DNA of 64,000 nt from Daucus carota subsp. sativus (lineage: Eukaryota > Streptophyta > Magnoliopsida > Apiales > Apiaceae): the NCBI RefSeq assembly GCF_001625215.2, contig NC_030383.2, forward strand, positions 63,230,949 through 63,294,948, in the 5' to 3' direction. Below the pieces are notes generated by a model. It saw only the letters and a program-made list of their open reading frames with translations. It made no database searches and was not told the origin of the DNA. The translations under genes and the position numbers were made by a program. Of the stretch, positions 1 through 64,000 are shown piece after piece. Numbering within the stretch: position 1 is the stretch's first letter; each line of letters begins with the position of its first letter.

Positions 1-1931
1 TTAAAATACCTTTCCCTATCTGCTAATAAGTTTTCAGGTTCTGTGCCGGATGACATAGGGATGCTTCGTGATCTTGAATCCCTTTATCTTGGTAACAATT
101 CTTTCAAAGGGATGCTTCCACAAAATATTTTCAGACTTCCCAAATTACGGGATCTTTCCCTCTGGGGTAACAATTTTTCAGGTCTTATTTCAGATGATAT
201 AAGGATGCTTTCTAACCTGGAATCTCTTGATCTTAATGGTAATTCTTTTCAGGGTCCGCTTCCACCAAATTTCTTCAAGCTTTCCAAATTAAGACATCTC
301 GCCCTCTCAAATAATAAAAGAGTATTTAAAGGAAGTATTCCTCTTGGGTTGGGGCTTTTGACTAACCTTGACTACTTATGTCTTAATTCCAATTATCTCA
401 CCGGCTACATTCCATCTGACATTGGAAATCTAAAGCTACTAGAACATCTTGATCTCAGTTTTAATCAATTGACCGGACCGCTCCCAAAGATCATTTCTAA
501 CCTCACTAATCTAACGCGTCTTGGTCTGAATGATAATTGGTTTTCCGGCAGTATTCCAAGTGACTTCTTGGAAAACTCTACATTATTATTTTACATTGAT
601 CTTTCAAACAATGATCTGTCTGGAAGCATTCCTAAGGAATTCAACGTTCATCCGACATTGGATTATATCAATTTAAGTGGAAACCGTTTTAGAGGTCTAC
701 TTCTCTCTTTAAATTTTTATGTTCATTTTGTATATGCTAGTAACCTGATTATTACACTTTTACTGAAGCTTCAACAATTCTAACAGGCAAGCTTCCAGCA
801 ACGATTTGCAATGCTACATCCCTTTCGACTCTTGTTCTGTCAAATAATGAATTCAGCAATGCACTTCCACATTGTTTGGGGAATCTTGCTGATCAACTTC
901 TTTCCATTAATCTTGCTAATAATTTGTTTCGAGGACCAATACCAACAACTTTCTCTAAGAGTTGCCGGCTGACATATCTAAACATGTACAACAATCACTT
1001 TGAAGGGTTGTTGCCGCAATCTCTGGCAAACTGTAAGCACCTACAAATTCTTGATATTGGAAACAATGAAATAGGTGGTAAATTCCCGTCATGGCTGTTT
1101 ACTCTTGGAGAGCTGGAAGTCCTAGTCTTGCGATCAAATAGATTCCACGGTCCAGTCAATGGAACAAGCTCAGCAAATTTATTCCCCAAGTTGCGGATTG
1201 TTGATCTCTCCAACAATCAATTTACAGGCGATTTACCAATTCAGTATTTTAAGAATATGAAACCAACAGATAACCACTATAGTTATTTTTATACAGAAAG
1301 TGGTTTTTACTATCATCAAGCATCGATCTCATTAACTGTGAAAGGAAGAGAGTATGAAGTGAAAAAGATCCTTCATATTTATACAGCCATAGATGTGTCA
1401 TGCAACAAATTTCAGGGAGAAATTCCCGAGGTTATTGGAGAACTTAAATGGCTTGCATTGCTCAATCTATCACATAATAGTCTTATTGGACCTATCCCAT
1501 CACAGCTCGGAAATATGGAATCACTTTTATCTCTAGATTTGTCTTCAAATCATTTGACAGGGGGTATTCCCGATCAGTTGATTAGGTTGACATTTCTAGA
1601 GGTCTTGAACCTCTCGGAAAATCATCTGACAGGGCCTATCCCCCAAAAAGGACAGTTCAGCACATTCAACAAGGATTCTTACCTAGGTAACTTTGCCTTG
1701 TGTGGATTACCTTTAACTAATAACTGTACACACACTGTGTCACCACCACAAGAAGGCGGAACTGGTGACAATGATGCCTATGATGAACCCGATTGGGAAG
1801 TGATCCTCATGGGATATGGATGTGGACTAATATGCGGATTATTGTCCACTGGGTACGTTGTCTTCACATTCAGAAAGCCTCAGTGGTTTATGAGATACAC
1901 TGAAAGCGTGCAACAGAAGTTGATGAGATGA
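1..1931 (+). CDS. RLP-A: LRR receptor-like protein, 5' end outside window (join 1..694, 787..1931)
   Basis: C-terminal 612 residues of an LRR receptor-like protein; the reading frame is already open at base 1. Exon 1 encodes 24-residue LRRs of the pattern LxxLxxLxLxxNxFxG. A 92-bp GT-AG intron (695-786) splits a Gly codon (SGNRFRG|KLPATICN), the same phase-1 site as in every paralog here. Exon 2 (1,145 bp, 12 bp shorter than in C, E, F and H) encodes more LRRs, an island region with the VKG...E...IL...DVSCNKF signature, a Cys-paired LRR cap (ALCGLPLTNNC), an acidic stretch, one membrane helix with glycine-spaced GYGCGLICG and a short basic tail. There is no kinase domain. By family knowledge it would bind an apoplastic ligand and signal through a SOBIR1-type adaptor; the ligand is unknown. 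No break is visible in this part. Confidence 0.9.
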
Positions 1932-2296
1932 TGCATGTTGAGTACCGTTCAATCATGAAGCACAACTGGAAACAATGTTATCTTAGGAAAACATGTGTTC
2001 TGAACCAGTAGTGTTTGCACAAAATTTGTGGTGCTATGTAATACTTATATAATTGTACGTATGATTATTGATTAGTCGTTGAGAAAATGCATTTTATTTC
2101 AGTGTCAATGATAATCTACATGTTTTGGATACTTCCAGCTTCTCATACTAATATAGGAACCACTTGAAAAATTTTGCGATGCAAAGCAGGGACTCATGAG
2201 TATTTTCATATGTGTATTAGTTTTGAAGATAAAAGTTGTATGGACAATTGTGTTGATAATTTGCGCAATGATAACTGGGATAGGTCATCTTCTCTC
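1932..2296. other. 3' flank of RLP-A and start of RLP-B upstream region
   Basis: No gene is visible. Bases 1,932-2,160 are the 3' flank of RLP-A. From about 2,170 the sequence is nearly identical to 17,760-18,270 and 47,500-47,980, the upstream regions of RLP-E and RLP-H. Small open frames here and to 2,452 are shadows in promoter DNA. Confidence 0.6.
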
Positions 2297-2336
2297 CCAA
2301 GTCTTGGATGGACTCTTTCCAAGTCTTCTGAGAACC
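2297..2336. repeat. Dimeric CCAAGTCTT repeat upstream of RLP genes
   Basis: Two direct copies of a ~21-bp unit (consensus CCAAGTCTTnTGAGGACTC). Related dimers lie at 3378-3415, 16968-17007, 17107-17145, 17894-17933, 21385-21424, 46746-46786, 46978-47015 and 47599-47639. Degenerate versions are near 50,950 and 63,262, and an expanded set at 23,798-23,905. In RLP-B, E and H one dimer sits about 385 bp before the ATG. The constant distance could reflect function or simply recent duplication of the whole promoter. Confidence 0.7.
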
Positions 2337-2629
2337 CATCAGCTCAGATTAGTCCATACAATGTCAAGGGTCCTATGATATGGTCTACTAACAGCCCAGT
2401 GTCGGTAATAAATCCAATTGCATATAACCTATTCAAAATCAATCCCCTATAAACAATCATCTCTAAAAACTATTCACATAAAATAAAATTTTAAAAATAT
2501 AAAATATCTAGTTGTTTTCAATATATAATTTTCCACAGTAGATAACAAAATATCTTTATCAAATTATATTATTTATGGGTTCAATATTTAAGCTATAATT
2601 CCAATAACACGGCAAGCATGCATGCAGCA

Positions 2630-2638
2630 TATAAATAG
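2630..2638 (+). promoter_or_regulatory. TATA box of RLP-B
   Basis: TATAAATAG, 54 bp before the ATG at 2,684. The same box followed by GAAGTGTGCAGT precedes RLP-C, E, F and H. Confidence 0.75.
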
Positions 2639-2683
2639 AAGTGTGCAGTATGTATGGTATTCATAACCCAGTTGAGGAGAAAC

Positions 2684-3187
2684 ATGGCACACTTTGTAAA
2701 GCCTTCTCACCTTCTTCTCTTTGTTTTCTTTCTCTCATCACTTGAGTCCATTCTTGCAACAAGACGAGAGGGAGAGGGAGAAGCTCTTGTGAAATGGAAG
2801 AATAGCCTAGCCCCTTCTTCTTTTCTCGACTCTTGGTCACTCACCAATCTCGATAATCTTTGTAACTGGACTGGCATTACTTGTAACTCTGCAGGTTCAG
2901 TCACTGAGATTAACCTTTTCGGAAAAAAACTTGATGGAAGGCTGTCCGAGTTTGGTTTCACTTCATTTCCAAATCTCAACAATCTCACCCTTGCAGATAA
3001 CTTCTTCTTGGGTCCAATACCACCAGCCATTGAGAATTTAACACAGCTTCAGTATCTTGATTTAAGCTTTAATTATCTCGATGGTCCCATTCCGTTCCAG
3101 GTTAGCCATCTTCAAAGGTTGCTTGTCTTAAACGTGTCACAGAATGCATTGCATTCTCCAAATTGGTCCAATTTCTCAAACAGATGA
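2684..3187 (+). pseudogene. RLP-B: truncated N-terminal RLP fragment
   Basis: The ATG (context AAACATGGC) matches the start of the intact paralogs. The 167-residue frame holds a signal peptide (hydrophobic run LLLFVFFLSS), the LRR N-terminal cap with the CNWTGITC Cys pair, and about four LRRs, then stops right after PNWSNFSNR. The rest of the receptor (remaining LRRs, island, membrane helix) is missing. Its promoter is nearly identical to those of RLP-E and RLP-H, so a secreted LRR-cap peptide could still be made; that is inference. A run of three extra bases (EGEGEA) after the signal peptide is the only internal oddity. Confidence 0.85.
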
Positions 3188-3573
3188 AATTATGCAACTG
3201 AAATTGATGTAGTCTTAAAGAATTCTCAGGCACTTAAACATGTTTCAAAGAATTCTCAGGCACTTAAACATTTGGACGGGTTCTTTGGAAGCCAAGATGC
3301 CCAGGTTATCATGGCCATGCACAAAATGCAGTATAAAAAAAAAATGAATACCTTAAGAGAGATTGCTCTGGGTCTCCCCAAGCCTTCTAGACTCATTCCA
3401 AGTCTTCTGAGGACCACTGCCTCGCGCTTTCAAAGATGTGATGGTAGCTCGGGAGTGATATAAATTATTTTCGGGACACTAATAATAAATAATCAGATCA
3501 AATTAATCATCAATAATAAATTGAGGATACGAAATCAAAATTAATCCTAAATTTTGATAATATATAAAAATTA
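3188..3573. repeat. Spacer after RLP-B, duplicated at 23.7-24.06 kb
   Basis: Contains a tandem pair of AAAGAATTCTCAGGCACTT units (about 3,217-3,275), a CCAAGTCTT dimer (3,378-3,415) and AT-rich DNA. From 3,240 it aligns with 23,699-24,060, upstream of RLP-F. This pairs the B-C interval with the B'-F interval. The 63-codon open frame at 3,272 is spacer DNA with no counterpart open frame in the paralogous copy. Confidence 0.7.
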
Positions 3574-3761
3574 CTTTACGTACACTGTTTGCACGCATTT
3601 TGAGCTCGTATAAAGTATAGTTTCATAACTTTTTTTAAAAAATTTCTTTTTTGATAAAAGTTTAAACGTCAAACTTTTATTCAGAGAAAAAAAATTAAAA
3701 AATATATCACGGAACTATACTTTAAATTAGTATGGAAAAACGTGCCAAAATTAACGTAAAG
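3574..3761. mobile_element. Small MITE with CTTTACGT termini
   Basis: About 188 bp. The left end (CTTTACGT...TTTGCACG) and right end (CGTGCCAAAATTAACGTAAAG by its last bases) are inverted copies, with an inner inverted AAAGTATAGTT. The paralogous position near 24,055 runs straight through without it. The superfamily is not clear. Confidence 0.65.
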
Positions 3762-4751
3762 AAATGAGGGGAACAAAGATAGTATAATTATATTATAAAT
3801 TAAAATTGAAATAACTTACGTGGCACTGAAATTGATAAAGGCAATATGGTTAAATTGATGAAAAGTCAAAGTCCTCTAATAAATCCATAAAGAATATAAT
3901 AATCAAAACGACGAAAATTATAAATGAAAAATCAAAATCATCCTAATAAGTACACAAAAAGAATATGATCGTTAGTGTATTGGAATAGTGTGCACACACT
4001 TATATATCAAAATTTGTGGTCCAAAAGCTATGGCACAATATTCTAAATACACCACATTAAGTAATAGTTCAAAAATATTCAATATATAATTGTTTTCATT
4101 CATAATTTTGTTATTATTTTAAAAAATAATTTGGTTGCTGTTAACCTATATTTCAATTATATAATTATATTATTTTTTATTTTATGTATCTAGAAACAAT
4201 ATTTTTGTAATATTTATTACATTAATTATATTAAAAGATATAATTTGTTAAAAACTTGAATAAAATTAAGAGGATAACTTTATGTCTCTCCAAGTTCACA
4301 GCACGGGTGAGCATTGGGTTCGGATATCCATATACCGAATGGATATATCAAATCAAAACTAATCATGAATTATGATAATAATTAAATAAATTATAATTAA
4401 GCTATATGAATCAACTCCAAATGACAACAACAGCACCAAACCTTAGTTACTTTAATATTGGTAAATAAATATAATATAATAATCAAATTGATGAAAAATC
4501 ACATCATCTAATAAATTCACAAAAAATATATGATCATTAGTATATTATATTAGTATCCACACACTTATATTTCAAAATCTATCCTCCAAAATTATCATCT
4601 CTGTAAGCTAGCCACATAAAATAAAAAATTTAAAGATATTAGATATTTAGTTATTTTCATTATATAATTTTTCCACACGAAATAACAAAATATCTTTATC
4701 AAATTATTATTTATGAGTTAAATATTCAAGTTATAAATCCAGTATTCAGCG
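3762..4751. other. AT-rich upstream region of RLP-C
   Basis: No gene seen. Bases 3,800-4,260 align with 24,090-24,510 upstream of RLP-F. Bases 4,545-4,790 align with the orphan promoter at 21,574-21,815. The latter copy contains the promoter-proximal sequence of RLP-C. Confidence 0.6.
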
Positions 4752-4760
4752 TATAAATAG
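4752..4760 (+). promoter_or_regulatory. TATA box of RLP-C
   Basis: TATAAATAG, 60 bp before the chosen ATG at 4,812. Confidence 0.75.
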
Positions 4761-4811
4761 AAGTGTGCAGTATGATATCAGATTCACATAACCCAGTTGA
4801 TGAGGAGAAAC

Positions 4812-7800
4812 ATGGCATACTCTGCAAAGCCTTCTCACCTTCTTCTCTTTGTTTTCTTTCTCTCATCACTTGAATCCATTCTTGCAACAACACGAGAGGG
4901 AGAAGCTCTTGTGAAATGGAAGAATAGCCTAGCCCCTTCTTCTTTTCTCGATTCTTGGTCCCTCACCAATCTCGAAAATCTTTGTAACTGGACTGGCATT
5001 ACTTGTAACTCTGCAGGTTCAGTCTCTGAGATTAACCTCTGTGAGAAACAACTTGATGGAATGCTGTCCGACTTCGGTTTCACTTCATTTCCAAATCTCA
5101 AGAATCTCACCCTCGCATACAACTTCTTCTCGGGTCCAATACCACCAGCCATTCAGAACTTAACAAGGCTTCAATGCCTTGATTTAAGCTTTAATTATCT
5201 CAATGGTCCTATTCCGTTCCAGGTGAGCCATCTTCAGAGCTTGCTCATCTTGAACCTGTCACAGAATGCATTGCAAACTCCAAATTGGTCCCATTTCTCT
5301 CCCATGCCTTTCTTGCGCATCCTCAACCTCAGTTACAATCCTCTTGCGTCGAAATTCCCAGATTTTATATCCAGTTCTCATAGCCTGACTCACCTTAGCC
5401 TTAATTATAACGAGTTTACTGGTGATTTAGTACGTGAATCAGTATTTGCCGATCTGCATAATCTTGAAAAGCTCAGTCTTGTTGGCAATTCTTTCGAGGG
5501 GCCATTTCCGCCGGATATATTCAGGCTTTCCAAATTAAAACATCTTAGCATGTCAGATAACAAACTTTCAGGTTCAATTCCCAATGACATAAGGTTGCTT
5601 TGTGATCTTGAATACCTATATTTAGCCAACAATTCCTTTGAAGGACCGCTTCCACCAAATATATTCAAGTTTTCAAAATTAAAACATCTTGTTCTTTGGG
5701 GTAATAAGTTTTCTGGTTCTGTTTCCAATGATATAGGTTTGCTTTCTGAGCTTGAAACTCTCGATCTTAGCTCTAATTTTTTTGAGGGGCCGCTTCCGCC
5801 AAATGTATTCAAGCTCTCCAAACTAAAAGTTCTCACCCTGTCAATTAACAAATTTTTAGGTTCAATTCCCAATGACATAAGGTTACTTTGTGATCTTGAA
5901 TACCTATATTTAGGCAACAATTCCTTTGAAGGACCGCTTCCACCAGGTATATTCAAGCTTTCAAAATTAAAACATCTTTTTCTTTGGGGTAATAAGTTTT
6001 CAGGTTCTGTTTTCAATGATATATGTTTGCTTTCTGAGCTTGAAACCCTCGATCTTAACTCTAATTTTTTTGAGGGGCCGCTTCCGCCAAATGTATTCAA
6101 GCTCTCCAAACTAAGGTTTCTTTACCTCTGGGGTAATAACTTTTCAGGTTCTGTTTCCAATGATATAGGTTTGCTTTCTGAGCTTGAAACCCTCGATCTT
6201 AGCTCTAATTTTTTTGAGGGGCCGCTTCCGCCAAATGTATTCAAGCTCTCCAAACTAAAGATTCTTTCCCTTTATGTGAACAACTTTTCAGGTTTTATTT
6301 CTAAGGATATAGGTTGGCTTTTTGAACTTGAAACCCTCTATCTTGGCTCTAATTTTTTTGAGGGGCCGCTTCCCCCACATGTATTTAGGCTCTCCAAATT
6401 AAGAGATTTGGACCTCTCAGACAATAGAAATTTATTTGAAGGAAGTATTCCTATTGGACTGGGACTCTTGACTAACCTCAGGTACTTAGATCTACATTTC
6501 AGTAATCTCAGTGGCTATATTCCATCTGACATTGGAAACCTGAAGCTACTAGTACTTCTTGATCTCAGTTCTAATAAATTGACTGGACCGCTTTCAAAGA
6601 TCATTTCTAATCTCACAAATCTTATATTTCTTGATGTAAGTGATAATAGTCTTAGTGGAAATATTCAGAGTGACTTGTGGAAATATAACGATCATCCAAC
6701 TTTGGAATACATCGATTTAAGTGGGAACCATTTTACGGGTATAGTTTTTCTCTATAGATCTTTTCTTTTTCTCATATGTAACTAAGCTAGTAATCTGATT
6801 ATTGCAGTTTCACCAAAGTTTCAACAATCTTGACAGGTGAGCTTCCAACAACAATTTGCAATGTCACTTCCCTTTTGGTTCTTGATTTGTCAAATAATGA
6901 ATTAAGTGGTGCACTTCCAAACTGTTTCGGGAATCTTGCTGATAGATTGCTTTTCATTAATCTTGCTAATAATCAGTTTCGAGGAACAATACCAACTACT
7001 TTCTCCAGGAGTTGTCAGCTGACATATCTAAACATGGATAATAATGAGTTTGAAGGATTGTTGCGCCCATCTTTGGCGAACTGTAAGCACTTGAAAATTC
7101 TTGATATTGGCAATAATAAAATAGGTGGTACATTTCCGTCATGGCTTTATGCACTTGGAGAGCTAGAAGTCCTTGTCTTGCGATCAAATAAACTCTATGG
7201 TACAATAAGTGGGAGGAGCATAGAAAATCCCTTCCCCAAGTTGCGGATTGTGGATCTGTCCAACAATCAATTCACTGGCCATTTGCCAATTCAATACTTT
7301 AAGAATATGAAATCAACTGATAATTTGTATAGTTATCAGAATGACACAGGAGTTTTTTCTTTCCATTATGAAGCATCTGTATCATTAACTGTGAAGGGAA
7401 CAGAGTATGAAGTGAAAAATATCCTTCATATTTACACAACCATTGATCTGTCCTGCAACAAGTTTCAAGGAGAAATTCCTGACGTTATTGGAGAGCTTAG
7501 ATGGCTTGCATTGCTGAACTTATCTCATAATAGTCTAACAGGACATATTCCATCATTGCTGAGAAATATGAAAGGACTCCAATCTTTAGATTTGTCTTCA
7601 AATCAACTGACAGGGGCTATTCCACCTCAGTTAACTGCATTGACATTTCTAGAGGTCTTGAACCTCTCGGGAAACCATCTTAGTGGAGAGATTCCTCAGA
7701 AAGGACAGTTCAGCACCTTCAACAATGATTCTTATCTAGGAAACTCCGCGTTATGTGGATCACCTTTGACAAAGAAATGTGTAAACACAGCATCACCTCC

Positions 7801-7993
7801 ACAGGAAGTCGGAAATGGTGATGAAGATGATGCTGGCGATGAATGGACATGGGAAGCAATCGTGATGGGATATGGATGTGGACTGATATGTGGATTGTCG
7901 TCTGCGTACATTGTTCTCAGACTAGGAAGGCCTTGGTGGTTTGTGAGATATATCGAAGTACTGCAACTGAAGTTGATGAAAAGATATGCATGA
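4812..7993 (+). CDS. RLP-C: intact LRR receptor-like protein, 1,027 aa (join 4812..6738, 6837..7993)
   Basis: Longest intact RLP here. An in-frame ATG at 4,800 lies 12 bp upstream; 4,812 (AAACATGGC) was chosen because all paralogs share it. Residues 1-25 form a signal peptide. The N-cap has Cys58/Cys65 (CNWTGITC). About 30 LRRs follow. The island with VKGTEYEVKNIL lies near 820-850, the C-cap (ALCGSPLTKKC) and an acidic linker (DEDDAGDE) precede the membrane helix at about 980-1003 with GYGCGLICG, and the basic tail ends KRYA. The 98-bp phase-1 intron (6739-6836) joins FT|G|ELPTT. There is no kinase domain, so signalling should need a partner such as SOBIR1/BAK1. Exon 1 is about 570 bp longer than in RLP-H because LRR pairs were duplicated (5,571-6,380). 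Ligand unknown. Confidence 0.93.
5571..6380 (+). repeat. Internal LRR repeat expansion in RLP-C exon 1
   Basis: A 288-bp block (four 24-residue LRRs) starting GGTTCAATTCCCAATGACAT at 5,571 recurs at 5,859. A LLSELETL block recurs at about 5,731, 6,021, 6,163 and 6,307, that is spacings of 288, 144 and 144 bp. All are multiples of 72 bp, so the frame is kept. Sibling RLP-F and RLP-H have fewer copies. Confidence 0.85.
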
Positions 7994-8230
7994 AGAAAGG
8001 TACTGGTAGATCAAGATGAACTTGAAAGTTGTTGTCGTGGTAGACATTTGTGAACCAGTACTGTACTAGCTGCTTAAGTATTTGGTATTATGTAATAATC
8101 CGTTTGGTCGGGACTCATAATGATATTTCTTGCTTCAGGGGTATTAATATAAACCTTGGTATTGTGTACTAGCTGTCTGTTTGGTCGTGACTCATAATCT
8201 TTCATGTATTAACATAAGGTTTTAATACAT
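7994..8230. other. 3' flank of RLP-C
   Basis: Contains two imperfect copies of GTTTGGTCGGGACTCATAAT with GGGGTATTAATAT. The same flank occurs after RLP-F (27,370) and RLP-H (50,700). No gene. Confidence 0.6.
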
Positions 8231-9760
8231 CCCGTACCAGGTTAGCCATCTTCAGATATTACACATCTTACTGCTGTCGCATAATGAATTGCAATCTCCA
8301 AATTGGTCCAACTTCTCTTCCATGCCCTTTTTGCGCATCCTCGGCCTTGGCAGCAATAATCTGGTGTCAAAATTCCCAGAATTTATATCTGACTCTCATA
8401 GCCTCACTTTCCTTGACCTTTCTTTTAACAAGTTTACAGGTGATCTTGTGCTTGAATCAATTTTTACCGATCTACATAATCTTGAAAACCTCCATCTTGC
8501 TGGAAATTCCTTTGAGGGGCCGATTCCACCTAGAGTATTTAAGCTTTCCAATTTAAAAGTTCTTGAACTCACGGGTAATAACTTTTCTCGTTCTATTTCC
8601 AACGATATAGGTTTGCTTTCTGAACTTGAGACCCTCTATCTTGACTTCAATTTTTTTGATGGACCAATTCCCCCAAATATATTCAACCTTTCCCAATTAA
8701 AAATTCTTGAACTAACAGAAAATAACTTTTCTGGTCCTGTTTCCAATGATATAAGTTTGCTTTCTGAGCTTGAAAACCTCAATCTTGCCTTAAATTCTTC
8801 TGATGGGCCTTTTCCATCAAAGATATTCAACCTAACCAAATTGAGACATCTAAATCTCTATGGCAATAAGAATTTATTTAAAGGAAGTATCCCACTGGAT
8901 ATCAGAAACCTGAAGCTCCTGGAATCTATTAATCTCGGTTCTAATCAATTGGTTGGACCACTTTCAATGCTCATTTCTAATCTCACTAATCTTAAGATGG
9001 TTGGGCTAAGCGATAATAGGTTTTTTGGCAAAATTCCTAGTGACTTCTTGAAAAACTTGCCATCCTTACACGTCATTGATCTTTCAAATAATAATTTGTC
9101 CGGAAATATTCCCAGGGAGTATAACGTGCATCCAATTTTAGAATACATCAATTTAAGTGGAAACCATCTTACAGGTTTACTTCTCCCTCAATATATTTTA
9201 TTTTCCTTTTGTATGTTACATTGATTACACTTTTACCGAAGCTCAAACAATTTTAACAGGTGAGATCCCAGCAACAATTTGCAATGCTACAAACCTTTAT
9301 ATTCTGGTTCTGTCAGATAATGGATTAAGTGGTGCCCTTCCGCATTGTTTGGGAAATCTTGCAGATAAAATGCATTGCATTGATCTCGCTAATAATCAGT
9401 TCCGAGGACCAATACCAACAACCTTCTCAGAGAGTTGCCAGTTAAGATATCTAAACATGTATGACAATCAGTTAGAAGGACTTTTGCCCCGATCTTTGTC
9501 AAACTGTAAGCACTTGAAAATTCTTGACATCGGGAACAACAAAATGGGCGGTACATTTCCTTCATGGCTATTCACTCTCAGAGAGCTAGAAGTCCTAGTC
9601 TTGCAATCAAATAAACTGTATGGTCCAGTAAGTGGAAGGAGCACACATCACATCCATTCCCCAAGTTGCGGATTCTAGATCTCTCCAACAACCAATTCAC
9701 GGGCTATTTGCCAATTCAATACTCTTTAAGAATATGAAACCAGCTGCTGATAACATTTGT
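8231..9760 (+). pseudogene. RLP-D: RLP pseudogene lacking both ends
   Basis: Homology begins inside the fourth LRR region (CCAGGTTAGCCATCTTC) with no promoter, signal peptide or N-cap. It continues open through LRRs to the usual phase-1 intron (9175-9259) and into exon 2. A 2-bp CA insertion at about 9,643 (CACACATCACAT instead of CACATCACAT) shifts the frame. A second 2-bp CT insertion near 9,723 follows. The homology then stops after MKPAADN, and the sequence joins 3'-flank DNA shared with 45,785-45,830. Island, C-cap and membrane helix are absent. Its paralogous partner by position is RLP-G. Confidence 0.85.
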
Positions 9761-9911
9761 CTTAGGATGACACATGTTCTAAACTATGACAATAGTATGC
9801 AATCTCGTTTAATACTTTCATATTATGAACTAGTTCTGTTGAATAAATAAATATTATTAATTAATCAATCATGTGCGCTCGAGTTTCCCTGGCCAGATGC
9901 CCAGATTATTA

Positions 9912-10286
9912 GAGCATCTCCAGCAGAGTCTTAACCGGTTCTCTAAATATATAATAAAATATGTATCTTTTAAGGGATTACTACATTTTAGTGAATGAGA
10001 ACTCCAACAACATTCCCTATTTACATTCTCTATTATTATTATAATATTATATTCAACTTGTAATAAGAGAGAGAAAGTTTGGAAAGAGTGGGAAAATGGA
10101 AAGAAGTGAATATTTTATTCATGAAAATAGTATGAGGAATGGCTTCACAATCCTTAAAAATGAGGAATGAAGAGGGGATCCTAACTTTTTAAGGAATGGC
10201 TAGGACTCTGCTGGAGTTGTGTTTTGTGCTATATTTCTTATAATAATAGCTTAGGATACCATATAGGGAAGCTGCTGGAGATGCTC
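9912..10286. mobile_element. PIF/Harbinger-like MITE
   Basis: 375 bp with terminal inverted repeats GAGCATCTCCAGCAG / CTGCTGGAGATGCTC, flanked by TTA duplications at 9,909-9,911 and 10,287-10,289. It has no coding capacity. The paralogous spacer at about 45,957-45,985 reads AGATTATTAGCCATGCAAAA without it, an empty site. Confidence 0.88.
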
Positions 10287-10395
10287 TTATGGCCATGCAA
10301 AACATGCAGAAGCCATTAAGTACTCATTAACATGCCTGTATAAGAACCACCAGTAACAACGCAGAAAACTAAAATATTAGTTTTCTCCAAATATC

Positions 10396-13300
10396 CACTA
10401 CTAGAAAAAAGGGCTTAGACATCGGCTAAAAACCGATGTCTATTGAAAACAGGACCGATGTCTTCGCATGTGATGTAAAAGGTAGGGGTCTTAGACATCG
10501 GTTTATGACCGATGTCTAGAACCACCTTTCACAGCAGTTCTACTAAAGAACCAGATGTCTATGCATTGAAAATCATCTTTTTTTACATGATTCTAATATG
10601 AAATATGGTAATAATAGAGGCTGAATATGATCTTAAACATGAGACACACAAGAGAAAAATGAACACATTTGCAGTGGAACTGATGTAATATTCATTTTTA
10701 ACATCAGTTACCTAAACTAACCGATGTAAATTACTTTTTTTCACATCATCTGTTTAAATTAGACGATGTCTATGTTCGTCTTTCACATCAGTTCTTTATT
10801 TCAGTTGATGTCTATAGTTTTCTTTTACATCATCTCTTTATATCGGTTGATGTCTATAGTGTTTTTTTACATCAGGTTACTTTTAAATCCATTGTCTTTC
10901 TGTAGTTTAGACATCAGTTTTTCAAAGAAGTGATGTCATTTCACATTTTTTAGTCCATGTTCCACCTGCTTATATAACATGCCCAAATGTAAAATTAAAA
11001 TCTCAAAACAAATCAACAATCAAATTTCCCAAGCAACAATATCACCAATTACCAAACATATTTGCATTAATCCACCAACTAATTACATAATTCACCAACA
11101 AGCAATACTAGTACTGATGCCAACTAATTCAAATTATCCACAACACAACCAATACTAGTAGTACTTCAATTCACAAGTCTGCATTGCCATTAACTACACA
11201 TTATACTCCCAAAATCAGCAGTAGACTTCTAAACGAAACCTAAAGTCAGATTACTCCTAAAGTCATTGCAACTACATGAATGATTCAATATGGCTAAGAG
11301 CCTCAAACCGGACCTCATCAAGCTCGGCTTCCGAACAAATCAGCTTACGCGTCTTAAGAGCCCACTGAAATGTAAAACAAATAAAATTATAAATTATCCA
11401 ACTGCACACATATATATATATATATGACAATTACAAAATCTAAGGAATGTAAATACCTTCTTTAAAAATGACAGTTCATGGTCCATTATAATTTCTCTCA
11501 TGTAGCGCATAACTACATAGCCACATTCAATCCCACCAGGTTGTTTGGGACATCCCTGTTTAAAAATAAAATTAGAATAGTAACATACCTATATAATAAT
11601 ACCGTATTAACTGATCCTAATTAATAGAAAAAACAAAGGTTATACCGGCATATATTTGATACTAGGGGCTTTATTTCCCCTCCCAGCCTGAACATTAAAA
11701 GTAATCATCGCCCTGCAGTCACGTGTGGTGGTGACATTAATTAGTGCAAAATAAACGATATTTCAATAATTAAATATAGCTCTGTATCAAATAATGGAAA
11801 TACCTAGTCAGTGCTTTTTCCAACTCAGGAAAATTAGTTCCTCGAGGCAAAGGATTGAGTACAAATATTTCTCCAGCCCATAATATGACCAATATCCAGT
11901 GACAACTATGTTTATTACAAAAAAATTTTAATTAGTAGGAAAAGCCGGTCAGGATTAGAAAAATATCCAATGGCCAATAAGGACGGAGTACTTACTTGGT
12001 ATTATAGGGTAGTAGGAAAAGCCGGTCAGGATTACCCTCTTTCAAACGATTCACCAAGTTACGTTCAATATCTGTACTGTTGGTGAATATGGTTGCGGGA
12101 TCACAAAAAGCATACATTTCCAATTCGTCATTGTCACGAACCACCGTATGCAAGTACCTGCATTAAAAATCAAAAAAATATTTATTTTTCAAAATAAATA
12201 TGCACACAAGCAAATAATATGAGACAGGGCAGAAGCGACAAGAATAAATTGGAAAGATTACTTACGCCATGTATGCAGATAGTGCACCTTGCCCAATCAT
12301 TTGGAACTCGAGCAAAGCAATTATATTCTCAGCCAATATAAAAATTGTTTTCTCAGCACCAAAAACCTCGGCATCACATGGCATTTGTATCGAACCCCCG
12401 CTGGACTTCATGAATGTTGTTGCATGTTTATACAACAAGCGAAAGCGCTGTGGAACTTTCTTATTGATCTCGACACTCTTAAACAATCTTTGCACCTTTT
12501 CCAACTCAGTTTTAGGTTCTTTTTCTTTTCTCTTTTTTTTCTGCATATATAAAGCAAATGATTTCAATATAACTTAGACCACTAATTTTTCTCCTATTTT
12601 TCTGCAAATATAAAGAACCTATAATCATGCATACCTCGACAACTGGGGCATTTGGGAGTATGATCAAGTCTCGGGGCCATGACACATAAGACCCAACAGC
12701 TTGGTCCACTGTCTCGATTTCACCCTTTATGGGGATTGGAATCAAGGCGTCTCCTTGAATTGCGCCATCCACCGAGACACGAGCACATCCGGGCTGCAAA
12801 GCCACTCCATGTATAGACTTGTTCATGTTTTCATCATCAAATAGCAAGCCAAATGCCACCTTGTTTTCTATGGTTTCCACTGCCAACTCACATTTCTTCG
12901 GCCCCTGCACACATTTAAATTAAAGAAATAATAGGAACATAGGAGATACCTTTGACAAACTACAAAATGCACAAGTTATATTACCTTATTCTCTGGTGGA
13001 ACTGCAGCATACTCAATAATAGCTACATCATCATCGAGAAGATTTTTTGCAATTGCTGGCTTAGTTTTTTCAGGCTTAGCTTTTTGCGCATCTTCTGCCT
13101 TCGAATCACAACTTGCTTTATCAGACAACATAGGAGATGAAACATTTGATTTAAGAATTGTCCTCAGTTCAGCCATCTCCTTCCGTGTCTTTTCAATCTC
13201 CTCAGCCATGTCCTGCTTGGCTTTCTTCAACTCTTCGTCCCTCTCTCGATCACGGGCTAACAACTCGGCTTTGGTTATTCTACAGCGCTTTCCATTCGGT

Positions 13301-15970
13301 ATGTTGAAGAATACTGATGGGCTGACGAAGCTACCAACTCCACGAACCCTTCCTGAATGTTCGGGAGTTTCTAAGGCTGTAGTCAATACATCGTCACTTC
13401 CGCAAGGATTAAATTCTCCTTTACTTTGCTTCTCCAATAAAGTATCCTTTCATAAAAAAATTTGCATTCAAATTAAAATTGCATTCGCAGTGCTGATTAA
13501 TAATGACTATGCTATTTACTTTTTAAATACTCACAATTGTTTTACATATGTCTTCAAGATCTGAATCAACCTCTTCTTCAGGTTTTAGTTTGCGAGCCTT
13601 TTTCCACAACACAGCACGATCAGGAATTTCTCCAGGCTCCAAATTTCCATTCTTTTGCTGATGAAAATGAACACATGATTAAAGTACTGACATAGGTAAA
13701 ATGAAGCAATCCAATTACAATGTGTAGTTGTTCTTACTTCTTCTTCTATTAATCCAATATAACCCTTCCTCGACGTGCGGTGATGGTATTTTCTATTTTT
13801 CACTCGTAAACTTTGTTTTGCACTAAGTGCCTGCAACAAAAATTACAAACAATATTTGCATATTATGGAAATATTACCTGCCAGAAATGGAAAAATTAAC
13901 AAAACTTGTAGAAATGGAAAGATGTAATATTACCTGCCAGTCCCTAGTGGTCCTCTCAGCAACAAATTTTTTCCAAGCCTCTTTACCAATAAAAGCATAC
14001 TGCTTTGGAGGCTTTCTTAACTTTTTCTTATTTCCAACATTCGGCTTCACGTAATCCTTAGTTAAATTCGCTTTAAATTGTCTCCACTTTGCGGATGCAG
14101 ACTTTAGCACCGCATTCTTGAGTTCCTTGGGAATTTTGAATGTGTCCTGCAATCAACATTATTCCGATCAAAAGCATATCCAGCAGCTTATATAATTTAA
14201 AAACATAAGAATTCAAGAATTTAGAAACCTGAATATCAAGCCATAATTTGTCTTTTAATTCAGCATCTACACTTGGCCAGTTCGGATGGTTGATGGGAAT
14301 CATCGTCCTAGCAAGCATCCCGGTATAGGACTGTAGTACGTGCCTATTCTCCCCGATGGGAACTCCAAGTGAATTGCATGTGACCTTAGTTTTCTTTCCC
14401 TGTGCCTTCTTCACTACCACTTTGTACATAGCGGAAACACCTCGGGCACTGCCATACCTTTTTTTTGCAGATTCCGTACTTGTAACTGTTGCTGCTGTTT
14501 GTTCTGACATTTCAGGTTGAGGTTCACTTGATGCCTTTGCATTTTCCATTTCTGCAACACCTTTATCTAATTCTTCATCTCCCTGATTGGAATCAGGTCC
14601 TTCTCGGAATTGTACTTTGGATTTCTGCTTTTTAGGTGTCATTTTTCTTCTTCAATCTGAAAAACAAGACCATAAAATCATTAACCATGGCATATTAATC
14701 AAATAGTAATGCACATGTATTTATACAAGAATATTAAAACAGATGCATGATAGTAATATATTAAATTGAATAGCAAATGTGCAGTAATAGTTAAATCAAA
14801 ACCGATACGAGAATTAAATAGCAGATGCATGACTAAAAGTCTAAAACATCATTACACATATCAAAAACAGATACAAGAATTAAATAACGGGGAAAGACAA
14901 TGTGTTTTGGACACAAATAAAAAACAGATACGAGAATTAAACACATATCAATGTTTAACCCAAGTTCCCTCAATATTATTCCTAATACTATGCTGAACAT
15001 CATCAGGTACATCACACGTAGGAATTTCTGAGCAGAATGGGGGATTTTCCATGATTGTAAGACCAAAAACAAAGGACACTAGCTAGCTAATTCAATATAC
15101 AAAACCACTCCAATCAGTTTATGATAAGCAACTACAAACATACAAATACATATAAACATACAAATACATATAAACATACTATCTCATTTTCCAAAAACCA
15201 CAACTACAAACTATCTCATTTTCCAAAAACACACACTGAAATACATATATACATACACATACAACCACAAGGATACCCAAACTCAAGTAATAAATAAGAA
15301 ATTACCTCCTCCAACTCGAAGAGAGCTTGAATAGACTTGAACAGAGCTTGAACAGACTCCGAGCTCGAACTCCCTACAAACTCGAACTGAAGTACGAGCA
15401 CCCACTAAACCCACAAACTCCACACTCGAACTGAACTCTGAGATCTGTTGAAAAAACGAATTAAAGAAGCAAATGAGTATTGTAATCGAACAAACATCAG
15501 TTTATTAGGTACAAATCAACCTTTATCGCACAAATTTAAGGATGAAATCGGCCGAATTGGAACCTAGGGTTCGCTCGCTGAGAAAGGGGGAAGAACGGGG
15601 AGAGAGAATGTATTTTGTACAAATGATTTAATTTAGGTAGTTTTATTAGTTTTATGTCTTTTTCCTTTTAATTTTATGTTTAAAGACAGGTGTTGATGTC
15701 TTGTTCAGACAACACATCAACTAAGCAGCGGGGTTTTAAAGGCGGGGTTTTTTTGTTTGTGAAAAATTTGGCTAAGTGGGGAATAGAAGCGGGGAAGCGC
15801 GGCCAATTTTTTAAAAACATGTTTTAGACATCGGTTCTACACTAAGATGATGTCTAGTTTTTTAATAGACATCGGTTTTTAAAATTTCGATGTAAAAAAG
15901 GGTTTTAACATCGGTGGTTTTTTTAACCGATGTCTAATCTGTGATGTCTGATCCTGTTTTTCTAGTAGTG
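10396..15970 (-). mobile_element. CACTA (En/Spm) transposon, 5.6 kb
   Basis: Termini CACTACTAGAAAAA and TTTTTCTAGTAGTG are inverted copies, flanked by a 3-bp ATC duplication (10,393-10,395 and 15,971-15,973). The subterminal 0.5 kb on the left and 0.3 kb on the right carry many GACATCGGTT-type motifs in both orientations, the usual binding-site array of this superfamily. One minus-strand gene (11,272-14,642) is inside; its leader reaches to about 15,600. No TNP2-type (TNPD) transposase region was seen, so mobility probably depends on another copy. The empty site is preserved near 46,030 (CCAAATATCACTACAAC). Confidence 0.95.
11272..14642 (-). CDS. CACTA accessory protein: Ptta/En-Spm plant transposase domain plus Ulp1-like C48 protease (multi-exon)
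   Basis: Start ATG at 14,642 (MTPKKQKSK). Exon 1 ends near 14,229 and exon 2 spans about 13,936-14,146. These carry the En/Spm-type plant transposase family region (RGVSAMYKVV; KLWLDIQ|DTFKIP; SASAKWRQFKA). Further exons hold a coiled-coil stretch (RDRERDEELKKAKQDM, 12,976-13,437), a region FGLLFDDENMNKSIHG (12,512-12,910), then a Ulp1/SENP-like C48 peptidase. Its segments are HSCHWILVI (near 11,890), QPGGIECGYVVMRYM (near 11,510) and a last exon ending LSHIESFM with its stop at 11,272. His, Gln and Cys of the protease site are present. The Asp normally found in the next strand reads Asn (VLNPLP). Exon borders were read by eye. Function in transposition is not established. Confidence 0.8.
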
Positions 15971-16150
15971 ATCACTGCAACAAAATATTAGTTACGACGG
16001 AACAATGTCGCTGGACTTTATTTGTTTACATTTTTTTAATAGTAGTTAATTTTTAAACTTGCGACGGAAAACATACGACAGTCTACTTCGCGAGAGAAAA
16101 TCATTTTATTTTATTTTTTAGCGCCAGAATTTTAATACTAAACTACTATA
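15971..16150. other. Spacer between CACTA and MITE
   Basis: Matches 46,030-46,245 of the second block (GCGACGGAAAACATACGACA and following). No gene. Confidence 0.6.
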
Positions 16151-16379
16151 GGGCCGTTTGGGCTAGCTTAAAAAAAGTGATTTTTTACTTACAGTAAAGA
16201 AGTGGATTAAAAGTGAGAAGCAAATAAGTCAATAAAATGTTTGGAAAAGAAGTAGAAGCTGTGAGAGAGAAGTTAGCATTCTCAGCTTCTTAAAAGTGCT
16301 TCTGCTTATTTACATAAACGGGTAAAAAAAAAAAAGCAAAAGCCAGAAGCAGCTTCTACTTCTCGAAACAAACAGGGCC
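16151..16379. mobile_element. GGGCCGTTTGG MITE, copy 1
   Basis: About 229 bp with termini GGGCCGTTTG / CAAACAGGGCC. The interior is nearly identical to the copy at 39,345-39,570 and related to 62,627-62,856. The paralogous position near 46,240 lacks it. Target duplication is unclear, so the superfamily is left open (hAT or Harbinger possible). Confidence 0.8.
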
Positions 16380-16503
16380 AATATATATGAAGGAAACTGA
16401 TCTCTATTGTTTTCAGCTTGCTCATCCATGGTAAGTAATCCGTCGAAAAAGTTAGTTTGTTGTCGTGGTGTCTTATCATGAGAGAAAATGGTAATATCGC
16501 AAA

Positions 16504-16760
16504 ATATTTGCAACTGAAAGATAAATTATAATTCTAGAAACCATTTTGGTAACGATGCACGAAGTTATTTTCACTCACTTAGAATTAATGATAAATATTT
16601 GCAACTGAAAGATAAATTATAGTTCTAGAAACCATTTAGGTAACGATGCGCGGAGTTATTTTCACTCACTTAGAATTAATGATAAATATTTGCAACTGAA
16701 AGATACATTATAGTTCTAGAAAAGGATCCACGGAATTATTTTCACTCACTTAGAATTAAT
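16504..16760. repeat. Tandem repeat, ~91 bp, three copies
   Basis: The unit runs from ATATTTGCAACTGAAAGATA to TTTTCACTCACTTAGAATTA. The third copy has an internal deletion (about 80 bp). The paralogous spacer at 46,371-46,540 has only two copies, so copy number changed after block duplication. Confidence 0.85.
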
Positions 16761-18220
16761 CCTAAGTTATTGTGAGTTTTTGAATATGGATTATCTCAAA
16801 TTTTATTAAAACACATATCGATTCATATAGACAAATTTGCCTACCTAATATTATAATATTTATGGCGAAGTTGTATGAACAATTGTGTAGATAATTATAC
16901 TTTACAAAGCATACTTCTGCTAGCTGAATTTTGATTAAAAAATCGAAAGGGATAGGTCTGGGTCTCTCCAAGTCTTTGAGGACTCATTCCAAGTCTTCTG
17001 ATGAGGACAAAATATATCGCTGGTAGTCTTTCAGTCCTTCCTAGAGTATTTTATGCTCTGCACTGCATTTGTGTTGATAATTTGCGCAATGTTGATGAGG
17101 ATTGCTCCAAGTCTTGGCGGACTCTTTCCAAATCTTCCGAGGACCTATCGGTTCAATTTAGCCCATTAAAAATTTTATTATCTCAAAGCTATCTGCAAAA
17201 TAATATATAAGGTAAAAATGAATATATACCATTGTTTTGTGATTAAGTTGTATAGGCAATATGCATTGCAAAATCAGCAACAGGATATATGAATACTAAT
17301 TAATTACCTGATATCAGTATGAACAAATACTTTCTATGTAGTTGTAATATTAGTCTTCTTTAAAAGTTATCATGAGGGAAGGTATATATTGTGATGCGGG
17401 AGAAATATTGTCACTGAAAATAATTATAATTCTAAAATTTCCATTATACACTTTTTTTAGTGTTTGTACGTGGTAAGTACTTCAGACGACATTTCTCGCG
17501 TATGCCTCCGATTAAGAATTTGATGTTCAGCCTAGTCCTAAACTAAAATTATTATAAATGTGTACTTCAAAATTATATATATTGCTGGTAGTCTTTCAGT
17601 TCTTCCTGGTGTATGCAATTGTTTCATTCAATACCAATTATTTTATACTATGCACTCTGATATCATGTTGAGAACAATCCATCAAAAACTTTAAACCTTA
17701 ATTAAGGTGTTAGAGGAAAATACCAATTAGATCTTATGCTATATTTCAATACTTCCAACACTCTGCGATGCAAAGCAGGGACTCTTGAGTATTTTCATAT
17801 GTGTATTAGTTTTGAAGATAAAAGTTGTATAGAGAATTGTGTTGATAATTTGCGCAATTGCGCAATGATAACTGGGATAGGTCATCTTCTCTCCCAAGTC
17901 TTGGATGGAATCTTTCCAAGTCTTCTGAGAACCCATCAGCTCAGATTAGTCCATACAATGTCAAGGGTCCTATGATATGGTCTACTAACAGCCCAGTGTC
18001 GGTAATAAATCCAATTGCATATAACCTATTCAAAATCAATCCCCTATAAACAATCATCTCTAAAAACTATTCACATAAAATAAAATTTTAAAAATATAAA
18101 ATATCTAGTTGTTTTCAATATATAATTTTCCACAGTAGATAACAAAATATCTTTATCAAATTGTTATTTATGGGTTCAATATTTAAGCTATAATTCCAAT
18201 AACACGGCAAGCATGCAGCG
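16761..18220. other. Spacer upstream of RLP-E
   Basis: No gene. It holds three CCAAGTCTT dimers (16,968; 17,107; 17,894) and aligns nearly end to end with 46,540-47,927 upstream of RLP-H. Short open frames here are not conserved as protein between the two copies. Confidence 0.65.
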
Positions 18221-18229
18221 TATAAATAG
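18221..18229 (+). promoter_or_regulatory. TATA box of RLP-E
   Basis: TATAAATAG, 58 bp before the ATG at 18,279. Confidence 0.75.
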
Positions 18230-18278
18230 AAGTGTGCAGTATGTTATCAGATTCATAACCCAGTTGATCAGGAGAAAC

Positions 18279-21085
18279 ATGGCATACTCTGCAAAGCCTT
18301 CTCACCTTCTTCTCTTTGTTTTCTTTCTCTCATCACTTGAATCCATTCTTGCAACAACACGAGAAGGAGAAGCTCTTGTGAAATGGAAGAATAGCCTAGC
18401 CCCTTCTTCTTTTCTCGATTCTTGGTCCCTCACCAATCTCGAAAATCTTTGTAACTGGACTGGCATTACTTGTAACTCTGCAGGTTCAGTCTCTGAGATT
18501 AATCTCTGTGAGAAACAACTTAATGGAATGCTGTCCGAGTTTGGTTTCACTTCATTTCCAAATCTCAACTATCTCACACTCGCAGACAACTTCTTCTCCG
18601 GTCCAATACCACCAGCCATTGAGAATTTAACACAGCTTCAATATCTTGATTTGAGAAATAATTATCTAGATGGTCCCATTCCGTTCCAGGTTAGCCATCT
18701 TCAGAGCTTGCTCATATTAAACCTGTCACAGAATGCATTGCAAGCTACAAATTGGTCCAATTTCTCTCCCATGCCTTTTTTGCGCATCCTCAACCTCAGT
18801 AGCAATCATCTTGTATCGAAATTCCCAGAATTTATATCCAATTCTCATAGCTTGGCTATCCTTGACCTTTCACATAACAACTTTACAGGTGATCTTGTGC
18901 GTGAATTTACCAATCTACAAAATCTTGAAACCCTCTGGCTTTATTGTAATTCTTTTGAGGGGCCATTTCCGCCGGATATATTCAGGCTCTCCAAATTAAA
19001 ACGTCTCTCCCTGTCAAGTAACAAATTTTCAGGTTCAGTTCCCAATGACATAAGGTTGCTTTGTGATCTTGAATCCTTAAACTTAAGCAACAATTCTTTT
19101 GAAGGACCGCTTCCACCAAATTTATTCAAGCTTTCGAAATTAAAGAGTCTTTTTCTTTGGAGTAATAAGTTTTCAGGTTCTATTTCCAATGATATAGGTT
19201 TGCTTTCTGAGCTTGAATTTCTCAATCTTTACGATAATTTTTTTGAGGGGCCGCTTCCATGCATCAAATATATTCAAGCTCTCCAAATTAAGGGTTCTTT
19301 ACCTTAACGGTAATAAACTTCTAGGTTCTCTTTCCAATGATATAGGTTTGCTTTCTGAGCTTGAAACCCTCAATCTTCGCTCTAATTTTTTTGAGGCTCC
19401 GTTTCCGTCAAATATATTCAAGCTTTCCAAATTAACAATTCTTGACCTCGCATACAATAGAAATTTATTTGAAGGAAGTTTTCCTATTGGACTGGGACTC
19501 TTGACTAACCTCAGCTACTTAGATCTAACTTCCACTAATCTCAGTGGCTCATCTGCCATTGGAAACCTCAAGCTACTACTATATCTTGGTCTCAGTTATA
19601 ATCAATTGACTGGACCGCTTTCAAACATTGTTTCTAATCTAACAAATCTTATATTTCTTGGTGTGGATCATAATAGTCTTAGTGGAAATATTCCGAGTGA
19701 CTGGTGGAAAGCCTCTGTATCCTTACTTTACATTGATCTTGGATATAATTATTTGTCTGGGAACATTCCTAAGGAATATAAAGATCATCCAACTTTGGAA
19801 TACATCGATTTAAGTGGGAACCATTTTACAGGTATTTTTTTCTCTATATATCTTTTCCTTTTGTCACATGTAACTAAGCTAGTAATCTGATTATTGCAGT
19901 TTTACCTAAGTTTTAACAATCTTGACAGGTGAGCTTCCAACAACAATTTGCAATGCTACCTCCCTTTCGGTTCTTGCTTTGTCAAATAATGGATTAAGTG
20001 GTGCACTTCCAAACTGTATTGCGAATCTTGCTGATGGATTGCTTTACATTAATCTTGCTAATAATCAGTTTCGAGGAGCAATACCAACTACTTCATCCAA
20101 AAGTTGTCAGCTGACCTATCTCAACATGGATAATAATGAGTTTGAAGGATTGCTGCCCCCATCTTTGGCGAACTGTAAGCACTTGAAGATTCTTGATATT
20201 GGCAATAATAAAATAGGTGGTACATTTCCTTCATGGCTTTATGCACTTGGAGAGCTAGAAGTCCTTGTCTTGCGATCAAATAAACTCTATGGTCCAATAA
20301 GTGGGAGGAGCATAGAAAATCCCTTCCCCAAGTTGCGGATTTTGGATCTGTCCAACAATCAATTCTCAGGCCATTTGCCAATTCAATACTTCAAGAATAT
20401 GAAATCAACTGATAAATTGTATCGCTATCAGAATGCCACAACATTAACGGGTTTCCAATATGATGCATCAGTCCCATTAACTGTGAAGGGAACAGAGTAT
20501 GAAGTGAAAAATATCCTTCATATTTACACAGCCATTGATCTGTCCTGCAACAAGTTTCAAGGAGAAATTCCTGACGTTATTGGAGAGCTTAGATGGCTTG
20601 CATTGCTGAACTTATCTCATAATAGTCTAACAGGACCTATCCCATCATTGCTGAGAAATATGAAAGAACTCCAATCTTTAGATTTGTCGTCAAATCAACT
20701 GACAGGGGCTATTCCACCTCAGTTAACTGCACTGACATTTCTAGAGGTCTTCAACCTCTCGGGAAACCATCTTAGTGGAGAGATTCCTCAGAAAGGACAG
20801 TTCAGCACATTTAACAATGATTCTTATCTAGGAAACTCCGCGTTATGTGGATCACCATTGACGAAGAAATGTGCAAACACAGCATCACCTCCACAAGAAG
20901 TCGGAAATGTTGATGAAGATGATGCGGGTGATGAATTGACATGGGAAGCAATCTTGATGGGATATGGATGTGGACTGATATGTGGATTGTCATCTGCTTA
21001 CATTGTTCTCAAACTAGGAAAGCCTTGGTGGTTTGTGAGATATATCGAAGTGCTGCAACTGAAGTTGATGAAAAGATATGCATGA
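18279..21085 (+). pseudogene. RLP-E: nearly complete RLP with one 4-bp frameshift (exons 18279..19831, 19929..21085)
   Basis: Promoter, start, signal peptide, N-cap, LRRs, phase-1 intron (19,832-19,928), 1,157-bp exon 2 with island, C-cap, acidic linker, membrane helix and KRYA tail are all present. At about 19,259 exon 1 reads CTTCCATGCATCAAAT where paralogs read CTTCCACCAAAT. These four extra bases shift the frame, and translation would stop at 19,307 after about 342 residues. Removing four bases restores phase to the intron, so this is probably the only disabling change. As read, it could give a secreted LRR fragment without membrane anchor. A sequencing error or segregating null allele are alternatives. 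Positional partner of RLP-H. Confidence 0.88.
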
Positions 21086-21573
21086 AGAATGGTACTGGCC
21101 CATCAAGACCAACTTGAAAGTTGTTGGACATTTCTGAACCAGTAGTGTACTATTCTCTTTGTGGCTGCATAAGTTTTTGGTATTGTGTAATATTCTGTTT
21201 GGTCTTGAATTTCAGGGGTATTAATATAAACCTTGGTATTGTGTAATATTCTGTTTGATCAATGTTTATATCAATAATTTTATGCTCCTCACTGCATCAT
21301 GCAGCTCTCATATTATCTTCATATGTGTATTATTTGGATATCAAAGTTGCAGGGACATATGGATATGTGTTAACAGGGACTGCTCGGTCTTGGACGGACT
21401 CTTTCCAAGTCCTCTGGGGTCCTATCGGTTCAAATTAGTCTATTATCTGCATACTAATTTGTCCAACTCGGGCTTGAATAGTAAAGATAAAGAGTGCGAG
21501 TTGAGTTTCTCAAAGTATGAGTACAATATCGTTTTTGAATGATAGTTAGGGGTGCGATATGCAATTACCTCAA
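21086..21573. other. 3' flank of RLP-E
   Basis: No gene. Shares GGGGTATTAATATAAACCTTGG with the RLP-C 3' flank and has one decayed CCAAGTCTT dimer (21,385-21,424). The 95-codon open frame starting 21,255 is spacer. Confidence 0.5.
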
Positions 21574-21815
21574 AAATATATGATCATTAGTATATTATAT
21601 TAGTATCCACACACTTATATCTCAAAATCTATCCTCCAAAATTATCATCTCTATAGGCTAGCCACATAAAATAAAAATTTAAAGATATTAGATTTTTAGT
21701 TATTTTCATTATATAATTTTTCCACGCAAAATAACAAAATATCTTTATCAACTTATTATTTATGAGTTAAATATTCAAGTTATATAATTCGGACATGCTG
21801 GGTATAAATTGAAGT
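21574..21815 (+). promoter_or_regulatory. Orphan RLP promoter
   Basis: Aligns with the 240 bp before RLP-C (ATGATCATTAGTATATTATA through GGTATAAATTGAAGTGTAA). The TATA box reads TATAAATT at 21,803. The homology ends about where transcription would start, and the downstream DNA from 21,816 is unrelated, so the promoter has lost its gene. Confidence 0.7.
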
Positions 21816-22014
21816 GTAACGCCTAATTTCCGGGGTCTGGGAGTAGTTGGCGGGGTATGAGAGAGCAGGCTATTTAGAAGTCTTGGTCATGAAAACTTCC
21901 AAGCTAAACTTCGACAACGGAATCTTCTGAGGCTACTATTCTAAAGCACGCATAATCATTGTATCCATTTTCCGACAAAAAGTCTATTTAAGCAAATGAA
22001 ATACAAACAACTGA

Positions 22015-22330
22015 GTGGAATGCTGACCGAAAGTCTTTTTGACTAAGCTTATGATTTATTAGTACATGATTAATATGATAAGCTAAGCTGAGAGCATAAG
22101 ATATCGTGTGTATAATTTTGTGTTTATTAATGACTTATAAATTATTAAAAATATAATAAGAAAAATAAAAATGATTTATAACTAATTTATGTTTTATGAG
22201 TAATTTTTATTAGAAAAAAGTTTTAAAAAATTATTTCACTGGAAAAAAAACCTCCAACTAACTTTTGGCTCTAAGTCAGTTTTTGATTTATTTATGACTT
22301 TATGTCGGATTCTGATTTTTACACAAAAAT
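22015..22330. mobile_element. Degenerate MITE-like element, copy 1
   Basis: The segment with TAACTTTTGGCTCTAAGTCA and AT-rich DNA is the inverted relative of 62,893-63,245, which has TGACCTAAAGCCAGAAGTTA. Ends are not sharply defined. Named as a repeat family from these two copies only. Confidence 0.45.
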
Positions 22331-22334
22331 CTGG

Positions 22335-23650
22335 TTTTAAACCTCTGAGTTTGGTTTCACTTCATATACAAACCTCAACAATTTCACCATCAAACACAAT
22401 GACTTCTCCAATCTCCGGTCCAGTACCACCAGCCATTGAGAATTTGGCACAACTTCAATTCCATACCAGGTTAGTCGTCTTCGGAGATTACACGTCTTAG
22501 ACCTGTCAAATACAAATTTCAATCTCCAAACTGGTCCGATTTATCTTCTATGCTTTTTGTTGAGTCCGGCTCATCTAAAGCCTTAAGATGTTAGAGGAAG
22601 CACCCAATGAATCTTATATATGCTATATTTTAACAATTCTGAGCACACTCAACCTTGGTATTAATAATATTGTGTCGAAAATTCCAGAATTTATATCTAA
22701 TTCTCATAGCCTAACTTTCCTTGACCTTTCCATATAACAAATTTACAGTTAATCCTGTGCTTAAATCAGTATTTGCAACCAAAATTATGCAATTATAGTG
22801 CAGGTAGTCTTCCAGTTTACGCTCTACACTCCAGGATAAGCTCGCATATAATTGACAGCTATAATCCTTCCAACACTTTGTGATGCAAAGCAGAGGGATA
22901 GGTTGGCTTAAAAATATATAAGGTCACTTATGCATCGCTCTTCACACACTTAGACCCTGTTTGTGTGGGCTTTAAGTCCCGGCTCAAGCTATTTCGACTT
23001 AATCACTTCCGAGACCAATACCAACAAGTTAAGATATCTAAATATGTATGACAATCAGTTAGAAGGACTATTGCCGGGCAACAACCTTCTCAAAGAGTTG
23101 CCAGTTAAGATATCTAAACATGTATGACAATCAGTTAGAACTTTAGAAGGACTATTGCCCCCATCTTTGTCAAACTGTAAGCACTTAAAAATTCTTGACA
23201 TCGGGAACAATAAAATGGGTGGTACATTCCCTTCATGGCTATTTAATCTCGGAGAGCTAGAAGTCCTAGTCTTGCGATCAAATAGACTGTACGGTCCTGT
23301 AAGTGGAAGGAGCACATCACATCCATTCCCCAAGTTGCGGATTCTAGATCTCTCCAACAAACAATTCGCGGGCTATTTGCCAATTCTAAACTTTAAGAAT
23401 ATGAAACCAGCTGCTGATGATAACGCGTATAGTTATAAAAATAAGTCACAAGGACTAATTAATTACATCTATGAAGCATCTATCTCCTTAAATGTGAAAG
23501 GAACAGAGTATGAAGTGAAGAACATTCTTCATATTTACACAGCCATTGATCTATCGTGCAACAAATTTCACGGAGAAGTTCCAAAGAGAGCTTAAATGGC
23601 TTGCATTGCTCAATCTATCTCATAATAGTCTTGCCGGACATATGTTCTGA
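22335..23650 (+). pseudogene. RLP-B': decayed RLP pseudogene
   Basis: Pieces of RLP coding sequence in order: N-terminal LRRs (GAGTTTGGTTTCACTTCAT, 22,346-22,550), an LRR piece at 22,640-22,790, then exon-2 sequence at 23,010-23,640 up to the island and VIGELKW-equivalent region. Unrelated DNA separates the pieces. At 23,030-23,160 a stretch of about 70 bp (ATATGTATGACAATCAGTTAG) is tandemly duplicated. The longest open part is 23,155-23,595. The membrane helix and tail are missing. It sits where RLP-B sits in the first block. Confidence 0.8.
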
Positions 23651-23797
23651 ATTATTATTATGCTTTCATCAATATTTTCAAACATTTCTCAATATGTATT
23701 TTCAAAGAATTCTCAAGCCCTGGAACATTTGGACCGGTTCTTTGGAAGCCAAGATACCCAGGTTATCATGGCCATGCACAAAAATGAATAAATTATT

Positions 23798-23905
23798 CCA
23801 AGTCTTCCATGACTCATTCCAAGTCTTCGGAGGAGACCCTGAGCACAAAGATGCTCAGGGTCTCCCCAAGCCTTCCAGGACTCATTCCAAGTCTTCGGAG
23901 CACGG
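23798..23905. repeat. Expanded CCAAGTCTT repeat array before RLP-F
   Basis: Four units of the 21-bp repeat (ATTCCAAGTCTTC three times plus CCCCAAGCCTTCC), separated by an inverted pair CCCTGAGCA...TGCTCAGGG (about 23,837-23,861). The other sites have two units. Confidence 0.75.
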
Positions 23906-24546
23906 TCTCGCCTCGCCCTTTCAAAGATGTGATAGTAGCTCGAGAGTGATATAAATTATTTTCCCGACACTAAAAATAAATAATCAGATCAAATTAATCA
24001 ATAATGTATTAAGGATGAAATCCAAATTAATCCTAAATTTTGATAATATATAAAAATTATAATTATAAATTATATACCAAATCAGAATTGAATTAATTCC
24101 TTGGCACTAAAATTGATAAAGAAAGTATAATAATTTAAATTTAATTGATGAAAAGTCAAAGTCTTCTAATAAATCCATAAAGAATATGATAATCAAAATA
24201 ATGAAAATTATAATTGAAAAATCAAAATCATTAGTGTATTGGAATAGTGTTCACACACTTGTATATCAAAATTTGTGGTCCAAAAACTATAGCACAATAT
24301 CCTAAATACACCACATTAAATATTAGTTCAAAAATATTTAGTAAATAATTGTTTTCATTCATCATTTTGTTATTTAAAAAACTAATAATTTGGGTTGATG
24401 TTAACCTATATTTTAATATATAATTATATTATTTTCGTCTTATTTATTTAACTAGAAACAATATTTTTATCATACATCAATTATATTAAAAGATATAATT
24501 TTATTAAAAAAATTGAATTATTATTTATGAATTCCAGCATGAAGCG
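23906..24546. other. AT-rich upstream region of RLP-F
   Basis: Aligns with 3,430-4,260 minus the MITE at 3,574. No gene. The promoter-proximal part is shorter than in RLP-C. Confidence 0.55.
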
Positions 24547-24555
24547 TATAAATAG
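24547..24555 (+). promoter_or_regulatory. TATA box of RLP-F
   Basis: TATAAATAG, 55 bp before the ATG at 24,602. The open frame extends upstream through the TATA box, so earlier in-frame ATGs are not likely starts. Confidence 0.75.
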
Positions 24556-24601
24556 AAGTGTGCAGTTGATCAGATTTATAACCCAGTTGATCAGGAGAAA
24601 C

Positions 24602-27268
24602 ATGGCATACTCTGCAAAGACTTCTCACCTTCTTCTCTTTGTTTTCTTTCTCTCATCACTTGAATCCATTCTTTCAACAAGACGAGAGGGAGAAGCTCTT
24701 GTGAAGTGGAAGAATAGCCTAGCCCCTTCTTCTTTTCTCGACTCTTGGTCACTCACCAATCTCGAAAATCTTTGTAACTGGACTGGCATTACTTGTAACT
24801 CTGCAGGTTCAGTCTCTGAGATTAACCTTTGTGAGAAACAACTTGATGGAATGCTGTCCGAGTTTGGTTTCACTTCATTTCCAAATCTAAACAGTCTCAC
24901 CCTCGCAGACAACTTCTTCTCGGGTCCAATACCACCAGCCATTCAGAACTTAACAAGGCTTCAATACCTTGATTTAAGCTTGAATTATCTCAATGGTACC
25001 ATGCCTTTCTTGCGCATCCTCAACCTCAGTAGCAATCCTCTTGCGTCGAAATTCCCAGATTTTATATCCAGTTCTCAAAGCCTGACTCACCTTGACCTTT
25101 CATATAACATGTTTACCGGTGATCTAGCATGTGAACCATTATTTGCCAACCTGCATAATCTTGAAGTCCTCAGTCTCGTTGAAAATTCTTTTGAGGGGCC
25201 ATTTCCACCGGATATATTCAGGCTTTCCAAATTAAAACATCTTAGCCTGTCAGTTAACAAACTTTCAGGTTCAATTCCCAATGACATAAGGTTGCTTTGT
25301 GATCTTGAATACCTATATTTAGCCAACAATTCCTTTGAAGGACCACTTCCACCAAATATATTCAAGCTTTCAAAATTAAAACATCTTGTTCTTTGGGGTA
25401 ATAAGTTTTCAGGTTCTGTTTCCAATGATATAGGTTTGCTTTCGGCGCTTGAAGCCCTCGATCTTTATTCTAATTTTTTTGAGGGGCCGCTTCCACCAAA
25501 TATATTCAAGCTCTCAAAACTAAGGATTCTTTCCCTTGGGAACAATAACTTTTCAGGTTCTGTCTCTAATAATATAGGTTTGCTTCCTGAGCTTGAAACC
25601 CTATGTCTTGACTCTAATTTGTTTGAGGGGCCGCTTCCCCCACATATATTCACGCTCTCTAAATTAAGATATCTAGACCTCTCAAACAATAGAAATTTAT
25701 TTGAAAGAAGTATTCCTATTGGATTGGGACTCTTGACTAACCTCAGGTACTTAGATCTATATTCCAGTAATCTCAGCGGCTATATTCCATCTGACATTGG
25801 AAACCTGAAGCTACTAGTAGGTCTTAATCTCGGTTCTAATAAATTGACTGGACCAGTTTCAAAGATCGTTTCTAATCTCACAAATCTTATATTTCTTAGT
25901 GTAAGAAATAATAGTCTTAGTGGAAATATTCAGAGTGACTTGTGGAACTTCCCTAAGGAATATAACAATCATCCAACTTTGGAATACATCGATTTAAGTG
26001 GGAACCATTTTACAGGTATCTTTTCTCTATATATCTTTTCCTTTTCTCATATGTAACTAAGCTAGTAATCTGATTATTGCAGTTTTACCAAAGTTTCAAC
26101 AATCTTGACAGGTGAGCTTCCAACAACAATTTGCAATGTCACTTCCCTTTCGGTTCTTGATTTGTCAAATAATGGATTAAGTGGTGCACTTCCAAACTGT
26201 TTCGGGAATCTTGCTGATGGATTGCTTTACCTTAATCTTGCTAATAATCAGTTTCGAGGAACAATACCAACTACTTTCTCCAGGAGTTGTCGGCTGAAAT
26301 ATCTAAACATGGATAATAATGAGTTTGAAGGATTGATGCCCCCATCTTTGGCGAACTGTAAGAACTTGAGAATTCTTGATATTGGCAACAATAAAATAGG
26401 TGGTACATTTCCGTCATGGCTTTATGCACTTGGAGAGCTAGAAGTCCTTGTCTTGCGATCAAATAAACTCTATGGTACAATAAGTGGAAGGAGCATAGAA
26501 GATCCCTTCCCCAAGTTGCGGATTGTGGATCTGTCCAACAATCAATTCACAGGCCATTTGCCAATTCAATACTTTAAGAATATGAAATCAACTGATAATT
26601 TGTATCGTTATCAGAATGACACAGGAGATTTTATTTTCCATTATGAAGCATCTGTCTCATTAACTGTGAAGGGAACAGAGTATGAAGTGAAAAATATCCT
26701 TCATATTTACACAGCCATTGATCTGTCGTGCAACAAATTTCAGGGAGAAATTCCAAAGGTTACTGGAGAGCTTAGATGGCTTGCATTGCTCAACTTATCT
26801 CATAATAGTCTTACTGGACCTCTCCCATCACTGCTTGGAAATATGGAAGCACTCCAATCTTTAGATTTGTCTTCAAATCAACTGACAGGGGCTATTCCAC
26901 CTCAGTTAACCGCATTGACATTTCTAGAAGTCTTAAACCTCTCGAGAAACCATCTTAGTGGAGAGATTCCTGAGAAAGGACAGTTCAGCACATTCAACAA
27001 TGACTCTTATCTAGAAAACTCTGCGTTATGTGGATCACCCTTGACGAAGAAATGTGTAAACACTGCATCACCCCCACAGGAAGTCGGAAATGGTGATGAA
27101 GATGATGCTGGTGATGAGTTGACATGGGAAGCAATCGTGATGGGATATGGATGTGGACTGATATGTGGATTGTCATCTGCATACATTGTTCTCAAACTAG
27201 GAAGGCCTTGGTGGTTTGTGAGATATGTCGAAGTACTGCAACTGAAGTTGATGAAAAGATATGCATGA
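24602..27268 (+). CDS. RLP-F: intact LRR receptor-like protein, 856 aa (join 24602..26015, 26112..27268)
   Basis: Intact two-exon RLP. Signal peptide, N-cap Cys pair (CNWTGITC), LRRs, the usual phase-1 intron of 96 bp, and a 1,157-bp exon 2 with island (VKGTEYEVKNIL), Cys C-cap (ALCGSPLTKKC), acidic linker (DEDDAGDE), membrane helix (GYGCGLICG) and KRYA tail. Compared with RLP-C and RLP-H, exon 1 lacks about 32 residues, running from LNGTMPFLRIL without the FQVSHLQ...NWSHFSP segment. That in-frame deletion removes about one LRR plus a linker. No kinase domain; a partner kinase would be needed. Position and flanks pair it with RLP-C of the first block. Confidence 0.92.
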
Positions 27269-27838
27269 AGAAAGGTACTGGTCGATCAAGACAAACTTGA
27301 AAGTTGTTGTCCTGGTAGACATTTCTGAACCAGTAGTGTACTAGCTGCATAAGTATTTGGTATTATGTAATAATCCATTTGGTCGGGACTCATAATGATT
27401 TCTCTTGCTTCAGGGGTATTAATATTAACCTTGCTATCTTGATCTGTGTTAATGCAAATGAAAAAGAATGGAAAAACAAAAAAATTGCATCAAACCTGTT
27501 GTACCAAGATCCATTAATCTGCTTTCATCTCTTACGCAACAATTTAACAGCACTTTCACACTGTTTGAATGATTATCATAAATTCGAGTTTTCCTCGCCA
27601 GCACCAAATCCAAATATACAATCCCACACATTCCAGTCTCAGCTTCAGCTCCCAGGCTAGCATTGATTTAGCCAAGCACGACAGTGGCCGCTTGTGTGCC
27701 TAACAATGACAGTTGGGGATTTGATGGAACGTGCCTTGGTCCTGCCTTCAAATGTCTAACAATAACAGTTGGATATGTCGACAAAAAAATTGTTCCTCAC
27801 ACTGAGGAATAACTCTGACAGTTCTTTTCATTGTGCCT
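27269..27838. other. 3' flank of RLP-F
   Basis: Aligns with the flank of RLP-H (50,592-50,910), including GGGGTATTAATATTAACC and a run of ACAATTTAACAGCAC. The 93-codon open frame from 27,379 is not kept in the RLP-H flank. No gene. Confidence 0.6.
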
Positions 27839-28070
27839 TGGTCCAGTAAGTGGAAGGAGCACATCACATCCATTCCCCAAGTTGCGGATTCTAGATCTCT
27901 CCAACAACCAATTCACGGGCTATTTGCCAATTCAATACTTTAAGAATATATGAAACCAGCTGCTGATAAAGCGTATAGTTATCAAAATAAGTCACAAGGA
28001 CTAATTAATTACATATATGAAGCCTCTATCTCCTTAAATGTGAAAGGAACAGAGTATGAAGTGAAAAACA
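27839..28070 (+). pseudogene. RLP-G, left part (split by Helitron)
   Basis: Exon-2 sequence of an RLP from the GPVSGRST region to the island (VKGTEYEVKN), ending exactly at AAAAACA before the Helitron. A 2-bp insertion (AAGAATATATGAAACC) shifts the frame. No exon 1 is present: homology starts abruptly at TGGTCCAGTAAGTGG. The rest of the gene resumes at 45,178. Confidence 0.85.
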
Positions 28071-28440
28071 TCTCTTTATATTATAGCTCCTGATGCGTGA
28101 TTTGTACAGTTACCACACTGCTTAATTCTTCACCTCAAAGTTCCACCTTATTACAAAAATGCCACCGCTCTATTAAGCGGCACCCACGTAAGCTCATTGC
28201 CACCACGTGCTATCTTCCTGCTGTCTTTTGTTTATTTTATTCACTAAACCGTACTTACCCGAAGCTTATGTAACAAGCTTACATTCTTTACATTTTACTC
28301 ATTTCAAAATTTAAAACCCAGCCTCCACGGCTCCCTTACAAAAGTAACCGGTTTGAACGTAAAGTTTTCAAAACTAACCAGCCTACGTTCAACTTTTCAA
28401 AACTAACCAGCCTAAATCAAAAAAAGTCGGGCGACCCTTA

Positions 28441-30120
28441 CCTGTTTTTTTCCCGAGCACCGGTCGCCCTCCTCAGGGGCGTCCCCCATTGGAGTTCATC
28501 AAGCACAGGTCGCCCTCCTCAGGGGCGTCCCCCCTTGAAGTTCTGTGACGTGGTCCGCCCAATCACGGGCGACCACGTGTGACACTACCCCCTTAAAACC
28601 CCCTCCCAGCCACACAAACACACAATTACACACACATTTGCACACACTCAGTTTGAAAACAACACTGCAGCAGCCACAGCAAGGAGCCGAAAGGGGAGAT
28701 TTTGGTAAAGGAAGGAAGAAAAGTGGGAGAGGATCGCCCGAGCTAGCATCAAGGTCGCCCACCCTAGCAAAAAATTTGAAGGTACTACCTTATTCCTCCC
28801 CTAAATATTAGTATATAAAGCCTTGATTTGTAATTTATTACTTGATTAGTTTGTCTTGCATGTTACAAATATCGATTATGTTCATGATTATGGCTAATTT
28901 ATAGACTAGTGTTATAATTACCGGCTTGAGATTAGTGTTATAATTACCGGATTGAGATTTGGTACATTATGATTTTTAAATTTGTTAAAAAATTTAAAGA
29001 TTTATAATAGAAATTAAGGATAATTTATAGATTTGATATGTTGGAATTTAAGATTTTATGCTTTTTAGATTTTGTAGGTAGTAATTAAATTTAGTTGGAG
29101 AGAAAAAATATAATATAATATTCGAATTAAAAAGATATTGAGAATATAATATTCGAATTAAAAAATATTCGAATTAAAATATATTAAAATATAATATTCG
29201 AATTAAAAATATAATATAATATTCGAATTAAAATATAATATAATATATATTCGAATTAAAAAATATTCGAATTAAAATATATTAAAATATAATATTCAAA
29301 TTAAAAATAAAATATAATATTCGAATTAAAATATAATATAAAATAATATTCGAGTTAAAATATATTCGAATTAAAATATATTAAAATATAATATTCGAAT
29401 TAAAAAATAATATAAAATATATTGAGAATTAAAAAAATTAGAAAGCAAATAAAATATTCGGATAAAAAAGATATTAATAGCTAATATTAAAAAAAATCGA
29501 TTTATATTAATATTATTAGCATAAAACAAAATTATATTAAAATTCGATTTATAATAATAAAAATTCGAAAAAAAGCAAAATAATCGAATTAAAATAAAAT
29601 TTTCGAACATATATTAATAAAAATCTTAATTATATTAATATATAATTCGAATATATGAAATTTCGAGAATTAGAATATTTATGAAATTAAGAGAATTAAA
29701 ATAAATAGGAAATTCGAACAAAAATTAATTTAAGGTACGCTCTCGATTCTCTCTAAATTAATGTGTATATATATATAATGACTTGATTTGGATTATTGTT
29801 GTTTTATTAGCTTGAGTTGCATGTTATAAGATCGGTTAGTTTATTGATTGTGGCTTGAGATTTGTTATAATTGAAATTAAGGCTAATTTATAGATTTGAT
29901 ATGTTGGAATTAAGGCTAATTGAAATTAAGGCTAATTTATAGATTTGATATGTTGGAATTTAAGATTTTGTGCATGTTAGATTTTGTAGGTAGTAATTTA
30001 ATTTAGTTAGAAACAAAAGCTTTGAATTCGAATTACAAATATTATGTTGGAATGAGATTTTGTATATATACAAAAGCTTTGAATTCGAATTATAAATATA
30101 TTTGAAAATTGTTGGCACAG
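28441..30120. other. Leader region and AT-rich repeat of the PMD element
   Basis: 28,600-28,785 looks like a CA-rich leader exon ending TTGAAG|GTACTA. From 29,100 to about 29,740 the DNA is a degenerate run of ATATTCGAATTAAAATATA-type units. Two copies of GATTTGATATGTTGGAATTT (29,030; 29,943) suggest local duplication. The open frame at 28,545 has no recognisable domain. Confidence 0.5.
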
Positions 30121-33100
30121 ATGGATCCTGCAGCTTATCATCCCGGGCCGGTTAACGGCACTTTGTTGACATTGCAGGACACGCATAGGTCCACTTTTGT
30201 GTGGAACAGTAGTACGGTAATGACTTGATGGACTGTTGTTTATTAACGTTAATGTTTGCTTCACTATAAACTGCTGACAAGTTCCTGTATTTTAAATTGC
30301 AGGACATTCCTGATCTTAGAGTCAGGACGAACTTCGGTGAGTACTGGAATGTAGTTGACCAAACCAGGCCGCCTCAGACGATAATAGATGCTATTAATGA
30401 TGCGGGCTTTGAGTGGGTGTTCAAGTTGGGTCAGGTCAAGCATGACAGGGGCTTGATCACTGCTTTTATCGAGAGGTGGCGTCCAGAGACGCACACTTTT
30501 CATCTACCTTTCGGGGAGGCCACCATTACACTGGAGGATGTCCATCACATTCTCGGGTTACGAACCACTGGCCGGCCATTTATTCTACATGGCTTCACCA
30601 CCACACCTCGCGAGAGATTGGCCATGATACGCGATGTTCTTGGAGTGACTCCTAAGCCGGCTGATGTGAGGAAGAACGGCTTGAGGATCGGTTGGTTGAT
30701 TGAAAAATTTGGCGACTGTGCCCGGTTGGACGAGGCAGCGGAGGATTTTGATGCACAGACTATCTTTCACATCAGGGCACACCTACTGTGTGTTATTGGA
30801 TCGTTGTTTCCTGATAGCAGCGGGAACTATGTGAATCTCAACCTCCTTTGGATGCTACGTGACTTGCAGAGCGTGGATGGTTATAGCTGGGGGAGTGCTG
30901 TTCTTGCATACCTTTATAGGAAGATGTGCGATTCCACCCATAAAGTCACAAAAAACTTCGCTGGATACGCCACGTTAGTACAGGTACGCATTTACTATCA
31001 TTTTATTTTTCAAGTTTTTCTTCATATATACACTACGCCATATATGATCTATCGCAATGGTATGAACGCGAGTGTTGCAAAATTATGTTGCAATAGAGAC
31101 ACTGATCCATATCTACCGCAACGATAACCATTCATGTCAATTATATGTTGCAATAGCAAACATTATGTGTTGCAGCTTGTAATATACTTGTAAAAGTGTT
31201 AGCTTAAAGTATTATAATATTATTTTAACATTAAATAATAATTTAAATTATTTTAACAATATTTTAAAGTGATATGCAAATTAAATAAATAAGATACGCG
31301 ATGATATGCAAATTTTATTCATAATAATTAAAAAAATTAAAATAGGAATTTTAAAAGTAATTAATTTTTTTAAAAGCAATGAAAAGTAAAAATAATTAAA
31401 TTCCCCTTGTTTTGATATCAGAACTGATATATAAGTTTCAAAAATAAAAATATAGATATACGAATTATAAGTAGTAATAAATACATATAATGAATTTTGT
31501 TCCTAAAATAATTACATGAATTTTATTTGTTAAAATAATAAAGTATAGGTGCAGACGTGCAGTACATTATTTGACTTTATTGAACTGGGCAAATATCGAG
31601 CTCAAAGCGGGTAAAAATTAGGCTTACAGCCGCCCAAATTTTCAGCCAAGTTTGAAATTTTCACACATACACTATACACGCTCGAGTCTCCTTGAATACC
31701 CTCAACACTCACTACACTCTCTCCCTCGCTCAACTCTCTCTCCCTTCTCTACTCTCTCTCTCTTGTTAATCTCTCTGAAGCTAATCTCTCTCTGGCCACC
31801 ATTTTCACTCAATCTCGCCATCACTTTTAATTAACTTGGATTTGCATTTATAGTTGGAGCACAGTTGATTTGTGGGTCGAGGTTCCAATTCTTCAATTAG
31901 GGTTTTGGCTTTTCAATCAGGGTTTTGGTTCTTCATTAAACTTCAATTAGGGTTCAATTACTTACATATAATCTCTTAAACTTCATCTGATATCTCTTTC
32001 TCTTTGATTTCAGGTGTTCTTAGTTTGGGTTTGCACTCCAAGACTTTATTATAAGGTATTTTTGAATTTAGGGCTTCATGTTATGAGTTTATTTGCATTT
32101 AGTGTTCTTTGTTTTTATGTTTATTTGGTTTATTATCTTTATCTAGTTTATTTCCTTTGATTTTTTGTTTTTTTTTTCATTTGTTTTGTGAAATTGCAAT
32201 ACTCTGTTTTTGTGTTAATTTTTTTGTTGCTTAAAAGTGTTCAACAACAATATTCTTCTTAATTATAAAAGATCTATCACGAGGAAGAGGTCCCTGTTTT
32301 GTATAATATCTTGTATGTCTTTTCTTTTCTGTATATTATTAAGCTACCTTGGGGCATCCTTTTTCTAGACCAGATTTCGTGCGCAATCTTTAGTAAAGAG
32401 CAAATATTCCGATTCTTTTGCATTTGTCTCAATGTCAGTGCTTTGCATATATGGATATATTTTACATGAAAATGGTGCTTTTGTTGTTGGCCTGCTTAAT
32501 GTTCAAGACATGTAGTCAACTCAGTTTAGTGTGACAATAAGACTTTCTCATTTCATTATGATTCTCACATATTTTATGCTCGTCACAGTACAACACAGTT
32601 TTGTATTTGGTGTGAGTGAGCAGTAAAGAATTCTATGGAAGATGCTAGTGACTACCGGTGGTATATAACCAGGTAAAAATAATGCTCAGTTGATAATCCT
32701 TATAAGGGAGGCTCTTACTATTTCTTCCTCTTTAACATTGAGTTGTTTTAATGTACATACTAGCTGGTTGCTCAAGTGTTCTATCATTATAATGTATACA
32801 TTGGATACAATATTTGTTCAATGAGGTATCTAACTAGCTTGCTGATGGCCGGGGACTATAGATTTATTCATTGCTAATTGGTTATATTCGTTGTACCTGT
32901 TATGCCTCAATCATAATGGCATAGTGACAATAAAAGGAAAACGAATTATAAATATTTCACATAGCATGCTCTAGTTATCTACAACTATTGTTTTGGACTT
33001 CTGGTTTGGCATTTATAATAAGTTGGCATATGTCTTTGAATTCATATAGTTTGTAGCATGACCTAATTGGCACAAGTCATCCTCTGCCATGTCTTATATC

Positions 33101-35640
33101 TTTAGTTAGTAAGAATTAATATTTCCCATGTTTCAGCCACTATACAAATATTGATCATGGACGAAGTTCTTACCCTGTTTAGTATTAATTTCATTATCTG
33201 CTGCAACTTTATTGTGTTATCTGTGCACTGCCCAACTAAGTACACATAATTTGAGTTTAAAATAAAGCATGCTTCTTTACTGGAGCTCAGCTTAGTAGTT
33301 GCATTGTATTGTTGCAGGAGAAGCTTAAGCCGTTAATGGATCAACTTAACAAAGTCAAAGACTTGACTGTTCCAGAATTTGGAAATTTCCGAACTTGAGA
33401 AGTGCGAGCAAATGCAAGAATATGTTTATATATAATAGTGTAGTGTAGTGGGATGTTTGGTTGGATTCGTTTAATACTTTGATTTGGTTGGATTTGTTAG
33501 GTAGTTTTGTTTGGTTGGATTTGTTATAAACTTTGATTTGTATGAAAGAATAGTTTAATGTTTCAGTGGATATAGTGAAATATTGCAAAGTTGTTAATTT
33601 AGTCTTGCATTAGCACATATATGTTGTAGTAGCTAATATATATATGTTTCAATTTATAACAAAAAATGTTGCAAACATGCAACTGAAAAACAGGTGTCCA
33701 AACATAGGACCCACATGTGTGACCCACGTGTGGGTCCCACTTTTTTTGAAATCAGGAGGTCTAACGTAACATAATATATTTGTTGCTATAGGGTAGTCAG
33801 ATGTTGCAATATCACGTCTATTGTAACATAAAAAGCCGTGTTGCAGTAGGTTACCCAAATGTTGCAATAGAAGCCTAGGGCAACATGAAAAAATGCAACT
33901 TAAATTTTATGTTGCAATAGCCCTTTTTCGGGCTATGGCAACATATTTTGGGGTTATGGCATCATTTTTTTGATGTTGTCATAGGCCATATATGGCGTAG
34001 TGATATTTTGATGTGCACATATATGTATGTACCTTCACACTAGGTGTGGATATACGAGCGGTTCCCTACATTAGCTCCCCGACACACGGCCACACCCCTG
34101 ATTATCTACCCACTTGCGCTAAGGTTTGTAATATGCTACTCTTCTCGTAATCGCAATAAGTTTGTATATCCTCCAGTTTGTGCACATGTACTAGTTCACA
34201 CGTATAATATAAACATTTTGTTGTAGGTGGACAGGGCCGTTTACCCGTACTGAGGTGCCGCACGGTCAGCGTCGTATCACCCGGTACGAGCTGGATAACA
34301 TGATTGAGGCAAATTTTCGGTGGAGGCCGTATGCAGATCTAGATGACGAGCATCAGCCTGAGTATGATTTGTACCTGCGTTGGACTGCTCCTACGCCTTT
34401 GTTGTACATGGCCTATGTCGAGTGGTGTTATACTGATAGGGTGACGAGGCAGTTCGGGTTCGTGCAGGACATACCCACATCCTCTCCACGTGCGAATCAT
34501 AGTAACCTGCACACCATTGTCAACGAGGGGATTAACTGGGAGGGCGCCAGGGAGTCTTACACTCGTCTATGGGATAGGTCCCTCGAGCGAGCTCTTACAT
34601 CTCCCCCACTCATGTTTGGCGAGGGTTGCACTGCGGCATACATGCCTTGGTTTCTTGCAGTGACACGTAGATACATTGTAAACCCCGTCTATTGGAGGAC
34701 TGCAGAGGCTTTCCAGGGCACACAGGGTGCCACACAGGCACTGGTAAACTCCCTTGTAACTGTTCTTCTAACTTCTTTCCATTACTATGCTAGCTTATTT
34801 TCTATATGTTCTGTTATAACTATTCTTCATCTGATTATGTCTTCACATGGCTGTTAACAGGAGGATCAGCTTCTAGATATGGAGAGTGCCATTGACCCTG
34901 CTACCCTGGATCTTTCTCGGGCACAGAGGATTGTACAGGGGTTGTTAGGACGTTTTAGGGGTTCAAGCAACCCTAGCAGACACAGAGGACGGCCACCAGT
35001 TACACCAGTTGAGCCGGAGCCAGGCACGTACTACACTCACGTGGCCAGTGGTAGCTCAGACACGGGAGGTTGGTCACACCTGGTTGGCACTTCTTCTTCG
35101 CCGGTTGGGGATGTAGCGGGTACTTCTAGGGCGGATGGATGGGAGTCCTGGCCCGCGTCGACGGTCGGGCCATCTACATATGCAGGGGATGACTACGAGG
35201 GTGGTCCACGTGGCTTTACGGTCAGATTAGAGGATGACCACGACATGTCTGCTGAGGGTCAGTCGCAGGAGTCATACCAGTTCCAGGATGCAGATGCTTA
35301 TCGTCCTGACATGTCTTTCCTGAGGGATCAGTACACCACACCTCCGCCACAGGTCCCGGTGCCGTCATTTGCTAGCCAGTCCTACATCTTCGGGGCACCC
35401 GCGTTTCCATTCGCACCGCCACCAGAGAGGTCCACTCCCACTCCTATACAGATGTCCACTTTTGCTTCGTACACTGGTCAGAGTAGTCCATGGGCGCCCC
35501 CCAGCACAGCAGTAGCAGGGCACTCCGAGGTCGAGGAGCAACCTGAGGATGAGCATCGACAGCAGCCACCTAGAGCTGCGAAGGGAAAGGGTCGAAGATG
35601 TCACACTGGAAGCCACATCTTCGGCCATAAGAAGAAGTAG
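30121..35640 (+). CDS. Plant mobile domain (PMD) protein, 717 aa, five exons
   Basis: join 30121..30216, 30303..30983, 34044..34123, 34227..34743, 34861..35640. All junctions are GT-AG and the frame stays open, giving 717 residues. Exons 2-4 carry the plant mobile domain seen in MAIN/MAIL1 and serine/threonine-phosphatase-7-long-form-like proteins: ITAFIERWRPETHTFHLPFGEATITLEDV, HILGLRTTGRP (quoted in parts), then W...YERFPTLAPR and RYELDNM...WRPYADLD. The last exon is Pro/Ser/Gln-rich and ends with basic KGKGRR and GHKKK. Arabidopsis MAIN/MAIL1 act in gene expression and transposon silencing, and PMD genes are also frequent transposon cargo. This one lies inside a TIR element. Intron 2 contains a CACTA transposon. 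Confidence 0.85.
31031..34002. mobile_element. Nested non-autonomous CACTA element, 3.0 kb
   Basis: Termini CACTACGCCATATATG and CATATATGGCGTAGTG, 3-bp ATA duplication (31,028-31,030; 34,003-34,005). Subterminal arrays of TGTTGCAATAG lie at both ends. The middle (31,640-33,400) resembles a plant transcript: a CTCTCTCCC-rich leader at 31,690-31,800, AGGGTTTTGG leader motifs, and a last exon near 33,318 (EKLKPLMDQLNKVKDLTVPE then stop). No transposase. It sits in intron 2 of the PMD gene. Confidence 0.9.
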
Positions 35641-36530
35641 GATTTCCCTCGTATGTAGTTTGTTTATGGTTATGTACCTGACCATGTACTCGTACGTTTT
35701 TATTTCTTGATCTGATTATGTACTCTTAGTCTAGTAGATTCGTTGTTACGTTATTATGCAGTTCATGTGCTTTTCTTCATTCTTATGTCATAATGTTTTA
35801 TAATGATTCAAACATAACATAATAAACGACAGAACACTAAAACACATACACATGTTGATTTTTCTCGAAACCAGTCAAACTGACTTTATTTTGACTAAAC
35901 TTTACATATATCAAATAACTGAAAAAAATAATATAAAATTTGAATTACTTGAACAACAAAAGTTGAGACATTACATATAAGATACAATACATATAGTAAT
36001 GGGGGTGATCTTTTGGAGAAAATACCTAACTCAAAGGGATTTCTTCAAAGAATTTGAGATGGGTCAGAGCTTCAAGAATCTGTGTACTCTGCTTTTACAA
36101 GTACAAAGTGGGAAAAAGTGAGACATAAATAAAATGTAGTGAAGTATTTGAGATGGGAGAAAGTAAAACTAACTTAATTTCATATTAATATTGTGAAGAT
36201 ATTAGCATAGAATGATAAATATACATTTCTACTACCCATTTATAAAAGAAATATTATAAAATATAAAACTCTACGCTTTAAATTTAAATTGTTTTAAGTT
36301 GTTTTCTATTAAATTATTTTCCCCACAGGGGAAAATAATATTAAATTGTTTTAATATTATTGTTTTATTATTATTTGATTATTAAATTAACGAGTACATA
36401 ATTTGTAAAGTTTAGTGCTAAGATATATATATTATTTAATTTTATTAATTATATTAATTTCACAAAACAATTAAAATTTGATTTTAAATAAAATATTAAA
36501 TATATAATACAATAATATTAAATGGCGTAT
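35641..36530. other. 3' region of PMD gene, AT-rich
   Basis: 3' flank of the PMD gene followed by AT-rich DNA; nothing recognised. Confidence 0.4.
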
Positions 36531-36893
36531 AATCAGTGTTACAGAAATCGGGAATCGGACCTAATCGGTTGAGCTACCGATTCAGGGATTAATCGGAAAT
36601 CGGAGATTAATCGGACTGAAAATCGGATTTATTTTAATATTAAAATATTATTTATTATTTAGTTATTATTATATTAGGTATCTAGTAACTAATATATTTA
36701 CTATATTCATAAACTCTATAATTATTCATATTTAAAGTAATATAGTATTTTAATTCTAATAATTTATCACATATACTTCTATTAGAAAATATGTTATAAG
36801 GATTAATCGGATTTTAAAAATCGAATCGGTGGCCGACCTTGCAGGAGATTAATCGAGGATTAATCAGTTAAATCGGGGATTTTTAGAACATTC
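36531..36893. mobile_element. hAT-like MITE with AATCGG motifs
   Basis: Flanked by GGCGTAT copies at 36,524-36,530 and 36,894-36,900. Rich in ATTAATCGG and AAATCGG repeats in both orientations. Ends (ATCAGTGTTACAGAAATCGG / CGGGGATTTTTAGAACATT) are weakly inverted. Superfamily tentative. Confidence 0.55.
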
Positions 36894-37226
36894 GGCGTAT
36901 TATAATACAATTATATCAAAATTTAAAAAAAAAATCAGTACCTCAGTTTGGGTATCGGTCAGCCACCTAGGACAAGTGAATGAGTGAAACCGCTACAAAA
37001 AATGTAGTAGTATGGGTCGCCCCTGTCAAGGGCGACCCTAACTGTATTTTGTGACAGTATGGGTCGCCCCTGACGAGGGCGACCTGAACGGGGAAAAACT
37101 TCAGCTTGGGTCGCCCGACTTTTTTTGATTTAGGCTGGTTAGTTTTGAAAAGTTGAACGTAGGCTGGTTAGTTTTGAAAACTTTACGTTCGAACTGGTTA
37201 CTTTTGTAAGGGAGCCCAGCCTCCAC

Positions 37227-38671
37227 CATTGCAGCTCTGAGCAGCCATGAACCAGGTTATACTCCAGTCTCCTTTTCTCCCCCGCGTGTGTAAGTCTGTA
37301 CTGCAGCCCACATTTTCAACACGCTTCTGTCCTAAGCTTCGCAAGAAATATCTTTTTTTTGAAATTCAAAAAATTTGCGCACCATATCATCGTCCAGCCA
37401 AACCACCATCGGCGAATCAGCAAATATACATATCAGATCTAATATACACCAATCTGAGCTTTGATGACTGAGGTTTGATTTGTGTTTTATTTAATAAAAT
37501 GATAAAATGATGTCTTCTTTCATGATCATGCGATTAATCGATTGTAACTTTAAGGGAGATGGAACAAGCAATTCACGACGTCTATTTACCTCCGAAGACA
37601 TGATTAGTGGTATGGTTACATAAATTTAACTTCTCTATTTTTCTACCATGTGTGGCCTAATTGTTTCATCTCTTGCTTTGTAGGTTATCAGTCCAAAAAG
37701 CGGAGGAAAAGGGGCTACACAATTAAGAGATGAAACAGTATTGAGCATGTGAGCTTTAAAACTTGATGATTAAATTTTTCATATTATATTTGTTCTGTAT
37801 TTAGAAATTTGTGGAGGATGTGTTTGATAATATGTCTGAGAGAAGAAGTTAATAAATTTATCGTGTTGAGGATGTGTTTGATGATATGTCCGAGTGAAAA
37901 AATTAATAAATTTATTTTCAAAATGTTGCGAACAAATTGTAATTTATATCTAGCAGCTTCAAATAATTTTTTTTAGAGCAAAAAGAATCGCAATTGCATG
38001 TGAAGAGATGCACCTCCCTGATATTAGACTTTTAGTGTAATTGCATGTGTAACTAAACCGCTTGACTATAATGTTGGTGTAGAGTACGGAGCTTTAATTT
38101 ATGATGTTCTCCTCAATCTGTCCAAATTATAGCTGATCGTGGGAATCAACTTTAGGGTAAGCTCTGCTCTGAAACTCATTTTCTTATATTGGAACTTGGT
38201 TATTTCTTAAATGAAACGACTTTGACGTTTTCACCGAGTAGTCATAGATGCGTGAGTTGTACAATAGTAAAAGAAAAATAAATTACATAAAGACTGTCTG
38301 AGGTAAAATAGTATACAAGCTGCAATTTTATATTTGGTACATTGACGTAAAAAGTTATTGTTATGTTCAGGGGGAGGTGCTGAGAAATGACATGATTATA
38401 TCATACGAGCGGCGACAAACTACTGAAGTTGCAAAAGAAATGATCTTAAAGAAAGCAGAGAAAGTGGGGGAGTTTTTTCAAGAAAAGAATTTAAAGAGGA
38501 GATGAGATGCCAGAGTATTACGCGCTATTGCCGAAACAGGATTAAAAACTATATTGGGTATCTCTTCTTGATCTCTTGATTAATTCCACTAGGAAGCTTC
38601 AATATTATATAGGAAGTTTTCTTTTTAAGCTTAATTTTGAATTTGAATCCTCAAACTATAACTACTGTATA
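37227..38671 (+). pseudogene. Captured host gene pieces of unknown identity
   Basis: The ATG at 37,247 opens a 74-residue frame rich in Ser/Arg (QSPFLPRVCKSVLQPT), transit-peptide-like, directly after the TSD of the PMD element. That element apparently inserted in this gene's leader. Further exon-like pieces are at 37,555-37,607 and 37,682-37,735 (SPKSGGKGATQLRDETVLSM) and at 38,370-38,506 (ISYERRQTTEVAKEMILKKA), with possible splice sites between. I do not recognise the gene. Helitron capture of a host gene is the likely origin. Confidence 0.4.
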
Positions 38672-38694
38672 TCTCTTTATATTATAGCTCCTGA
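38672..38694 (+). repeat. Internal copy of the Helitron 5' terminus
   Basis: 23 bp identical to the outer Helitron start at 28,071 (TCTCTTTATATTATAGCTCC and three more bases), also preceded by A. It may mark a 6.5-kb Helitron (38,672-45,177) nested in or ancestral to the larger one. Confidence 0.75.
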
Positions 38695-39344
38695 CGCCGG
38701 GAACTTCCCCTTCTACAACCAGCCCAACTGTACATAACAGTTGCTTGCTTATGAATTTCAAATTTATATTATAATGTTTATATGTAATATTGAATCAAAG
38801 TTGCTTGCTTGCTTATGTAATATTGAATATCTACTGTTGGATGATTGTTAACTGCTGTGTTACCAAGTGTTTGATTAAATTCCTACAAGTTTTGTTTGAA
38901 TTTTGTTCTTTATTTATCATTAGTATGTTTCATTTTTATGTTTGACTCTATGCTAATCGCTGATAAGATTTCTATGATTATAGGAGATGAGTGTTCTTAT
39001 GGCATGAATGATATTGGAAAAGTGAAATGTGTTGATGCTTTGTGTAAATAAATCATGATCTGCCGTTATAGTTTTCTGTTTGTTTTCAATTTGTGTGTAC
39101 CTAGGTGGTTGTTACTGAGCATTGATCAACTGTGTTAATTAATTTATTAAAATGGAGTTGAGTCTGAGAACTAAAGGGCAATTATATACTTCTTTAGGCT
39201 TTCCTTAACATGTTTTTATTCATTAAAAAAAATCGATGAGTTTTTATAAATATATATACTCTGTTATTTTCTCTGTACCTAATTAAAAGGATTTTAATTC
39301 GAATTATAGGTGTTTGTCATGTGAATATTATCTAAAAGATAATG
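38695..39344. other. Helitron interior
   Basis: AT-rich, transcript-like DNA (GCTTGCTTATGTAATATTGAAT repeats weakly near 38,740-38,830); no coding region recognised. Confidence 0.3.
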
Positions 39345-39570
39345 GGGCCGTTTGGGTTAGCTTAAAAGAAGTGACTTTTTGCTTATAGTAAAGAAGTGGA
39401 GTAGAAGTGAGAAGTAAATAAGTTAATAAAGTGTTTGGAAAAGAAGCAGAAGCTGTGAGAGAGAAGCTAGCATTCTCAGCTTCTTAAAAGTGCTTCAACT
39501 TCTTTACACAAACAGGTCAAGAGAAGCAGAAGCCAGAAGCAGCTTCTGCTTCTCTTGGCCAAACAGGCCC
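39345..39570. mobile_element. GGGCCGTTTGG MITE, copy 2
   Basis: Termini GGGCCGTTTGG / CCAAACAGGCCC, about 226 bp. Very similar to 16,151-16,379, including AAGAAGTGGA and AGAAGCTGTGAGAGAGAAG. It looks the best preserved of the three copies. AAT lies on both sides, possibly a 3-bp duplication. Confidence 0.8.
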
Positions 39571-40901
39571 AATATCTTTAAGGTCTCTTGCATTGGTCAT
39601 TTAATGTGTTAATTAAAAGTTTACATTTAAATTTTTTGATCTAATAATTTTGGATAGATGGTTTGTGAGGTTAATGAATGAACTAATATGGAATGATAAA
39701 ATGTAGGAGGTCTGGAAAGATGGGTTTCAATGCAGGTTTATTGCTACTTTCCTTCAGGTCTGCATTGCTTTGGTCTGTCTTCAGGACTGAGACTGTGATT
39801 GGTTTCGGAACAGACACAAGTATATATATGGACCAATGCAAAGCACCTGATTATCATACTTTAGGCTTTTGCTCTGCTTTCTATGGTAAAAAAAAGTGAC
39901 ATTACTTCGAATCTGATACAGTTTATCCAAGAGCTTGCTTCAATATTAAGAATGCAATACGTGTTGCAGATAAAATTTTGACCAGCAACATTGGGGCACC
40001 CAACCCAAATCTAGCAACATTGGCCGTGGAGCTTTAAATATCTCCGTAAGATTCTTTTCCCTCGCAGGCAGGCATCTTTTTCTGCGAAAAATATACAAGA
40101 AAAAAGGACTAATTTGTTTAATTGAAAATAAATTTCGGATGAGTTGGATTAAGAATCAAATGGAGAGTCCTGTTTTGGTTTCATTTTGATGGAGAGGTTG
40201 CTTAGGTCCTGTTTTGATCGAAAGGTTGAAAAAATATTTGGTATTTTTTGGTCTCATTTTGGTTTGTTTCGTTCCTTCACAGGTGTGCAACAAGTGATGA
40301 TAGTATTTAAACATGATTAGCAAACTGCCCAGCAATCCATGCATGGCAAGGGGAATGCACAGCTTAATGATTTCAGTCTCCGTACCATCCAAGTGCAACA
40401 AAAATCAATTATCTTGTGATGTCTAGGATTCTACAAAAGTAAGAAGCCTTCATTCATCTTCATTCATCCCCTGTTACTAGAAAAGCATTGGTAGCCTATA
40501 AGCAGGTACACTAAGTAGCTCACCTAATTTTTGCATTTCAGTATCAACGGAAAGTGGTGCAGGACTCCACTTTATAATTAAATTATGTGTCTAAATTATG
40601 CGTGTTGTAATGTTTAGTGACCATGTTCCAGACCCGACATGTCCTTACTTGGCAGATCAAGTTATCCAAGATTTGGGAAGGAGTTTCGCCTTTGAGATCT
40701 CCAACAAGTAAGAAGAAATAATGTCAAGGAATGAACTAATGTAAAATGATAAGAAGATGAAGGTATAAAACAATGATTATAATGTAGGCTTCTTCGTAAT
40801 GTAATGAACAAAATAATGGAGTAACTATAACTATTCTTGCTGCAAGCCTGTGTTTGTTTAATGCTATCTGGCAGTAGTTTAGCATTGGTATATTCCTTAA
40901 G
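39571..40901. other. Helitron interior with possible captured exon
   Basis: A 68-codon open frame at 39,693-39,899 (GFNAGLLLLSFRSALL; FGTDTSIYMDQCKAP) has exon-like composition but no family I recognise. The remainder to 40,901 shows no gene. Confidence 0.3.
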
Positions 40902-41084
40902 GTGGATTTGGATAGAGTGAGAGGAGACATTACTTATCTTTACCTAGCTACTGCTTTTCATGAGATTTGGGCAGAGCGTAACATTAGAATTCATCATCCT
41001 AAGAGTTTTAAAGTTGCAAACCGGCTTATCAAGGACATAATAGCCTCTGTTACTATTTTTACATGCTCCTCTATTGTTGTGTGA
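40902..41084 (+). mobile_element. LINE fragment (C-terminal zinc-binding RT region)
   Basis: Encodes the last ~60 residues typical of plant LINE reverse transcriptase ORFs, with AFHEIWAERNIRIHHPKSF and NRLIKDIIASVT, the zf-RVT tail. Only this 3' coding tip is present; the rest of the LINE is missing. No target duplication was identified. Confidence 0.65.
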
Positions 41085-42086
41085 ACTTGCTGAACTCCTT
41101 TTTTCTGTTGTTCTACTTACTAAAATCTTTTTAATTTTCTTTTGTTAGGTACACTAAGTGGTTCACTCAATTTTGGCATTTTAGTATCATTGGCAAGTGG
41201 TGTAGGACTCCATGATTCTGTGTTGTCCACAAGCAACGGAAAAAAAGCCTGCAGAAATGTTTCGAATACTTTGAACGAAATAAAGGTACATTATTAGGCA
41301 AGTGATTGTGGCGGCAGAGATAGCAGTTTGATTGCTACACAATTATGTGTTTCACAAGATTTTGCTATTTTAAATTATAGTAAATTTGATTAAATCCCAC
41401 TCGGAAAGTTTGAAATTTCTTGATGTTGCTTAGTTAAAATTTGGATATGGACAATTATGATATTTGTGAATTTGGGTTCTTTTTATAGGTGATTTTTGAA
41501 CATTGCTAGAATGATATATGATCTCAGGCCTCACACTCTTAACATCTTTACGAGGCTTACGAGGTTCGAGATGAGTTGGTTACTTAACATGATTCGTTTA
41601 ATTTAATTATGTGTTTGTGTAGTTGGGTTGATTTGTTGTTTGTTTCGTTTAATTGTACAATTAAGGAGATGGTGTTTACAATAATAATATTGAAGATAGT
41701 TTGTAACTAGAGTATGTTGTTAATAATTTGGTTATGAGAAATTGAGGCCGACACAAGTTTAATCTGGCTTTCTCGAGATGATCTGACCTCGAGAAGAAAG
41801 ATTATCTCAAAGTAGTTTTGTAAGTTGCTTCTCTCTGTTTTTGGACAATGTAAATTCTTACATTACATCTGCCTCTTGCAGGTAACATCTTTGCTTTTAG
41901 GCTCTTTATATCGCCGATGTAAGTTTTGCTCCATAAATTTCAGTGTTTGGCTAGATCTCCTACAACTGTACTTTTAAAGAAAAATAGAAGAAATCAAGAA
42001 CTGAGTTTACTGTACTTTTGCAGTGATAATCAGATATGTACCGGTTTTGCTTCGCATAGTCACACCTTTTCTTTGTACAATTGCAG
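41085..42086. other. Helitron interior
   Basis: No gene recognised. 41,150-41,215 weakly repeats 40,505-40,570 (GGTACACTAAGT...TTTGGCATTTCAGTATCA...GTGGTG...AGGACTCCA), a local duplication. Confidence 0.4.
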
Positions 42087-42222
42087 ACCCACTTTTAGGG
42101 GTATTATGATGAGGAACGAGTGTACAGAAGACTTCTCAGGTCTTCCATATCTATATGCCCTCCTGCACTGCTTGATTTGTGCCTGGTATGGCATGTCGTT
42201 TATGTCAGATGATAATGTGCTT
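42087..42222 (+). pseudogene. Captured SWEET sugar-transporter exon
   Basis: After an acceptor-like TTGCAG the frame reads PTFRGIMMRNECTEDFSGLP then YLYALLHCLICAWYG, the highly conserved first-helix-bundle region of SWEET (MtN3/saliva) sugar transporters (PTF..I....STE.FSGLPY.YALLNCL...WYG). About 45 residues remain; the other helices and the second MtN3 repeat are absent, so no transporter can be made. The gene fragment was most likely picked up by the Helitron. The match is closest in wording to the SWEET2 type, from memory. Confidence 0.8.
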
Positions 42223-43560
42223 GATAACTGTAACCTTATACAGCTACATTTACTTTAAATGTCTTGAACACAGTGGTTGCAAATAATGGTTAAATGATTA
42301 ATATTTACACTGATCTACTGCTTTTACACTGATCACTGCTTATGATGTTGAAAAACCAAAATTTGGTGGAGAAATTGGGATCAATGGAGGGAGCTTGCAC
42401 TGACACACGAAATCTGTCAAAGCCTAGATTACAAAGTAATACTTTACTTGACTGATCGACGGTTCAACTCAGCAGGATATGGAGTATGCTCGCAGTGTAC
42501 ATAACATCCAATCTCCCAAGGTCTCATCATCTACTTTGGAGACAACCTCAAAATGGGTGTAGTTGCACTTGCACCCAAAAATGAAGCCAGTGCAAAAATC
42601 AAAGAGATGACCCATTTGTTAAAAATGTTGAGGCTGAAGAGTACAAGGGAACCAAGGTCAGAGATGTCTCCTCCGCTAAGAGATGAGGAAATATGGCAGT
42701 CGTTGGTATTTGGGAAATGCATGTTAGCAAATACATGGATTATAAATTGTATGAGTGACAGGATGATAATATAGCGTCTCATAGTCTAATATTGCCAATG
42801 ACAGGGCTAATAGCAATAGCACTTTCAAAAGTAGGTTTGCAGCTGTGAAATTCACTCAAAGTTGTGAAATTTGTGAAATTTGCTTTTGCTCTAACATGTA
42901 ATACCCCGGGTTCCATTCTTTTGTTTACTTGAATTTGAATTGTATTGTTATCTTTGTTTTTTTATTATAATTATCCAAAAATAGATGTCCATCTTGACTT
43001 TTGGTTGGTTATTAGACAGAGGAATTGAGCCCGGAAATAAAAGTGTTACTAATTATCATCCATTATTAAAGCAATTATTATATTAGACCAATTTTATTTT
43101 TGCACTATTTGAAATATTCACTTTATCTGAATGATGAATGGTTCTTCTTTCAGTTAATACAGTGTCATTCACTGGTTAACAAATGACCTCTTAAATTATT
43201 CATGAAATCATTTAAAAATATATAAAGTTTAATTGACAAATTTATCTTTTTTAATAAAATTATACTCAAATTTTTGGTTGAAATGTATGTAGCTTTAAGA
43301 TTATAATCACTTTTAGCCGAAAGTACTTTAATATTAGTGTTCATAAAAATAATTTTTGAATAACTTATTAATGATTAATTATTTTATGTAACGGTTTAAT
43401 AAAATTATACAAATATAATGATTTCTAATTTGAGAATAGTTTTTTATAGTTCAAAACAAAATTTATAATAAAAAAATTTAACGAGTTATCAGTAATTAAT
43501 AATATACATTTACAATTAAATTATCCAAATTAATTATAAAATATTAAAATTTAAAATATT
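42223..43560. other. Helitron interior
   Basis: 42,480-42,775 has two exon-like frames (QSPKVSSSTLETTSKW; SAKIKEMTHLLKMLRLK) of unknown identity. 42,900-43,560 is AT-rich with nothing recognised. Confidence 0.35.
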
Positions 43561-44350
43561 TGACTAAAGTGCGAGGCGTCACCGCTCGGCGACGTCGAGG
43601 GGCACTTGATAGAATATGACTTTTCATATATTACAAAGTTTAGCTATATAATTATTTTGATTATAAGATATTAAAATATAAAATATTCGACTAAAGTGTG
43701 AGGCGTCGCCGCTCGACGACACCGAGGAGGACTTGATAAAATATGACTTTTCATATATTACAAATGTTTAGCTATATAATTATTTTGATTATAAAATATT
43801 AAAATATAAAATATTCTACTAAAGTGTGAGGCGTCACCGGTCGGCGACGACGAGGAGCACTTGATAGAATATGATCTTTCATATATTACAAAGTTTAGCT
43901 ATATAATTATTTTGATTATAAGATATTAAAATATAAAATATTCGACTAAAGTGCGAGGCGTTGCCGCTCGGCGAGCCGAGGAGTACTTGATAAAATATGA
44001 CTTTTCATATATTACAAATGTTTGGCTATATAATTATTTTGATTATAAAATATTAGAATATAAAATATTCGACTAAAGTGCGAGACATCGCCGGGGAGCA
44101 CTTGATAAAATATGACTTTTCATATATTACAAATGTATTATATAATTATTTTGATTATAAAATATTAAAATATAAAATATTCGACTAAAGTGCGAGGTGT
44201 CGCCGAGGAGTACTTGATAAAATATGACTTTTCATATATTGAAAATGTTTAGCTATATAATTATTTAAATTATAAAATATAAAATATTCGACTAAAGTGC
44301 GAGGCGTCGCCGAGCGGCGACGCCGAGAAGTACTTGATAAAATATGACTT
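43561..44350. repeat. Tandem repeat, ~127 bp, seven units with GC-rich palindromic core
   Basis: GACTAAAGTG-type starts at 43,562, 43,689, 43,817, 43,944, 44,071, 44,183 and 44,290 (spacing 127, 128, 127, 127, 112, 107). Each unit joins an AT-rich arm (CATATATTACAAA...AATATAAAATATTC) to a GC-rich core. In the last unit the core GGCGTCGCC GAGC GGCGACGCC is a perfect 9-bp hairpin. The shorter fifth and sixth units have lost the right half of the core. Confidence 0.92.
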
Positions 44351-45149
44351 TCATATCTTTAAAAATATTATGTAATTTTCGAACGTAAATGAATTTTAAT
44401 TACGAATTAACTTTTATAAATACTCAAGTTATACAACGGTTTTTGTTGAATTTGATTTTTATTTTACACTGAACTTTTATTTTTATAACTACAAAATCAC
44501 AAGTTATATTTAATATTTTTTTTATAACTCAATTGTTGTTTTCTTGCATATAAAAGTTTGTAAGTATAAGTAATGGATATAATAACGTCATATTAATTTT
44601 CAAAATATAATCAATATTTTAAATCTTATTGACAAAAAAAGGACTAAATTCTATCTATTATTTTAAAATATTATTTTAAAATATTATTGTATATACAAAT
44701 ACTCACAAATACTCCATGACGCTGACGAACATCCAATAATCATTATCAGGTAGTGAAAGATCTGAGGAACACATTAAAATTTGTACTTCAATAAAACACA
44801 ATTGAAAGATGAATTTTAGCCAAAATAAATATGCATGAATACAGGTTGGCAAATTGGCGTAACAACCACTGAGCTACTCAAGTACAAGGACTCGATGAAA
44901 GGCCTCTACTACTCCCAGAACCTGAAAATGCTATTTCTATAATTCCATCACGTTATTTATCTTATTTAATGTACTGTTCTGTGATAACGTATGGGAACTC
45001 GCTAATATGGAATGCTAGCTTTGCATTTGGTCTCCTCGCCATATTCACAAATCATTAGGATTCATATAGAATTGGTGCGTGTTCAAAACAGAATTTTTTC
45101 AAGCACAAGATCAGCAAAAATAAATTTATTAATCTTCTGCAATTTAAAA
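44351..45149. other. Helitron 3' region
   Basis: AT-rich, no gene recognised. Confidence 0.4.
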
Positions 45150-45177
45150 TGCCCAGCAAGGCGGGCATAAATACTAG
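45150..45177 (+). other. Helitron 3' hairpin and CTAG terminus
   Basis: TGCCC A GC AAG GC GGGCA forms a 7-bp stem with a bulged A, then TAAATA and CTAG, with host T following. Confidence 0.8.
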
Positions 45178-45779
45178 TTCTTCATATTTACACAACCATT
45201 GATCTGTCTTGCAACAAATTTCAAGGAGAAGTTCCAAAGGTTACATGAGAGCTTAAATGGCTTGCATTGCTCAATCTATCTCATAATAGTCTCACCGGAC
45301 ATATCCCATCACTCCTCGGAAATATGGAAGCACTCCTATCTCTAGATTTGTCTTCAAATCAATTGACAGGGGCTATTCCACACCAATTAACTAAATTGAC
45401 ATTTCTAAAGGTGTTGAACCTCTCGGGAAATAATCTTACTGGGGAAATCCCGCAAAAAGGGCAATTCAGCACTTTTGGAAATGAGTCATACTTGGGGAAC
45501 CCGGCCTTGTGTGGACTTCCTTTGACGGAAAAATGCATGCATGCAGTGTCACCAACTCAAGAAGTCGGAAATGGTGATACTGATGAAGATGACGATGCTG
45601 ATGATGAACTTAATTGGGAAGCCATCCTGATGGGATATGGATGTGGATTGATATGCGGATTGTCTTTGGGGTACATTGTTTTCAAGATAGGAAAGCCTTG
45701 GTGGTTTGTGAAATACATTAAAATACTACAACTGAAATTGATGAAAACATGCACAAAGCATAGCAGACGAAAGACTTGA
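45178..45779 (+). pseudogene. RLP-G, right part (C-terminal half)
   Basis: Continues RLP-G from the island (HIYTTIDLSCNKF) through the last LRRs, C-cap (ALCGLPLTEKC), acidic linker, membrane helix (GYGCGLICGLS) and basic tail. A TGA codon replaces Gly early in this part (GTTACATGAGAGC against GTTACTGGAGAGC in RLP-F). From 45,267 the frame is open for 170 residues. Promoter and exon 1 are absent, so it should be non-functional. Confidence 0.88.
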
Positions 45780-47927
45780 GGAGATGTTGTCTTAGGATGC
45801 AATCTCGTTTAATACTTTCATCATTATTCTCCAAGATGTCTGAACATGTATTTTCAAAGAATTCTCAGTTCACCTTTAGCCTTATAAAGTAAAAGACATT
45901 TTAAAGGCACTCTCAACTTACACCTATATATACACGTACGGTTCACTTCAGTACAAAGATTATTAGCCATGCAAAACATGCAGAACCACTAGTAATGCAG
46001 AAAAACAAAATATCAGTTTTCTCCAAATATCACTACAACAAAACTGCCATTTTACGACGGAAATCTAATATTCTAAAGGTTTACGACCAAACTATGTTGG
46101 TGGACTTTATTTTAATTTACAGTTTTAACAGTAGTTAATTTTGGATATCTAAACTTGCGACAGAAAACATACGACAGTCTACCTCGCGAGAGAAAATCAT
46201 TTTATTTTATTTTTTAGCGCCAGAATTTTAATACTAAAATATTATATATATGAAGGAAACTGATCTCTAATGTTTTCAGCTTGCTCATCCATATGTAAGT
46301 AATCCGTCGAAAAAGTTAGTTTGTTGTGGTGGTGTCTTATCATGAGAGAAAATGATAATATCGCAAAATATTTGCAACTGAAAGATAAATTATAATTCTA
46401 GAAACCATTTAGGTAACGATGCACGAAGTTATTTTCACTCACTTAGAATTAATGATCATAAATATTTGCAACGGAAAGATACATTATAGTTCTAGAAAAG
46501 GATCCACGAAGTTATTTTCACTCACTTAGAATTAATTGTAAGTTATTGTGAGTTTTTGAATATGGATTATCTCAAATTTTATGAAAACACATATTGATTC
46601 ATATATACAAATTTGCCTACCTAATATTATAATATTTATGGAGAAGTTGTATGAACAATTGTGTAGATAATTATACTTTACAAAGCATACTTCTGCTAGA
46701 TGAATTTTGATTAAACAAAATCGAAAGGGATAGGTCTGGGTCTCTCCAAGTCTTTGAGGACTCATTCCAAGTCTTCTGACGAGGACAAAATATATTGCTG
46801 GTAGTCTTTCAGTCCTTCCTAGAGTATTTTATGCTCTGGACTGCATTATGCAGCTCTCATATAACTTTGCGATGCAAAACAGTGGCAAGTAAGTATTTCC
46901 GTATGTGTATTTATTTGTATATTAAAGTTGCGTAACATTTGTGTTGATAATTTGCGTAATGTTGATGAGGATTGCTCCCAAGTCTTGGACGGACTCTTTC
47001 CAAATCTTCTGAGGACATATCGGTTCAAATTAGTCCATTAAAAATTTTATGATATGAAGCTATCTGCAAAATAATATATAAGGTAAAATGAACCATTGTT
47101 TTGTGGTTAAGTTGTACAGGCAATATGCAGTGCAAAATCAGGAACAGAATATATGAATACTAGTAATATGATATCGGTATGAACGAATATTTTCTATGTA
47201 GTTGTTATTGTGATGCGGAAAAAATATTGTAACCAAAAATAATTATAATTCTAAAAATTTCCATTATACACTTTTTTAGTGTTCGTGGTACTTCAAATGA
47301 CATTTCTCGCGTATGCCTCCAATTAAGAACTTGATGTTCAGCATAGTCCGAAACTAAAATTATTATAAGTGTGTAATTCAAAATTATATTGCTGGTAGTC
47401 TTTCAGTTCTTCCTAGTGTATGCAGTAGTTTCATTCGATACCGATTATTTTATGCATTGCCCGAGAACCAGTCTATCTAAAACCCTAAGATGTTATATTT
47501 TTATACGTGTATTAGTTTTGAAGATTAAAGTTGTATGGACAATTGTGTTAATAATTTGCGCAATTGCGCAATGATAACTGGGATAGGTCATCTTCTCTCC
47601 CAAGTCTTGGATGGACTCTTTCCAAGTCTTCTGAGGACCCATCAGCTCAGATTAGTCCATACAATGTCAAGGGTCCTATGGATATGGTCTACTAACAGCC
47701 CAGTGTCGGTAATAAATCCAATTGCATATAACCTATTCAAAATCAATCCCCTATAAACAATCATCTCTAAAAACTATTCACATAAAATAAAATTTTAAAA
47801 ATATAAAATATCTAGTTGTTTTCAATATATAATTTTCCACAGTAGATAACACAATATCTTTATCAAATTATTATTTATGGGTTCAATATTTAAGCTATAA
47901 TTCCAACAACACGGCAAGCATGCAGCA
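45780..47927. other. Spacer between RLP-G and RLP-H
   Basis: No gene. Aligns with the first-block spacer (9,770-18,220) but without its three transposons, so it keeps their empty sites (about 45,965, 46,030 and 46,240). Contains two copies of the ~91-bp tandem repeat (46,371-46,540) and CCAAGTCTT dimers at 46,746, 46,978 and 47,599. Confidence 0.75.
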
Positions 47928-47936
47928 TATAAATAG
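47928..47936 (+). promoter_or_regulatory. TATA box of RLP-H
   Basis: TATAAATAG, 55 bp before the ATG at 47,983. Confidence 0.75.
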
Positions 47937-47982
47937 AAGTGTGCAGTATGGTATTGCATTCATAACCCAGTTGAGGAAAAAT

Positions 47983-50591
47983 ATGGCACCCTTCCTAAAG
48001 CCTTCTCACCTTCTTCTCTTTGTTTTCTTTCTCTCATCACCTGAGTCCATTCTTGCGACAACACGAGAAGGAGAAGCTCTTGTGAAGTGGAAGAATAGCC
48101 TAGCCCCTTCTTCTTTTCTTGATTCTTGGTCACTCACTCATCTCGATAATCTTTGTAACTGGACTGGCATTACTTGTAACTCTGCAGGTTCAGTCTCTAA
48201 GATTAACCTTTTTGAGAAACAACTTAATGGAATGCTGTCCGAGTTTGGTTTCACTTCATTTCCAAATCTCAGCAATCTCACCCTCACATACAACTTCTTC
48301 TCGGGTCCCATACCACCAGCCATTGAGAATTTAACCCAGCTTCGGTATCTTGATTTGAGCTATAATTATCTGGATGGTCCCATTCCGTTCCAGGTTAGCC
48401 ATCTTCAGAGCTTGCTCATCTTGAACCTGTCACAGAATGCATTGCAAGCTCCAAATTGGTCCCATTTCTCTCCCATGCCTTTCTTGCGCATCCTCAACCT
48501 CAGTTACAATCCTCTTGCGTCGAAATTCCCAAATTTTATATCCAATTCTCATAGCCTGACTCACCTTAGCCTTAATTTTAATGAGTTTACTGGTGATCTA
48601 GTACGTGAATCAATATTTGCCAATCTGCATAATCTTGAAGTCCTCAGTCTTCTTGGCAATTTTTTTGAGGGGCCATTTCCGCCAGATATATTCAAGCTTT
48701 CCAAATTAAAACATCTTCACCTGTCAGGTAACAAATTCTCAGGTTCAATTCCAAATGACATAAGGTTGCTTTGTGGTCTTGAAAACCTATTTTTAAGCAA
48801 CAATTCCTTTGAAGGACCGCTTCCACCAAATATATTTAAGCTTTCAAAATTAAAACAACTTGTTCTTTGGAGTAATAATTTTTCAGGTTCTATTTCCAAT
48901 GATATAGGTTTGCTTTCTGAACTTGAAACCCTCAATCTTCAATTTAATTTTTTTGAGGGGCCGCTTCCCCCACATATATTTAGGCTCTCTAAGTTAACAG
49001 GTCTAGAACTCGGAGACAATAGAAATTTATTTGAAGGAAGTAATATTCCTATCGGACTGGGACTCTTGACTAACCTCAGGTACTTAGATTTACATTCCAG
49101 TAATCTCAGTGGCTATATTCCATCTGACATTGGAAACCTGAAGCTACTAGTACTTCTTAGTCTCGGTTCTAATCAATTGACTGGACCGCTTTCAAAGATC
49201 GTTTATAATCTCACAAATCTTATATTTCTTGATGTAAGTAATAATAGTCTTAGTGGAAATATTCAGAGTGACTTGTGGAAATATAACCATCATCCTACTT
49301 TGGAATACATCGATTTTAGTGGGAACCATTTTACAGGTATATTTTTTCTCTATAGATCTTTTCCTTTTGTCATATGTAACTAAGCTAGTAATCTGATTAT
49401 TGCAGTTTTACTGAAGTTTCAACAATCTTGACAGGTGAGCTTCCAACAACAATTTGCAATGTCATGTCCCTTTCGGTTCTTGATTTGTCAAATAATGAAT
49501 TAAGTGGTGCACTTCCAAACTGTTTCGGGAATCTTGCTGATGGATTGCTTTACATTAATCTTGCTAATAATCAGTTTCGAGGAACAATACCAACTACTTT
49601 CTCCAGGAGTTGTCAGCTGACATATCTAAACATGGATAATAATGAGTTTGAAGGACTGTTGCACCCATCTTTGGCGAACTGTAAGCACTTGAGAATTCTT
49701 GATATTGGCAATAATAAAATAGGTGGTACATTTCCGTCATGGCTTTATGTACTTGGAGAGCTAGAAGTCCTTGTCTTGCGATCAAATAAACTCTATGGCA
49801 CAATAAGTGGAAGGAGCATAGAAGATCCCTTCCCCAAGTTGCGGATTGTGGATCTGTCCAACAATCAATTCACAGGCCATTTGCCAATTCAATACTTTAA
49901 GAATATGAAATCAACTGATAATTTGTATCGTTATCAGAATTCCACAAAAGTTTTTTCTTTCCATTATGAAGCATCTGTCTCATTAACTGTGAAGGGAACA
50001 GAGTATGAAGTGAAAAATATCCTTCATATTTACACAGCCATTGATCTGTCCTGCAACAAGTTTCAAGGAGAAATTCCTGACGTTATTGGAGAGCTTAAAT
50101 GGCTTGCATTGCTCAACTTATCTCATAATAGTCTGACAGGACCTATCCCATCATTACTGCGAAATATGAAAGGACTCCAATCTTTAGATTTGTCCTCAAA
50201 TCAACTGACAGGGGCTATTCCACCTCAGATAACTGCACTGACATTTCTAGAAGTCTTAAACCTCTCGGGAAACCATCTTAGTGGAGAGATTCCTCAGAAA
50301 GGACAATTCAGCACATTCAACAATGATTCTTATATAGGAAACTCCGCATTATGTGGATCACCATTGACGAAGACATGTGCAAACACAGCATCACCTCCAC
50401 AAGAAGTCGGAAATGTTGATGAAGATGATGCGGGTGATGAATTGACATGGGAAGCAATCTTGATGGGATATGGATGTGGACTGATATGTGGATTGTCATC
50501 TGCATACATTGTTCTCAAACTAGGAAAGCCTTGGTGGTTTATGAGATATCTCGAAGTACTGCAACAGAAGTTGATGAAAAGATATGCATGA
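47983..50591 (+). CDS. RLP-H: intact LRR receptor-like protein, 836 aa (join 47983..49336, 49435..50591)
   Basis: Intact two-exon RLP. The start is ATATGGCAC; earlier in-frame ATGs overlap the TATA region. Signal peptide, N-cap Cys pair (CNWTGITC), LRRs, 98-bp phase-1 intron, 1,157-bp exon 2 with island (VKGTEYEVKNIL), C-cap (ALCGSPLTKTC), acidic linker (VDEDDAGDE), membrane helix (GYGCGLICG, about 790-812) and basic tail KRYA. It has the full FQVSHLQ...NWSHFSP segment that RLP-F lacks and none of the LRR expansion of RLP-C. No kinase domain. Its promoter and 3' flank pair it with RLP-E, of which it is the unbroken partner. Confidence 0.93.
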
Positions 50592-51287
50592 AGAATGGTA
50601 CTGGCCGATCAAGACCAACTTGAAAGTTTGTTGTCCTTGTGCACATTTCTGAACCAGTAGTGTACTTGCTGCATAAGTATTTGGTATTATGTAATAATCC
50701 GTTTGGTCGGGACTCATAATGATTTCTCTTGCTTCAGGGGTATTAATATTAACCTTGCTATCTTGATCAATGTTAAAGCAAATTAAATGAATGAAAAAAC
50801 AAAAAGTATGCATCAAATCCGCTCCTGCTGTACCAAAATCCATTAAATTGCTTTGGTCTCTTACCTAACAATTTAACAGCACACTTCCACACTGTTCATA
50901 CCTAATTTGCGTGTAATATGAAAACTAAGAGGCATGGCTTTTGTCTCTATAAGTCTTTGAGAACTTATTCTTCCAAGTCTTCTTCGGAGGCCTGCTGCCT
51001 CAACAACCTTTCAAAGATGTAGCAGTTGCTCGAGAGTAACATATATATTAGATAAAGACTATGCAATAATCCACGTGACAGAAAAACCAAAGTCCAATTA
51101 GTTTTCCAAGTTCATAAAAAATACTATAGGATCATTAGCATTACATTAGTATTCCACTAGCATACAGCATATTATAAGACAAAAGTAAGCGGAAATAAAC
51201 ATAATTTCAATAGATTTAACTTACTCTTCAGAATCGATAAGTTTGGAACACGTTGATTGAGCACAAGACGAAGGCCACACATGCGCA
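50592..51287. other. 3' flank of RLP-H
   Basis: 50,592-50,910 matches the RLP-F 3' flank. 50,935-51,050 is a decayed copy of the B-type spacer (CCTTTCAAAGATGT...GCTCGAGAGTAA), which suggests the start of a third block. No gene. Confidence 0.55.
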
Positions 51288-51518
51288 TCATCTGATGCAG
51301 CTATATATGGTGCCTTTACAGTTGCTCATACATATAGTGAAACAATAAGGATCAACTCCTCCATTGTACGTACACATTTTCATACAAGCTATAAAGCATG
51401 GTGATAGAGTCTTTGCAATCTCGTCATGACCGGCACATCCGATTATGATAAACTCTAGCAGGATCATCCAAGTAATAATTTTCATAATGATATTAATTAT
51501 CATTGTGAATAGTTGCAT
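51288..51518 (-). CDS. Small secreted Cys-rich protein, thionin-like
   Basis: A 76-residue frame with a hydrophobic N-terminal signal (MKIITWMILLEFIII then CAG). The mature part has the spacing C-x3-C-x3-C-x9-C-x3-C-x3-C (PCFIACMKMC...YCFTICMSNC) plus a last Cys near the end. Such paired CxxxCxxxC motifs occur in plant thionin-family and hairpinin-like secreted peptides, often antimicrobial or pollination-related; the exact family is not settled. It is the only minus-strand coding candidate inside the RLP cluster. Three in-frame ATGs are possible; the third (MKIITW) gives the most typical signal peptide. No intron is seen. Confidence 0.55.
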   Translation of the reverse strand: MQLFTMIINIIMKIITWMILLEFIIIGCAGHDEIAKTLSPCFIACMKMCTYNGGVDPYCFTICMSNCKGTIYSCIR

Positions 51519-52235
51519 TGAGTTATATATGTGTGTGTATATATATGCAATGGATTTTGTGGTTGAGAATATCTATTAGATTTTGTATATCCATAACAAT
51601 TATTAAAATTTAAACAAGAATATCTATTATTGGTTGTGGTTGACTATTGTAGTAGTCCAAGAAATCAATGCAAGTGAAATCTATATTATATTTTAAAAGA
51701 TTATACATGAAATACAAAAGGTTTTTTTAGGACTGCTGTTAAAAATTGTTATGTTGTACGAAAAAATGCTGATAAAAAGAGTGTTATACGAAAAAATGCT
51801 GATAAAAAAAATGTCGTATAAATCAGATATGACAGCTTCCCACAAAAACTAAAAAAAACAGTTTTCCGTAATAATATGGGAGAGGAAAAACTGTTTGTAG
51901 ATTTATAGAACAATTTTTCGGTAAAAAACTGTTGTTGTTTTCGAGAGTAATGACAAACAGTGCCGAAATCATTTTGCAGGTAGTTAATCTCACTTCCATA
52001 TAATATACTCCTATATATTACCGAAAAAACATGAAATGATGCAAACCTCATACTATTGACAACAGCTAAACTCCTTGCAATACTTTCAGCTGCAAAATCC
52101 ATCAAATTTTTTGATTTATCATGTAACTGTTTGACAGAGTACTTCCAAGCCTAAGTATCAAAAATCACTACCTTACGAAATATATCTCACCCTACCTTCT
52201 CTGCTTAACTGTTTCGAGTACTTTTACCAAGCATA
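51519..52235. other. AT-rich spacer
   Basis: Contains a short tandem pair of ACGAAAAAATGCTGATAAAAA (about 51,757-51,810). Nothing else recognised. Confidence 0.4.
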
Positions 52236-52560
52236 TTTTCCATTAAGCGTGAAAGGCACAGAATAATTAGGATCACCTAATATCCCATCAGTGCTGGGGA
52301 ATATGGAACCATCTTATCAATTAACTAGTTTAACATTTCTTGCGGTCTTGAACCTCTCAGAAAACCATCTTATCCTAATGTGCCGACTTCCTTTGACGGA
52401 GAAATGGTGATGCTGATGCTAATGATAATGAACTCAACTGGGGAGTGATCCTTATGGGATACGGATGTGGATTGATATGCGGATTTTCTTTGGGGTTTAT
52501 ATTTTGTGGTTTGTGAGATACATTGAAGTACTGCAGCTGGAGTTGATCATTATAAAGAAC
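52236..52560 (+). pseudogene. RLP-I: C-terminal RLP remnant
   Basis: Pieces of RLP exon 2 in order: VKGTE-equivalent (GTGAAAGGCACAGAATAA), IPSVLGNME, last LRR (LTFLAVLNLSENHL), C-cap (LPLTEKW), acidic linker and membrane helix (LMGYGCGLICGF). Several deletions join the pieces out of frame; no promoter or exon 1. Possibly from a third RLP block. Confidence 0.75.
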
Positions 52561-52862
52561 ATAGGCAAGTTAATCGCTTATTGAAATTAGTAATTGTCAA
52601 AAGTAAAATGTTGAAATTACTTTTTTCGATTGAAATCATTGAAAAAAAGTCTCTGTCGAAATTGATCTGCCAAAATTATGTTTAATATCTACGGCCAAGA
52701 TTATCTGTCGAATATATTTCCCGACAATTTTAAAAGACAAATTTTTCGCCTCTCAGCTGTGAGCGGGAACAGATATTTTCGACAGAATTCCATTGAAATT
52801 AGCTAATTTCAACATAAATTTTCTATCGAAATTACTTGAGTTCTTTGTAGCTTGTTTTCACA
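52561..52862. other. Spacer between RLP-I and the tail fragment
   Basis: Repeated TCGAAATT / GAAATTAC words in both orientations (52,590-52,850) hint at a decayed inverted-repeat element; ends could not be defined. Confidence 0.3.
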
Positions 52863-52999
52863 AATACGCTGATAGCCTTTGGGGACGGGTATATTGTTTT
52901 CACAAAGCCCTGGTGGTATGTGAGATGCTTCGAAGGACTGCAACTGAAGTCGATAAGAACATGCAGAAAGAAAACCGATCCATCTTGATAAACTTGAAA
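52863..52999 (+). pseudogene. RLP tail fragment
   Basis: Encodes the end of an RLP: IVFTKPWWYVRCF then LQLKSIRTCRK, the post-membrane basic tail. It is a second copy after RLP-I, with nothing upstream. Confidence 0.55.
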
Positions 53000-53078
53000 A
53001 ATGTTGTCATATGGTGATATATACTCCCTGGCCCCAGTCTCTTGGAAAGAACTTGGTTGATTTTTTTTTTTCAGTATT

Positions 53079-53136
53079 GTTGGAGCTGTCATACTAGTGC
53101 TAGTGTGCCGACTAGCACTAGTATGACAGCTCCAAC
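53079..53136. repeat. Perfect 26-bp inverted repeat with 6-bp loop
   Basis: Left arm GTTGGAGCTGTCATACTAGT plus GCTAGT (53,079-53,104), loop GTGCCG, right arm 53,111-53,136. With G-U pairs the stem extends to about 31 bp. It lies 59 bp before the start of RLP-J. Confidence 0.95.
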
Positions 53137-53194
53137 AAGTATCCATCCCTAATAATTGCAGCAAATTAAAAAATATAGCTATATCTTTTTAGCA

Positions 53195-53950
53195 ATGGTG
53201 CAATTTGGAAAGCTTTCTCATCATCTTCTTCTTTTCTTTATCTCATTACTCTCATCTAGTTCCACTGTCCTATCTGCAACAATTCGCGAAGGAGAAGCTC
53301 TTGTGGAATGGAAGAACAGCCTATCCCCGAATTCATTTCTTGGTTCTTGGTCACTAATTAATCTCACTTATCTTTGTAATTAAGTGGACTGGCATTGTAT
53401 GCAACTCTGCAGGTTCAGTCAGTCAGATTAATCTTCAAGAACTCACACTTGCTAACCTCCGTTTCTTTTCGTTTCCAAATCTCACCAATCTCAACATTAC
53501 ACATAACAACTTCACTGGTCCAATACCACCCGAGACTTTAGCTATAGTAATCTCAATGGTACCCTTCCATACCAGGTCAGCCATCTTCAGAGGTCGGTCG
53601 TCTTAGGCCTCTAATTTAATCACTTGAAAGCTCTAAGCTTGTCCAATTTTTCCCCCATGCCTATACTGGTTGGTCGCGGTCTTGGTGGTAATAAGCTGGC
53701 GTCAATTTTTCCAGAATTCATATCTAATTGCTATAACATGATTAACCTTGATCTTTCATTTAACATGTTAACTGGTGATCCCTTCAACAACTTGCGAATC
53801 TTGGATCTCTTCGACAATGAATTCACTGGTTACTTGCCAATCCAATATTTTAATAATATGAAACCAGTTAATACCGTGATTGATTATTACAACATAACAG
53901 TGAATCATGATTATCAAGCATGTCTTGTTAACATTTTGCACTCGTATTAA
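53195..53950 (+). pseudogene. RLP-J: decayed divergent RLP
   Basis: The ATG at 53,195 opens a signal peptide (LLLFFISLLSSSS) and N-cap start (REGEALVEWKNSLSPNSF). Four extra bases (TGTAATTAAGTGGACTGG against TGTAACTGGACTGG) bring a stop at Cys-Asn. Shifted pieces of N-cap and LRRs follow, then an internal deletion joins an early LRR (NMLTGDP) to exon-2-type sequence (FNNLRILDLFDNEFTGYLPI). It ends near the island, in 53,624-53,950. More diverged from the other copies than they are from each other. Confidence 0.8.
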
Positions 53951-54268
53951 TTGTCTTATATATGACTAACTCATCTTGCACTCGTATTAATTGTCTTATA
54001 TAATACTAATAACAAAAATATGAGGCGGTGCTTAGTCAGATGATTTTAGTTGTTAAAATATTTTTGTGTTATTTATAGATAGTGAAACATGTCTAATATT
54101 TTATCAATTTTGTTTCGTTTCTTGAGATTTCCAAATATTTATTGGGACATTGTACCATGGTGTATTTCACATATTCGCAATTTTAATTATTTTGTATTTT
54201 TATTTTAAAGATATGATAAAGTTTATTTATTTATTTGTTTTTATCTTAAAAGCGATTTTCGAGTGTTG

Positions 54269-54970
54269 CTTAAACCTCGAAGATTCCAATCGAGTTTTAT
54301 TCTCGGATCTGTTTCGGAATTGAGCTTGGCCTTGATTGTTTTCTGAATAAATCAGATCTTTTGAAATCAAAGGTTCGATTGTGTTTTCCCGTCTCGCCTT
54401 TTGGCGTGTGTTGATTTAGTACCCAATTTTTGGGTGATTCTGCGTTGTTATATTTGTGGTTGTTATGTCTTTCTGTGTTATCAATGAGAATGATTGGGAT
54501 GGAGTTTTGGGAGATTTGGCTTATCGCATCATTACATCTTTCGGCATGTCTATAGCTGGCTCCCGGCATGTAGATAGCTGGGGTATGCTTGGAACGGTGG
54601 CGATCGCATGTGCTCACCTGTCACAAATTATAGTTGTTCATTATTCGAGGGCTCTTGTTCCTCGTTGCTTAGTTTTTACAACTGAGTCGTCTGAACACCG
54701 CAACAGCCATGGAACTATTGTGAAGGTCAATTGTGAAGCTATCATTTTCGAGATTGATGTAGGCTGGATTACTCGAGAAGCTTTTGTATTCATTTTCAGT
54801 TTCAAGAATTCTTGAATTCAGTGTGTTAAGCAGTCTGGAAACAATGCGGCTATTTGTTTAGCTCGTTTTATTGTTTATCAACCTGATTGCATTGTCAGTT
54901 GGGGATTTGTCCCGATTAAACTTGTTTTAATATAATGGAATGAATTTGCATTTTGTCAAAAAAAAAAAAA
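54269..54970 (+). mobile_element. 5'-truncated LINE with poly(A) and target duplication
   Basis: Ends in an 18-A tract and is flanked by AAAAGCGATTTT copies (54,248; 54,971), whose following bases also resemble each other. The 3' coding tip (NNAAICLARFIVYQPDCIVS, then WGFVP) is the end of a plant LINE RNase H domain. The 119-codon frame at 54,456 lies in the same element but is interrupted relative to that tip. About 700 bp remain of a multi-kilobase element. Confidence 0.8.
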
Positions 54971-55094
54971 AAAAGCGATTTTGAGTTGTTTGAGTTAGAT
55001 ATATACTCCTACTGTGGTTCAACTAGTTTTGCCATAAGTGAATAACTTCCGGTCAATATTTTGAAATTTGTCGTTATCTTCTAATTAAAATAAA

Positions 55095-55773
55095 GGGTTA
55101 AATAGCTACTTCATCATTAATATCGTTGAAAATTTGCAGCTGAGTCATGTTGTTGAAAAGACTTTCAAACTGCATCATTAAGTAATTAAAAAATTTCAAA
55201 AACACCACTCTCCGTCAGTTATGTTAAACAATTAACGGAAAGTTCGAAAAAAAATAAAGAAAAGACAAAAAAACATTAAAAAAATTTGAAAAAAAAACCC
55301 GAAAAAATGTGAATAAACTATGATATTTTTTTTCTTTTTTTGAAAAATGTGAATAAAATCAAAAAATCAAAAAAAATGGGAAACCAAAAGTGGCAAGCTT
55401 TTTTTTTTTTTGTTCCTTTCAAATTTTCTAAAATCTGGGGAAAAAAGAACTTGCCAACTAATTTTTTCCAAATTTTTTCAAATTCTTTTCAGATTTTTGA
55501 ATTTTTTTCCAATTTTTTCCTCACTTTTTTTCTGTTTTTTTTTGAATTTATTAAGATTTTTTTTGTTTTTTCTGCTTATTCTGAATTTTTTAAGATTTAT
55601 TCGCATTTTTAAAAAATATTTTTGAATTATCCGTTAAGTAATTAATGGAACTGACGGAGAGTGATGCTTTTGAAAGTTTTTAATTACTTGATAATGCGTT
55701 TGAAAATTTTTTCAACAACATGACTCAGTTGCAAGTTTCCGGCGAGGTTAGTAATGAATTAGTTATTTAACTC
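55095..55773. mobile_element. Long-TIR MITE, ~680 bp
   Basis: About 150-bp imperfect inverted ends (GGTTAAATAGCTACTTCATC... and ...AATTAGTTATTTAACTC), sharing TGAGTCATGTTGTTGAAAA and CTCTCCGTCAGTT. The centre is A-rich then T-rich low-complexity DNA that gives Phe-rich spurious frames. Long inverted ends suggest a Mutator-like MITE; the duplication is not clear. Confidence 0.75.
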
Positions 55774-56664
55774 TTAATAAAAATCTATCTAAACAATATT
55801 ATAAATATAATGTTATGGGTTCGATGAGTCGTGTAAAACATGGAAGAAGTTTAGGTGGGGTAAAAAGAGCCTAGCTGTGTGATTTCCATTCTGTTATACG
55901 TGATATACTGTAGTTGATCATCTCCTTTGTCCGCTTCATCCTGTGCAACCTTAACCTTTAAGGAAAAACTTATGAGATTCTCTAGTGCATCTAAATTCTT
56001 GTGTGAAGAATGTGAAGAAAAATGTTAGTCTCAGATTATTTTTCCTAAAATGCTTGCATGTTACATTTTATATGTATGTCCTGACTTTAAGTATAATTTA
56101 GCATTTTTATTTAGTATTGTGTAAAAATAATATATTTTATTCAGTCTTATTAAAAATATAATCATGTTATACTGTAAAAGTATTTGTGAATTTCTTTGTT
56201 ACATATGTGTTTAAATTATTTTATTTATATATGTTTTACAATTTTTTACAAATATATAGGTTGAGTATTGCATAGGAATATAATTACACGTTAGCAAATA
56301 TGATTATGTGTAAACTGTTCTGCGTGCATGTATATTGCTGCTAAGTTTTAAACTTCTTACTAACCGGAATAATTTTGACAGATGTGTGGAACTTGATTAA
56401 TTTAGTTGCACTATAAGAGAAAGCGTTTTTGTCAATAAAAATTGTTAAGGAAATTAGTCCGTTGGTAGTTCTCAACGGATTTGTAACAATTTGACCGGTC
56501 AATGTTCTGTCAACCAATTCGTAATGAAATACCCACACTTATTTACAACGAGATGTTCTATTAGGAAATATAGCCACACAATGGAATAATAACAAAAGAC
56601 CAAGGAATGAGCAACAGACTAGCAACGAAAGTATCTGTTATTACATTCGTTGATATTCCCTTGA
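55774..56664. other. Intergenic
   Basis: No gene. A CACTATAAGAGAAAGCG at 56,410 resembles a CACTA end but no partner end was found. Confidence 0.35.
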
Positions 56665-57306
56665 TAAATACTAGACTTTTTAGCACTTTGGTGGCTTGTA
56701 CTATTTCAAATTTGCACGTTAGTGGCCGACCTTTAAAAGTCATCAATTGTGTTGCTGAACTTATTTTTTTTTAACACATTAGGGGCTCCGCATCATATCC
56801 GTTAAATCGAAGTAACGGCGTCAAATGATCAATACATATCTCCTCCTCCTCTTATTTCCCTCCAAATTAAAAAACGAAACGGCTACCCTCTTTTCCGAAG
56901 CAAGAACGACGACGAATTCCTGCTTACAGAGATGAGTTGGTTCCGGCGTCTTAAAGAGGATGCTGATGTGTATTAGCCTCGACAGTGCCCCGATTACTGT
57001 AGTAAGCTCTTCAACTTTTCTTCTTTGTAGCATATGAAATGAGTTTAATTGACCATTATTTCAGTGTTTGTTGTTGTTAGTGGCTAGTTGTTTAGTATTA
57101 TGGACCTGCAATTGCTTTATACTATTAAAATGAAAGATTCTGCTTGTGGGTTTTTAAAAATTAAGGCTTTTACATAGTCCAAGATTCGGTCATTATAAAA
57201 TCAATTTATGCCTGTTTTAGTATAGTGCTTGTTGTTAGTGGCTATTTGTTAAGTATAGTGTTGTTTATTGTAAATAAAACTGTTGCTTTGCACTCTACAT
57301 TTGCAG

Positions 57307-58178
57307 AACCTGGTGATTTTACCCTAAAAATATATCATGGGGCCGATTGGGTAGATAACCCTAGGGCATATGTGGGAGGTACAGTAGATTTCTTTGACTT
57401 CTGTAATGCTGATCAGATCAGCATAATTGAGATATATAGTATGTTGAAAGAGGTTGATGAGTTTGGGTTTCACCAACTGTGGTATAAGCTACCTGGCACT
57501 ACATTCGATAGAGCTTTTGTACTAAATAATGATGAGGAGCTAATGACCATGTGTGAGCTTATATCTGATGTGGATAAGTATATGGAGATTTATGTCACCA
57601 CTATGGCACATCTAAGTATAGTGCCCTATAGAGATTTAGAGGTTGAATTTGTTGAACCAACTCCTAAAGAAGCACCTGAAAAGAACAATCCATCACCTGA
57701 AAAGATCAATCCAGCACCTGAAAAGATCAATCCAGCACCTGCAAAGATGTATCCAGCACCTGCAAAGAGCATTCCAACTGTGGGAAATGATGATGATCAG
57801 GAAGAGTTTGAGTTTGATTTTGACAATACACGGTTTTGGGATACCACCCAAAATGAAATTGAAATTGTGCAACAAGTTAGGGAAATGGAGGGGTTGGAAG
57901 AGGAATTTTCAGACACAGATTCTGATGATGAGGATTTTGTGCCAGAAGAAAAGGAAAGTAGTGATGAGACCTTCCACTGTGATAGTTCCAATCAAGATAA
58001 TTCTGATGATGATTTGTTGTTTGATGATGATTACTACCATCCTTACCAGCAGATGGAAACCAACAAAGAAAAATATACAACAACAACAACACAACAAGAA
58101 TTTTCCAGTTCCTTGCTTGCTTCTGCGCCTCGGATAGTTCTTCACTGTAGAAATCCTTGTACTCATCTTTGGCCTTAA
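57307..58178 (+). CDS. PB1-like domain protein (MuDR-associated), 5' exon uncertain
   Basis: After an acceptor-like TTTGCAG the frame reads PGDFTLKIYHGADWVDNPRA..YVGG (quoted in parts), the PB1-like domain at the N-terminus of many plant MuDR transposases and their relatives. A six-fold PEK/PAKxxPAP repeat and a long Asp/Glu/Ser-rich region (SDTDSDDEDF; DDDLLFDDDYY) follow. The zinc-finger and DDE transposase parts that usually come next are absent. Instead the frame runs into antisense sequence of the neighbouring GRF gene from about 58,050, so the last ~40 residues are probably not original. The start is not fixed: an upstream exon near 56,930-57,000 is possible. Confidence 0.7.
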
Positions 58179-58389
58179 TCATTTCAGCAAAACATTCATC
58201 GTCCTTGTTCTTCAAACGCCTTATCAGTCCATTGATTACACTCTTGCTGCGCGCATCAAACTCGGGTTCAACCCACTTGAAGAAATTGCACCTTCCATTC
58301 ACGCAAGTCAAGAATCTTCTACCCGGATTGTACTCCGTCCACGATGTCTTCTCCACTGCCCAGCTTCCACACATACATTGTTGATTCAT
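57877..58389 (-). CDS. GRF-type zinc finger protein with C-terminal membrane helix
   Basis: Begins MNQQCMCGSWAVEKTSWT with the GRF zinc finger CxC...TSWTEYNPGRRFLTC...CNFFKWVEPE in residues 5-45, a coiled-coil stretch (AEMIKAKDEYKDFYSEELSE) and a hydrophobic helix KILVVLLLLYIFLCWF. Family members normally stop just after such a helix. Here the frame continues about 60 residues into antisense of the PB1-like gene, pointing to a deletion that fused the two 3' ends. The GRF finger binds single-stranded nucleic acid in some proteins; small GRF-plus-membrane-helix proteins are common Mutator-element cargo in plants, with no proven role. Confidence 0.75.
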   Translation of the reverse strand: MNQQCMCGSWAVEKTSWTEYNPGRRFLTCVNGRCNFFKWVEPEFDARSKSVINGLIRRLKNKDDECFAEMIKAKDEYKDFYSEELSEAQKQARNWKILVVLLLLYIFLCWFPSAGKDGSNHHQTTNHHQNYLDWNYHSGRSHHYFPFLLAQNPHHQNLCLKIPLPTPPFP

Positions 58390-58673
58390 CTTTGCAGAGC
58401 TTTTTGGTTTGGATGAGAGATTTAGGTTTGAATATGCTCAATTACACACAGCAGAAACGTATATATATACACAGCATATAGCCGTTGCAAAAATATTTTC
58501 CTGAAATACCCCTGACGACCGTTACTTCGATTTAATGGATATGATGCGGAGCCCCTAATGTGTTAAAAAAAAAATAAGTTCAGCAACACAATTGATGACT
58601 TTTAAAGGTCGGTCACTAACGTGCAAATTTGAAATAATACAAGCCATCAAAGTGCCAAAAAGTCTAAATACTA

Positions 58674-58984
58674 AGAGTTTCGTTAGTAATTGATTATTAG
58701 TTTTACATGGACAATTGATATACACCACATGAGCACATACACGGATACAATGCCAGGCTCTTAGTTGAAATGTGTGTACTGCTAAAGCTCCAGGAGATTT
58801 AGTTGATTAAATTGATTTGAGTTGTAGAAAAAGGTTTAATAATATAATGGACTTTGATATATGTATTGTAGATATTAAGTAATTCTCTTGAATTTATATA
58901 TGTAACATAATTGTTAATTGGCTCATCCTTAACTAGATATTTTATATTACATTCTTAACTACAGATTTTGTATTTAAAATTTTT
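58674..58984. other. Intergenic
   Basis: No gene seen. Confidence 0.4.
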
Positions 58985-60290
58985 TTAAAAATTAACCTTT
59001 ATTTGGTATGTGGATTTTGTAGTCAAATGTGGTCAATTTACTTAGCCTTCGATCGAATACCTACCCAAAACATAAAAATATTTTTTAATCATTTATTTTC
59101 GACGATCCAACTATACGGATATTATTGTAATGTGATAATATTGTTTACAAATTTTTTTTAAAAAAATTAGCCTTTTATTTGGTATGCGCATTTTGTAGTC
59201 AAATGCAATTAAATTACTTAGTCTTTAGTGGAATCTTTACCCGAAACATAAAACTTTTTTTTAAAAAAAAATTTGGACAATCCAACCGTACAGATGTTAT
59301 TGTAACGTGTTAATATTGGTTAAAATAAATTTTGAGAAAATATGTCTTTTATTTGGTGTGTGGATTTTGTGGTCAAATGCGGTCAAATTACTTAGCATTT
59401 AATCGAATACTTACCCAAAACATGAAACTATTTTTTTTAAAAAATAATTTCGGACGATCCAACCGTACGGGGGTATTGTAACACAATAATATTGATTAAT
59501 TTTTTTATAGGAAAATTATAGCCTTTTATTTGTTGTGTGGATTTTGTTGTCAAATGCAGTCAAATTACTTAGCCTTTAATGAAATACTTACATTAAACAT
59601 GAATTTATTTTTTTTTAAAAATCATTTGGATGATCCAATCGTACGGATGTTATTATGACATGTTAATTGATTAAAAAAATATTTTAAAAAAATGCCTTTT
59701 ATTTAGTATGTGGATTTTGTAGTAAATGCTACTTAGCCTTTAATCGAATACTTACCCGAAACATGAAACTATTTTTCTAAAAATCATTTTGGACAATCCA
59801 ACCGTACGGATGTTATTGTAACATGATAATATTGATTGTTTTTTTATATAATAACCTTTTATTTGGTGTGTGGATTTTGTAGTAAAATGCGGTCAAATTA
59901 CTTAGCTTTTAATCGAATACTTACCTGAAACATGAAACTATTTTTAATAAAATTATTTTAGATGATCCAACCATACAGATGCTATTGTAACGTGATAATT
60001 GATTATTTTTTAAAAAAATTAGCCTTTAATATGGTGTATGGATTTTATAGTAAAATGAGGTCAAATTACTTAGTCTTTAATGGAATATTTATTAGAAATA
60101 TATTTTAAAAAATTATTTTGGACGATCCAAACTGTATGAATGTTATTTTAACATGTTAATATTGATTAAAATTGTTTTTAAAAAAAAATTAGTTGTATTT
60201 TATGTGTGAATTTTTAGTCAAATACGATAAAATATTTATTTAGCTTGTAATGAAATATTAAAACCCTACTTCAAAAGAAACTTGTCTAAA
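58985..60290. repeat. Satellite-like tandem array, ~170-bp unit, eight copies
   Basis: GTATGTGGATTTTGTAGTCA or variants occur at about 59,008, 59,182, 59,356, 59,534, 59,705, 59,863, 60,033 and 60,199 (spacing 158-178, mostly near 170). Each unit also has AAATTACTTAGCCTTTAATC, ACCCGAAACATGAAACTA and GATCCAACCGTACGGATGTT. Divergence between copies is clear, so the array is not young. Confidence 0.93.
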
Positions 60291-60622
60291 ACTACCTATA
60301 AGCGTTAGAGAATCATCGATTTAGTTATCAAATTAGTTATCATAAGGGTTTTACTCCGCTTTTCTCTGGTATGATGTTGATTTTTGGGGTTTGATTGGTC
60401 GATTTTCATTTTTTATAAGTTATGTGAGTTCGATTTTGATGTTTTTACAATTAGGTTTATGTATGTTTTTATACGGGTTTCATGTTCATGTTTTGATTTG
60501 TTGATTTCCTATTTTTCATATTTTGTTGATTAGTTATTTGTGTGGGTTTTGAACTTTGATGAGTGTGTATGTAATCTCCTGTTTTTTTTTCATTTTTCTG
60601 GTTCGAACACTTCGATTAGTAG
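60291..60622. other. Possible leader/intron of H2A.Z-like remnant
   Basis: T-rich, intron-like DNA ending in TTAGTAG before the remnant. No gene. Confidence 0.3.
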
Positions 60623-60717
60623 CTGGAAAAACAGCTGATGCGGCAGTAGCGGCTAGCGAGATGGATAACAAGAAAAGGATGATTTCGAGGTCATCTCGTG
60701 CAAGTCTTCAGATATAG
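60623..60717 (+). pseudogene. Histone H2A.Z-like N-terminal fragment
   Basis: Reads GKTADAAVAASEMDNKK then RMISRSSRASLQI and a stop. This matches the plant H2A.Z N-tail pattern (AKT...KD(N/K)KK.ISRSSRAGLQF). The histone fold that follows is absent: the frame ends where H2A.Z genes commonly have an intron (after GLQ). About 31 residues remain, so it cannot make a histone. No Helitron or TIR boundary was found around it. Confidence 0.6.
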
Positions 60718-60975
60718 TTTTGTTCCTTTATGTTTTTAATTGACATAAATTTTCACATTTGATGATTATATTATGGGGGATTCTGGGTATACTTGTATAT
60801 AATCTAGCAAGTTATTATAATTCTGGACGGGGGGCTTATTGTGAAATTAAATTGAGGGATAAGTTGTGTTATTGGTTCTAGTGGATTAAATTTATGTTGA
60901 CACTTGATATATGCATTGATGTCGTAAAATAAGTTGCACATCAAACTATTTGGCTTGTTTAAGTTGTATGGAGTA
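60718..60975. other. Intergenic
   Basis: No gene seen. Confidence 0.4.
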
Positions 60976-61438
60976 AGGCTGTACGCGGATCGGATCGGTT
61001 CGGTTGGAGGGTAATAACCAAACCAAACCGCAACTTACGGTTTTCTAAAATCTCAAACCGCGACCATACTGTTGGTTAAAAAAACCCAACCAAATCCATC
61101 CACGTAATTGCGGTTGGTTGCGGTTCAACTGCTAAAATAGTTATAACAAAGAAAATATATAAGTTATTGCTTAAAATCTTGCATAAAGTACAGACTTTAA
61201 CTCAAAAATATATAATTTATCACTTAAAATCTTGAATAAAGTTAATACAATAAATCTGATTACATATTACAAAAGCAAACTACTCCGGAAATATATAACT
61301 TGAAGCAGAGCTTCAAGTTAATGGTTATTAAAAATTTCATCCGCGACTGCCCACATTTTACGGTTATCCATAATACACGGATCGGTTGCAGGTGGTTGTT
61401 GCGGTTAATGCGGTGGAGCGGATTGAACGTACAGCCCT
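60976..61438. mobile_element. hAT-like MITE, 463 bp
   Basis: Inverted ends AGGCTGTACG / CGTACAGCCCT, with ATGGAGTA (60,968-60,975) and ATGAAGTA (61,439-61,446) as an 8-bp duplication with one change. Subterminal CGGTTCGGTT, AACCAAACCG and TGCGGTTGGTTGCGGTT motifs in both orientations. The 99-codon frame at 61,300 overlaps the end and is not a gene. Confidence 0.8.
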
Positions 61439-61446
61439 ATGAAGTA

Positions 61447-62626
61447 TGGTTGCCAAGCATTGGTTGGTTGTACACGTGTAAACAAAATGATATTTTAATA
61501 TTTAAACAAAACAATACAGTCATAAACAGATCGTGTCGGGCTGGACTGATTGTGATTTTCCTTTTTGGAACTCGTACTCGGCATCTTCCAAGCGAATGAT
61601 ATTTAGAAGTTTGTTGCTAGTATACTCCATGTCATAATAAGAGTTCTTTAGATTTTTTATATGTAATTCGAAGTATAAAAAACATATTTTAACATATTAT
61701 TTTTAAATTTTTTATACATAAAAATATAACATCTATATTTTTATTTAGAAAAAAATTTGAAATATAATATATAGATGCATGTCTTTTTTATACGTGAAAT
61801 TACATGTAAAAAATTAAAAGACTCTTATTTTGAGTAAGAGAGAATATGATGTACCATAAAGTCATCGATCTTTTGTTATCAAATAAATGTGATATTTAAT
61901 TATTTAAGAGCAAGTCCAAAAGTATCTTAGTTAAAGTCCTAAATATAATATAAAATATTACGTTCTGGTGATTTAGGATATATTTTACTAACTTGGACTC
62001 CAACAATGTGTCTTATTCTCATAAGAAGTTTAATATTTTATTATTAAAGACTCTCTTTCATCATTAAAGCATAATATAAAAGTAGAGAGAGAAAAAGAGT
62101 GTTGATAAGAATTAATAATAAAATATGGGATAGGGTTAGGAGAGATGTGCCTCAAAAATAGGGTTTGAGGAGTTTCATTAGGTGTGGACACGGAGACCAA
62201 GAAGTAAAAGATGAGTACAGTTAAATGAAGATGTGGTAAAATAATGTGACCCATTTATATTTAATAATACATTTGAAATAGTGGAGGAAAGTAACGAGTG
62301 TAATAACGTTTATATTATTATAGCATATAGATAGCAGAAGAAAGCAATGGGTATAAAAGTGTATTATATTATTAAAGTTTTGAAATGTTTAGAAATAATG
62401 GGGCAATCAAAAAGAAAACTGTATAAAAATGGACGAGAGAATACAATTCAAGAAGTAATATATCTCAATTCAAACTAGGTAATATATTTATGAATTATAT
62501 TAAAAAAAATTTGACATTCAAATATAAAAATTTATTTTATCATCTTAACAATGGAATATTCGATTATTAACTTTCGTAAATAACATTAATTTTTCATTAT
62601 AATATACTCTAAACTTTTATTTTATG
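61447..62626. other. Intergenic
   Basis: AT-rich. GAGCAAGTCCAA at 61,910 resembles a MITE end, but the matching end was not found. No gene. Confidence 0.35.
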
Positions 62627-62856
62627 TGCCTGTTTGTTTACAAGAAGCTGGAGTCCTACTTCTCTTGACTCGTTTGTGTAAAAACGTAAAAAGTGCTTTT
62701 AAAAAGTACTGAGAAGGAAATGGAAGTAGAAAATGCTAGTTTTTCTTTATAATATCTATTTCTTTTCTAGACACTTTAATAATTTATATATATTAATTTA
62801 TTTCTCACTTATACTCCATTTTTTTATAGAGAACTTCTTTTAAACTAATCGGCTCC
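62627..62856. mobile_element. GGGCCGTTTGG MITE, copy 3 (diverged, inverted)
   Basis: Reverse-complement relative of 39,345-39,570: TGCCTGTTTGTTTACAAGAA, TAAAAAGTGCTTTTAAAAAG and ATTTCTCACTTATACTCCAT line up. More diverged than copies 1 and 2, and its outer end has decayed to AATCGGCTCCTA. Confidence 0.65.
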
Positions 62857-62892
62857 TATAATCAGTAGTTTCTCAATTTTAATAGGAATAAG

Positions 62893-63245
62893 AGCATGTT
62901 TATCTGAGCTTAAAGCCCGGGGTTTATATCATCTCTGGCTTTAAGCTGAAAAATGTATGTTTGTGTATTAAGTCGGAAGTCGGCTTAAAGTCGGAAATAA
63001 GTCAAAAATTGACCTAAAGCCAGAAGTTAGTTTGAGATACTTTTCTCGGTGACTAATTTTTTTTTTAGCCATTTTTTGATAAAAATTATTCCTAAATCAC
63101 AAATTACTCATAAATTACTTTTATTATTATTATTATTATATTTTTAATAACTTATAAATTATTAATAAATCAAAATTAATCAAACAAATATTTTAAGTTC
63201 TCATATTATGAGATAACTAACGTTAAGTCATGAATCAACTGAACG
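62893..63245. mobile_element. Degenerate MITE-like element, copy 2
   Basis: Relative of 22,015-22,330 in the other orientation (GACTTTAAGCCGAC / AAGTCAATTTTTGACTTATT words when reversed). Ends uncertain. Confidence 0.45.
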
Positions 63246-63520
63246 GGATGTAAGTCTTCTTCTCCCCGAGTCATCAGCAGACTTTTTCCATGTCTTCTGA
63301 GCCCCCATTGGCTCACAATTGGCCCAAAAAATATTTGGTTATGCATTGCTATTCACACACTTAGACATCAAAATTTATCATCCTGACAGCTAACTGCACA
63401 CTATTTTTCCCACAAGCTGAAAAATCAACGATCAATTAATTTTTTCTTATCCATTAATAAAGTTATGATTTCACGTACACGGCAGGCAAAATGCTAATAA
63501 ATAGACGAGTGCAGTATAGT
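63246..63520 (+). promoter_or_regulatory. Orphan RLP promoter at right end
   Basis: Resembles the region before RLP-E and RLP-H in order: degenerate CCATGTCTTCTGAGCC repeat (63,262-63,300), CACACACTTAGACATCAAAA, ACACGGCAGGCAAA, AATAAATAG (63,496-63,504), GAGTGCAGTATAG and GGGTTCATGATCACC. No RLP start follows. Confidence 0.65.
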
Positions 63521-64000
63521 ATGGGTTCATGATCACCTTGAGATTTAATTGAAAAATATTATGGTGATATAGATTAAATTAAATTATAATATCTTGAAAA
63601 GTTATAAATAATTTTAATTACTAATAATATTTATTTGTATATTTAAATATTTTTATAAAAACACAAAAATAGCATTATACTCATTTAAATTTCTCGTATC
63701 CGCCTCTCTTCTTGGAAATTGTGGATTTGCGATATTTATATTGATTATTATAGGAAAATGTTATTTCCAGAGCAAATTTTTTATTTCCGAAGCAAATTCA
63801 AACAAACTTTTCCAAATTGTTCTGGAAATTAAAATATTGATATGGATATAACAATTCCCTTATTATATCCTATGTATATTACATTAATGCAATTAACATG
63901 GTTGATTGTTTTAGTATATAATCATATTACTGTGACCTTTTAGTATATAATTATATTATTTTTGTTATATTTTATGCATCTAGAAACAATTTTTTATGAT
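63521..64000. other. AT-rich right end
   Basis: No gene. 63,935-64,000 (TATAATTATATTATTTTTGT... CATCTAGAAACAAT) matches the distal upstream DNA of RLP-C (4,150-4,215) and RLP-F (24,420-24,470), so another RLP may begin beyond the window. Confidence 0.5.

Follow-up and report, generated by a model that had tools for sequence, protein, structure and literature searches.

A non-autonomous Helitron with a patchwork interior and a load of passenger transposons has most probably inserted, by rolling-circle transposition, into a decayed copy of a receptor-like-protein (RLP) gene within the window, the 64,000-nucleotide stretch of carrot DNA analysed here from a single haplotype; we assign this reading a probability of roughly 85%. 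Table 1 lists the features of the insert, which carries two Helitron 5' ends and one 3' end.

Table 1. Features of the Helitron insert and its flanks (positions in the window).
Feature	Position	Strand	Details
Left RLP-relic piece (C-terminal LRR region)	27839-28070	+	ends with target A at 28070; RLP-paralogue homology from about 27839
Complete Helitron insertion (probable)	28071-45177	+	17,107 bp, between A (28070) and T (45178); gapless paralogue junctions and terminal families
Outer Helitron 5' terminal region	28071-28328	+	ends in MULE target CAGCCTCCAC (28319-28328)
MULE-like TIR element with plant mobile domain (PMD) gene pieces	28329-37216		8,888 bp; target duplication CAGCCTCCAC at 28319-28328 and 37217-37226
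ORF with N-terminal PMD part	30270-31127	+	PF10536 profile 1-187, E 6.8e-42
CACTA-like element	31031-34002		2,972 bp, CACTACGCC...GGCGTAGTG; ATA/ATA flanks; between the two PMD parts, within the MULE-like element
ORF with C-terminal PMD part	34213-34857	+	PF10536 profile 208-346, E 7.4e-18
Outer Helitron interior, module patchwork	37217-38671	+	common to C7, C2, C4 and C5 loci at 81-95%
Second, internal Helitron 5' terminus TCTCTTTATATTATAGCTCCTGA	38672-38694	+	preceded by A; same as the insert's first 23 bases
Putative inner Helitron	38672-45177	+	6,506 bp; ends at the shared 3' end
High-copy MITE, GGGCCGTTTGG/CCAAACAGGCCC ends	39343-39578		at least 36 other places (227-281 bp, 91-98%) among the best 40 of 3759 candidates scored
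Captured SWEET (MtN3) sugar transporter gene fragment	41359-42231	+	83% to C5:45923267-45924098
Subterminal tandem repeat array	43530-44370		spacing about 127 bp; related arrays in several family copies
3' terminus	45150-45177	+	hairpin TGCCC..GGGCA, then TAAATACTAG; exact in at least 3 genome places, at least 60 within 3 mismatches
Right RLP-relic piece	45178-45779	+	starts with target T; in-frame TGA at 45246-45248

Boundaries of the insertion and the RLP relic

The insert starts with TC, ends in CTRR and lies between A and T without a target duplication, as canonical Helitrons do; its junctions read ...GAAAAACA (28070) / TCTCTTTATATTATAG (28071) on the left and TGCCCAGCAAGGCGGGCATAAATACTAG (45177) / TTCTTCAT (45178) on the right. 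The two RLP flanks close up without a gap at A|T against all six RLP paralogues of the window that span the join (a seventh alignment across it was a self-match of the window's left flank, extending 11 bases), and when the 120 joined bases were aligned locally to each of the six, the matches covered 112-120 bases free of gaps, at 86.6 to 94.2% identity. Some shorter RLP pieces, such as 9621-9753, match on one side of the join.

An initial annotation of this DNA had proposed a Helitron at 28071-45177, joining two RLP halves base-perfectly at A|T, with a TC start, a 3' hairpin and a CTAG end. The coordinates prove exact, the join is borne out by the six gapless paralogues, and the terminal features are all present and recur in the genome, with no match to reversed controls; the genome search for the ends that the annotation suggested found other copies with both ends and A|T insertion, and those at L025 and L026/L027, carrying exactly the same ends, support the identification as a Helitron. 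The annotation had also spoken of a split RLP exon, ‘RLP-G’: the insertion does lie within RLP-derived sequence, but RLP-G is a truncated, frameshifted and decayed C-terminal fragment (27839-28070 plus 45178-45779), with two additional bases near 27945 in its left piece relative to three paralogues. The copy broken by the Helitron was probably not functional and, because it is a truncated relic, its disruption probably matters little to the plant.

Terminal families and sibling copies

Genome searches scored the best candidates only, and the resulting counts are lower bounds: the 24-base 5' end was found at 12 or more sites with up to 3 mismatches and the 3' pattern at 60 or more, the window included in both cases, and the reversed controls gave none. 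A|TC is present at nine of the 11 other 5' ends, the first bases being degenerate in L029 and L030. The G+C-rich 3' hairpin, whose fold was beaten by only 1 of 200 shuffles (z -3.37), is separated from the 3' end by nine unpaired bases, close to the spacing of about 10 in canonical Helitrons.

An exact 24-base 5' end is combined with an exact 3' end at two further loci, L025 (C6:29400269-29408131, 7.9 kb) and L026/L027 (C3:43550012-43607293, 57.3 kb, of which we read about 9.6 kb from the left, 8.7 kb from the right and two samples of 3 kb); the 3' ends of L025 and L027 show 28-base identity, with CTAG|T. A paralogous site without the interruption is present on C4 for the C3 locus, and a genome search for an empty site of L025 returned its own two flanks only. 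Several copies with common ends lie at unrelated flanks, as is characteristic of Helitrons. Same-strand 5'-to-3' pairs within 40 kb, a limit of our choosing that excludes the 57-kb C3 pair, numbered five (three of them beyond the window); 2000 random placements averaged 0.057 and never exceeded 2.

Relatedness varies along the insert. Over positions 28071-28326, identity is 87% with L028 and 77-79% with L025, L026 and L029; the 340 subterminal bases at the 3' side show only 67% identity to L025 and L027, and 79% (over 248 bases) to L032. The 3' end of L028 is too divergent to match the 3' pattern used. The siblings with identical ends (7.9, 17.1 and 57.3 kb), two of the three with uninterrupted paralogous sites, form a natural series that could be used to ask which stop a Helitron takes when given several ends.

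A second 5' terminus

The initial annotation was silent on the intact second terminus at 38672, one of at least four exact 24-mer matches genome-wide; the chance expectation of an internal 5' terminus is about 9e-10 per 17.1-kb strand under a first-order model. Downstream of it, identity to L028 reaches 96-97% (38693-39288 and 39610-41325), versus 87% for the outer 5' part, a comparison that involves a single relative. At L030, the sequence left of 38672 is present without the inner element and reads CTGTATA|TCT; because the bases past the site (TCTATATAGCTTCTG) themselves resemble a worn 5' terminus, this target is perhaps not a cleanly empty one. The search for genome matches spanning the 38671|38672 junction returned the window alone.

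The window contains one 3' end of the family pattern. A scan of the insert for a hairpin plus CTRR-T gave two weak matches in all, at 30310 and 34741, and none in 38672-45177, although a worn end could escape such a scan; an inner Helitron stopping short of 45177, which would leave that position to the outer 3' end, was set aside as unsupported by it.

The chances are about even that the insert is a composite of two Helitrons, formed by nested insertion and then transposition from the outer start. In favour of this are the exact inner terminus, the differing identities of the outer and inner parts to L028 and the L030 sequence left of 38672. The inner element (38672-45177), L028-like and with ends of the same subfamily, would have inserted at A|T within another Helitron; RepHel supplied in trans would then have nicked the outer 5' end, copying would have run to the first 3' terminator, that of the inner element, and the composite, with two 5' ends and one 3' end, would have been pasted between the A and the T of the RLP relic. 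The MULE-like element, and later the CACTA-like element inside it, would have been received before or after arrival at the RLP.

Two alternatives concern this composite route specifically. Tentatively, a template switch during stepwise capture, in an otherwise ordinary Helitron, may instead have led onto a Helitron 5' end and then into an L028-like element, no nested insertion being needed: elsewhere the interior consists of short modules that nearly abut, ATCT at 38671 is present in both L030 and the terminus, and the same junction would result from switching to a 5' end because the inner terminus and the next segment share GA; a random switch point, however, need not coincide with the terminal base following an A, precisely where the inner copy begins and where a true insertion would begin. 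It is unlikely that two complete nested Helitrons stood at the RLP and that recombination between like 3' ends deleted the remaining outer element, a route that gains from both 5' ends belonging to one subfamily (their first 23 bases are identical, so that the 3' ends could be alike) but requires an extra deletion and fits poorly with the one patterned 3' end in the window and the empty hairpin-plus-CTRR scan of 38672-45177. A rearrangement or assembly join that separated the RLP pieces by 17 kb with no transposition is very improbable, even for one haplotype and a repetitive RLP cluster, and segmental rearrangement was dropped, given that the A|T junction is exact to the base, that the canonical ends recur and that the paralogues run through without gaps.

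Passenger transposons and the size of the insert

MULEs are recognized by TIRs and target duplications of 8-11 bp, and CACTA elements by CACTA TIR ends and 3-bp target duplications. The former hallmarks are found at 28329-37216, where inverted arms of about 203 bp (83% identity) are flanked by a 10-bp target duplication; of the three ORFs scanned, two contain PMD and none gave a transposase, which in autonomous MULEs is of the mudrA type, and this element is termed MULE-like by structure only. The CACTA-like element, likewise assigned by structure, has the expected ends and ATA/ATA duplication.

The insert carries other whole transposons, as previously claimed (the MULE-like element, the CACTA-like element inside it and the MITE). 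Its size had been considered unusual for a non-autonomous element; of the total of 17,107 bp, the Helitron proper makes up 8,209 bp after removal of the 8,888-bp MULE-like element and the 10-bp duplication. The unusual size is due to passengers, and ‘giant Helitron’ as an intrinsic property was rejected because 8.9 kb belong to the MULE-like load. We think it improbable that the MULE-like and CACTA-like elements were on board when the whole 17.1-kb load transposed as a single Helitron unit, and that the C3 sibling travelled likewise, at up to 57 kb and carrying Copia elements; were this so, Helitrons of the subfamily would carry whole cut-and-paste and copy-and-paste transposons, nested Helitrons giving the stop signal.

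Captured sequence and transposase source

The interior modules are short and abut almost end to end, and some loci sharing those of 37217-38671 have Helitron-like 5' ends. The SWEET fragment is identical to its donor at 46 of 52 residues; PF03083 matches the donor ORF with E 3.1e-13, the window ORF scoring 0.0021 (below the cut-off). A filament-like plant protein (PF05911 ORF at L044) was rejected as a captured source, the matched piece being near that ORF but not part of it.

RepHel was absent from the five frames scanned among the insert's 16 stop-to-stop frames of at least 80 aa, which gave PMD alone, and PF14214 was absent from the insert among the 150 places listed of 168 matches (best 150 of 344 candidates scored). 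A supply of RepHel in trans may be reflected in six pairs in which PF14214 lies upstream of a family 3' end, where random placement averaged 0.39 but also reached six at most, and the opposite-strand and wrong-order controls gave one pair each; the C4 and C9 pairs may be mutual copies because their spacing is alike.

Comparison with known Helitrons

All of these features have precedent, in multi-5'-terminus Helitrons (maize, Fusarium), gene capture and a 17-kb carrot insertion, and the kind is already well described. Helraiser/Helibat1 is described with a 5' TC, a CTAG 3' end, a palindrome near the 3' end as terminator and an AT target (PMC4778049), all resembling the insert, but is an autonomous bat element, likened here by description rather than sequence. 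In carrot, a 17-kb insertion in DCAR_730022, a Y2 candidate, has been described as a Helitron (PMC10581907); it is equal in size, likewise disrupts coding sequence and probably comes from the same species and assembly. Near it lies a PF14214 match at C7:39180360 (if C7 is chromosome 7), and the end patterns of the present subfamily have no match there.

Among maize helA elements, which range from 128 to 20,874 bp, 17.6% are reported to have several 5' termini, and the palindrome with a CTAG 3' end and the stepwise capture of gene fragments are similar (PMC3288121); the insert described here, from another species, is set apart in structure by having two 5' ends but a single 3' end and by MULE-like and CACTA-like passengers that double its size. 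For the Fusarium FoHelis, several 5' termini with one 3' terminus are attributed to self-insertion, with transposition that begins from the outer 5' end and halts at the first 3' end (PMC5148889), a composite route identical to that proposed here. FoHelis are fungal, with non-canonical (Helitron2-like) termini and duplicated 5' sequence typically under 200 bp (PMC5148889), whereas in the carrot insert the repeated sequence is 23 bases long and its two copies lie 10.6 kb from each other, or about 1.7 kb once the MULE-like element is subtracted. Beside these systems, the carrot locus is a clean, well-bounded case in which three known habits of Helitrons meet: A|T insertion, patchwork capture that took in part of a SWEET gene, and two starts within one element.

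Results

Insertion boundaries and the RLP target

The initial annotation had read the interruption of RLP-G, a receptor-like protein (RLP) relic, as a 17.1-kb Helitron splitting an exon whose halves join base-perfectly at A|T; the observation is confirmed and the evidence supports the Helitron reading; the size is accounted for, and the target is more degraded than described. When the flanks (27300-28070 fused to 45178-46000) were aligned to the RLP copies of the window, the alignments to six copies spanned the join (a seventh spanning row is just the window's own left flank continuing for 11 bases). Some of the shorter RLP fragments aligned to one side only. Within the 120 bases around the join, each of the six copies gave a gap-free local alignment of 112-120 bases, at identities of 86.6, 87.7, 90.3, 90.3, 90.4 and 94.2%; the pieces therefore abut base for base, with A|T as the target.

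The exact abutment stands, but what was split is a truncated relic rather than an intact exon. The left piece comprises ~230 bases, RLP homology starting only at about 27839, and a two-base insertion near 27945 shifts its frame relative to paralogues; the right piece carries an in-frame TGA at 45246-45248, and leucine-rich repeats lie in its ORF at 45249-45779. Given this truncation, the insertion probably did not interrupt a functional gene. Beyond the leucine-rich repeat matches, the name RLP follows the initial annotation and what we take to be typical C-terminal anatomy. RLP genes and truncated relics cluster in the window at 1-9700, 18126-27268 and 47833-50591, and 9157-9753 and 23128-23643 look like additional C-terminal fragments.

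Features of the insert and their matches (C2, C4, C5 and C7, carrot contigs; L028 and L030, other Helitron copies; PMD, plant mobile domain)
Feature	Coordinates	Description
Helitron insert	28071-45177	starts TCTCTTTATATTATAG, ends TGCCCAGCAAGGCGGGCATAAATACTAG; A precedes, T succeeds
MULE-like element	28329-37216	inverted arms about 203 bp, 83%; 10-bp target duplication
CACTA-like element	31031-34002	ATA/ATA flanks; between two PMD parts
Interior module	37260-37955	C7, 88-95%
Interior module	37910-38181	C2, 81%
Interior module	38178-38499	C4, 85%
Interior module	38500-38674	C5, within complete Helitron L030, 94%
Interior modules	38693-39288, 39610-41325	complete Helitron L028, 96-97%
High-copy MITE	39343-39578	at least 36 other places in the genome
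Captured SWEET piece	41359-42231	SWEET gene on C5, 83%

Siblings sharing both ends

A 300-base 5' query recovered the 5' terminal part at 11 other loci (among the best 40 of 70 candidates), nine of which read A|TC, the first bases being degenerate in L029 and L030; a 100-base 3' query recovered three other loci. The 3' ends of L025 (C6:29400269-29408131) and L027 (on C3) read CTAG|T, with the last 28 bases identical, and that of L032, another copy, has CTAT instead of CTAG. Genome-wide, the 5' 24-mer (up to three mismatches) has 12 sites and the 3' 29-mer pattern 60, both including the window; each reversed control gave 0. The 5' end is matched exactly at four sites (the window twice, C3:43550012 and C6:29400269) and the 3' end at three (the window, C3:43607293 and C6:29408131), so these constitute one end-subfamily with three members, of 7.9 kb (C6), 17.1 kb (window) and 57.3 kb (C3). 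Other copies with shared ends and A|T insertion, which the initial annotation had named as confirmation of the family, are thus found in the C3 and C6 siblings.

The joined flanks of the C3 sibling align to an uninterrupted site, C4:17527847-17527976 (110/130 columns identical). This alignment is gap-free at the A|T; its single gap, of 4 bases, falls in the left flank. A genome search with the flanks of the C6 copy found no empty site. Copia-type gag and pol frames occur in both end regions of C3:43550012-43607293, so nested retroelements account for at least part of its length. The flank ahead of the 5' end of L028 (C6:19027397), ATCTCTTTA, resembles the start of another 5' terminus, and L028 may have landed in or next to a worn Helitron end. 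Near the 3' end of the insert lies a tandem array (43530-44370, about 127-bp spacing), with related arrays in several family copies.

Nested elements and captured sequence

The extent of the insert holds, but its unusual size is explained by its MULE-like load: subtracting the MULE-like element together with one target duplication leaves 8,209 bp. As had been proposed, whole transposons are carried (MULE-like, CACTA-like and MITE). The MULE-like element contains pieces of a plant mobile domain gene (PF10536; this genome has 158 matches to the domain if N- and C-terminal pieces are scored separately), and no transposase was seen in the three of its ORFs scanned. Its TIR ends recur in the genome, in three cases as pairs that face each other across 4.6 to 5.1 kb.

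Judged from its best matches, the interior is a patchwork. Among the matching loci, L040, L049 and L053 (one place), L050 and L055 contain Helitron-like 5' ends (up to two substitutions). Parts of the SWEET stretch are closer to other contigs than to the C5 gene (41604-41973 to C4, 95%; 41948-42284 to C2, 87%), so that the captured piece seems to have further copies there, the one on C4 lying 140 bp past a Helitron-like 5' end. The PF03083 profile matches the donor frame at 3.1e-13 and the window frame weakly (0.0021, below the curated cut-off); a window ORF scan at 0.001 gave no PF03083 match in the stretch. The two frames agree at 46/52 residues.

A second 5' terminus and candidate RepHel partners

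At 38672, preceded by A, there is an exact repeat of the insert's first 23 bases, for which a first-order model of the insert gives a chance expectation of about 9e-10 per strand. The DNA beyond it shows 96-97% identity to L028, whereas the outer 5' part reaches only 87% to this one relative. In L028 the shared interior begins about 627 bases past the 5' end, leaving the inner element short of about 600 bases at this point. The sequence to the left of 38672 is also present in L030, where the inner element is missing, although the next bases resemble a worn terminus. Together, the exact second start, the unequal identity to L028 and the arrangement in L030 suggest two Helitrons of different history within the insert.

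Partners were sought by pairing 18 5' ends, 60 3' ends and 150 listed matches to PF14214, which traces the Helitron enzyme RepHel, on the same strand within 40 kb, against 2000 random placements. Five 5'-to-3' pairs were found, including the window's own two (random mean 0.057, maximum 2; both controls 0). Among the PF14214 matches listed, there were six RepHel-to-3' pairs (random mean 0.39, maximum 6; controls 1 for opposite strand and 1 for wrong order), of which those on C4 and C9, with near-equal spacing, may be non-independent, and two 5'-to-RepHel pairs (random mean 0.13, maximum 3; both controls 0). These statistics point to RepHel-bearing partners at candidate level. The six PF14214 matches precede same-strand family 3' ends by 15.5 to 32 kb (e.g. 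C5:13923492-13939061, C4:20340063-20372326), spacings that may reflect large or TE-loaded autonomous partners.

Discussion

Gene-inserted Helitrons of such size have already been described in carrot: one report (PMC10581907) describes DCAR_730022 as disrupted by a Helitron and as carrying a 17-kb insertion. The same report mentions a curated carrot Helitron library, so the window copy may already be annotated; among the papers listed in our literature search, no title or abstract opening names the 28071-45177 locus.

The 38672 start could possibly have been produced by a template switch, or the arrangement by later recombination between like 3' ends. If two such Helitrons are involved, the simplest route would start at the outer 5' end and stop at the first 3' end, as proposed for Fusarium (PMC5148889). 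Several 5' termini are reported for 17.6% of maize helA elements (PMC3288121).
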